Under the pieces are notes generated by a model that saw only the letters and a program-made list of their open reading frames with translations, did not search any database and was not told where the DNA came from. Source: Chryseobacterium gleum (lineage in GTDB: Bacteria > Bacteroidota > Bacteroidia > Flavobacteriales_D > Crocinitomicaceae). Taken from it: 43,418 nt of DNA. The stretch covers positions 1-43,418 of the forward strand of contig CAMDGH010000011.1 of NCBI GenBank assembly GCA_945897755.1. The letters are read 5' to 3'. Each line of letters starts with the position of its first letter. The first letter of the stretch is position 1. The position numbers and the translations under genes were made by a program. This document shows, piece by piece, positions 1 through 43,418 of this stretch.

Positions 1-1416
1 GCATACAAAAACGTTATTTCCAACGGATTGGTCTTAGACAAAAACGGACAAAAAATGTCGAAACGTTTGGGGAACGCTGTTGACCCATTCACGACCTTAG
101 ATAAATTTGGTCCGGATGCGACACGTTGGTACATGATCACCAATGCACAGCCATGGGACAACTTAAAATTTGATTTAGAAGGTATTACAGAGGTGCAACG
201 TAAATTTTTCGGAACATTATACAACACCTACTCGTTCTTTACATTATATGCGAATATCGATGGATTCGATTATACGGCTGAAGATTTAGATATCCAAGAG
301 CGACCAGAAATTGACCGTTGGATTATATCGCAACTTCATTCCTTGATTCAAAATGTAGACGAAGCGTATGAGACATTTGAACCAACGAAAGCAGGTCGTT
401 TGATTCAAGATTTCGTGACAGATCAATTATCGAATTGGTATGTACGTTTATGTCGTAGAAGATTTTGGAAAAGCGATGATTCTAAAGATAAATTATCCGC
501 TTACCAAACATTATATACCTGTTTAGAAACAGTCTCTATTTTGGGAGCACCAATTGCACCCTTCTTTATGGATCAACTATTCAGCGATTTAAATGCAGTT
601 ACTAAACGTCACGATGTGATTTCGGTGCATTTAGCAGATTTCCCAAAAGTGAATGCTGCATTGATTGATACTGCATTAGAAGCACAAATGGACATCGCAC
701 AACGCGTTTCTTCCTTAGTGTTAGGCATTCGTAAGAAAGAACGTATTCGTGTACGTCAACCACTACAAACGATTATGGTTCCTACGTTGAACCAAACATT
801 CTCAGACAACATTACCCATGTGAAAGAGTTGATTTTATCAGAGGTAAATGTGAAAGAATTACGTTTGTTAGAAGAAGGTAGTGGTGTCTTAGTGAAAAGC
901 ATCAAACCAAACTTTAAAACGATTGGTCCGAAGTACGGTAAACAAATGAAATCTATTGCTGCCTTAGTTGGTAAAATGACTACGGATGACATTGCTGCGA
1001 TTGAAAAAAACCAAGGTTGGTCGGGCGATATCGATGGAGAAAATATTGTGTTAGACATTAACGATTTTGAAATCTTAGCACAAGACATACCGGGATGGTT
1101 GGTAAGTTCTGAAGGAGCATTAACCGTTGCGCTAGACATAACGATCAACGGTGAATTAAAATCGGAGGGTATTGCGCGTGAGTTAGTAAACCGCGTTCAA
1201 AATTTACGAAAAGATTCAGGTTTAGAAGTAACCGATAAAATCCGTTTGACCGTAGAATGTGCAAGTGAAATTCAAGCGGCAATTGCACAAAACGAAGAGT
1301 ATGTATGTAATGAAGTATTGGCTACTGAAATTTCATTTGGTTCTTTCGACGGCGAAGCGTTAATCGTGGATTTAGTAGAAGAAGGAGACGCGAAGATTGG
1401 ATTGATGAAGAGTTAA
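1..1416 (+). CDS. ileS: Isoleucyl-tRNA synthetase, C-terminal part (5' truncated by window edge)
   Basis: Charges tRNA-Ile with isoleucine in the cytoplasm. The reading frame is open from base 1, so the catalytic N-terminus with the HIGH motif lies outside the window. The visible part starts just before the class I signature KMSKRLGN (about residues 18-25 of this fragment). The tRNA-binding helical domain follows, with typical stretches such as DRWIISQL and SNWYVRLCRRRFW, and then a long C-terminal extension. The signature reads KMSKR, not KMSKS, which fits the eukaryote-like IleRS subgroup common in Bacteroidota. The gene ends in a strong hairpin terminator about 20 bases after the stop, so it closes its transcription unit. 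Identity is very secure; the subgroup is an inference from the motif and C-terminal architecture. Confidence 0.96.
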   Translation, partial: AYKNVISNGLVLDKNGQKMSKRLGNAVDPFTTLDKFGPDATRWYMITNAQPWDNLKFDLEGITEVQRKFFGTLYNTYSFFTLYANIDGFDYTAEDLDIQERPEIDRWIISQLHSLIQNVDEAYETFEPTKAGRLIQDFVTDQLSNWYVRLCRRRFWKSDDSKDKLSAYQTLYTCLETVSILGAPIAPFFMDQLFSDLNAVTKRHDVISVHLADFPKVNAALIDTALEAQMDIAQRVSSLVLGIRKKERIRVRQPLQTIMVPTLNQTFSDNITHVKELILSEVNVKELRLLEEGSGVLVKSIKPNFKTIGPKYGKQMKSIAALVGKMTTDDIAAIEKNQGWSGDIDGENIVLDINDFEILAQDIPGWLVSSEGALTVALDITINGELKSEGIARELVNRVQNLRKDSGLEVTDKIRLTVECASEIQAAIAQNEEYVCNEVLATEISFGSFDGEALIVDLVEEGDAKIGLMKS

Positions 1417-1436
1417 TTTAAATAAATAAAAATTGT

Positions 1437-1467
1437 AATGGTCGCGAAGTATCGCGACCATTTTTTT
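1437..1467 (+). terminator. Rho-independent terminator of ileS
   Basis: Nine-base-pair GC-rich stem (1439-1447 with 1452-1460, arms TGGTCGCGA and TCGCGACCA) around an AGTA loop, followed directly by seven T residues. Two flanking A-T pairs extend the stem. It sits 20 bases after the ileS stop codon. Confidence 0.92.
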
Positions 1468-1601
1468 GTTTAATAAGTCATCTCCCTCGATTCCTCACCT
1501 ATCAAAAATTGAGTAACGATTAATATTTTATCATTTTATAGTTTGCCTGACGTTTTATCCCTATTTTTATAATCTATCAGAATGCTTAAATCAAGCTACA
1601 A

Positions 1602-3050
1602 ATGCATCAACCTCCTAATACATGGAAAATCTGCTTGGAATGTAATGGTAATGGGAAAAAAAGCCAGCGATTAAAAAAAAAGGCTCGATTAAATTACAAA
1701 CAAGAAATTGAAGCATTTGAAAAATCTGACAAACAAGGAAATCCACCTATTCCACCTAAAAGTCATCTTTCGAGTTGTACTCATTGTTCGGGATCGGGTC
1801 TAGTTTCAGCAACTTCACCTACTATTACAGATACGGTAAATTATCCTCACGTTGCAATTATTGGAGGTGGAATTGGTGGAGTAGCACTCGCCGTTGCTTG
1901 TTTCCACCGCGGCATCCCTTTTTCACTTTTTGAACGAGACTCTGAATTTGAATCACGATCTCAAGGATATGGTTTAACCTTACAACAAGCCAGTTTAGCC
2001 ATGAAGGGCTTTGGAATAAATAGTTTAAAACAAGGAGTTATTTCCACGCGTCATATCGTTCATACAACTTCGGGGAAGGTCATTGGGGAGTGGGGACAAC
2101 GAAAATGGCTTGAAAAAGATCAACCAAAAAATGCAAGACGGACCAATGTACATATTGCAAGACAATTGTTACGCGCTTCTTTACTAGAACAATTGGGAGG
2201 AAATGATACCGTAAATTGGGGTCATCAATTAATCGATTTTAAGGAAACAATAGATCATAAAATTGAGCTGAACTTTTTAGTTGCAGACATTCGTAAAACC
2301 ATCAACGTCGATTTAGTAGTTGGAGCTGATGGAATTAGAAGTTCGGTCAGAAAACAATTGATCGACGAAAACGTTTCTCCTTTGAGGTATTTAGGCTGTA
2401 TCGTTATATTGGGGATTTGTGCACTGGATTCTCTCAAATGGCTTAAGAGCAGTTTATTTGATGGTGCAACGGTATTTCAAACCGCAAATGGTAATGAAAG
2501 AATCTATGTTATGCCTTTTACATCAGATTCTGTGATGTGGCAATTGAGTTTCCCCATGCCAGAAAAAGAAGCTAGGGAATTATGTGCTTTAGGGGTCAGA
2601 GCACTAAAACAAGAAGCTTGCCATCGCACACAATGGCATGAACCTATTCCTCAACTATTAGAATCCACATTAGAAACACAGATTTCTGGTTATCCAGTTT
2701 ATGACCGAGATTTACTTTCAGAAAACAATTTTAAAGAGGCTGGGTCGGCAACTTTAATAGGTGATGCTGCTCACCCGATGAGCCCATTTAAAGGCCAAGG
2801 AGCAAATCAAGCTTTATTGGACGCATTAGCACTTGGTCGAGCTATTTTTAAAGGATGTAGGCCAACTTCAAATTGGAGAAAAATTGGAATTCGAGAAAGT
2901 ATCTTAACTAAATTTGAGAATGAAATGTTACAACGTTCAGCAATTAAAGTAACCGATTCTAATAAAGCAGCTCACTTTCTGCACTCGGAAATGATTCTTT
3001 ATGAAGGAGATGAACCGAGAGGTCGTAGTTTAAAAAAAACAGATAAATAA
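1602..3050 (+). CDS. FAD-dependent monooxygenase with N-terminal CxxCxGxG cysteine module
   Basis: Likely a class A flavoprotein hydroxylase (PHBH/TetX-like fold) using NAD(P)H and O2 on an unknown substrate. Visible motifs: the FAD dinucleotide-binding GGGIGG at about residues 88-93, the LVVGADGIRSSVR signature near 240 that contacts FAD and NAD(P)H, and the second FAD motif LIGDAAHPMSPFKGQGAN near 385. Unusually, the first 70 residues carry two DnaJ-like cysteine knuckles: C11-x2-C14 followed by NGNG, and C59-x2-C62 followed by SGSG. They are separated by a lysine-rich helix and could bind one zinc. The gene is monocistronic, between the ileS terminator and pyrF. No regulator or substrate-pathway gene is adjacent, so function beyond the oxidoreductase class cannot be given. 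The ATG at 1602 is chosen because it includes the first cysteine pair. Confidence 0.85.
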   Translation: MHQPPNTWKICLECNGNGKKSQRLKKKARLNYKQEIEAFEKSDKQGNPPIPPKSHLSSCTHCSGSGLVSATSPTITDTVNYPHVAIIGGGIGGVALAVACFHRGIPFSLFERDSEFESRSQGYGLTLQQASLAMKGFGINSLKQGVISTRHIVHTTSGKVIGEWGQRKWLEKDQPKNARRTNVHIARQLLRASLLEQLGGNDTVNWGHQLIDFKETIDHKIELNFLVADIRKTINVDLVVGADGIRSSVRKQLIDENVSPLRYLGCIVILGICALDSLKWLKSSLFDGATVFQTANGNERIYVMPFTSDSVMWQLSFPMPEKEARELCALGVRALKQEACHRTQWHEPIPQLLESTLETQISGYPVYDRDLLSENNFKEAGSATLIGDAAHPMSPFKGQGANQALLDALALGRAIFKGCRPTSNWRKIGIRESILTKFENEMLQRSAIKVTDSNKAAHFLHSEMILYEGDEPRGRSLKKTDK

Positions 3051-3185
3051 GCATCAATTTAAAGAGAAGAAAACACTACCCTTTCATTTTATGTATGCAA
3101 AATGATTAATTGAAAAGATAATACGCAGTATGTGTAAGAGATACATCTATTATTAAAATAAATAACTTCTTATTAACACTTTTTT

Positions 3186-3193
3186 TATCTTTG
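3186..3193 (+). promoter_or_regulatory. Candidate Bacteroidota -7 promoter element for pyrF
   Basis: TATCTTTG matches the Bacteroidota -7 consensus TAnnTTTG and lies 34 bases before the pyrF ATG. No convincing TTG -33 element is visible about 20 bases upstream, so this is a motif match only. Confidence 0.45.
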
Positions 3194-3227
3194 TTCTTTA
3201 TGCCAACTTCAATCAAAACTGACATTT

Positions 3228-4049
3228 ATGACTCGACAAGAACTAATTGATCAAATAAAAAAGAAAAAATCATTTTTGTGTGTTGGATTAGATCCTGATT
3301 TAACTAAAATTCCAACTCATTTATTAGATTTAGACGATCCTATTTTTGAGTTTAATAAAGCAATTATTGATGCTACAAAAGACTTTTGTGTTGCTTACAA
3401 ACCGAATATTGCTTTTTATGAGTGTTTGGGTCAACCAGGTTGGAAAGCATTAGCAAAAACACTTGCCTATATCCCCACTGACATTTTCACCATTGCGGAT
3501 GCTAAAAGAGGGGATATTGGAAATACATCTAGCTATTACGCTAAGACTTTTTTTGAGACACTTCCTTTTGATTCAGTAACAGTTACACCATACATGGGTA
3601 AAGATAGTATCTCGCCTTTTTTAGATTTTCCTGGGAAATGGGTAATTGTCCTGGCGCTTACTTCGAATAAGGGTGCTCTTGACTTTCAATTAATAAAAGA
3701 CGCTGAAGGCAAGGAAATTTTTAAACACGTAATCAGTAAAACAAATACTTTGGGAACACCAGAAAACATTATGTATGTAGTTGGTGCAACTCGAACAGAA
3801 CAAATCAAAGAAGTAAGAGCAATTGCTCCTGATCACTTTTTTTTAGTTCCTGGAGTAGGAACTCAAGGTGGAAGTTTAAAGGAAGTTACTGATTATGGAT
3901 GGAATACTGATTGTGGGTTGCTAATCAATTCTTCAAGAGCAATTATCTACGCTTCAAATGGATTAGATTTTTCTGAACAGGCGAAAAATGAAGCGAAAAA
4001 AATACAAGCAGAAATGCAAACGATATTAAGGGCAAAAAAAATGATTTAG
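3228..4049 (+). CDS. pyrF: Orotidine 5'-phosphate decarboxylase
   Basis: Last step of de novo UMP synthesis: decarboxylates OMP to UMP in the cytoplasm. The 273-residue length fits the longer OMP decarboxylase subfamily (about 270 residues), not the E. coli form of about 245. Motifs seen: the N-terminal LCVGLDPDLTKIP substrate-binding strand, the catalytic DAKRGDIGNTS at about residues 88-98 containing the Asp-x-Lys-x-x-Asp charge network, and the phosphate-binding VPGVGTQGG near residue 205. It is flanked by a promoter-like TATCTTTG and a strong hairpin terminator, so it is probably transcribed alone. No other pyr gene is in the window. Confidence 0.96.
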   Translation: MTRQELIDQIKKKKSFLCVGLDPDLTKIPTHLLDLDDPIFEFNKAIIDATKDFCVAYKPNIAFYECLGQPGWKALAKTLAYIPTDIFTIADAKRGDIGNTSSYYAKTFFETLPFDSVTVTPYMGKDSISPFLDFPGKWVIVLALTSNKGALDFQLIKDAEGKEIFKHVISKTNTLGTPENIMYVVGATRTEQIKEVRAIAPDHFFLVPGVGTQGGSLKEVTDYGWNTDCGLLINSSRAIIYASNGLDFSEQAKNEAKKIQAEMQTILRAKKMI

Positions 4050-4072
4050 TCTCTTGTTATATATAAAAAGAA

Positions 4073-4100
4073 AAAAGGCGTCTCTTTTGAGACGCCTTTT
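4073..4100. terminator. Bidirectional terminator between pyrF and hppD
   Basis: Eight-base-pair stem GGCGTCTC/GAGACGCC (4077-4084 with 4089-4096) with a TTTT loop. It is preceded by a run of A and followed by TTTT then an AT-rich stretch, so it can serve the convergent genes pyrF (+) and hppD (-). Confidence 0.9.
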
Positions 4101-4119
4101 AATTTTAATTTAAAATCAG

Positions 4120-5280
4120 TTATAATGTGCCCCTTTTCGCTTGTTCTCTTTCGATAGATTCAAACAATGCTTTAAAGTTACCTGCACCAAATCCTTTTGC
4201 ACCCATTCGTTGAATAATTTCAAAGAACAAAGTAGGACGATCTTCTAATGGTTTCGTAAATATTTGTAATAAATAACCTTCCTCATCAGCATCAACAAGA
4301 ATTGATAAACGTTGGAGTTCTTTAATGTCTTCTTTCATCCCCTCCATATGTACACCAAGACGACCAGGAATTTCATCGTAATAAGCTTGCGGGGGAGGAG
4401 GTAAAAACTCAATACCACGCAACTTTAATTCACGAACAGTAGCAATCACATCATCTGTAGCAACTGCAATATGTTGCACACCAGATCCTTCGTAAAAATC
4501 TAGGTATTCTTCAATTTGAGAACGTTTATTTCCTTTTGCTGGCTCATTAATTGGGAATTTGATACGTCCATTTCCATTAGACATCACCTTACTCATCAGA
4601 GCTGAATACTCTGTATGAATTTGTTTGTCGTCAAAAGAAAGAAAATTCACAAACCCCATAACGTCTTCATACCACTTCACCCATGTATTCATCTCTCCCC
4701 ATCCGACATTACCAACCATATGGTCGATAAATTTTAATCCAACAGGAGCTGGATTATAGTCTGATTTCCACTCTTCAAAACCAGGGAGAAAAATACCTGT
4801 ATAATTTTTACGTTCAACAAACATATGCACTGTTTCACCATAGGTGTAAATACCTGCTCTTACCGTTTCACCAAGTTCATCTTTTTCAACAATCGGTTCT
4901 TGGAATGATTTTGCTCCACGCTTGATCGTTTCTTCATACGATTTACGAGCATCCTCTACCCACAAAGCAACCACTTTAACACCATCGCCATGTTTTTTCA
5001 CGTGCTCCCCAATAGGAGAATCGCTAGTTAAAGCAGTTGTAAGCACCAATCTGATTTTATCTTGTTTTAACACATAAGAAACTCGGTCTTTTAAACCTGT
5101 TTCTAAACCTGCATATGCATAGGATTGAAAACCAAAAGCTGTTTTGTAAAAATGTGCAGCTTGCTTTGCGTTTCCAACATAAAACTCTACGTAATCAGTT
5201 CCTAATAAAGGAAGGAAATCTTGAGCCCCTTCGAATATTTTTTCTAATCCGTATTCTACATTTTTGATTTCTTTACTCAT
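4120..5280 (-). CDS. hppD: 4-hydroxyphenylpyruvate dioxygenase
   Basis: Converts 4-hydroxyphenylpyruvate to homogentisate, the second step of tyrosine degradation, using non-haem Fe(II) and O2. The 386 residues hold two VOC (glyoxalase-like) modules. The first begins at YVEFYVGNAKQAAHFYKTAF near residue 30. The second starts at LKFIDHMVGNV near 182, which supplies the first iron-ligand His. The second ligand His is in GVQHIAVATDD near 270 and the ligand Glu in LFFEIIQRMG near 350. The C-terminal GFGAGNFKALFESIEREQ closes the active site in this family. It lies 20 bases downstream of hmgA on the same strand, so the two probably form one operon for consecutive reactions. Confidence 0.96.
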   Translation of the reverse strand: MSKEIKNVEYGLEKIFEGAQDFLPLLGTDYVEFYVGNAKQAAHFYKTAFGFQSYAYAGLETGLKDRVSYVLKQDKIRLVLTTALTSDSPIGEHVKKHGDGVKVVALWVEDARKSYEETIKRGAKSFQEPIVEKDELGETVRAGIYTYGETVHMFVERKNYTGIFLPGFEEWKSDYNPAPVGLKFIDHMVGNVGWGEMNTWVKWYEDVMGFVNFLSFDDKQIHTEYSALMSKVMSNGNGRIKFPINEPAKGNKRSQIEEYLDFYEGSGVQHIAVATDDVIATVRELKLRGIEFLPPPPQAYYDEIPGRLGVHMEGMKEDIKELQRLSILVDADEEGYLLQIFTKPLEDRPTLFFEIIQRMGAKGFGAGNFKALFESIEREQAKRGTL

Positions 5281-5300
5281 CTTTTTTACTTAATCGTTTA

Positions 5301-6461
5301 TTAATCTTCTAACCAGCTTGTTAAGTAGTCTTTATCTGAAATATCTACCGCAGCTTGTGTTATTTTTAAGGGTCTAAAAGTATCTACCATTACAGCCAGT
5401 TCTTCCGTTTCTTTTTGCCCAATACTTCGCTCCATAGCCCCTGGGTGAGGACCATGAGGTATTCCACCTGGGTGAAGAGAAATATATCCTTTTTCCACGT
5501 GATTTCTACTCATAAAATCACCCTCTACGTAATACAATACCTCATCAGAATCGATGTTACTGTGATTGTATGGTGCAGGTATAGATTTAGGATGATAGTC
5601 ATACAAACGGGGCACAAATGAACAAATCACATAATTATGTGCCTCAAATGTTTGATGAACTGGAGGTGGTTGGTGAACACGACCAGTTATTGGTTCAAAA
5701 TTATGAATGGAAAATGCATACGGGAAGTTAAATCCATCCCAACCAACGACATCAAAAGGATGCGTGGCATAAACTAATTCATGCAAAACATTTTCTTTTT
5801 TTATCTTCATTAAAAAATCGCCTTTTTCATCAAAGGTTTCTAGTTCTGATGGCATTTTTAAATCACGCTCACAAAATGGTGCGTGTTCTAACAATTGACC
5901 AAAGTCATTTCGATATCTTTTTGGAGTTACAACTGGACTAAAAGATTCAACAATAAATAAGCGATTATCTTCCGTATCAAAGTCGATTTGGTAAATGATC
6001 CCTCTCGGTATTACAAGATAATCACCATATTCAAAATTAATATTACCCAAAAATGTTCTTAGTTTACCCGTACCTTTATGGATGAAAATGACCTCATCTG
6101 CGTCTGCATTTTTATAAAAATAAGTACGAAGCGATTTTTTAGGAGCAGCAAGAGCGATATTTAAATCATTATTAAACAAAACAATCGTTCTACTTTCTAA
6201 AAAATCATCTTTTGGAGCTATTTCAAAACCACGAAGCATTTGTGATGAAATATTTTTATCAATAGCCGCAATTGGTGTTAAATCAAGTGATTTAAGAACA
6301 GATTTTACCTGAGTAGGTCTGTGAACATGATACAATAAAGATGAAAAACCATGAAATCCTTCAGTACCAAATAATTGTTCATAATAGAAAGCTCCATTCG
6401 GTTTTTCAAACGTAATGTGTCGTTTGGATGGAAATTTACCAAGTTTAGCGTAAAAAGGCAT
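5301..6461 (-). CDS. hmgA: Homogentisate 1,2-dioxygenase
   Basis: Opens the ring of homogentisate to maleylacetoacetate, the step after HppD in tyrosine catabolism; Fe(II)-dependent, cytoplasmic. The 386-residue protein has the cupin-like core: the YGDYLVIPRGIIYQIDF stretch near residue 145, and the C-terminal iron-site block with SDEVLYYVEGDF (Glu ligand) and HPGGIPHGPHPGA (His ligands) at about 305-345. It is shorter than the human and proteobacterial enzymes (about 430-445 residues), as in other Bacteroidota-type members as far as I recall. It is the promoter-proximal gene of the hmgA-hppD pair. Later enzymes (maleylacetoacetate isomerase, fumarylacetoacetase) are not in the window. Confidence 0.94.
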   Translation of the reverse strand: MPFYAKLGKFPSKRHITFEKPNGAFYYEQLFGTEGFHGFSSLLYHVHRPTQVKSVLKSLDLTPIAAIDKNISSQMLRGFEIAPKDDFLESRTIVLFNNDLNIALAAPKKSLRTYFYKNADADEVIFIHKGTGKLRTFLGNINFEYGDYLVIPRGIIYQIDFDTEDNRLFIVESFSPVVTPKRYRNDFGQLLEHAPFCERDLKMPSELETFDEKGDFLMKIKKENVLHELVYATHPFDVVGWDGFNFPYAFSIHNFEPITGRVHQPPPVHQTFEAHNYVICSFVPRLYDYHPKSIPAPYNHSNIDSDEVLYYVEGDFMSRNHVEKGYISLHPGGIPHGPHPGAMERSIGQKETEELAVMVDTFRPLKITQAAVDISDKDYLTSWLED

Positions 6462-6963
6462 ACTATAATTAGTTTAATTTGAATTACAACAAGACTATCA
6501 AATCAATTTAGATAGATTAATTTGGTATCTACCTTACACAAATTTAAGCTTTGATTTGCAATTTTGCAACTATTGATTCGATGTTTTGTTTTTTAGTGAT
6601 CTAAATTAGTGCATCTTAATAGATAAAAAATTAAACATAAACAGGTAGAATCTTTGTCTCAAATAAACTTTGATAAACCCAATCAAATAAACTGCATTTT
6701 GAATACAATAATTCGTATTGAAAATAGGTCAACCAATATCATTTTTAGACTTAATTTAAGCATGTTTTATTTATTTCTGAACAGGTAATAATTAAAAATA
6801 AGTGACTAGAATTGTTAATTTATATCGATTCTATGTTAAAAAAAATTAAAATTTTATAAATTAGCAGATTAAATTCAATGAACCTTTATAAATAAGTTAC
6901 ATTTAAGCTTATTATCAAGAAACAACTCATTGTTATATAACAAGTTAAACTAATATACCAGTT
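6462..6963. other. Divergent intergenic region between hmgA and nuoA
   Basis: About 500 bases of AT-rich DNA separating the minus-strand hmgA-hppD pair from the plus-strand nuo operon. It holds the hmgA promoter candidate near 6539-6569 and presumably the nuo promoter. No exact TAnnTTTG element was found for nuoA; AATCTTTG near 6649 is one mismatch away. No convincing ORF, repeat or RNA structure was seen. Confidence 0.6.
6539..6569 (-). promoter_or_regulatory. Candidate Bacteroidota promoter for hmgA-hppD
   Basis: Read on the minus strand, TTG (6569-6567), a 20-base spacer, then TAAATTTG (6546-6539) matches the Bacteroidota -33/-7 arrangement. It would start transcription about 65-70 bases before the hmgA ATG. 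This is the best two-box promoter match in the window. Confidence 0.55.
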
Positions 6964-7332
6964 ATGGAAACACCTGTAAGTTACATTCCCATTTTAATTC
7001 AATTAGGAGTTGCTTTAGGATTTGTGGTGTCAACCATTATTGCAACTCACTTCTTAGGACCTTCGAGAAAAAGCAAACGTAAATTAAATTCATTTGAATG
7101 CGGAATAGAATCGCAAGGAAATGCGCGTGTACCTTTTTCAATAAAATATTTCTTAGTAGCTATTCTATTCGTTTTATTTGATGTTGAGGTGATTTTCATG
7201 TATCCTTGGGCAGTTAATTTTAAAGAATTGGGAACAACTGGCTTAGTTGAAATGTTCTTGTTCATTGGATTACTTCTCTTAGGCTTCTTTTATGTAGTTA
7301 AAAAAGGAGCGCTTAAATGGGAAGACAAATAA
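6964..7332 (+). CDS. nuoA: NADH-quinone oxidoreductase subunit A
   Basis: Membrane subunit of respiratory complex I at the junction between the peripheral and membrane arms. It is 122 residues with three membrane segments: about 8-28, 60-80 (containing the conserved LFDVEVIFMYPWA block) and 95-115. The loop FECGIESQGNARVPFSIKYF between the first two segments carries the family's conserved Cys. It is the first gene of a 14-gene nuo operon after a 500-base leader region, with nuoB following after 7 bases. Confidence 0.95.
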   Translation: METPVSYIPILIQLGVALGFVVSTIIATHFLGPSRKSKRKLNSFECGIESQGNARVPFSIKYFLVAILFVLFDVEVIFMYPWAVNFKELGTTGLVEMFLFIGLLLLGFFYVVKKGALKWEDK

Positions 7333-7339
7333 AAATGTT

Positions 7340-7903
7340 ATGAGCGAAAAAGACATTATTGAAAGAAATATAAATATCACCAAGGCTCCTGAAGGTATTG
7401 AAGGTGCTGGTTTTTTTGCTACTTCTTTAGATCAAGTAGTTGGTTTAGCAAGAAAAAATTCCATCTGGCCTTTGCCTTTTGCAACTTCATGTTGTGGAAT
7501 TGAGTTTATGGCAACAATGGCATCTCATTATGACTTAGCTAGATTTGGATCTGAACGATTGAGTTTTTCTCCACGTCAAGCAGATTTATTAATGGTAATG
7601 GGAACAATATCAAAAAAATTAGCTCCCGTAGTAAAACAGGTGTACTTACAGATGGCAGAACCAAGATGGGTTTTAGCGATGGGTGCGTGCGCATCAAGTG
7701 GAGGAATTTTCGATACGTATAGTGTACTTCAAGGGATTGATCGAATTATACCAGTAGACGTCTATGTTCCTGGCTGTCCACCAAGACCCGAGCAAGTAAT
7801 CGATGGTATCTTGAGGGTACAAGAATTAGTAGGGAAAGAATCATTAAGAAGAAGAAATTCTCCTGAATATACAGAATTATTAGCATCTTATGGAATCGAA
7901 TAA
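7340..7903 (+). CDS. nuoB: NADH-quinone oxidoreductase subunit B
   Basis: Peripheral-arm subunit that carries terminal iron-sulfur cluster N2, which hands electrons to quinone. The 187 residues include the tandem-cysteine motif TSCCGIEFMA (about 49-58), GACASSGG near 117 and the last ligand in VPGCPPRPEQ near 149, the full 4Fe-4S ligand set. Its 3' end overlaps the longest nuoC frame by 14 bases, suggesting translational coupling. Confidence 0.97.
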   Translation: MSEKDIIERNINITKAPEGIEGAGFFATSLDQVVGLARKNSIWPLPFATSCCGIEFMATMASHYDLARFGSERLSFSPRQADLLMVMGTISKKLAPVVKQVYLQMAEPRWVLAMGACASSGGIFDTYSVLQGIDRIIPVDVYVPGCPPRPEQVIDGILRVQELVGKESLRRRNSPEYTELLASYGIE

Positions 7904-8411
7904 CATGGAAAACGTAACTAAGGACGTAGGAAATGCGCTTTTAAGTAAATTTACTGATGCTCTCATTCAGCAAGAGCTAATTTTAGACTTTCCAACATTT
8001 ACTGTAAAAAAAGAATCTATACTAGATGTCTTAACGTTTTTGTATGATTTTGAGTTATACCAATTCAAATTTATGACTTCTTTGTGTGGCGTTCACTACC
8101 CAGACAACCCAATTGAAAAGGAATTTTGTGTGGTGTATCAATTACATGACATGGTTAAAAATCAACGTATAAGATTAAAAGTTTTTACTTCTGAAAAACA
8201 CATTGAAGTACCAAGTGTAACCTCATTATTTTCTACTGCAAACTGGCTAGAGAGAGAAACCTATGATTTCTTCGGAATAAAATTCACTGGCCATCCAAAC
8301 CTGACAAAAATCTTAAACATGGAAGATCAACCTTATTTTCCTTTAAGAAAGCAATACCAGTTGGAAGATGAAACGCGTGAAGACAAAGACGATAGTAAAT
8401 TTGGAAGATGA
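7890..8411 (+). CDS. nuoC: NADH-quinone oxidoreductase subunit C
   Basis: 30-kDa-type peripheral subunit of complex I that docks on NuoD; it has no cofactor. The 173 residues show the family signature ERETYDFFGIKFTGHPNL near residue 125 and the PLRKQY end block. Two in-frame ATGs are possible: 7890, which overlaps nuoB by 14 bases, and 7905, which begins one base after the nuoB stop. The sequence does not decide between them. nuoC is separate from nuoD here, unlike the fused nuoCD of E. coli. A 56-base gap to nuoD is the longest inside the operon. Confidence 0.94.
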   Translation: MESNNMENVTKDVGNALLSKFTDALIQQELILDFPTFTVKKESILDVLTFLYDFELYQFKFMTSLCGVHYPDNPIEKEFCVVYQLHDMVKNQRIRLKVFTSEKHIEVPSVTSLFSTANWLERETYDFFGIKFTGHPNLTKILNMEDQPYFPLRKQYQLEDETREDKDDSKFGR

Positions 8412-8467
8412 TTATACTAAAATCAAACAAGACATTAGTTAATTTCATACCACAAAAAAAATAACGT

Positions 8468-9676
8468 ATGAACGCTACAGAAATTGAAAAAAACAGATTA
8501 GAACTAGAGGCAAAGGGATATACTATATTGAACCTTGGTCCTACTCATCCAGCTACTCATGGTATTTTTCAAAACATTCTTACCATGGATGGCGATATCA
8601 TAATAGATGCCGTGCCTACGGTTGGATACATTCATAGGGCATTTGAGAAATTAGCAGAAAGAAGGGCTTTTTACCAAATTACAACGATCACTGATAGAAT
8701 GAACTATTGCTCCTCGCCTATCAATAATTTTGGTTGGCACATGACAATGGAAAAATTATTAGGCATTGAGGTACCTAAAAGAGCTCAATACTTAAGGGTG
8801 ATTTTAATGGAGCTAGCACGTATTGCAGATCACTTAATTTGTAATAGTGTAATCGGAGTTGATACAGGTGCTTTAAGTGGTTTTTTATACGTTTTTCAAG
8901 AACGAGAAAAAATATATGAAATCTACGAGGAGATTTGTGGAGCTCGTCTTACCACAAACATTGGTCGTATAGGCGGATTAGAAAGAGATTTTTCTCCGAA
9001 GGCTTGGGGAAAAATACACACTTTTGTTGATACAGTTCCAAGAGCATTAGATGAATTCGCAACATTATTAAGCCGGAATCGAATATTTATGGATAGAACC
9101 GTTGGTGCTGGTCCAATTTCAGCGGAGAGAGCATTAAATTATGGTTTTACAGGTCCAAATCTTCGTGCAACAGGCGTTGATTATGATGTAAGGGTTGCTT
9201 CGCCATACTCATCTTACGAAGATTTTGAATTTGATATTCCGATTGGAGAAAATGGAGATACTTACGATCGATTTATGGTACGCCAAGAAGAAATGTATCA
9301 ATCATTAAGCATCATTAAACAAGCTATAGCAAAATTACCTTCAGGTCCTATACATGCTGATGTGCCAGAAATTTATTTACCTCCAAAAGAAGACGTATAT
9401 AATAATATGGAAGCATTGATTTACCAATTTAAAATAGTTATGGGTGAATCTAATGTTCCTGTTGGGGAAGTATATCACAGCGTAGAGGGTGGGAATGGTG
9501 AATTAGGATTTTACTTAATAAGTGATGGGGGAAGAACTCCCTTTAGATTAAGTTTACGAAGACCATGCTTTATATATTACCAAGCTTATACAGAAATGAT
9601 TAAAGGAGCAATGTTATCAGATGCTATTTTAACACTGAGTAGCATGAATGTAATTGCAGGAGAATTAGACGCATAA
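8468..9676 (+). CDS. nuoD: NADH-quinone oxidoreductase subunit D
   Basis: 49-kDa-type subunit that, with NuoB, forms the quinone-binding site of complex I; it is evolutionarily related to the large subunit of NiFe hydrogenases. The 402 residues start with the conserved NLGPTHPATHG block near residue 22, followed by VGYIHRAFEKLAE (54-66), NYCSSPINNFG and the C-terminal DGGRTPFRLSLRRPCF region near 350. It ends in ELDA. Length and motifs are full, and it is followed by nuoE after 19 bases. Confidence 0.97.
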   Translation: MNATEIEKNRLELEAKGYTILNLGPTHPATHGIFQNILTMDGDIIIDAVPTVGYIHRAFEKLAERRAFYQITTITDRMNYCSSPINNFGWHMTMEKLLGIEVPKRAQYLRVILMELARIADHLICNSVIGVDTGALSGFLYVFQEREKIYEIYEEICGARLTTNIGRIGGLERDFSPKAWGKIHTFVDTVPRALDEFATLLSRNRIFMDRTVGAGPISAERALNYGFTGPNLRATGVDYDVRVASPYSSYEDFEFDIPIGENGDTYDRFMVRQEEMYQSLSIIKQAIAKLPSGPIHADVPEIYLPPKEDVYNNMEALIYQFKIVMGESNVPVGEVYHSVEGGNGELGFYLISDGGRTPFRLSLRRPCFIYYQAYTEMIKGAMLSDAILTLSSMNVIAGELDA

Positions 9677-9695
9677 CACACGAAAAAAACACAAC

Positions 9696-10211
9696 ATGTC
9701 AAAAGAAATTGTTTTTTCAGAAGAAACGTTATTAGTAGTTCATAAACTAATGAAACGTTACCCAGAAGGGCGACACAAATCAGCTTTACTTCCGGTTTTA
9801 CATATTGCGCAAGCTGAATTTGATGGATGGTTAAGTTCTGAGGTAATGGATTATGTTGCATCGGTTTTAAACATTAAATCGATTGAGGTATATGAAGTAG
9901 CTTCATTTTACTCCATGTACAACTTGAATCCTGTTGGAAAGTGTTTGTTAGAGATATGTCACACCGGACCATGTATGTTAAATGGTGCGGACGATTTAAT
10001 TGCCCATTTTCAAAATAAATTAAATATAAAAGTGGGTGAAACTACTGAAGATGGTATGTTTACATTAAAAACTGTGGAGTGTTTGGGTTCTTGTGGAACA
10101 GCGCCAATGCTTCAGTGTGGAGCAGATTACCACGAAAATTTAGACGAAGAAAAAGCCGATTTATTATTAGATAAATTACGTGCGGAAAATAAACGTTCAA
10201 GATATTGTTAA
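9696..10211 (+). CDS. nuoE: NADH-quinone oxidoreductase subunit E
   Basis: 24-kDa-type subunit of the NADH-oxidising module, holding the 2Fe-2S cluster N1a in a thioredoxin-like fold. The 171 residues contain the first cysteine pair in CHTGPCMLNG (about 89-98, C-x4-C) and the second in CLGSCGTAPML (about 130-140, C-x3-C), the expected ligands. An N-terminal helical domain with LLPVLHIAQ precedes them. Its presence with nuoF and nuoG shows the NADH input module is complete, unlike in some Bacteroidota that carry an 11-subunit form. Confidence 0.95.
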   Translation: MSKEIVFSEETLLVVHKLMKRYPEGRHKSALLPVLHIAQAEFDGWLSSEVMDYVASVLNIKSIEVYEVASFYSMYNLNPVGKCLLEICHTGPCMLNGADDLIAHFQNKLNIKVGETTEDGMFTLKTVECLGSCGTAPMLQCGADYHENLDEEKADLLLDKLRAENKRSRYC

Positions 10212-10232
10212 CCAGAGTTTAATTTAAGCAAA

Positions 10233-11600
10233 ATGGGACGAAAACTATTATTAGAACACATAGACGTTAGTGGAATTGAAACCTTAGAGGTATATCGTAA
10301 AATGGGGGGCTATGCTGCTGTAGAAAAAGCGCTAAAAACAATGGCCCCTGATGATGTTACGGAAGAGGTTAAAAAATCTGGCTTAAGAGGTCGTGGTGGT
10401 GCAGGTTTTCCTGCGGGAATGAAGTGGAGTTTCATAGATAAAAAATCGGAAAAACCGCGCTATTTAGTTTGTAATGCTGATGAAAGCGAACCCGGCACAT
10501 TCAAAGACCGCTATTTAATGGAAAAAATTCCACACTCTTTGATTGAAGGCATGATCGTATCGAGCTACGCCTTAGGAGCTAAGACAGGATACATATACAT
10601 TCGTGGAGAATATTTTTACATACTGAGAATACTTGAAAAAGCAATTGCAGATGCTTACGATGCTGGCTTATTAGGGGATAACATTTTGGGTACTGACTAC
10701 TCATTAGATTTACATGTACAAATTGGTGCTGGTGCTTACATTTGCGGTGAAGAAACAGCATTATTGGAATCATTAGAGGGCAAAAGGGGTAACCCAAGAA
10801 TGAAACCTCCTTTCCCTGCAATTTCAGGATTGTATGCTTGCCCTACAGTAGTTAATAATGTTGAAACAATTGCTGCTGTTCCTCATATTGTAAATATTTC
10901 TGGAGATGAATATGCTAAAATAGGCATTGGTAGAAGTACAGGAACAAAATTAATTTCAGCAAGTGGTCACATAAATAAACCTGGGACATATGAAATCGAA
11001 CTTGGTTTATCTGTAGAAGAATTTATCTACTCTGATGAATATTGTGGTGGAATTAAAAATGGAAGAAAATTAAAAGCTTTAATTGCAGGAGGTTCATCGG
11101 TACCTATTTTACCAGAACACCTAATTACAAAAACTGCAACTGGAGAGGATCGATTAATGACCTACGAATCTTTATCTGATGGAGGATTTATAAGTGGGTC
11201 GATGTTGGGTTCTGGAGGTTTTATTGTGATGGATGACTCTACATGTATTGTAAGACATACTTGGTCTTTAGCGCGTTTCTACCACCATGAGTCTTGTGGA
11301 CAATGTTCTCCATGCAGGGAAGGAACTGGTTGGATGGAAAAAGTATTACACAGAATAGAACATGGGCATGGTACATTGAAAGACATTGATTTACTGGTAG
11401 ATATTGCTAAAAAAATCGAAGGAAATACAATATGTCCTTTAGGTGATGCGGCGGCATGGCCAATAGCAAGTGCAATACGCCATTTTAGATCTGAATTTGA
11501 ATATCACGTTGCTAACCCATCGAAAATAATAAATCCAAATCATTTTTTACATGAACCATTTGTAAATACGGCTGTAAAAAATGAAACGATTTTAAATTAA
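10233..11600 (+). CDS. nuoF: NADH-quinone oxidoreductase subunit F
   Basis: 51-kDa-type subunit that binds NADH, FMN and cluster N3; entry point of electrons into complex I. The 455 residues include the glycine-rich NADH site [17 protein letters not shown] (about 49-65), the FMN-site stretch [15 protein letters not shown] near 80, the [19 protein letters not shown] block near 168, and the 4Fe-4S ligands in [15 protein letters not shown] near 351 with the last Cys in [12 protein letters not shown] near 395. It belongs to the nuo operon, 33 bases before nuoG. Confidence 0.97.
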
Positions 11601-11633
11601 ACCCAATTTTGCTCAACGATAAATAAAAAGAAT

Positions 11634-12614
11634 ATGGCGAAAGTAACAATCGACGGAGTTGAAATTGAAGTACCGAATGGAACTTCAATTCTAAACGCAG
11701 CGAGATCTGTAGGAGGAGATATTGTTCCCCCAGCAATGTGCTACTATTCTAAATTAGAAGGAAGTGGCGGAAAATGTCGTACTTGTTTGGTTAAAGTAAC
11801 TCAAGGATCAACAAACGACCCACGTCCAATGCCTAAATTAGTCCCATCGTGTAGTACAACTGTAATGGACGGAATGATCGTTGAAAATTCGACTAGTCCT
11901 GACGTATTAGAAGCGCGAAAAGGAGTGGTAGAGTTTTTGTTGATTAATCACCCATTAGACTGCCCGGTATGCGACCAAGCTGGTGAATGCGACCTTCAAA
12001 ACTTAGGTTTTAAACATGGTGCTGCTTCTACTCGATATGAAGAAGAAAGAAGAACATACGAAAAAATTGATATAGGCGACAAAATACAATTGCACATGGA
12101 TAGGTGTATCTTATGTTACAGATGCACATATGTAGGAGATCAATTAACCGATGAACGAAAGCATGGGGTGATCAATCGAGGTGATCACGCTGAAATTTCA
12201 ACATACATAGAAAAGAATATTGATAATGAATTCTCAGGCAATATGATAGATGTATGTCCTGTAGGAGCACTAACAGACAAAACAAGTCGATTTGGCAGCC
12301 GGGTTTGGTTTACTAAACCGATGGATGCACATAGGGCATGTACTTCATGTTCAGGAAAAGTAGTATTGTGGTTAAAAGGTGAAGAAGTACTTAGGGTTAC
12401 AGGGCGGAAAGACCAATACGGAGAAGTGGATGAATTCATCTGTAACACATGTCGTTTTGATACGAAAGAGCTGGCAGCGTGGACCATTGAAGGACCTAGA
12501 CACATTGAAAAAAAATCTGTTATTTCTCAAAACCATTACGAACATTTAAAAGACATAAAAGAAGATATTGTTAAATATCAAAAACAGATTGCAGAAAAAA
12601 TCAATAAAGGATAA
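11634..12614 (+). CDS. nuoG: NADH-quinone oxidoreductase subunit G, short form without molybdopterin-like domain
   Basis: Electron-wire subunit of the complex I peripheral arm. The 326 residues begin with a ferredoxin-like 2Fe-2S domain (SGGKCRTCLVKV near 45-56). The His/Cys 4Fe-4S site follows (HPLDCPVCDQAGECDLQ near 105-121), then a two-cluster-like block with CILCYRCTY (about 160-168) and CPVGAL near 210. A last Cys pair set (ACTSCSG near 235, ICNTCRF near 268) resembles the start of the molybdopterin-oxidoreductase domain, but the protein stops soon after. Classical NuoG has 700-900 residues. The frame ends cleanly 3 bases before nuoH, so this is the native size, not a frameshift. Similar short forms are, to my knowledge, usual in flavobacteria. 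Confidence 0.92.
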   Translation: MAKVTIDGVEIEVPNGTSILNAARSVGGDIVPPAMCYYSKLEGSGGKCRTCLVKVTQGSTNDPRPMPKLVPSCSTTVMDGMIVENSTSPDVLEARKGVVEFLLINHPLDCPVCDQAGECDLQNLGFKHGAASTRYEEERRTYEKIDIGDKIQLHMDRCILCYRCTYVGDQLTDERKHGVINRGDHAEISTYIEKNIDNEFSGNMIDVCPVGALTDKTSRFGSRVWFTKPMDAHRACTSCSGKVVLWLKGEEVLRVTGRKDQYGEVDEFICNTCRFDTKELAAWTIEGPRHIEKKSVISQNHYEHLKDIKEDIVKYQKQIAEKINKG

Positions 12615-12617
12615 AAC

Positions 12618-13658
12618 ATGGACGATTTTTTATTTAAAGTAATATTAGTTGTTGTATTATTTGTTGTTTCACTTGTAGTAGCGATGTACTCAACTTATGG
12701 TGAACGAAAAATATCTGCATTTATGCAAGATAGAATTGGACCAAATCGTGCTGGTCCATTTGGTTTACTTCAACCTTTAGCCGATGGGATTAAGATGTTC
12801 ATGAAAGAGGAAATAATTCCGAATGTTTCAAATAAAGCATTATTTATTCTAGGTCCTTGTTTAGCAATGACTACCGCTTTAATGGCTGGAGTTCTTGTAC
12901 CCTGGGGAGGAGATATTGTAATTGGTGGAAAAACATATAGCTTACAAATAGCAGATTTAAACATTGGTGTACTCTATATTTTTGGTGTTACCTCTTTAGG
13001 TGTTTATGGAATAATGATTGGTGGTTGGGCCTCCAATAACAAATACTCTTTAATGGGGGCTATCCGGGCATCAGCGCAAATGATTAGTTATGAAATCGCA
13101 ATGGGACTGGCTATTATTGCGCTTATTATGACAACAGGAACAATGAGCTTAGGAGAGATTGCACGACAACAAGATGCTGGTTTAGCAAATATTGCATATC
13201 AACCTTTGGGGTTTTTAATCTTTTTAATTTGTGTTTTTGCTGAACTTAATCGTGCTCCATTTGACATGCCAGAAAGTGAATCCGAACTGATTGGAGGATA
13301 TCATACAGAATATTCAAGTATGAAGCTAGGCTTATATTTATTTGCTGAGTACATTAATATGTTTATTTCTTCAGCGGTATTGGTTACGTTTTATCTTGGT
13401 GGTTATCATTTTCCATTCCAACAAGAGATAAATCAATTTTTTAATTTATCTACTAATATGATTGCCATATTGGGAACATTTGTATTTTTCTTAAAAATAT
13501 TTTTCTTTATCTTTTTCTTTATGTGGGTTCGATGGACATTACCACGATTCAGGTACGATCAATTAATGCGTGTGGGATGGAAATCATTAATTCCGCTAGC
13601 AATACTAAATATCCTAATCACGGGGGTGGTTATGTGGATGAACGGGAAATTAAATTAA
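12618..13658 (+). CDS. nuoH: NADH-quinone oxidoreductase subunit H
   Basis: Membrane subunit that forms the quinone chamber entrance and links electron transfer to the proton path. It is 346 residues with about eight membrane segments. Conserved loops are seen: ERKISAFMQDRIGPNRAGPFG (with a single residue between halves of the family signature) near residues 29-49, the acidic loop CVFAELNRAPFDMPESESEL near 205-224, and the C-terminal MWVRWTLPRFRYDQLM near 300. It starts 3 bases after nuoG. Confidence 0.96.
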   Translation: MDDFLFKVILVVVLFVVSLVVAMYSTYGERKISAFMQDRIGPNRAGPFGLLQPLADGIKMFMKEEIIPNVSNKALFILGPCLAMTTALMAGVLVPWGGDIVIGGKTYSLQIADLNIGVLYIFGVTSLGVYGIMIGGWASNNKYSLMGAIRASAQMISYEIAMGLAIIALIMTTGTMSLGEIARQQDAGLANIAYQPLGFLIFLICVFAELNRAPFDMPESESELIGGYHTEYSSMKLGLYLFAEYINMFISSAVLVTFYLGGYHFPFQQEINQFFNLSTNMIAILGTFVFFLKIFFFIFFFMWVRWTLPRFRYDQLMRVGWKSLIPLAILNILITGVVMWMNGKLN

Positions 13659-13668
13659 AACTACAATC

Positions 13669-14238
13669 ATGCAACTGCTAACAAATAGATCGAAACTTGT
13701 TGTAAAAAGGGAAATGACCTTTGTTGAAAAGCTTTACCTACCAGCAATATTTACAGGAATGATAATTACTTTTAAGCATTTGTTTAGAAAGTCAGCTACA
13801 ATAAGATATCCTGAACAAAAAAGAGAATTTAGCCCATTGTACAGAGGTCATCATGTTTTAAAGAGAGATGATAAGGGAGCTGAAAGATGTACTGCTTGTG
13901 GTTTATGCGCTGTATCTTGTCCAGCTGAAGCAATTACTATGACGGCTGCAGAACGTAAAAAAGGAGAAGAAAATCTTTACCGAGAAGAAAAATATGCTGC
14001 AAAATACGAAATTAATATGCTGCGCTGTATTTTTTGTGGACTATGTGAAGAGGCCTGTCCAAAAGAAGCTATATTTTTAACAGACAGACTAGTACCTAGC
14101 GAATTTGAACGAAATGATTTTATTTTTGGAAAAGATAAATTAGTTGAAAAGCCAGACGAACGAATTGATGTTTCAAAAAGACAAACGCCTGAGGTACTAG
14201 CATTTAAAGAAAATAACCGATTAAGTCATAATAAATAA
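13669..14238 (+). CDS. nuoI: NADH-quinone oxidoreductase subunit I
   Basis: Peripheral subunit with two 4Fe-4S clusters (N6a and N6b) that pass electrons to cluster N2 on NuoB. The 189 residues contain two classic ferredoxin motifs: CTACGLCAVSCP (about 71-82) and CIFCGLCEEACP (about 122-133), each followed by the Pro of the second half-site. The N-terminal 45 residues contain an amphipathic, membrane-associated stretch. It sits between nuoH (10 bases before) and nuoJ (12 bases after). Confidence 0.96.
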   Translation: MQLLTNRSKLVVKREMTFVEKLYLPAIFTGMIITFKHLFRKSATIRYPEQKREFSPLYRGHHVLKRDDKGAERCTACGLCAVSCPAEAITMTAAERKKGEENLYREEKYAAKYEINMLRCIFCGLCEEACPKEAIFLTDRLVPSEFERNDFIFGKDKLVEKPDERIDVSKRQTPEVLAFKENNRLSHNK

Positions 14239-14250
14239 TTTGTATACTAA

Positions 14251-14748
14251 ATGACACACTACGCTTTTTATTTCTTATCATTTTTAGCCATTCTTTCTGC
14301 ATTAATGGTCGTTTTTTCTAAAAACCCCATTCATAGTGTTTTATACTTAGTATTGACATTTTTTGCAATCGCTGGTCATTACCTTCTATTAAATGCGCAA
14401 TTCTTAGCTGTTGTTCACATTGTTGTCTACGCTGGTGCAATCATGGTATTGTTTCTGTACGTTCTTATGCTACTCAACCTTAATGTAGATGCTGAACCAA
14501 AAAAGTCGAACTGGGTAAAATTTGCTGGAGTGATATCAGGAGGAATGCTCATGTTAACCCTAATTGCTACATTTTATAAAGCAGAGACACAAGCAATGGT
14601 TCAAAAAGACCCTAGTATAGGTGTTACGGCAAACCTTGGTAAAATATTATTCAATGAATTTGCACTGCCTTTTGAAATTTCATCCATATTGTTATTAAGC
14701 GCAATGGTAGGTGCAATTTTGTTAAGTAAAAAAGACGCTAAAAATTAA
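14251..14748 (+). CDS. nuoJ: NADH-quinone oxidoreductase subunit J
   Basis: Small hydrophobic membrane-arm subunit (165 residues, five predicted membrane segments) at the kink between quinone site and antiporter-like subunits. The third segment, [23 protein letters not shown] near residues 53-75 (given with family numbering approximated), carries the conserved Tyr-Ala-Gly-Ala core. The following loop is charged and variable. It lies 4 bases before nuoK. Confidence 0.93.
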
Positions 14749-14752
14749 TTTT

Positions 14753-15070
14753 ATGGAAATTATAAAAGAAATACCATTAAATCATTATATTCTTTTAAGC
14801 ACAATCCTATTTTGTATTGGGGTTATTGGGGTACTTGTAAGAAGAAATGCAATTATCATTTTTATGTGTATTGAACTTATGCTTAATGCTGTAAACTTAT
14901 TGATGGTTGCATTTTCTGCACACCATGGAGATGGGAAAGGGCAGGTATTTGTATTCTTTATCATGGCTGTAGCAGCTGCTGAAGTTGCTGTCGGTTTATC
15001 AATACTCATTATGATTCATAGAAATACTCATACGACAGATATTGGATTTCTTAACAAACTTAAATTTTAA
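14753..15070 (+). CDS. nuoK: NADH-quinone oxidoreductase subunit K
   Basis: Three-helix membrane subunit related to MrpC and part of the proton-translocation path. In its 105 residues, the second helix carries the conserved Glu in [12 protein letters not shown] (about 39-50), and the third carries [11 protein letters not shown] (about 71-81) with the second conserved Glu. Both carboxylates needed for pumping are present. Spacing is 4-5 bases on both sides in the operon. Confidence 0.96.
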
Positions 15071-15075
15071 TACAA

Positions 15076-16983
15076 ATGAAAGAATTAGTTTGGTTAGTAC
15101 CTACTTTACCATTGCTTGGTTTTTTAGTAATCAGTATAGGAAAACGTTATTTTTCTAAATCAATTGCTGGAATTTTAGCCAGTGCAACGATATTCGTATC
15201 CTTTATTATTTCTATCGGTATATTTTTTGATGTTCATGGAAGTCATGGAACCCCATTTACATTAAGTTTATTTGAATGGATATCAACAAGTGATTTTAAA
15301 GTTAACATAGCGTTCCTCGTTGATCCTCTTTCTTCTATCATGCTGTTGATAATTACGGGAATAGGATTCTTAATACATGTGTACTCTATGGGATATATGC
15401 ATGATGATGAAGGGTACGCAAAATTTTTCTCTTATTTAAATTTATTTGTCTTCTTCATGTTACTTCTTGTATTGGGAGATAATTATTTATTGATGTTTGC
15501 CGGTTGGGAAGGTGTTGGATTGGCTTCTTATTTGTTGATCGGATTTTGGTTTAAGAATGGGAATTACAATGATGCTGCAAAAAAAGCATTTATAGTAAAT
15601 CGAATTGGTGACTTAGGATTTGTATTGGGCATTATTTTACTTTTTATGACATTCGGTACCGTTCAATTCTCAGCTGTTTTTGGAGAAGCTGTTCACCTAA
15701 CAGATAATATGCCTGTTATTACTGCAATTACCTTACTTTTATTTGTAGGTGCCATGGGGAAAAGCGCACAAATCCCTTTGTATACTTGGCTTCCTGATGC
15801 AATGGCAGGACCAACTCCAGTTTCTGCTTTGATTCACGCAGCAACAATGGTTACTGCTGGTGTGTATATGATTGCAAGATCAAATGTACTTTATAGTCTT
15901 GCGCCTGAAACAATGGGCATAGTAGCTATCGTAGGGGCTTCAACAGCATTATTTGCAGCTACAATCGGTATTTTTCAGAATGATATCAAAAAAGTATTGG
16001 CTTATTCAACTGTCAGTCAGTTAGGTTATATGTTTTTAGCGCTGGGTGTAGGAGCTTTTACTGGTGGGGTTTTTCATTTAATGACACATGCTTTTTTTAA
16101 AGCATTGCTTTTTTTAGGTGCAGGAAGTGTTATTCATGCCATGGGAGGCGAACAAGATATTAGAAAAATGGGGGGCTTAAAGAAATACATCCCGATTACT
16201 TTTATGACTTTTCTAGTTGGTACCTTTGCTATATCTGGTATACCTCCTCTTTCTGGATTCTTTTCAAAAGATGAAATTCTAGCTCATGCATATCAAGTTA
16301 GTCCATTTCTATGGGGAATTGGGGTTGTTGGATCATTGATGACAACGTTCTATATGTTCCGATTGTTTTTCTTAACTTTTTATGGAACTTTTAGAGGTAC
16401 TCAAAATCAAAAAGACCATCTACACGAATCTCCAAAGACAATGACTACACCTCTGGTTGTATTAGCGGTTTTAGCTGCATTGGGAGGTTTTATTGGGGTT
16501 CCCCATGTGTTGGGTGGAAACCATTGGTTAGAACGTTTTTTAGAGCCTGTTTTTAGACAATCTGCAATACATGCTCATGGACATAGCTTAGCTCATTCTA
16601 CTGAACTTATTTTAATGGGAGTAACTGTAACACTAACTATTTTATTTATCTTATTTGCAAGACATAAATTCCTTGTTAAGAATACAGTTCCTAGCCTAGA
16701 TGATAGGAAATTAAGATTCATACCTAAATTAGTTACAAACAAATACTATATCGATGAATTTTACAATGCAATTATTGTGAAACCGCTAAATTCTTTTGCT
16801 GGATTTACATACAAAATAATAGAATTAAAAGGAATAGACTTTATCGTAAACCTTACAGGTAAAATAGTAGTATTTACTAGTTCGATAGTACGAAGAATTC
16901 AAACAGGAAACACTGGTTTTTACATTTTTGCAATGGTGATAGGCATCGTTGTAATATTGATGCTTAATTTATTAAATAAATAA
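15076..16983 (+). CDS. nuoL: NADH-quinone oxidoreductase subunit L
   Basis: Distal antiporter-like proton-pumping subunit of complex I with the long lateral helix. The 635 residues include the conserved WEGVGLASYLLIGFW block near residue 144 (with the key Glu), the discontinuous-helix region TWLPDAMAGPTPVSALIHAA near 240, the lysine/histidine-containing TVSQLGYMFLALG near 315 and HAFFKALLFLGAGSVIH near 338. A His-rich loop follows at about 490-510, before the C-terminal amphipathic helix and final anchor. It is directly followed by nuoM (3 bases). Confidence 0.97.
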   Translation: MKELVWLVPTLPLLGFLVISIGKRYFSKSIAGILASATIFVSFIISIGIFFDVHGSHGTPFTLSLFEWISTSDFKVNIAFLVDPLSSIMLLIITGIGFLIHVYSMGYMHDDEGYAKFFSYLNLFVFFMLLLVLGDNYLLMFAGWEGVGLASYLLIGFWFKNGNYNDAAKKAFIVNRIGDLGFVLGIILLFMTFGTVQFSAVFGEAVHLTDNMPVITAITLLLFVGAMGKSAQIPLYTWLPDAMAGPTPVSALIHAATMVTAGVYMIARSNVLYSLAPETMGIVAIVGASTALFAATIGIFQNDIKKVLAYSTVSQLGYMFLALGVGAFTGGVFHLMTHAFFKALLFLGAGSVIHAMGGEQDIRKMGGLKKYIPITFMTFLVGTFAISGIPPLSGFFSKDEILAHAYQVSPFLWGIGVVGSLMTTFYMFRLFFLTFYGTFRGTQNQKDHLHESPKTMTTPLVVLAVLAALGGFIGVPHVLGGNHWLERFLEPVFRQSAIHAHGHSLAHSTELILMGVTVTLTILFILFARHKFLVKNTVPSLDDRKLRFIPKLVTNKYYIDEFYNAIIVKPLNSFAGFTYKIIELKGIDFIVNLTGKIVVFTSSIVRRIQTGNTGFYIFAMVIGIVVILMLNLLNK

Positions 16984-16986
16984 AGG

Positions 16987-18447
16987 ATGATTACTACTGC
17001 ATTATTATTTTTTCCCTTGATTATAGGAATACTTTTGTTTTTTATAAAGGGGGAATCTGTTAAAAAACTTGCTTTATCAGCAAGTTTAATTGAATTTTCT
17101 TTAGGAGTATATGCGTTTTTCAATTTTGATAAAACAAATGCATTAGCGCAATTTGTTTTTGATATTCCATGGATAAATTCTCTAAATATACATTTTCACA
17201 TCGGAATGGATGGAATTAGCTTATTATTGATTTTATTAACAACATTCTTAGTTCCATTAATCATTCTATCAGCAAACCGAAATACATATAAAAACCCAAG
17301 TAAGTTGTATGCACTAATCATGATCATGCAATTTGGATTAATTGGTGTGTTTTCAGCACAAGACGCTTTCCTTTTTTATATTTTTTGGGAAGTAGCATTA
17401 ATACCTATCTATTTTATAGCACTATTATGGGGTGGTAAAGAGCGTGTTCGAATCACTTTTAAATTTTTTATATACACGCTCGCTGGAAGTTTACTAATGT
17501 TAATTGGTTTGATTTATGTTTACTTAAACACTCCATTACCTCATTCCTTTAGTCTTACACGTTTATATGAATTAAACCTTAATAGCACAACACAAAATTG
17601 GTTATTTTGGTTATTCTTCATCGCATTTGCAATAAAGATGCCTGTTTTTCCTTTTCACTCATGGTTAGCAGACACCTATACTGATGCGCCAACACCAGGA
17701 ACAATGATGTTGTCAGGGATAATGTCTAAAATGGGGGTTTATGGAGCTCTTCGACTATTGTTACCAATAACTCCACAAGCCATGTTAGATTGGGGGCCCT
17801 TAGCAATCACACTTGCGGTTATTGGAGTCATATACGCATCTCTATTGGCTATGTACCAAAAAGAATATAAGCGATTAATCGCTTATGCGTCAGCTGCACA
17901 CATTGGTTTGATTGCAGCAGGTGTATTTTCATTAACAAGCAACGGTCTAACTGGTGCAATTGTTCAAATGTTAGCGCATGGTGTAAGTGCTTTCGGTTTA
18001 TTTTATGTTATAGATTTATTAAAATCAAGAACAGAAACAACAGAAATATCTAAATTAGGAGGAATTCGTTTAGTCGCTCCTAATTATGCTGCTGCATTTT
18101 TAATCATATTACTTGCAAGTATAGCATTACCATTAACAAGTGGTTTTATAGGCGAGTTTTTATTATTGGTTGGGATATATGAGTACAATTCAGGATTAGC
18201 TGCTTTTGCTGGAATTTCTACTATTTTAGGAGCGGTATACATGTTAAAAAGTTATCAAACTTCTATTTTAGGTGATCGTACAAAATTTTCTGACACCTTT
18301 ACTGATTTAGTTTGGCAAGAAAAAATAATATTGGCTCCCGTAATATCCGTAATTTTTGTATTTGGTATCTATCCAAAACCATTTATAGAGATTGCAAAAC
18401 CAGCTGTAGCTCAATTACTCTCAATCATGGAAATCACTATTAAATAA
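16987..18447 (+). CDS. nuoM: NADH-quinone oxidoreductase subunit M
   Basis: Antiporter-like proton-pumping subunit of the complex I membrane arm, 486 residues with about 14 membrane segments. Diagnostic stretches include FHIGMDGISLLLILLTTFL near 70-88, FYIFWEVALIPIYF near 130 (conserved Glu), PFHSWLADTYTDAPTPGTMM near 224-243, and LIAYASAAHIGLI near 299. It overlaps nothing but is tightly packed between nuoL and nuoN. Confidence 0.96.
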   Translation: MITTALLFFPLIIGILLFFIKGESVKKLALSASLIEFSLGVYAFFNFDKTNALAQFVFDIPWINSLNIHFHIGMDGISLLLILLTTFLVPLIILSANRNTYKNPSKLYALIMIMQFGLIGVFSAQDAFLFYIFWEVALIPIYFIALLWGGKERVRITFKFFIYTLAGSLLMLIGLIYVYLNTPLPHSFSLTRLYELNLNSTTQNWLFWLFFIAFAIKMPVFPFHSWLADTYTDAPTPGTMMLSGIMSKMGVYGALRLLLPITPQAMLDWGPLAITLAVIGVIYASLLAMYQKEYKRLIAYASAAHIGLIAAGVFSLTSNGLTGAIVQMLAHGVSAFGLFYVIDLLKSRTETTEISKLGGIRLVAPNYAAAFLIILLASIALPLTSGFIGEFLLLVGIYEYNSGLAAFAGISTILGAVYMLKSYQTSILGDRTKFSDTFTDLVWQEKIILAPVISVIFVFGIYPKPFIEIAKPAVAQLLSIMEITIK

Positions 18448-18456
18448 CAATAAATA

Positions 18457-19827
18457 ATGAAAGCATTAATACTATTATCAAGCTTGGGGATTTTGGGAAT
18501 TCTTTCTGAAATACTAAACTTTAAAAAAATAATTTATAAAATCTGTTTATTCGGATTGATTGTTACGCTTGGGGTTTGTATTACCGAATGGGATAATCCT
18601 GCACCAATGTTGTTTGATAAAATGGTGTTGTTTGATAATTTAGCAGTTTCTTTTTCCGCAGTATTAATCACAACTGGAATACTCTGGTTTCTGATGTCAG
18701 CAGATTTATTTAAAAACACAGAACTTCAATCTGATAAAAGTACCTTAGTTTTATTTTCATTAGTAGGAGCTGTTTGTATGGTGAGCTATCATAACTTAAC
18801 CATGCTATTTATTGGAATCGAAATTCTTTCCATTTGCATGTATGTAATGGCTGGAAGTCAAAAAGAGAGTTTAGCATCGAATGAATCTGCAATGAAATAC
18901 TTTCTAATGGGAGCTTTTGCTACAGGATTTTTACTTATGGGAATTGCATTTATATATGGGGCTACAGCAAGTTTTGACCTGACAGAAATAAAAACCTATA
19001 TGGAACAAAGTCCAAAAAACACTGAATTAGTATACACCGGTATTTTAATGTTAGTGATTGGATTATCTTTTAAAATTTCTGCCGTTCCATTTCATTTTTG
19101 GGCTCCAGATGTATATGAAGGTGCTCCAGTACAAATTACAGCATTAATGTCTACCATTGTAAAAACAGCAGCAATTGCGGCTTTCTATAAATTATTTGTA
19201 ATCAGTTTTGAAAGTCAAAGCCATATATGGGAACCAACATTAAGTTATATCGCTGGAATAACAATCATCGTAGGTAATATTATTGCCGTTTTTCAAAACA
19301 ATACAAAAAGAATGTTAGCTTATTCGGGTATTTCACACGCTGGATATCTGTTATTAGCTATTTTAGCAAACAACACTGCTGGGGGTAATGCTTTAATCTA
19401 TTATACATTGGCTTATTCTATAGCTACAATTGCCGCATTTACGGTAATCCTTGTTGTTTCTAAACAAAAAGAAAATGAAGGATTTGATGCATTTGAAGGT
19501 TTAGGTAAGAAAAACCCTTTAATAGCGCTTGCTACAATCATTGCGATGTTTTCATTAGCCGGAATACCTCCATTTGCCGGTTTTTTCGGTAAATATTTTT
19601 TATTCACAAGCTATCTAACTTCTCATGATATCCCTTTAATAATAGTTTCAATTGTTGGTTCTGCAATTAGTATTTATTTCTATTTTAGACTAATCGTTAC
19701 ACTCTTTAAAGGAGAAAGTGATGAAGTAATTCAATTATCAATCAATACAAAAATAGTGTTGATATTATCTATTGTATTTACCTTATTACTCGGTCTATTT
19801 CCAGATAGTATTCTTGGTGGTTGGTAA
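18457..19827 (+). CDS. nuoN: NADH-quinone oxidoreductase subunit N
   Basis: Third antiporter-like subunit of complex I and last gene of the nuo operon (456 residues). Conserved features: LFIGIEILSICMYVMAG near 112-128 with the key Glu, FKISAVPFHFWAPDVYEGAP near 206-225, and the helix-8 block MLAYSGISHAGYLLLA near 287. The sequence ends with a short LGLFPDSILGGW tail. The stop is followed by a weak AT hairpin and the convergent rpiB. Confidence 0.96.
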   Translation: MKALILLSSLGILGILSEILNFKKIIYKICLFGLIVTLGVCITEWDNPAPMLFDKMVLFDNLAVSFSAVLITTGILWFLMSADLFKNTELQSDKSTLVLFSLVGAVCMVSYHNLTMLFIGIEILSICMYVMAGSQKESLASNESAMKYFLMGAFATGFLLMGIAFIYGATASFDLTEIKTYMEQSPKNTELVYTGILMLVIGLSFKISAVPFHFWAPDVYEGAPVQITALMSTIVKTAAIAAFYKLFVISFESQSHIWEPTLSYIAGITIIVGNIIAVFQNNTKRMLAYSGISHAGYLLLAILANNTAGGNALIYYTLAYSIATIAAFTVILVVSKQKENEGFDAFEGLGKKNPLIALATIIAMFSLAGIPPFAGFFGKYFLFTSYLTSHDIPLIIVSIVGSAISIYFYFRLIVTLFKGESDEVIQLSINTKIVLILSIVFTLLLGLFPDSILGGW

Positions 19828-19851
19828 ACAAAAACCAATTTGAAATTTTAT

Positions 19852-19880
19852 AAAATAGTTATTACACTATTTTTTATTAT
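19852..19880. terminator. Weak AT-rich hairpin between nuoN and rpiB
   Basis: Eight-base-pair stem AAAATAGT/ACTATTTT (19852-19859 with 19866-19873), loop TATTAC, followed by T-rich sequence on both strands. It is positioned between two convergent genes, but the stem has only one G-C pair, so its strength is doubtful. Confidence 0.4.
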
Positions 19881-20312
19881 TCAATTACAAGGTATTTTTT
19901 CAATACGTAATTGATGCCTACCTCCTTCAAAATCGGTTGAAAAGAAAATAGATACAATTTCTAATGCTTCTTTTTCTGAAATAAATCGTGCAGGTAATGT
20001 CAAAACATTAGCATCGTTGTGCTGTCTTGCTAATTTTGCAATTTCAGAAGTCCAGCATAAAGCACTTCTTATACCTTGGTGCTTATTTGCAGTCATATTT
20101 ATACCATTACCACTGCCACATAATAAAATACCTTTCATTTGCTTATTTTCTTCTATTAATGTTGCTAAAGGATGAGCATAATCAGCATAATCTATAGAGG
20201 CATCAGAATGACAACCAAAATCTTTAATCTTATATCCCTTTTTTTCTAAAAAAACAATGATTTTTGTTTTTAATTCGAATCCTGCGTGATCGCATGCTAT
20301 AGGTATTATCAT
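19881..20312 (-). CDS. rpiB: Ribose-5-phosphate isomerase B
   Basis: Interconverts ribose 5-phosphate and ribulose 5-phosphate in the pentose phosphate pathway. The 143 residues fit the RpiB/LacA family: N-terminal IPIACDHAGFELK (residues 3-15), the catalytic-cysteine loop GILLCGSGNGINM near 60-72, and the C-terminal HNDANVLTLPARFI near 97-110. The gene is convergent with nuoN and divergent from the LytTR regulator across a very AT-rich gap. The ATG at 20312 leaves the family N-terminus intact. Confidence 0.94.
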   Translation of the reverse strand: MIIPIACDHAGFELKTKIIVFLEKKGYKIKDFGCHSDASIDYADYAHPLATLIEENKQMKGILLCGSGNGINMTANKHQGIRSALCWTSEIAKLARQHNDANVLTLPARFISEKEALEIVSIFFSTDFEGGRHQLRIEKIPCN

Positions 20313-20681
20313 AAAAAAATACTTTTTTTCAAAGTTAATCTATATAAACAATTCAAACAAGTTATACACATTAAGCTTACTTGTTTATTTTTAATACTAT
20401 CTAAATCATTGATTTAAAAAAAAAGATTTACATATTCATGAAACAAATATTGTTTATATGTGTTCGTAAGTAAGAATAACATTCGTTAGCATTATCCAAA
20501 CTAAAAATGTAATCAAAATAATAATATTAAGATACTAATAAACTTAGCGATTGTTTTATAAATTTATTCACACCATTTAGAACAATAAATTAGAGTTATA
20601 GATAATAAACTTATACATAAAATGAGAAAGAGTGAATTGTTAATAATAATATAAGACAATGAAAATCAGTATATTATTTTA

Positions 20682-20704
20682 AAAAATAGGTTCAAAAATA
20701 GGTT
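20682..20704 (+). repeat. Direct repeat AAAAATAGGTT, two copies, 12-base period
   Basis: Copies at 20682-20692 and 20694-20704 are identical and spaced by one base, about one helical turn start to start. They lie about 230 bases upstream of the LytTR regulator and could be an operator for a DNA-binding protein. Confidence 0.6.
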
Positions 20705-20768
20705 AATTATAATGATAACTTTTAAATCAAAACAAGTTAACTTATTATTATCAACATATTAACACATA

Positions 20769-20820
20769 TAATAATAAGAATTAATTTTTTTAAATTTAAA
20801 ATAACTAATTCTTATTATTA
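20769..20820. repeat. 15-bp perfect inverted repeat, 22-base spacer
   Basis: Left arm TAATAATAAGAATTA (20769-20783) is the exact reverse complement of the right arm (20806-20820). No T-run follows on either strand, so it does not look like a terminator. It lies about 115 bases before the LytTR start and may be an operator or a cruciform-prone element. Confidence 0.75.
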
Positions 20821-20935
20821 AAAAAGAGCTCATTTATGTATTTCATTGTTATGTTGAAATTAAATCTTACTTTAAGTTGAATTAAATAAATAATACTGAA
20901 TATCAATTAGTTATAATTTAATAAATAAAATAAAA

Positions 20936-21646
20936 ATGTCTTATTCTGTATTAATTATTGAAGATGAATTTATTGTTGCTAAAGACATTGAAAATACACT
21001 TGTAGAATTGGGATATATTGTTTTAGGGATTTGTAATACGGTTTCAAATGCATTATTACAAATCCAAAAAGAAAAACCAAATCTAATATTGATGGACGTT
21101 TTTTTAAAAGATGGCGATAATGGTATACAAGGTGCAAAACTAATTAAAGAGAAATTTGATATACCTGTTGTTTTTTTAACAGGTAATATTGATTTTAACA
21201 CACTACAAGAAGCTAAAAAAGCTCAACCATTCGGTTTTATTGTAAAACCCTTTAAAACGACTGATTTATATGCTAGTATTGAATTATCAATCTATAATCA
21301 CAATAAACAATTAGAACAGAGTCAAATTAGTAATGATTCATCTAAAACAAGCGAATTTTTTATACGAATAAATAATAAAATGATTAAAATAGATATTTAT
21401 GATATTTTATTTATTGAGGCTTTAAAGGATTATGTAATTATTTATACGAGCAATGAAACACATCGCTTTATATCATCGATGAAAGAAATGGAGTTAAAAT
21501 TAAAAGGTTCTATTTTCGTAAGAGTTCATAGGTCTTTTATAATAAATTTATCTAAAATTGAGACAATAGAACAACTTAATATTAGGCTACAAAATTTTAA
21601 GAAAAATATTCCAATAGGAAGATCTTATAAAGAAGATTTTTTTTAA
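20936..21646 (+). CDS. LytTR-family response regulator
   Basis: Two-component transcription regulator of the LytR/AlgR type, 236 residues. The receiver domain (about 1-122) has the acidic cluster EDE at 9-11, the phospho-acceptor Asp54 in LILMDVFLKDG, the Thr in VFLTGN near 81 and the conserved Lys in FIVKPF near 103. The C-terminal LytTR DNA-binding domain (about 138-236) shows DILFIEALKDYVIIYT and FVRVHRSFIINLSKIE. No histidine kinase is adjacent, so its partner is unknown. The long AT-rich upstream region with a direct and an inverted repeat may contain its own operator. It ends just before a hairpin terminator shared with tRNA-Cys. Confidence 0.93.
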   Translation: MSYSVLIIEDEFIVAKDIENTLVELGYIVLGICNTVSNALLQIQKEKPNLILMDVFLKDGDNGIQGAKLIKEKFDIPVVFLTGNIDFNTLQEAKKAQPFGFIVKPFKTTDLYASIELSIYNHNKQLEQSQISNDSSKTSEFFIRINNKMIKIDIYDILFIEALKDYVIIYTSNETHRFISSMKEMELKLKGSIFVRVHRSFIINLSKIETIEQLNIRLQNFKKNIPIGRSYKEDFF

Positions 21647-21662
21647 AAAATTAATCTTTTAT

Positions 21663-21694
21663 AAAAAAAACCTCTGATAATATCAGAGGTTTTA
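21663..21694. terminator. Bidirectional terminator between LytTR regulator and tRNA-Cys
   Basis: Eight-base-pair stem CCTCTGAT/ATCAGAGG (21671-21678 with 21682-21689) with a 3-base loop. On the minus strand, downstream of tRNA-Cys, it is followed by eight T; on the plus strand by four T. It serves both convergent units. Confidence 0.88.
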
Positions 21695-21695
21695 G

Positions 21696-21766
21696 AGGTC
21701 TCGAGCGGATTCGAACCGCTGTAGACGGTTTTGCAGACCGTTGCCTAGCCGCTCGGCCACAAGACC
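21696..21766 (-). tRNA. tRNA-Cys (anticodon GCA)
   Basis: Minus-strand cloverleaf of 71 nt: acceptor stem GGTCTTG pairs with CGAGACC (one G-T pair), D arm GCCGAGCGGCTAGGC, anticodon stem ACGGT/ACCGT around loop CTGCAAA (anticodon GCA), and T arm GCGGTTCGAATCCGC. Discriminator base is U, as expected for cysteine tRNA. CCA is not encoded. It lies 29 bases downstream of folB on the same strand and 5' of a strong terminator. Confidence 0.96.
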
Positions 21767-21795
21767 ATTATGGTATGCAAATGTATTAATTTTTA

Positions 21796-22149
21796 TTAAT
21801 CTATTATAATTATAGCTACATTTTTCACATCACCATTTATTGGGGGTGTTATTTTACTTATTTTGACAGCTATTTTTTCAACGCCTTCTAACTCTTTTTT
21901 AATACGCTCAACTATTCTGTAACCCACATTTTCTATCAATTTAGAAGGAATTTTCATTTCTTCAGTAACAATTCGATTAACTTCTACATAATCGATTGTA
22001 TTTTTTAAATCATCGTTTATTGCAGCTTTTAAGAAATTTGTGTCTAAGGCAACATCAATCACATAATGTCCTCCTATTTTTGTTTCTTCTGGTAAACATC
22101 CATGATATCCATAGAGTTTAATTCCATTTAGCTCTATGCTATTTTTCAT
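21796..22149 (-). CDS. folB: Dihydroneopterin aldolase
   Basis: Cleaves 7,8-dihydroneopterin to 6-hydroxymethyl-dihydropterin in folate synthesis. The 117 residues show the family start IELNGIKLYGYHGCLPEE (about 4-21), the IDYVEVNRIV block near 59-68, and the C-terminal VKISKITPPINGDVKNVAI with the active-site Lys region. Complete and of normal length. Its ATG is only 2 bases after the gltX stop, so it should be co-transcribed and probably translationally coupled with gltX. Confidence 0.94.
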   Translation of the reverse strand: MKNSIELNGIKLYGYHGCLPEETKIGGHYVIDVALDTNFLKAAINDDLKNTIDYVEVNRIVTEEMKIPSKLIENVGYRIVERIKKELEGVEKIAVKISKITPPINGDVKNVAIIIID

Positions 22150-22151
22150 AA

Positions 22152-23672
22152 TTACAATTTCATATTTATTTTTTTAATTCCTTCTTCCATACGTTGAATA
22201 CATTCTTCTTTACCTAAGAATACAGCGATTTCGAACATACTAGGACCCATTACTGCACCGGTAACTAGGAATCTAAATAATGGAAGAACTGCACCAATAC
22301 CTAATTCCTTGGAAGTAATAAACGCTTTAAATTTAGTTTCTAATACATTAGATTCAAACTCCACAATTTCTTTACATATTTCTATCCATTCTTTCATTAA
22401 AGAAGGAGAATGTTCATTCCATTTTTTACTTATAAGTTGTATATCAAAATCAGTAGGTATTTCAAGTAGGTATTTACCTTCTTTTAAAATATCATCTGGA
22501 AATACAGCTCTTTCTTTCATTAATTTACACACTACCTCCATTTTTTCCGAACTGTATTTTTCAATTGATTCTTCAGGTAGTAATTTGATAATTTCCTCGT
22601 TTGATAATTTTCTTAAGTGTTGTTGTTGAAACCATTTTGTTTTTTCAGCGTCAAATTTTGCACCTGCTTTTCCAACCCTTTCTAAGCTAAATGAATCTTC
22701 TAGTTCTGCTAGCGAAAATAATTCTTGATTTGTACCAGGGTTCCAACCTAAAAAAGCCAACATATTGATAAAAGCTTCAGGTAAATATCCTTTTTCTTTA
22801 TAACCAGAGTATAGCTCGCCATCAGAAGTATGCCAATTAAGAGGAAAAACAGGGAAACCTAACCTATCTCCGTCTCGTTTAGAAAGTTTACCATTTCCAT
22901 CAGGTCTTAATAACAGTGGTAAATGGGCAAATTTTGGAGCCTCCCAGCCAAAAGCATCATATAAAAGTACATGTAATGGTGCTGATGGTAACCATTCTTC
23001 ACCTCTTATTACATGACTAATTTCCATTAAATGATCATCAACAATATTTGCCAAGTGATAGGTAGGCATACCATCACTTTTGAATAAAACTTTATCATCT
23101 ATATTATTTGTGTTTACTACTACCCATCCTCTAATCATATCTTCAAAACGAACATCTGTATTTCGAGGCATTTTCATTCTAATTACATATTGTTCTCCTG
23201 AAGTAATCTTATTTTTCACTTCATCAGCAGATAAAGTCAATGAATTTTTTAAATTAGTCCTTGTAATACCATTGTATTGCCAGTTTGGCATTCCCATTGT
23301 TTTTGCTTGTTCTCTCGCTTTATCTAATTCTTCAGGTGTATCAAACGCATAATATGCATGACCACTATTCACTAATTTCTCAACAAATGGTTTATACATT
23401 TCTTTTCGCTCGGATTGAATGTAAGGACCAAAATCTCCTCCAATTCCTGGACCTTCAGTAGGCATTATACCACACCATTTTAATGCATCTAACACATAAT
23501 TTTGTGCTCCTTCTACAAATCTAGTTTGATCCGTATCTTCTATTCGTATGATAAAAGTTCCCTTATATTTTTTAGCAAAAAGGTAATTGTATAATGCTGT
23601 ACGAACACCTCCCATATGAAGCGGTCCTGTTGGTGATGGAGCAAATCTAACGCGTACTTTTTTTTCTGTCAT
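22152..23672 (-). CDS. gltX: Glutamyl-tRNA synthetase
   Basis: Charges tRNA-Glu (506 residues, class Ic synthetase). N-terminal HIGH-type signature: FAPSPTGPLHMGGVRTALYN near 10-29. Second signature: KLSKRDGDR near 268-276. The anticodon-binding helical domain is in the C-terminal third (WFQQQHLRKLSNEEI onward). The gene leads a minus-strand unit gltX-folB-tRNA-Cys. A promoter-like TATCTTTG lies 18 bases upstream of the ATG. The start at 23672 begins MTEKKVRVRFAPSPTG, typical of the family. Confidence 0.97.
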   Translation of the reverse strand: MTEKKVRVRFAPSPTGPLHMGGVRTALYNYLFAKKYKGTFIIRIEDTDQTRFVEGAQNYVLDALKWCGIMPTEGPGIGGDFGPYIQSERKEMYKPFVEKLVNSGHAYYAFDTPEELDKAREQAKTMGMPNWQYNGITRTNLKNSLTLSADEVKNKITSGEQYVIRMKMPRNTDVRFEDMIRGWVVVNTNNIDDKVLFKSDGMPTYHLANIVDDHLMEISHVIRGEEWLPSAPLHVLLYDAFGWEAPKFAHLPLLLRPDGNGKLSKRDGDRLGFPVFPLNWHTSDGELYSGYKEKGYLPEAFINMLAFLGWNPGTNQELFSLAELEDSFSLERVGKAGAKFDAEKTKWFQQQHLRKLSNEEIIKLLPEESIEKYSSEKMEVVCKLMKERAVFPDDILKEGKYLLEIPTDFDIQLISKKWNEHSPSLMKEWIEICKEIVEFESNVLETKFKAFITSKELGIGAVLPLFRFLVTGAVMGPSMFEIAVFLGKEECIQRMEEGIKKINMKL

Positions 23673-23689
23673 TTTTCTATAATTTTAAG

Positions 23690-23697
23690 CAAAGATA
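23690..23697 (-). promoter_or_regulatory. Candidate Bacteroidota -7 promoter element for gltX
   Basis: On the minus strand TATCTTTG matches TAnnTTTG and ends 17 bases upstream of the gltX ATG, implying a short leader. No clear TTG -33 box at the usual distance. Confidence 0.5.
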
Positions 23698-23823
23698 ATC
23701 GATGTATTTAATTATTTATACCTTCTTTGTTTTCTGTTTTTCTTCATTATCGTTTATCATAGTGTAATATTTTATATTTTAGTAGGTTATTATTATTTAA
23801 CAGGATATTTTAAACTGCAACAA

Positions 23824-26800
23824 ATGAATTATTATGATTCTTTATTAACTAACATAGATCGTTTTATACGTAAGTACTATCTAAATAAATTAGTTAAAGG
23901 GCTTTTAATACTTTCTTGTATTTTAATCAGCTCATTTCTTAGCATTACTAGTTTAGAGTTTTTTTTAAGATTTAATTCCTTTGTAAGGGCATTTCTTTTA
24001 TTGTCTTTTATTTTAATCAATTTATATATTATTATTTTTTATATTTTTCTACCACTTCTCAAGTTATATTCATTTGGAAAGCGGATTTCTAGGGAGCAAG
24101 CTTCTTTGATCATTGGTTCTTTTTTCCCGGAAATTAAAGATAAATTATTAAATACACTTCAATTAACAAATCAGTTAGCAGCTACTTCAGATGAGTTAGA
24201 TTTATTAAAAGCCAGTATTGACCAAAAATCAAAATCTATTCATCAAATTCCGTTTATTTCAGTAATTGATTTGAATCAAAACAAACGTTTTTTTAAGATT
24301 TTATTACCTCTTTTTTTATTGTTTTTTTTAATTGGAGTTTTTTATCCGTCTCTTATTGTACAAGGCTCTAAACGAGTTGTTTATTTTGACACAACCTTTG
24401 AGATTGAAGCTCCTTTCCATTTTTCTCTTTTAAATCAAACACAATTTATTTCAGAAGGGGATGATGTTACACTTAACATTCAAACACTCGGTGATATGTT
24501 GCCTGATAAGGTTATATTAAAAAGTTCGCTTGGTTCATATGTAATGAGTAAAAATTCTAAAATTGACTATTCTTATGTAATTCCTCATCTTACTGATGAC
24601 ATTCATTTTCATTTTGAAGGCAATGGATTTTTAAGTAAAACGTATACGATTAAGGTAATACCAAAATCTATTATTGGTGTTTTTGATGCGCGTTTAAATT
24701 TCCCATCTTATTTAGGGAGAGCAGATCAATTTATAAAAAACAGTGCTGATTTAGAAATTCCAGAAGGTACTATAGTTACTTGGAATATTGTTTCCAAAAA
24801 CACTAAATCAATTGCGATATCTTTGAATAATACAAAAACAATGTATACTAACCCTTCTTTTTCTTTTTCTAAACGAATTAAAAACAATCAACGTATGTTC
24901 ATTGAACTTATTAATGAAATGTCTTCCAAAAAAGACACGTTAACATATAATATCAAGGTTACTAAAGATTTTCCTCCTGAAATTTATGTAACGGAGAAGA
25001 AAGATTCAATTTCCGATGGGGTTCGCTATTTCAATGGTTCTTTAGCTGACGATTATGGATTAAGTAAACTTACCTTCATTTATACATTAAAATCGAAAAC
25101 ATCAAAAGTTGTTATTCCAATTACAAGTGGTACGCACACTTCTTTTTCTTATGCCTTTGATTTTAGGAGAGAAAATATATCAATGGATGATGATATAATT
25201 TATTTTTTCGAAATTTATGATAATGATGGTGTAAACGGCCCTAAGGTTACTCGTTCCGAACAATTTACGTACCATGTTCCATCCTTAGATGAAGTAAACG
25301 AATTGCGTGATCAAAAGCAAGAAACGATTAGAGATAATTTACAATCACTTTTACAAAAATCCAAACAGTTTGAAAAAGACATTGAAAAATTAAAAAAAGA
25401 CATCATTAATGATAATACGAACGAATGGTCCAAACAAAATCAAATTCAACAATTAAAAGCCCAGAGAGAATCTCTAGAAAATGAATTACAGTCTTTACAA
25501 ATGCAGTTGTCAGAAAGTTTGGACGAAAAATCACAGCTTACTGAAATAGATAAGGATTTAATAGAGAAACAAGATCTTATTCAAGAATTATTGAATCAAG
25601 TTATGGATGATGAACTTAAGAAATTGCTCGATAAGCTTCAAAATCTTATAAAAAACGAAACAGATAATAGCGAATTGGATTCAAAAGTTTCTAAACTAGA
25701 AACGAAATCTCAGGATATGCAAAAACAATTAGACAGAAGTCTTGAAATGCTTAAGAAAATGCAAGTAAATGAAAAAATAGATGCTATCGAAAACGAATTA
25801 AAGGAATTAGCTAAAGATCAAGAAAAAGTAAAGAATATCACAGAAGATAAAAAAATGCCTAATGATGTTCTTGAAAAGAAACAAGATCAAATTAATAAAC
25901 GTTTCGATGAAATTAAAGAAGACTTAAATCAAATGAATGATTTAAATAAATCTTTATCCAAGCCATTAGAGATGAATAATACAAAAGAGAATGAACAATC
26001 AATCGAGAATGAGTTAAACAAAGCAAAAGAAAATATTTCAGAATCAAATGAAAAAAAGGCAGTCAAAAACCAACAAAAAGCAGCAGACCAACTCGAAAAA
26101 CTAGCTTCTGATCTTAATAAAAGTCAACAAAAAGCGAATAAACAACAAAAGGGCGAGGATATAGATATGATAAGGGCTTTATTAGAAAATTTAGTTTCAT
26201 TAAGTTTTGATCAAGAAGATATACTTAAGGGTTTTTCATCCGTCAATTCAAATCAATCTGTTTTTACTCAACAAGCAAGAAATCAAGCGTTTTTGATTGA
26301 TAAATTCCGTGTTATAGAGGATTCTTTGTTACAACTTTCTAAACGTCAACCAAAATCTGCTACATTTATAGATAATGAGTTAAATTCTATTAACGCATCT
26401 CTTTCTATTGCTTTGTCTTCGATAGATGAACATACTATTAATTCTATTCCATATCAATTACAATATGTAATGACGGGTTTTAATAATCTTGCATTATTAT
26501 TAAATGAATCACTTCAACAACTACAACAAGAAATGAAAGGAGAAGGTGGAAGTGGTTCGTGTGCCAATCCTAAGTCTGGAAAATCAGGTGAATCAGGTTT
26601 TTCCGATATGAAGGAGATTCTTAAGAAACAGTTAGAAATGCTAGAAAAAGGAAAACAGGATGGTGGTACGAAACCTAATGGTCAACAGAAAGGTTCGTCT
26701 GGTTTGAATGGTAAGCAAATATCAAAGATGGTCTCACAGCAATATTTACTTCGTCAACAGCTTGAAAAGATGCGTCATCAAATGAATAAACAAGAAGTTG

Positions 26801-27129
26801 GCTCTGGTAAACTGTTGACTCCTTTAATTAAAGAAATTGATCAACAACAAATAGACCTCTTAAATAAAAATTCTAATGCGAACTATATAAAACGTCAAAA
26901 AGAGATACTTACACGTTTATTAGAGAGTGAAAAAGCGTTTAAGGAAAAGGGTATGGATGAAAAAAGACAATCATCTGATGGAAAAAATCATCATTATAGT
27001 AACCTTAAGCCTATAAATCAGTATACCATTAAAAGTACAAAACAAATTGAAGTAATTCGTATATCTGAACCAGAATATAGGAAGTATTATAAGGATAAAA
27101 TCAATTCTTATTTCAACGAAGTTTTGTAA
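23824..27129 (+). CDS. DUF4175-like membrane-anchored coiled-coil protein
   Basis: Large protein (1101 residues) of unknown function, typical of Bacteroidota. Three membrane segments are visible at about 24-48, 53-79 and 156-176. A long extracytoplasmic region follows: beta-rich, Ig-like stretches to about 480, then a highly charged coiled coil from about 490 to 780 rich in Lys, Glu, Asn and Gln. After that come a more structured part, a Gly/Ser-rich linker near 905-925 and a Gln-rich C-terminus. The DUF4175 name is a recognition from architecture and neighbourhood, not from a search. It is followed after 24 bases by an RsbW-like ATPase, ybeY and mnmG, an arrangement I believe is recurrent in this phylum. 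Role unknown; an envelope or structural function is inference. Confidence 0.85.
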   Translation: MNYYDSLLTNIDRFIRKYYLNKLVKGLLILSCILISSFLSITSLEFFLRFNSFVRAFLLLSFILINLYIIIFYIFLPLLKLYSFGKRISREQASLIIGSFFPEIKDKLLNTLQLTNQLAATSDELDLLKASIDQKSKSIHQIPFISVIDLNQNKRFFKILLPLFLLFFLIGVFYPSLIVQGSKRVVYFDTTFEIEAPFHFSLLNQTQFISEGDDVTLNIQTLGDMLPDKVILKSSLGSYVMSKNSKIDYSYVIPHLTDDIHFHFEGNGFLSKTYTIKVIPKSIIGVFDARLNFPSYLGRADQFIKNSADLEIPEGTIVTWNIVSKNTKSIAISLNNTKTMYTNPSFSFSKRIKNNQRMFIELINEMSSKKDTLTYNIKVTKDFPPEIYVTEKKDSISDGVRYFNGSLADDYGLSKLTFIYTLKSKTSKVVIPITSGTHTSFSYAFDFRRENISMDDDIIYFFEIYDNDGVNGPKVTRSEQFTYHVPSLDEVNELRDQKQETIRDNLQSLLQKSKQFEKDIEKLKKDIINDNTNEWSKQNQIQQLKAQRESLENELQSLQMQLSESLDEKSQLTEIDKDLIEKQDLIQELLNQVMDDELKKLLDKLQNLIKNETDNSELDSKVSKLETKSQDMQKQLDRSLEMLKKMQVNEKIDAIENELKELAKDQEKVKNITEDKKMPNDVLEKKQDQINKRFDEIKEDLNQMNDLNKSLSKPLEMNNTKENEQSIENELNKAKENISESNEKKAVKNQQKAADQLEKLASDLNKSQQKANKQQKGEDIDMIRALLENLVSLSFDQEDILKGFSSVNSNQSVFTQQARNQAFLIDKFRVIEDSLLQLSKRQPKSATFIDNELNSINASLSIALSSIDEHTINSIPYQLQYVMTGFNNLALLLNESLQQLQQEMKGEGGSGSCANPKSGKSGESGFSDMKEILKKQLEMLEKGKQDGGTKPNGQQKGSSGLNGKQISKMVSQQYLLRQQLEKMRHQMNKQEVGSGKLLTPLIKEIDQQQIDLLNKNSNANYIKRQKEILTRLLESEKAFKEKGMDEKRQSSDGKNHHYSNLKPINQYTIKSTKQIEVIRISEPEYRKYYKDKINSYFNEVL

Positions 27130-27153
27130 TTAGTGTTTACAAAATAAACTATC

Positions 27154-27576
27154 ATGTCGGTTGATGCAATTGTTATTGAAAGGATAGAAATTGATTCAGA
27201 TTTAAGTAATTTATCTATTATTGAATCTTTAATTGATAAACTTTGCGTTTCTATTCATATGAATGAAGATTTATACGGAAACGTGTTAATTTCTGTTACT
27301 GAGGCTTTTAATAATGCTGTTATTCATGGAAATTTATTAGTTCATACACAAAAGGTTTTGTTAGAAGTTTTTGAAGATGATTTTTCTTTTTCTTTCAAGA
27401 TTTCTGATTCTGGTGTAGGTTTTAATTTTTTAGATATTCCAGACCCTACCTCTCCTGAAAATTTAGAAAAAGAAAATGGGCGAGGTATATTCCTTATAAA
27501 AAATTTATCTGATGATGTATCATTTACTAATAATGGGGCTACTATCATTATAAAATTCAATAAAAACCATGATTGA
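27154..27576 (+). CDS. RsbW/SpoIIAB-like serine kinase-type ATP-binding protein
   Basis: Small GHKL-fold ATPase of 140 residues, like anti-sigma-factor kinases. The N-box is SVTEAFNNAVIHGN (47-60, catalytic-type Glu50 and Mg-binding Asn54). The G1 box is SDSGVGF (about 83-89) and the G2-like box is ENGRGIFLIKNL near 107-118. No anti-anti-sigma factor (STAS protein) or alternative sigma factor is adjacent, so its partner is unclear. It sits between the DUF4175-like gene and ybeY, overlapping ybeY by 8 bases, which indicates co-translation. The role could be in partner switching or be unrelated to sigma factors. Confidence 0.9.
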   Translation: MSVDAIVIERIEIDSDLSNLSIIESLIDKLCVSIHMNEDLYGNVLISVTEAFNNAVIHGNLLVHTQKVLLEVFEDDFSFSFKISDSGVGFNFLDIPDPTSPENLEKENGRGIFLIKNLSDDVSFTNNGATIIIKFNKNHD

Positions 27577-27982
27577 TGTTTTTTTTGAAGATATTCCCGA
27601 ATTTAATTTTGACGTTTTATTTTATTCGAATTGGATTGATTCTTTTGTAACGAAAGAAGATTTTTTACTTGGTGATTTAACACTCATTTTTTGTTCTGAT
27701 CCTTTTCTGTTAGATCTTAATAAAAAACATTTAGACCACGATTTTTTTACAGATATAATCACCTTCGACTATTCACTTGATTGTCATATCTCTGGTGATC
27801 TTTTTATAAGTGTTGATCGTGTATTAGAAAACGCTAATACATTTAATGAACCTTATTTAATTGAATTACAGCGTGTTATAGCTCATGGTGTATATCATTT
27901 GTGTGGTTACTTAGATAAGACCGAAGATGAGATCTTACTCATGAGATCTAAAGAACAATTTGCTTTATCTTTGATTTCTTAA
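27569..27982 (+). CDS. ybeY: Endoribonuclease YbeY (rRNA maturation factor)
   Basis: Metal-dependent RNase involved in 16S rRNA 3'-end maturation and ribosome quality control (known for the family). The 137 residues show the family core: ITFDYS near 64-69, the substrate-site GDLFISVDRVLENA near 76-89, and the metal motif HGVYHLCGYLDK at 106-117. The first two ligand histidines (H106, H110) are present, but the third canonical His is Asp116. The gene starts 8 bases inside the previous gene and ends one base before a parS-type palindrome. Confidence 0.94.
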   Translation: MIDVFFEDIPEFNFDVLFYSNWIDSFVTKEDFLLGDLTLIFCSDPFLLDLNKKHLDHDFFTDIITFDYSLDCHISGDLFISVDRVLENANTFNEPYLIELQRVIAHGVYHLCGYLDKTEDEILLMRSKEQFALSLIS

Positions 27983-28000
27983 TTGTTTCACGTGAAACAA
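27983..28000. promoter_or_regulatory. parS: parS centromere site (ParB-binding palindrome)
   Basis: TTGTTTCACGTGAAACAA is a perfect 18-bp palindrome and contains the exact 16-bp parS consensus TGTTTCACGTGAAACA at 27984-27999. It lies in the 82-base gap between ybeY (stop ends at 27982) and mnmG, upstream of the mnmG promoter candidate. ParB proteins bind this sequence to organise and segregate the origin region. parA and parB are not in the window. Confidence 0.88.
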
Positions 28001-28025
28001 GTTTTTACTCAGTCATAGCTTACTC

Positions 28026-28033
28026 TAATTTTG
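28026..28033 (+). promoter_or_regulatory. Candidate Bacteroidota -7 promoter element for mnmG
   Basis: TAATTTTG matches TAnnTTTG, 31 bases before the mnmG ATG and 25 bases after the parS palindrome. This would let mnmG be transcribed independently of ybeY. No clear -33 box. Confidence 0.4.
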
Positions 28034-28064
28034 TATTTGGGGTAAAATTATCTCTCTTTATATT

Positions 28065-29939
28065 ATGCTCGAAAAATACGATGTTATTGTTGTCGGTGGT
28101 GGTCATGCTGGTTGTGAAGCTGCGAATGCTGCTGGTAAATTAGGTAGTAAGGTTTTGCTTATTACGATGAATATGAATACCATTGCTCAAATGAGTTGTA
28201 ATCCGGCTATGGGTGGAGTTGCTAAAGGTCAAATAGTACGTGAAATTGACGCTTTAGGTGGTGGTAGTGGTATTGTCAGCGATTTATCTGCTATTCAGTT
28301 TAGAATGCTTAATCTCTCCAAAGGTCCTGCTATGTGGTCACCACGCACTCAAAATGACAGAATGTTGTTTGCTGAAGAATGGAGATTGTTACTTGAGCGG
28401 AATAAGAATGTAGATTTTTGGCAGGATACTGCTACTTCTTTGATTATTGAAGGAGCTAAAGTTATTGGTGTAAAAACTGCTTTAGGAGTTTCTATTTATT
28501 CTAATTCGGTTATTCTAACTAATGGTACTTTCTTGAATGGTCTTATTCATTTAGGAGATAAGCAATTTGGTGGAGGTCGTGCTGCTGAATCTGCTTCTTT
28601 TGGTTTAACAGAAATGCTTATTTCTTTGGGTTTTGAGGCAGGTAGAATGAAGACTGGAACTCCTCCTCGTTTAGATGGGCGTTCATTAGATTATTCAAAA
28701 TTCGAGATTCAACATGGAGACTCAGATCCATCTAAATTTAGTTATTCAACCCGAACAGCTCCTTTATCTAAACAGCATGCTTGTCATACTACGTATACAT
28801 CTGAGTTAACTCACTCCATTCTAAAAACGGGCTTTGATCGCTCTCCTATGTTTAATGGTTCTATAAAAAGTACCGGTCCGCGCTATTGCCCAAGTATTGA
28901 AGATAAAATAAATCGTTTTGCAGATCGTGATCGTCACCAATTATTTATTGAACCAGAAGGTTGGAGAACATGTGAGATTTATTTGAATGGATTTAGCACT
29001 TCTTTACCTGAGGAAATCCAATTAGCTGCACTAAAATCCATTCCTGGTTTTGAATCGGTAAAAATGTTTAGACCTGGTTATGCAATTGAATATGATTATT
29101 TTCCACCTACTCAACTTAAACATACTTTAGAAACCAAATTAATCAACGGTTTGTTTTTTGCAGGTCAAATTAATGGAACAACGGGATATGAAGAGGCTGC
29201 TTGTCAAGGTTTAATTGCTGGTATCAATGCTCATCACCTTGTTAATCATCTAGATGCATTTATACTATCTCGATCTGAAGCTTATATCGGTGTATTAATT
29301 GATGATTTGATTACTAAAGGAACTAAGGAACCTTATAGAATGTTTACCAGTCGTGCCGAATATCGTATTCTTTTACGTCAAGATAATGCAGACATACGTT
29401 TAACTCCTCTTGCTCATAAAATTGGTCTTATTGATGATGAATCGATGCTTAGGGTTGATTTAAAAAATAGAGGTGTTCAATCTTTGAAGGATATTCTTAA
29501 ATCTACAGGCATTAAACCCGTTGATGCTAATCCTATCCTTTCTTCTTTAGATAGCGCTCTTATTTCTCAACAAGTAAAGTCTACATCGATAATAACACGA
29601 CCTAATGTTACCTTAAAGCATATTGCTTCTATGGACTCTACTATATCAGATGCTTTATTAGACTGGGATTCACAACACGAAGACGTTTCAATTCAAACAG
29701 AAATTCAATTGAAATATGAAGGTTATATCCAAAGAGAACAAGATATGGCTCTTAAAATGATTAAACTAGATGATTTACTTATTCCTAATGATGTTGATTT
29801 CAATCAATTTTCTAGTATATCTTTAGAAGCAAGGGAAAAATTTAATGCTATCAGGCCTGTTACCATAGGTCAAGCTTCTCGTATTAGCGGTGTATCACCT
29901 AGTGATGTTTCCGTCTTATTAATTTATTTAGGGAGATAG
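28065..29939 (+). CDS. mnmG: tRNA uridine-5-carboxymethylaminomethyl modification enzyme MnmG
   Basis: FAD-dependent partner of MnmE that installs the carboxymethylaminomethyl group on the wobble uridine of several tRNAs. The 624 residues begin with the Rossmann motif VVGGGHAGCEAA (about 9-20), followed by the GidA signatures GGVAKGQIVREIDALGG (about 49-65) and CPSIEDKINRFADRDRHQ near 277. The C-terminal helical domain carries FTSRAEYRILLRQDNAD near 428. Full length. In many bacteria gidA/mnmG is close to the origin and par locus; here two parS-type palindromes flank it (27983-28000 and 29938-29953). The second overlaps its TAG stop. Confidence 0.97.
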   Translation: MLEKYDVIVVGGGHAGCEAANAAGKLGSKVLLITMNMNTIAQMSCNPAMGGVAKGQIVREIDALGGGSGIVSDLSAIQFRMLNLSKGPAMWSPRTQNDRMLFAEEWRLLLERNKNVDFWQDTATSLIIEGAKVIGVKTALGVSIYSNSVILTNGTFLNGLIHLGDKQFGGGRAAESASFGLTEMLISLGFEAGRMKTGTPPRLDGRSLDYSKFEIQHGDSDPSKFSYSTRTAPLSKQHACHTTYTSELTHSILKTGFDRSPMFNGSIKSTGPRYCPSIEDKINRFADRDRHQLFIEPEGWRTCEIYLNGFSTSLPEEIQLAALKSIPGFESVKMFRPGYAIEYDYFPPTQLKHTLETKLINGLFFAGQINGTTGYEEAACQGLIAGINAHHLVNHLDAFILSRSEAYIGVLIDDLITKGTKEPYRMFTSRAEYRILLRQDNADIRLTPLAHKIGLIDDESMLRVDLKNRGVQSLKDILKSTGIKPVDANPILSSLDSALISQQVKSTSIITRPNVTLKHIASMDSTISDALLDWDSQHEDVSIQTEIQLKYEGYIQREQDMALKMIKLDDLLIPNDVDFNQFSSISLEAREKFNAIRPVTIGQASRISGVSPSDVSVLLIYLGR

Positions 29940-29953
29940 TTTCACGTGAAACA
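29938..29953. promoter_or_regulatory. parS: parS-type site overlapping mnmG stop and next start
   Basis: AGTTTCACGTGAAACA differs from the 16-bp parS consensus only at its first base and keeps the full 14-bp palindromic core GTTTCACGTGAAAC (29939-29952). The core begins at the last base of the mnmG TAG stop and contains the GTG start codon of the downstream methyltransferase (29946-29948). Confidence 0.82.
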
Positions 29954-30827
29954 ATTAAACACACTAATCGCCTGTCCTGTTTGTAGTCATTCAGTAAAGG
30001 AAGATCGTTTATCAGTTAAAGACTGGATGATTACCAAAACTATTTTTACGATTGTAAAATGCAGTTCTTGTGGTTTTCATTACACCAATCCTATTCCATG
30101 TGAGGAATCAATAGGAGCTTACTATAAAAGTGAAGAATACGTTTCTCATTCTTCATCAAAAAAAGGATTGATTAATTGGCTTTATAATTTTGTGCGTTCA
30201 ATTACATTAAAACGAAAAGTTTCGTTGTTGAAGTTTCATTCGTCAGGCAAAGAATTGCTCGATATTGGTGCTGGCACGGGCCATTTTTTAAATGCATGTC
30301 AACAGGACTCGTTTTCAGTACAAGGACTAGAGCCAGATTTAGATGCGCGCGCTTATGCATTTTCAAACTTTCAAATTTCCTTAGAAGATATTTCTTTGCT
30401 TTCAAGCATAGAATCTCAATCAAAAGATATCGTAACGATGTGGCATGTTTTAGAGCATGTTTATCACTTAAAAAGAGATGTAGCAGATATTGTCCGCGTT
30501 CTTAAAAAAGACGGTGTGTTGTTTATTGCTGTTCCAAATATGAATTCATATGATGCTCAATATTATAAATCGCATTGGGCTGCGTATGATGTTCCTCGTC
30601 ATTTGTATCATTTTCAACCCGAAACGATAAGGTTTCTCTTTGATCAATTTGATATGGAATGCATTCAAACTCTTCCTATGAAGTTTGATTCCTATTATGT
30701 GTCTATGCTCTCAGAAAAATACAAAGGAGGATCTTCTTTCTCTGCTATTTATCGAGGATTTCTATCCAATTTTAAAGGGAGAAAACAAGGATATAGTTCT
30801 CAAATATATGTTTTTAAAAAGAAATAA
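29946..30827 (+). CDS. Zinc-ribbon class I SAM-dependent methyltransferase
   Basis: Methyltransferase of unknown substrate, 293 residues. An N-terminal zinc ribbon holds four cysteines as two CxxC knuckles (C10/C13 and C39/C42). The class I Rossmann core has the SAM motif LLDIGAGTGHF near residue 98, an acidic motif in LEPDLDARAYA near 123 and the WHVLEHVYHL block near 166. The frame is closed upstream by the mnmG stop (same frame, two codons earlier), and no ATG precedes the first cysteine pair, so GTG at 29946 is the only sensible start. That GTG lies inside a parS-type palindrome. It is in the same unit as mnmG; a role in modifying a sugar, lipid or RNA cannot be chosen from sequence alone. 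Confidence 0.88.
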   Translation: MKQLNTLIACPVCSHSVKEDRLSVKDWMITKTIFTIVKCSSCGFHYTNPIPCEESIGAYYKSEEYVSHSSSKKGLINWLYNFVRSITLKRKVSLLKFHSSGKELLDIGAGTGHFLNACQQDSFSVQGLEPDLDARAYAFSNFQISLEDISLLSSIESQSKDIVTMWHVLEHVYHLKRDVADIVRVLKKDGVLFIAVPNMNSYDAQYYKSHWAAYDVPRHLYHFQPETIRFLFDQFDMECIQTLPMKFDSYYVSMLSEKYKGGSSFSAIYRGFLSNFKGRKQGYSSQIYVFKKK

Positions 30828-30848
30828 ATTTTAGTTATAACTACTATT

Positions 30849-32762
30849 TTAAATTAGAGGTTCTATCCAATCACCATTTTCTTTTATTAACTCGATAAGA
30901 GCATCAACAGCATCATTTTCAGAAACATTTTTTCTAACAACTTCTTTTTCTTTGTAGAGGTGTATCTTGCCTGGACCTGTTCCAACGTAACCATAATCGG
31001 CATCTGCCATTTCACCTGGTCCATTTACGATACAGCCCATAATTCCTATTTTTAATCCTTTCAAATGTGCTGTTTTACTTCTTATTTTCGCTGTAGTTTC
31101 TTGCAAATCAAATAATGTTCTTCCGCAAGATGGGCACGATATGTATTCTGTTTTTGAAATTCGGGTTCGCGTTGCTTGAAGAATTCCAAAAGATAAATCA
31201 TTTAAGAAGTTACTCGATTGATTGCCGCTTATCCAAATTCCATCACCGAAACCGTCAATAAATTGATTTCCTGCATCGCTTGAACAATATAATTGAAATT
31301 TTTCTTGTTCTTCTATTTTGTAATCATAACTTAATATAACAGGGTTTGTTATATTCATACGGTCAAGAATCGTTCTAATATACCTGTAAACTTGAGTTTT
31401 ATTATCGAAGCTTGTTTTAATTACTAAAATAGCTTTTTTGTGATTTTTTATATAGTCTACAGGTATTTCATTTTCTAAAATTTCTTTAAAGAATACCATT
31501 TCAGAATCTATCTCGTTCTTTTCTGTTGCTTTAATTAGTGGGAAATAGTTTGTTTTATTTGAATACTTTTCTTTCCATATGTCGTAATCTACAACGATAC
31601 CCAATGTACCTGGTGTTTCGAATAAAAGTTCATTTTTACCAATGTAAATATAATCGCTCGCTGTATCGAGTATATTCCATTTATCCAATGAAATTGAATA
31701 TTGATATCCAATACCAAATAAATTTGCTGGATTAATCTCTTTTTTTGCGCTAAAATCACTAAAGACTACCGGTACGTGTTTTCCTCCAATGTTGAATATT
31801 TCAGTAGATTTACGTCTTGTGTATGTGAAGGGGTCGTAAGTTAATTCGTTTATTGAATCAATTTTTAATTCATTTTTCAGCAGATTTTTTTCGATTAGCA
31901 TTTTTGCTACTGGTATTTCAAATTCGGGTTCTTCGGTTAATGAAACACGAATCGTGTCTCCTAATCCATCTTCTAATAATGCACCAATTCCAACCGCTGA
32001 TTTAATTCTTCCGTCCTCTCCTTCGCCTGCTTCTGTAACCCCTAGATGAAGTGGATAAAGCATTGATTCACTTTTCATTGTAGCAACTAGTAATCTGTAT
32101 GCTTGTACCATAACTAAGGTGTTACTTGCTTTCATGGAAATTACCAATTGATGAAATTTATTTTTCTCACAAATTCGAATAAATTCCATTGCTGATTCTA
32201 CCATCCCTTCTGGTGTATCTCCGTATCTACTCAGTATTCTATCAGACAGTGATCCATGATTTGTTCCAATTCTAATTGCTGTTCCATGTTCTTTGCATAA
32301 CAATACGAGTGGCGTAAATTTATCTTCGATTCGTTTTAATTCCTCTAGATAACTTTCTTTTGTAAATTCTATTTCTTCAAATTTTTTCTTGTCTGCATAA
32401 TTACCTGGATTTACCCGAACTTTTTCTACATGTTTGGCAGCTATTTCTGCAGCATTAGGGGTGAAATGGATGTCAGCAATTAATGGTTTATGATACCCTT
32501 TTTCATTTAGTTTTTCACGAATTAAACCGAGGTTTAATGCTTCCTTTTTTGATGGCGCAGTCAATCTAACTAATTCACAACCAGCATCAATCATACGAAT
32601 ACTTTGCGAAACTGACCCTTCCGTATCCATCGTGTCAGTTGTGGTCATTGATTGAGGTAGAATAGGAAGGTTATCGCCAATTTTAACTGTTCCAATAATC
32701 ACTTCTTGAGTTAAAGCTCTTTTTTTATTAAAATAGGAACTACAATAGTGCTGATTTATCAT
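30849..32762 (-). CDS. ispG: 4-hydroxy-3-methylbut-2-enyl-diphosphate synthase, long form
   Basis: Penultimate step of the MEP isoprenoid pathway, converting cyclic MEcPP to HMBPP with a 4Fe-4S cluster. The 637 residues are much longer than the 360-410 of most bacterial IspG. The extra middle domain (about 280-515) separates the TIM barrel, with VRLTAPSKKEALN and DIHFTPNAAEIAA, from the cluster domain. The cluster domain is C-terminal: CPSCGRTLFDLQ gives two Cys ligands, MGCIVNGPGEMADAD the third Cys plus the Glu ligand. This three-domain architecture is that of plants, chlamydiae and Bacteroidota. It is divergent from the desaturase. Confidence 0.96.
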   Translation of the reverse strand: MINQHYCSSYFNKKRALTQEVIIGTVKIGDNLPILPQSMTTTDTMDTEGSVSQSIRMIDAGCELVRLTAPSKKEALNLGLIREKLNEKGYHKPLIADIHFTPNAAEIAAKHVEKVRVNPGNYADKKKFEEIEFTKESYLEELKRIEDKFTPLVLLCKEHGTAIRIGTNHGSLSDRILSRYGDTPEGMVESAMEFIRICEKNKFHQLVISMKASNTLVMVQAYRLLVATMKSESMLYPLHLGVTEAGEGEDGRIKSAVGIGALLEDGLGDTIRVSLTEEPEFEIPVAKMLIEKNLLKNELKIDSINELTYDPFTYTRRKSTEIFNIGGKHVPVVFSDFSAKKEINPANLFGIGYQYSISLDKWNILDTASDYIYIGKNELLFETPGTLGIVVDYDIWKEKYSNKTNYFPLIKATEKNEIDSEMVFFKEILENEIPVDYIKNHKKAILVIKTSFDNKTQVYRYIRTILDRMNITNPVILSYDYKIEEQEKFQLYCSSDAGNQFIDGFGDGIWISGNQSSNFLNDLSFGILQATRTRISKTEYISCPSCGRTLFDLQETTAKIRSKTAHLKGLKIGIMGCIVNGPGEMADADYGYVGTGPGKIHLYKEKEVVRKNVSENDAVDALIELIKENGDWIEPLI

Positions 32763-32900
32763 ATTTTTATTTCTTATTTCTTTTCTCTTGTTCTGTAAAA
32801 TTACATTAAAAAACAGTCTTTTTGGATAGTATTTTTTTCCTTTTAATGTTAATTTTTTTATTTAACCTTTAAATTTTTTTAATAAACGCTTTAAATCCCT

Positions 32901-32908
32901 TACCTTTG
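32901..32908 (+). promoter_or_regulatory. Candidate Bacteroidota -7 promoter element for the desaturase
   Basis: TACCTTTG matches TAnnTTTG and lies 19 bases before the desaturase ATG. The region 20 bases upstream is T-rich but has no clear TTG -33 box. Confidence 0.5.
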
Positions 32909-32927
32909 GTTAAAATTTATAATAAAC

Positions 32928-34034
32928 ATGAGTTTACCTACAATAACTTTTTCCAAAAATCACAATGCGGAGTTTTATAAAACGCTTCAACAACGTGTTA
33001 GAGAATATTTTAAAGAAAATAACATTTCACGTTATGCAAATGCGAGTATGGTAATAAAAACCATTTTTATGATTTCGCTTTATGTTGTTCCATTTATTTT
33101 AATGGTTACTCTAATTGATACACCATGGATCGCTTTTTCGATGTATGTTATCATGGGATTTGGAATGGCAGGAGTTGGTTTATCGATTATGCACGATGCT
33201 AACCATGGTTCATATTCAAAAAATGAGCGCGTTAATAAATTACTAGGGCTTGTAATTAACGGTGTTGGTGGCTCAGATGTAAATTGGAGAATTCAACATA
33301 ATGTATTACACCATACCTATACTAATGTTTCTGGGATGGATGAGGATATCAATCCTGGTATTGTAATGCGGTTTTCTCCCCATGAAAAAAGAATGAAACT
33401 TCATAAATACCAACATATTTATGCTTGGTTTTTTTACGGTCTAATGACTTTCATGTGGTGTACTACTAAGGATTTTATTCAAGCAAAACGGTTTAAGAAA
33501 TATGATTTATTAAAAACACAAAATATAACTTACGCTTCTCTGCTTAGAAATATTATTATTACAAAGGTTTTTTACTTTTCAATTATTTTCACTTTACCAA
33601 TTTTGTTTTCTACACTTCCTTTATACGCTATTATTCTTGGTTTCTTCTTAATGCATTTTATTGCAGGTGTCGTACTAGCCGCTATTTTTCAACCAGCACA
33701 CGTTATTCCTTCTTCAACGTATCCTGTTCCTGATAATTCAGGAGTAGTTGATGCGGATTGGGCGGTAAATCAAATTTATAATACGGCTAATTTTGCTCCA
33801 GGATCATCATGGTTCTCTTGGTATGTAGGTGGCTTGAATTTTCAAGTTGAGCACCATTTGTTTCCTAATATTAGCCATGTTCATTATAAGGCGCTTTCAA
33901 AAATTGTAAAAGAAACTACGAGTGAATATAACCTTCCTTATTTTTCTTTTAAAACTTTTTATGGAGCAATTAGAGAGCATACAAAGATGCTTCGTGATTT
34001 GGGTACGAAAGATTTTGCTCCAGGAATTCATTAA
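32928..34034 (+). CDS. Membrane fatty acid desaturase (acyl-CoA/acyl-lipid type)
   Basis: Integral membrane di-iron desaturase that introduces double bonds into fatty acyl chains. The 368 residues contain three histidine boxes: HDANHG (about 88-93, HxxxH), HNVLHHTYTN (about 125-134, HxxxHH) and QVEHHLFPNISH near 308-319 (QxxHH). Four or more membrane segments lie between them. The Gln-led third box is typical of front-end and some acyl-CoA desaturases, but there is no cytochrome b5 domain. It is a single-gene unit with its own TAnnTTTG promoter and a very strong terminator. Regiospecificity cannot be assigned. Confidence 0.92.
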   Translation: MSLPTITFSKNHNAEFYKTLQQRVREYFKENNISRYANASMVIKTIFMISLYVVPFILMVTLIDTPWIAFSMYVIMGFGMAGVGLSIMHDANHGSYSKNERVNKLLGLVINGVGGSDVNWRIQHNVLHHTYTNVSGMDEDINPGIVMRFSPHEKRMKLHKYQHIYAWFFYGLMTFMWCTTKDFIQAKRFKKYDLLKTQNITYASLLRNIIITKVFYFSIIFTLPILFSTLPLYAIILGFFLMHFIAGVVLAAIFQPAHVIPSSTYPVPDNSGVVDADWAVNQIYNTANFAPGSSWFSWYVGGLNFQVEHHLFPNISHVHYKALSKIVKETTSEYNLPYFSFKTFYGAIREHTKMLRDLGTKDFAPGIH

Positions 34035-34052
34035 TTAAGTTTATGCTAGTTT

Positions 34053-34096
34053 AAATCCTCCACGTTTTCGTGGAGGATTTTTTTTATCTTTTTTTT
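34053..34096 (+). terminator. Strong terminator of the desaturase, abutting the S4 gene
   Basis: Twelve-base-pair stem AAATCCTCCACG/CGTGGAGGATTT (34053-34064 with 34069-34080), loop TTTT, then a T-rich run up to 34096. The next gene starts at 34097, so the U-tract directly touches its ATG. Confidence 0.92.
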
Positions 34097-34462
34097 ATGC
34101 GTTTTGATAAATTTGTTTGGGCAGTGAGATTAACTAAAACTCGTTCAGAAGCTTCTGATTTTATATCTCGGGGAAAAATAAGGTTAAATCAAATTGAGGT
34201 TAAACCTTCAAAAGATCCTAAAATTGGGGATATTATTTATGTTCATAAAAACGCAGCTGTTTTTTCTTATAAAATTGTTTGCTTACTCGAAAAAAGGATT
34301 GGCAGCAAATTAGTTCAGTTGTATATAGAGGAAATTACTCCAATTGAAGAACTTGATAAATATAGAACATACAACGAAGCGCAAAAAGTTTATCGCGATA
34401 TGGGTTCAGGTAAGCCATCTAAAAAAGACCGTCGAACACTCGATGATTTTTTGGATTTTTAG
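34097..34462 (+). CDS. S4-domain RNA-binding protein, Hsp15-like
   Basis: Small RNA-binding protein (121 residues) with an S4 domain at about residues 1-60: RFDKFVWAVRLTKTRSEAS, then SRGKIRLNQIEVKPSKDPKIGD in two halves. This is the pattern of HslR/Hsp15, which in E. coli recycles stalled 50S subunits carrying peptidyl-tRNA (role here by homology). The C-terminal tail is Lys/Arg-rich. The ATG at 34097 is chosen over an upstream GTG at 34070, which lies inside the terminator stem and would encode a Phe-rich leader. Its promoter is not obvious, as the terminator U-tract runs up to the start codon. Confidence 0.88.
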   Translation: MRFDKFVWAVRLTKTRSEASDFISRGKIRLNQIEVKPSKDPKIGDIIYVHKNAAVFSYKIVCLLEKRIGSKLVQLYIEEITPIEELDKYRTYNEAQKVYRDMGSGKPSKKDRRTLDDFLDF

Positions 34463-34490
34463 TTTCAATTCCTTAATTTGGTGTTAAATG

Positions 34491-34523
34491 AAAAAGTCGC
34501 TTGAAAATATCAAACGACTTTTT
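34491..34523. terminator. Bidirectional terminator between S4 gene and PhoH gene
   Basis: Nine-base-pair outer stem AAAAAGTCG/CGACTTTTT (34491-34499 with 34515-34523), one mismatch, then a 4-bp inner stem TTGA/TCAA and a 5-base loop. It works in both orientations for the convergent genes. Confidence 0.88.
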
Positions 34524-34544
34524 GTGATTAATGTATTGTTATTA

Positions 34545-35870
34545 TTAGAGCAATTCGTTCGCTAAATTTGCCAACTCAGATCGTTCTCCTTTTTCAAGTT
34601 TAACTTGCGAAAACAGCAATTGATTTTTTAGTCGATCTATGATATATGCTAATCCACAACTATGCTCATCTAAATAAGGGGTGTCTATTTGTTTTACATC
34701 TCCTGTAAAAATGATTTTAGTATTTTCACCAGCTCTTGTTATAATTGTTTTTACTTCGTGAGGCGTTAAGTTTTGTGCTTCATCAATAATAAATAAGATA
34801 TTAGATAAGCTTCTTCCACGAATAAAAGCAAGAGGGGTAATCATTAATTTACCTTCTTTTTCCATGTCAACGATAGCCCTATGTTTTTTCTCATTTTCAC
34901 CAAATTGTGATTTAATGAATTTTAGGTTATCCCATAAAGGCTCCATGTAGGGCGATATTTTTTCTGTTGCATCCCCTGGTAAAAAACCGATTTCTTTATT
35001 TGAAAGTGGAACTAAAGGTCTTGCTAATATGATTTGTTGGTATTGATTGTGCATTTCAAGTGCACTAGCTAGGGCAAGTAAGGTTTTTCCAGTACCTGCT
35101 ACTCCTTGTATTGCCACTAATTTTATATTATTATTGAGAAGTGCGTGAAATGCAAATGCTTGTTCTGCATTTTTTGCTTTTATTCCATACACAAATGGTT
35201 TGTCAACCCGGTCTATATGGTCTGTAACTGGATTGTAATAGGCTAGAGTTGATGTTTTACCATTTTTTAATATATAGTATCCATTTGCTACTTTTTTATC
35301 TCCTAGGATGCCGTTTTCAGGAATTGATTCTTTTGTATATAGGTTTCGAATAATGTCTGAATCTAAATGCTCAATGGAATAAAATGAAGTGTCCTCTAGT
35401 GTTTCAGCATCTACTTTACCGGTCTCATAATCTTCAGACATTAAGCCTAAGGCTTTTGCTTTGATTCGAAGGTTTATGTCTTTTGTGACTAGTATCACAT
35501 CTTTGCTTAGGTATTCTTCTTTTAATACGAGCGCTGTGTTAAGGATTTTATGATCATTTTTCCCAACAGAAAAAATATGTTCCGCATTTACTAATTTCGG
35601 AGAAGTATCAAGTACAATCTTTAATTTTCCTAGTTCATTTCCTAGTTTTATCCACTCTTGAAGATTGGTGTTGTTTGTTATTTTATCTATGAAACGAATC
35701 ACCTCTCGGGCTGCAAAGTTTTTTGTATCGTTTCCAACTTTAAATTTATCTAACTCTTCCAATACCGTGATTGGAAGTACGACATCACTCTTTTTAAAGT
35801 TATTGATTGAATGATGATCGTGAAGTAATACAGATGTATCTAACACGTAGATTTTTTGTTTCTTAGCCAT
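34545..35870 (-). CDS. PIN-PhoH fusion protein (PhoH2-like RNase/ATPase)
   Basis: Two-domain protein of 441 residues. The N-terminal PIN nuclease domain (about 1-150) begins KIYVLDTSVLLHDHH with the first acidic ligand Asp7-8 region and has later acidic residues in VLPITVLEELDKFK and VILVTKDINLRIKA. The C-terminal PhoH ATPase has Walker A GVAGTGKTLLALA near 250, Walker B FIIDEAQNLTPHE near 357 and a sensor-like IIFTGDVKQIDTP near 385. PhoH2 proteins are described as RNA helicase/RNase enzymes; cellular targets here are unknown. Single gene on the minus strand, convergent with the S4 gene. Confidence 0.93.
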   Translation of the reverse strand: MAKKQKIYVLDTSVLLHDHHSINNFKKSDVVLPITVLEELDKFKVGNDTKNFAAREVIRFIDKITNNTNLQEWIKLGNELGKLKIVLDTSPKLVNAEHIFSVGKNDHKILNTALVLKEEYLSKDVILVTKDINLRIKAKALGLMSEDYETGKVDAETLEDTSFYSIEHLDSDIIRNLYTKESIPENGILGDKKVANGYYILKNGKTSTLAYYNPVTDHIDRVDKPFVYGIKAKNAEQAFAFHALLNNNIKLVAIQGVAGTGKTLLALASALEMHNQYQQIILARPLVPLSNKEIGFLPGDATEKISPYMEPLWDNLKFIKSQFGENEKKHRAIVDMEKEGKLMITPLAFIRGRSLSNILFIIDEAQNLTPHEVKTIITRAGENTKIIFTGDVKQIDTPYLDEHSCGLAYIIDRLKNQLLFSQVKLEKGERSELANLANELL

Positions 35871-36093
35871 GACAATTTTTTTTACTAAAAGTACTTGTGA
35901 AAGAATTCACGTTTACTGTCAACTCAACGATTTTTTAAACATGCGTTGTGAATAGCAAATAGTGTAAAGAAAAGTTAATAATCCAATAGCTGTTATTTCC
36001 TATATTTTCCTAGGAGTACAACTCTATTAACGCTTCTTAAACAGAAATTGATTTTTCAATGAACTCACATTAAATTTACAATTATTTAATGAT

Positions 36094-37215
36094 TTAAACA
36101 AATAAATCTTGCGCAATTTGATCTGCCCAATTTTTACCTTTTTCCGTTAAAATGAAGTGTTTATTATCAATGAAACCAATTTCTTCTTTTATAAATGCTT
36201 GAATCTTATTTTTCAAATTTGTTTCAGTGGGAATGAGTTTTTTTAATTTTTCTAATTCTATGCCCCATTTTGTTCTCAAACCTATTAAAATGAGTTCATT
36301 ATATTTATTTTTTATGCTAAGTAATTCGTATTCGTACTTTGGTTTTTTTTCAATTATACCTTTGATATACTCTTTGTTGTTTGCGATATTCCAAGAACGA
36401 TAATTTTCGTCGTAAGAATGTGCCGAAGGTCCAATGCCAATGTATTTAACTCCCTTCCAGTAATTTGAATTATGTTTTGAAATATAACCTTGTTTTGCGA
36501 AATTTGAAATTTCATAATGTTCAAATTCATTTTCTATAAGTAGTTGTTGAAGCAGTGAAAATTGAGGTGTTTGATCTTCATGGACTGGTTCTTGTATTTT
36601 TCCACTAGCAATCCACGCTTTTAATTTTGTTTTTGGTTCGATGGTGAGGCAATATGCGGAGATGTGTTTTACTCCTAATGAGATTGCTTTTTTGATTTGC
36701 AACTCCCAATCGGCTAATGAAAGTGAGGGCAAACCATACATCAGGTCAATACTTATGTTTTCAAATCCTTCTTTTATAGCCAATGCGATGCTGTTTTCGC
36801 TTTGATCTACTGTATGAGCTCGATTCATCCATGTTAATACTTCTGGGTCAAATGATTGTATTCCGATACTCAATCGGTTTATTCCAGCGTTTTTCCAAAC
36901 TTCAAGTTCCCCCTTTGTAACATCGTCGGGGTTACATTCTAAGGTTATTTCTGCATTTTTACTGATGGTATAGTTTGAATAAATTGTATAGAAGATACTT
37001 TCTAACTCGGTTTTTGAAAGTAGACTAGGTGTACCACCACCAAAATAGATGGTTTCAATTTCTTCTTGTTGGATACTTAGAGCACGAGATCGTAGTTCAT
37101 CATTCAGTGCGGCAATCATTTCTTTTCTGTAGCTCTTGAATGTTGTGCTGAAATGAAAATCACAGTAAGTGCATTTGTTTTTGCAAAAAGGAATGTGAAT
37201 GTAAATACCTGCCAT
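36094..37215 (-). CDS. hemW: Radical SAM family heme chaperone HemW
   Basis: HemW (formerly annotated as oxygen-independent coproporphyrinogen oxidase-like) binds heme and a SAM-bound 4Fe-4S cluster, delivering heme to respiratory proteins. The 373 residues start GIYIHIPFCKNKCTYCDFHF with the radical-SAM CxxxCxxC. They lack the extra N-terminal domain and fourth cysteine arrangement of HemN, favouring HemW. Next come IYFGGGTPSLLS near 57 and NPDDVTKGELEVWKNAGINR in two conserved parts near 104. It lies 2 bases downstream of the protease gene, an unusual tight coupling of unrelated functions. Confidence 0.92.
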   Translation of the reverse strand: MAGIYIHIPFCKNKCTYCDFHFSTTFKSYRKEMIAALNDELRSRALSIQQEEIETIYFGGGTPSLLSKTELESIFYTIYSNYTISKNAEITLECNPDDVTKGELEVWKNAGINRLSIGIQSFDPEVLTWMNRAHTVDQSENSIALAIKEGFENISIDLMYGLPSLSLADWELQIKKAISLGVKHISAYCLTIEPKTKLKAWIASGKIQEPVHEDQTPQFSLLQQLLIENEFEHYEISNFAKQGYISKHNSNYWKGVKYIGIGPSAHSYDENYRSWNIANNKEYIKGIIEKKPKYEYELLSIKNKYNELILIGLRTKWGIELEKLKKLIPTETNLKNKIQAFIKEEIGFIDNKHFILTEKGKNWADQIAQDLFV

Positions 37216-37217
37216 GT

Positions 37218-39470
37218 TTATAGTTTTAAAAATCGTGTTTGTATGGTTCTTGTTTTAGTATGTACTAAAATGAGATAGATGCTTTGTTCTAATTGACTTA
37301 TCGGAATCTGTTCTATTTTTTGACCTTTACCTAATATTGTTTGAATGATTTTACCTTCGATACTACAAATTTGAATAGATTCTATCATTTCATTCTTAGA
37401 GATTACTTGAGTGTATTCTAAATGAGTAGGGTTTGGGGACACTTGGATGTCACTGTTTCCTTTTATTATGGTACATATATTTTCAGAAAAGGAACTATTA
37501 AATTTCATGTCTGTGATGTTTGATTGAGCGAAAACATCATTAGATTCATTTGTAAATGTAAATTGAGCTGGAATTATGCTATTTGCGTTCAATCCATCAC
37601 CACCGCTATCATCAATTTTAAAGGTGTAGCAACCCTCTCTTAAACAAAATTTAACTTTAATAATTGGGGCTTGTAGGTTAAAATAATAGGGTCCGCCTTT
37701 GTAGATGGCTTTACCGTTTTCATCTACTAACTTCCACTGAGTTTCTTGCCCATTTTCATCCAATTGAAAAGAGAGGTGATTTTGTTTTGTTTCTGTTTCA
37801 ATTGTAAAACTACTTTCGATGGTATTATTTGCTAAAGTTGTTTCTATTTTGTTGGATGTTATGTGTGCTTTGAAGGTGTGATTTCCGGATTCAAACAATT
37901 GTGATGGAAGGTAGAATGTATCAACTTCTGAGGGGAACAGTTGACCATTCCAGTTACTTTCTATGGTTTTCCCTTGGTCAAATTGATAAGTTAAACCTAC
38001 TGTTTTTAAGGTGTCCTCCCCGTTATTTTGAATTATAATGAAGGGTTTTATTTCAACTTCACAAAATCGTTCTCTTAGGTTTGTCCCTTGAAAAGGGAGC
38101 GCTACATCATGTTTTTTTGATTGTATTAAATAGCTCCCTTTTATTTCTTTATTTTCTGTTTTTGTTGGGTCTAACCAATCTTTCAACCGATTGTCAAAAA
38201 CACCATCACCCTCCCATGATTCACTTATTTTTCCATAATAATCTGTCAGAAAAAGCGCATTACAGCCAGAATCACCACCTTGTAGCTGACCAATAACCTG
38301 ACCTTTTTCATTAAATAGGGGTGATCCTGAGGATCCAATTTCTGTTATTCCAAAATCCCAATTCGTACGCCAATGTAATGCATTTTCTCCAAGAGAAAAT
38401 GCATCTGTGCATAAGGTGTCGAAATCAAGCGAAATTTTTTTAATATCACCAAAAGGATGGTGTATTCCAATCCCTTTTTTGGGAATATTACCACTTGCAT
38501 CCCAGCCATTATAGAATACATTCCAGGATGAGTCGGGATGTTTTGTTAGTTCGCACAGTAAAAAATCTGTTTTTTTATTCAGTGATTTTAGCATTGCGTT
38601 GTGAATTACTTTGTCTTTTAGTGCGTCTTTTGAAGGAATTCCCTGCCCGCAATTTGTTCCTGTTGAATCACTTTCCCATCGGAAACGAAAAACCCAATTA
38701 CTAGGATCAGTTCCACAGTGATAAGCGGTCAATAAATATGGTTTTATCGGCCCGCTTGTTGTATTCATCATAGTTCCAGTACAAAGACCACCTGCATCAT
38801 TTAGAATAAATACAACACTATTCCGTGCATTTTCATAAGCACTTCCTTGGGGACAATTAACATCATAATTACATTTACCACTGTTATTTAATCCTCTTTT
38901 TAGTTTTGGGTTTATCTCTCTATATCCATGAATAATTTTCCCAATGCGAATAGTACTACTTTCAATTAAAGAATTAGTTTCAAGTAAGGTTATGAATATA
39001 GTGTCGTCTTCTATGAGTTCTGTTCCAATACTATTTAGTGCTGAATTGTTTTTGTGTGTAAATTCTGTTTTATTTCTTTTATGATTTGCACCTGTGATAT
39101 AAAGAACACTTCCTTTCGTTAGGTAAAATTGTTCAAAAATAACATTTATCGAATATGCAGTCTTACAGCATATTCCAAGTTGAATAACATGTTGGTTATT
39201 TTTATTTATAAATGATTTTCCGTTTTTACGAATATCTATTGATGTTTTTATTGGAATTCCATATTGGAATATTTTTTCCCGTTGTGTTTTTTGTTCTACT
39301 TCTTTTTTCTTTTTTTCCTTTTGAGAATCGATGCTATCGAAAGCTATGATAGGGATGTTATCGAAGTCCAATTCGCTTAAAAAGTGAAATGTATCCTTTT
39401 GTTTATCTTGGGAATAAGTATCAACAAATAATACGCACGATACGAATAAGCTAATAAACCATGGCTTCAT
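37218..39470 (-). CDS. Secreted trypsin-fold serine protease (Lys-C-like) with T9SS sorting domain
   Basis: Exported protease of 750 residues. Signal peptide about 1-20 (MKPWFISLFVSCVLFVDTYS). Catalytic domain about 195-440 with the chymotrypsin-type triad: His251 in LLTAYHCG, Asp302 in KKTDFLLCEL and Ser381 in EIGSSGSPLF. The arrangement, with many Cys and GQLQGGDSGC after the Ser, resembles lysyl endopeptidase. Beta-rich domains follow (about 445-670), including a GGDGLNANS-containing module. The last 75 residues form a type A T9SS tail (VSPNPTH, then IYLILVHTKTRTIQTRFLKL), used for outer-membrane export. Cleavage specificity is inferred only. Upstream of hemW on the same strand. Confidence 0.9.
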   Translation of the reverse strand: MKPWFISLFVSCVLFVDTYSQDKQKDTFHFLSELDFDNIPIIAFDSIDSQKEKKKKEVEQKTQREKIFQYGIPIKTSIDIRKNGKSFINKNNQHVIQLGICCKTAYSINVIFEQFYLTKGSVLYITGANHKRNKTEFTHKNNSALNSIGTELIEDDTIFITLLETNSLIESSTIRIGKIIHGYREINPKLKRGLNNSGKCNYDVNCPQGSAYENARNSVVFILNDAGGLCTGTMMNTTSGPIKPYLLTAYHCGTDPSNWVFRFRWESDSTGTNCGQGIPSKDALKDKVIHNAMLKSLNKKTDFLLCELTKHPDSSWNVFYNGWDASGNIPKKGIGIHHPFGDIKKISLDFDTLCTDAFSLGENALHWRTNWDFGITEIGSSGSPLFNEKGQVIGQLQGGDSGCNALFLTDYYGKISESWEGDGVFDNRLKDWLDPTKTENKEIKGSYLIQSKKHDVALPFQGTNLRERFCEVEIKPFIIIQNNGEDTLKTVGLTYQFDQGKTIESNWNGQLFPSEVDTFYLPSQLFESGNHTFKAHITSNKIETTLANNTIESSFTIETETKQNHLSFQLDENGQETQWKLVDENGKAIYKGGPYYFNLQAPIIKVKFCLREGCYTFKIDDSGGDGLNANSIIPAQFTFTNESNDVFAQSNITDMKFNSSFSENICTIIKGNSDIQVSPNPTHLEYTQVISKNEMIESIQICSIEGKIIQTILGKGQKIEQIPISQLEQSIYLILVHTKTRTIQTRFLKL

Positions 39471-39499
39471 ATTATTCTCTAATTTAAAAGGTGTTTAGT

Positions 39500-40528
39500 T
39501 TACACATCGCCTTTGTTTGAAAGTAACACAGCTACTTTATGTGTGTGTGGGAAATGAGCTAACAAAATAATCAGTATTACTGTGATTGGAACACTTACAA
39601 TCATGCCAATGATGCCCCACATGCTTCCCCAAACGGCTAAGGAGATGAGTGCAACCAATGGGCTAATATTTAAGGACGAACCCATTATTTTTGGCTCTAC
39701 GACATTACTAATCAATAGCTGTATTATGATTAAAATGAGTAGGATAATTCCTGGATATTGCAGATCTATGTACTGAATGATTGCGAATAAAAACGGGAGG
39801 CTTACGGCTAAGAAAGGACCTACTACAGGTATGTAATTTAATGTGAAAATTAAAAGCGCCCATAAAAAAGGAAAATGTAATCCCATAAAGTATAGGCTTA
39901 TAAAGCAACAAGTTGCTGATATAAAACAGATAAATGTTTTTAATCCAAGGTAATTTGTAATTGATTTTTCAATGTTATTTAATAATAACTTCGATTGATT
40001 TAGGTTCTTTTTATCTAGAAATAGAAGCCCTATTTTTCGTTTATAGTTTGTTTCTTCGATGATTAAAAAAAGCAGGTAAAATAATATAATTACAAGGTTT
40101 CCTGTGAAGGAAGTGATCGAATTTAAGATAGGATTTATGAACTCAGAAAAGTCAAATTTCATCATATTTTTTTGCAACTCTAAGGAAAGATTTATCTGAA
40201 AATGATCGGTAAGTTGTTTTAGAATTACATCACTATTTTTTTTGTAGTGCACCCATGATTTAGCTAATTCTAGAATTTGGATATAGATTGAGTTTATCAG
40301 TAAACTGATGATTAAAAATAAGGCAGAAGCAGCAATACTGTTTTTTAACCATGATGGAAATCGTGTTCTTATATACACATTCTTATCGCTTAGTCTCCTT
40401 ATTGATCGAATTAAGAAATACATCAAGAATGCAATCATTATCGGTAATAGGATGGCTTTTCCTTTAACCAATAGAAAGCCCACCCCGATGAGAAATACTA
40501 CTGAATAGGTAAGCCGTTTTAATTCCAT
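39500..40528 (-). CDS. AI-2E family transporter (PerM-like permease)
   Basis: Integral membrane protein of 342 residues with the AI-2E/PerM pattern: an N-terminal pair of segments (about 7-38), one at about 65-88, a hydrophilic extracytoplasmic stretch, then a C-terminal cluster of segments with LNYIPVVGPFLAVSLPFLFA near 237-256, EPKIMGSSLNISPLVALISL near 283-302 and GIIGMIVSVPITVIL near 311. Family members include TqsA (AI-2 export) and others linked to Na+/H+ antiport, so the substrate cannot be named. It is 29 bases upstream of the protease gene on the same strand and may be co-transcribed with it and hemW. Confidence 0.9.
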   Translation of the reverse strand: MELKRLTYSVVFLIGVGFLLVKGKAILLPIMIAFLMYFLIRSIRRLSDKNVYIRTRFPSWLKNSIAASALFLIISLLINSIYIQILELAKSWVHYKKNSDVILKQLTDHFQINLSLELQKNMMKFDFSEFINPILNSITSFTGNLVIILFYLLFLIIEETNYKRKIGLLFLDKKNLNQSKLLLNNIEKSITNYLGLKTFICFISATCCFISLYFMGLHFPFLWALLIFTLNYIPVVGPFLAVSLPFLFAIIQYIDLQYPGIILLILIIIQLLISNVVEPKIMGSSLNISPLVALISLAVWGSMWGIIGMIVSVPITVILIILLAHFPHTHKVAVLLSNKGDV

Positions 40529-40899
40529 GCCTTATCTTTTTTTAAACGAATGCTAATGTAGTTAAATTGATTTAAAAAACCTTATCATCTTATGTTCCCC
40601 TTTTTTGCTTGAAGATTAAGTTTTAGTGACCAGTTTATTGTGTCAAAATTAGGATTGCTTTTTAACCTGATTTAATTAACTAAGGACATAAATGCTTAAA
40701 TCATATTTCGCACATGTGTAAATCCGATTATTAACATGCGTAAAGCCACCCGATTTTAGAAATAGATGCAACAACAAACAATTCGATAAATCAAATTATT
40801 GATTTTAAAACAACTTCGGTTCAAACATTTAGTGCAACTTTGTAAGATAAAGAGTTGCTTCATTAAAAATTATAAACATTAAATAATTGACAGAATTTT
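40529..40899. other. Divergent intergenic region between permease and MBOAT gene
   Basis: About 370 AT-rich bases between divergent genes. CAACTTTG (40835-40842) is one base from the TAnnTTTG promoter element and overlaps a 6-bp inverted repeat GCAACT/AGTTGC (40834-40839 with 40853-40858), about 60 bases before the MBOAT ATG. No ORF or stronger signal was seen. Confidence 0.5.
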
Positions 40900-42348
40900 A
40901 TGCTTTTTAACTCAATAAACTTTGCTCTATTTTTACCGATTGTTTTTATACTATATTGGTTCGCAACTAAAGGAACTTTAAGACTTCAAAATATTTTACT
41001 ACTCGTTTCAAGTTACTTTTTTTATGCTTGTTGGGACTGGCGGTTTATGTTTTTACTAATCTTCTCGACCTTATTGGACTACTATACTGGTATTAAGATA
41101 CATGAAGCTGCAAACCAAAGAAAGAAATTGTTTTGGCTTTGGTTAAGCATAGGAATAAATTTAGGTTTTCTAGGAGTTTTTAAATACTATAACTTTTTTG
41201 CGGAATCATTTGCAGATGGATTGTCTCTGTTAGGATTTAAAACAAATTTAGGTTCTTTACAAGTGATATTACCAGTAGGTATTTCTTTTTATACTTTTCA
41301 TGGTCTTTCATATGTTATTGACCTCTATAAAAACAGAATAAAACCTGAAAGAAACTTTATTGATTATTCTGTTTTTGTTAGCTTTTTCCCTTTACTTGTG
41401 GCTGGACCTATAGAAAGAGCAACACATCTTTTACCTCAAATTCTTAAAAAAAGGGAGTTTGATTATTTAAAAGCGGTTGATGGATTGCGACAAATATTGT
41501 GGGGCTTATTCAAGAAAATTGTCATTGCTGATAATTGTGCGGAATATGCTAATACAATTTTCAATAATTCATCAGACTATTCTGGAAGTACGCTTGTTTT
41601 AGGCGCATTATTTTTTACATTCCAAATCTATTGTGACTTTTCAGGTTACTCTGATATTGCATTAGGTACAGCCCGATTATTTGGAATAGACCTTTTAAGG
41701 AATTTTGCTTTTCCGTATTTCTCACGAGACATTGCCGAATTTTGGAGACGTTGGCACATTTCGCTATCCTCATGGTTTAAGGATTATCTTTATATTCCCT
41801 TAGGTGGCAGTAGAGGCGGAATGTGGATTAAGATACGAAATACCTTTATCATTTTTCTTGTGAGTGGTTTTTGGCATGGTGCTAATTGGACTTTTATTAT
41901 TTGGGGTTTTCTAAATGCTTTATATATAATGCCATCTATTATTTTAAATACTAATAGAACTCATTTAAATATTGCTGCAAAAGGTAGATTACTGCCAACG
42001 ATAAAAGAATTCTTGGCTATTGCATTAACTTTTAGCTTGACAGTATTTGCTTGGATTTTCTTTCGTGCAGAGAATGTTAGACATGCTATTACCTATATAT
42101 CTGAAATTTTTTCTAGCTCTTTGTTTTCAATTCCCCATTTCCCAGGGATAAGGAAAGCTGTTTCAATTGTTTTTCTGACAGGTATATTCTTAATCGTTGA
42201 ATGGCTTGGGAGAGAACAACAATATGCAATTGCAAATTTAGGCGCAAAATGGTATAAGCCAATTCGAATGGCAATATATTATATAATAGTAATAGCAATA
42301 GTTATCTATGGCGGTGAACAACAACAATTTATTTATTTTCAATTTTAG
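40900..42348 (+). CDS. MBOAT family membrane O-acyltransferase (AlgI-like)
   Basis: Membrane-bound O-acyltransferase, 482 residues, about eleven membrane segments. It is of the AlgI/PatA/DltB type that moves acetyl or other acyl groups across the membrane for modification of exported polysaccharides or wall polymers. Start MLFNSINFALFLPIVFILYW is characteristic. The conserved block FWRRWHISLSSWFKDYLYIPLGG contains His286, and the catalytic His326 lies in GFWHGANWTF. The next gene, 8 bases downstream, encodes an SGNH-like protein, the usual periplasmic partner of such enzymes. The acceptor is unknown; no polysaccharide-synthesis genes are in view. Confidence 0.93.
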   Translation: MLFNSINFALFLPIVFILYWFATKGTLRLQNILLLVSSYFFYACWDWRFMFLLIFSTLLDYYTGIKIHEAANQRKKLFWLWLSIGINLGFLGVFKYYNFFAESFADGLSLLGFKTNLGSLQVILPVGISFYTFHGLSYVIDLYKNRIKPERNFIDYSVFVSFFPLLVAGPIERATHLLPQILKKREFDYLKAVDGLRQILWGLFKKIVIADNCAEYANTIFNNSSDYSGSTLVLGALFFTFQIYCDFSGYSDIALGTARLFGIDLLRNFAFPYFSRDIAEFWRRWHISLSSWFKDYLYIPLGGSRGGMWIKIRNTFIIFLVSGFWHGANWTFIIWGFLNALYIMPSIILNTNRTHLNIAAKGRLLPTIKEFLAIALTFSLTVFAWIFFRAENVRHAITYISEIFSSSLFSIPHFPGIRKAVSIVFLTGIFLIVEWLGREQQYAIANLGAKWYKPIRMAIYYIIVIAIVIYGGEQQQFIYFQF

Positions 42349-42356
42349 GATATAAT

Positions 42357-43280
42357 ATGAAAAAATTTATATACAATTTATTGATATTTGTTGTCACAAT
42401 ATTTCTATTAATCATTGGTATTTCTTTTTTAGCAGGGGGCTATACTGACCCTTTTTATGTAAGATTTACTACTCCAAAACAGAAAAACCTAATTATTGGG
42501 ACTTCTCGTGCTGCTCAAGGTCTACAGCCTGAAGTTTTTAATGAGATTTTAAATACCACTATTTTCAATTATGCCTTTACTCTTGCCCATAGTCCTTTTG
42601 GTAAGGTTTACTATGAAAGCATATTGAAAAAACACAATAAAGAAAAAAATGGGATATTCATCATAACTGTTGACCCCTGGTCTATATCTAGTTCGTGCAA
42701 TAACCCTAATGATTTAACTCAATTTAAAGAAAACAATTTATGCTTGAATAATACAAAATATGTAAATTTATACCCTAATCTAGAGTATCTATACAAAAAC
42801 CTGAAAGGAAATTATGAAGATATAATTTTCCCTCATTCAAAAAGTGTGTTTTTACATAACAATGGTTGGTATGAAGTTAATTGTATTCCAATGGATAGTG
42901 CTTCTGTTAATAGTAGGATTTTTAATAAGATAGAAACTTACAGAAAAGAGCATTTACCTAAAACAAAATTTTCTCAGGTCAGATTAGATTATCTTTTGCA
43001 AACTTTAAAATACTTCAGAAACTATGGCAAGATTTATCTAGTAAGGCTTCCAATACATAGACGTATGATGGAAATTGAAAACGAGATAATGCCCAACTTT
43101 GATAATGTAATAAAGAGCGCAATAGAATTATCAGATGATTATTTAGATTTAACAGTCAAAAATGATGATTATATTTATACAGATGGAAATCACCTATATA
43201 AATCATCAGGTAAAGATGTTTCTGAGCTAATAGCTAATTGGATTAAAAAAAACAATAAAGCACGAACGCCTAACATATAA
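42357..43280 (+). CDS. Membrane-anchored SGNH-like protein, probable MBOAT partner
   Basis: 307 residues with an N-terminal membrane anchor (about 4-26) and an extracytoplasmic domain. The block LIIGTSRAAQGLQPEVF has Ser50 at the position of the SGNH nucleophile. The C-terminal DGNHLY supplies the Asp276-x-x-His279 pair, so the triad appears complete. Such proteins (AlgJ/AlgX, PatB, DltD-type) receive or transfer the acyl group brought by the MBOAT enzyme. Gene order and 8-base spacing support this. The family name is inferred from these motifs; overall sequence is divergent. Its last codons overlap an attC-like palindrome. Confidence 0.75.
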   Translation: MKKFIYNLLIFVVTIFLLIIGISFLAGGYTDPFYVRFTTPKQKNLIIGTSRAAQGLQPEVFNEILNTTIFNYAFTLAHSPFGKVYYESILKKHNKEKNGIFIITVDPWSISSSCNNPNDLTQFKENNLCLNNTKYVNLYPNLEYLYKNLKGNYEDIIFPHSKSVFLHNNGWYEVNCIPMDSASVNSRIFNKIETYRKEHLPKTKFSQVRLDYLLQTLKYFRNYGKIYLVRLPIHRRMMEIENEIMPNFDNVIKSAIELSDDYLDLTVKNDDYIYTDGNHLYKSSGKDVSELIANWIKKNNKARTPNI

Positions 43281-43330
43281 GGCTTAAACGCTGCGTAGCG
43301 ATAGCGTAGTTGCGGTTTTAGCCCGTGTTG
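43268..43330 (+). repeat. attC-like imperfect palindrome after the SGNH gene
   Basis: Begins with GCCTAAC (43268-43274), which fits the integron attC end motif RYYYAAC. Arms pair as AACA/TGTT (43272-43275 with 43326-43329), GGCT/AGCC (43281-43284 with 43320-43323) and AAACGC with GCGGTTT (one bulged G). The middle has GCGTAGC/GCGTAG repeats. The far end GTTGACA only partly fits GTTRRRY, so attC identity is unproven; it may be another Bacteroidota intergenic hairpin repeat. Confidence 0.4.
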
Positions 43331-43379
43331 ACATTAGCTTTCGCTATGCCACGTCTCTTTTTTATGGGGATTCAAAAAA

Positions 43380-43418
43380 ATGGGTTTAGATTTTGAGTTG
43401 AAAAGTCATTTTCAAGCA
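43380..43418 (+). CDS. Possible start of a further gene (3' truncated by window edge)
   Basis: An ATG at 43380 opens a frame of 13 codons (MGLDFELKSHFQA) that runs off the window. The composition looks coding-like, and it would be the next gene after the attC-like element, but the fragment is too short to recognise and could be chance. Confidence 0.3.
   Translation, partial: MGLDFELKSHFQA

Follow-up and report, generated by a model that had tools for sequence, protein, structure and literature searches.

A predicted chromosomal parS pair flanking mnmG near the probable replication origin of a Crocinitomicaceae-type Flavobacteriales chromosome

The parAB genes of most model bacteria are origin-proximal. 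Their DNA target, parS, has a 16-bp consensus, TGTTTCACGTGAAACA, owed to Livny et al. 2007 (as cited in PMC10197239 and PMC7333895). The general mechanism of ParABS systems is well described (PMC7333895), and CTP-dependent spreading of ParB is treated in the abstract of PMC8367383. In Bacteroidota, examples come from a Hi-C study of gut bacteria (PMC10197239). It reports parS clusters in all 12 species, including Bacteroides caecimuris and Muribaculum intestinale, and states that dnaA is not always found at the origin in gut species. The same study, published in 2023, uses parS together with GC skew to locate ori in gut Bacteroidetes. The Noc-binding sites (NBS) of Bacillus are related palindromes, bound by the ParB paralogue Noc (PMC7383237).

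The locus considered here lies in a window of 43,418 nucleotides, which is the whole stretch of DNA analysed. An 18-bp palindrome in this window is very probably a chromosomal parS. Judged by sequence comparison, it is one of two sites, at 27983-28000 and 29939-29952, which stand on either side of mnmG near the probable origin of a Crocinitomicaceae-type Flavobacteriales chromosome. The preferred reading is a canonical, origin-proximal parS pair, because the pair is near-unique in its genome, ParA and ParB are present, linkage to mnmG extends across the phylum, and the GC-skew minimum falls near parS in relatives. The pair resembles described chromosomal parS sites in its exact consensus, low copy number, clustering, origin-proximal position (by GC skew in relatives) and encoded ParA and ParB. 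It differs in flanking mnmG, and in the placement of parB, which in 18 complete genomes of the window's class lies a median of 0.57 half-chromosome from parS. The clusters of B. caecimuris and M. intestinale belong to the same phylum and share an origin that is not always at dnaA, but mnmG does not appear in the accessible passages of that study; its phylum-wide linkage to parS, and the position of parAB, are measured here. NBS differ from the window's sites at positions 1 and 6, and the specificity residues of the genome's ParB are of the parS type. The features of the locus are as follows.

27569-27982, plus strand: ybeY, endoribonuclease gene directly upstream of parS1 (Pfam YbeY, E 4.5e-18)
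27983-28000, no strand assigned: predicted parS1, perfect palindrome of 18 bp (TTGTTTCACGTGAAACAA) between ybeY and mnmG; 27984-27999 match the 16-bp parS consensus exactly
28065-29939, plus strand: mnmG (gidA), tRNA-modification enzyme gene enclosed by both sites (Pfam GIDA, E 4e-154)
29939-29952, no strand assigned: predicted parS2, exact core GTTTCACGTGAAAC at the end of mnmG and the start of the next gene
29946-30827, plus strand: methyltransferase gene with a GTG start inside parS2 (Pfam Methyltransf_23, E 8e-21)

Read directly from the window sequence, parS1 immediately follows the ybeY stop codon (27980-27982) and ends 64 bp before the mnmG ATG (28065). The initial annotation had described it as an 18-bp perfect palindrome containing the exact ParB-binding consensus, placed between ybeY and mnmG. 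Sequence and setting both stand, and Pfam confirms the two gene names. That description was right about this site but took it as single, and missed the second site on the other side of mnmG. Compared with the consensus, parS2 is exact over 14 bp and carries one mismatch in the 16-mer (A for the first T). It begins on the final base of the mnmG stop (TAG, 29937-29939), and the GTG at 29946 within it starts the downstream methyltransferase gene. From the in-frame stop upstream to an N-terminal CPVC motif, no other start codon occurs. The embedded start, TAGTTTCACGTGGAACA, is kept in four genomes of the same genus; in the other genera fetched, either the methyltransferase gene has its start immediately outside the site, or no homologue turned up at that place. 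The closest named relatives of the window's MnmG are Crocinitomicaceae/Fluviicola-type Flavobacteriales.

A genome-wide scan for the 14-mer had been proposed earlier as a check on the site. The 2.48-Mb draft (136 contigs) contains exactly two copies of GTTTCACGTGAAAC, both in the window (27985-27998 and 29939-29952) and 1.95 kb apart, so the motif is rare and clustered rather than scattered round the chromosome. The reversed control pattern has no copy in the draft. Base composition predicts about 0.008 copies per genome (own arithmetic), and two within 2 kb are thus not a matter of chance.

The association with mnmG holds across the phylum. Among relatives, 18 of 40 carry the exact 14-mer, and each of the 19 tested has sites that are exact or one mismatch off, mostly the half-site variant GTTCCACGTGAAAC. 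A survey of 296 Bacteroidota genomes, each at least 95% complete, found GTTYCACGTGRAAC in 273, usually in two copies and in up to 10, and ParB in 294; counts of the reversed control were almost always 0. The position of the sites was examined in 80 named mnmG loci from GTDB genomes, 1.02 Mb in total. A site lies within 700 bp upstream of mnmG in 61 loci, within 400 bp downstream in 46, on both sides in 44 and on either side, within these distances, in 63. Only nine sites occur elsewhere in the 1.02 Mb, inside mnmG or further out, and the reversed control has no match in it. Flavobacterium-type loci have rows of up to eight sites between ybeY and mnmG. In some genera the copies number 3-10, often at intervals of about 40-70 bp, in a centromere-like cluster. 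About one-fifth of the named loci have no exact site beside mnmG, many of them labelled Saprospiraceae/Lewinellaceae. Most of these loci are also without any match at up to two mismatches; in some others, a one-mismatch site stands where a site would be expected. Eleven loci (L170, L186, L200, L205, L206, L210, L212, L221, L226, L232 and L237), mostly Saprospiraceae/Lewinellaceae-type records, have no parS-like site near mnmG even with two mismatches allowed. In that lineage, parS may have moved or diverged.

This distribution bears on a second way of reading parS1, as a Rho-independent terminator after ybeY. As RNA, the palindrome would form a hairpin with a 7-bp stem and a 4-nt loop (-5.6 kcal/mol), with GTTTTT directly after it. 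The hairpin is weak and not unusual, however (z -1.36; 23 of 200 shuffles fold as well), and a terminator scan makes no call at the palindrome, which is thus not the stable GC-rich hairpin with a U-tract expected of such an element. The identical core also covers the GTG with which the next gene begins, and termination at that point would be self-defeating; the full core, including the would-be loop, recurs beside mnmG across the phylum. A terminator is therefore a very improbable explanation.

A chromosomal parS calls for a cognate ParB, and the genome encodes one, with an adjacent ParA, as a second check proposed at the outset had looked for.

Contig C47, 4420-5232: parA, ParA-type ATPase gene preceding parB in an operon-like pair, named from sequence by eye
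Contig C47, 5222-6124: parB, encoding the only ParB_N protein in the genome (E 2e-33)

The nearest solved relatives of this ParB are chromosomal ParB/Spo0J/Noc proteins. It carries the motifs GERRFKA and ENIQR, which we take to be CTP-binding motifs. In an alignment to Caulobacter ParB (PDB 6s6h), its R and G stand opposite R173 and G201, and the same two residues are kept in the ParB of seventeen family or order relatives. This combination is described as absolutely conserved in ParB orthologues, as opposed to Q and R in Noc (PMC7383237). A parS-like sequence with one mismatch, GTTTCACCTGAAAC, occurs on the same contig (L006, 3649-3662) inside an ORF, 758 bp upstream of parA. It was not counted as a third parS. 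The parAB regions of the 17 relatives hold no counterpart within two mismatches, and for that reason this sequence is probably a chance or lineage-specific occurrence.

The protein evidence also weighs on the idea that the palindromes are operators, through which an ordinary transcription factor would control mnmG and the downstream gene. Their placement, one ahead of mnmG and the other where the methyltransferase gene starts, would suit such a role. The sequence is nevertheless the ParB consensus, the genome's ParB has the matching residues, and the multicopy clusters of some genera look like centromeres; operators of this kind are highly unlikely. That the sites serve Noc-type nucleoid occlusion, a reading prompted by the kinship of Noc with ParB and of NBS with parS, can be dismissed with near certainty, since their position 1 is G and their centre CACGTG, as in parS, and the genome's one ParB family member has R/G and not Q/R.

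For the chromosomal parS pair, placement at the origin draws on GC skew in relatives. Global skew values were taken from sampled 20-kb stretches and local values from contiguous stretches of 340, 440 and 80 kb. In the complete genome G015 (4.37 Mb), the sampled global and exact local minimum lies at 2.740-2.741 Mb and parS at 2.7215 Mb, a distance of 19.9 kb. The complete genome G026 belongs to another family; its minimum falls at position 316, 17.1 kb from parS at 17.4 kb. On a contig of the same genus (G011:C1), the minimum is at 312.0 kb and the parS sites are at 315.8 and 317.7 kb, a distance of 4 kb. The skew of the window itself has no clear minimum at the site. From the relatives, we infer that the origin of the 136-contig draft probably lies next to the parS pair. 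The initial annotation had assigned the window to the origin domain, and these distances in relatives support it.

A lead to the origin itself is an intergenic region about 7 kb from parS1.

20313-20935, no strand assigned: candidate oriC, 623-bp intergenic region, 83% AT, between rpiB (minus strand) and a LytTR response-regulator gene (plus strand)

This is the longest intergenic region in the window, and the only one of at least 300 bp with at least three DnaA-box-like motifs. They include TTATACACA, TTATCCAAA, TTATTCACA, TTATACATA and TTATCAACA. Seven boxes with at most two mismatches compare with 2.6 in mononucleotide shuffles (P 0.015), a modest enrichment. The candidate on the rpiB side came from looser box criteria; with a stricter box, the window has no cluster of at least four. 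In both G015 and G026, the skew minimum is within 2 kb of an rpiB-adjacent divergent intergenic region. Box content there is weak, and the stretches scanned contain no cluster of at least five boxes per 500 bp. In G011, the LytTR-side intergenic region has boxes, but it lies 6 kb from the skew minimum, and rpiB is in a different place. An Rfam search returned tRNA only. The candidate adjoins a run of genes at 6964-19827 which, by eye, we take to encode NADH-quinone oxidoreductase (nuo) subunits. Further along, two adjacent minus-strand ORFs (4120-5280 and 5301-6461) are exactly 386 aa each; by eye, the start of the first presumably resembles 4-hydroxyphenylpyruvate dioxygenase and that of the second homogentisate 1,2-dioxygenase.

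The positions of dnaA and parB were compared with parS in 24 complete genomes, 18 of the window's class and six of other classes. Exact sites are present in 22. In every one of the 16 window-class genomes that have them, they lie no more than 1.1 kb from the midpoint of mnmG, and in all six genomes of other classes no more than 13.3 kb. For window-class distances, mnmG served as the reference in the two genomes without exact sites. The median distance from parS in that class (n = 18) is 0.66 of a half-chromosome for dnaA and, as given above, 0.57 for parB; with a small sample of related genomes, both distributions are indistinguishable from uniform scatter (KS p 0.15 and 0.14). The six genomes of other classes have dnaA near parS (median 0.017), but not parB (0.32). 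The window's own genome has dnaA on contig C54 and parB on C47, and neither on the window's contig. Mapping the 14-mer against parAB, as suggested earlier, has thus had a divided outcome: the copies pair at mnmG, but parAB and dnaA fall outside this domain, on other contigs here and usually at a distance in complete relatives of the class. On the simplest reading, we infer that the ancestral origin region held parS, mnmG and dnaA, and that dnaA left it in the window's class. A fuller account is favoured on balance. The centromere-mnmG-origin block would predate the split of the classes, dnaA and parAB would have scattered in the window's class, and parS flanking mnmG, rather than dnaA, would be the general origin marker of that class. 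The gene order (ybeY-parS-mnmG-parS, with a parS-embedded start in one genus) would have been kept for centromere function.

How the pair would act can be outlined by analogy. (i) ParB dimers would nucleate on both parS sites. (ii) In a CTP-dependent step, the dimers would form closed clamps that slide along the flanking ybeY-mnmG-methyltransferase region. (iii) ParA would pull the ParB-coated DNA apart, so that the newly replicated origin region would be segregated first. These steps are carried over from established ParABS biology; what is seen in this organism is the sequence of the components alone.

The presence of parS in the phylum, and its use in finding ori, is already known. A search of freely readable papers for parS with mnmG gave nothing relevant; the phylum-wide linkage to mnmG and the unlinked parAB genes are, as far as could be checked, undescribed. 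It had been suggested at the outset that segregation loci are little studied in this phylum. That is fair, although a 2023 study described parS clusters at the origin in gut Bacteroidetes (PMC10197239). Chromosome segregation has received little study in Bacteroidota, and the pair names exact sites for work on ParB. It also raises the question of how segregation copes with parAB genes distant from their centromere. The mnmG-parS pair is a marker of the origin domain that can be read from sequence alone, and it serves for draft genomes and MAG contigs in which dnaA is a misleading guide.
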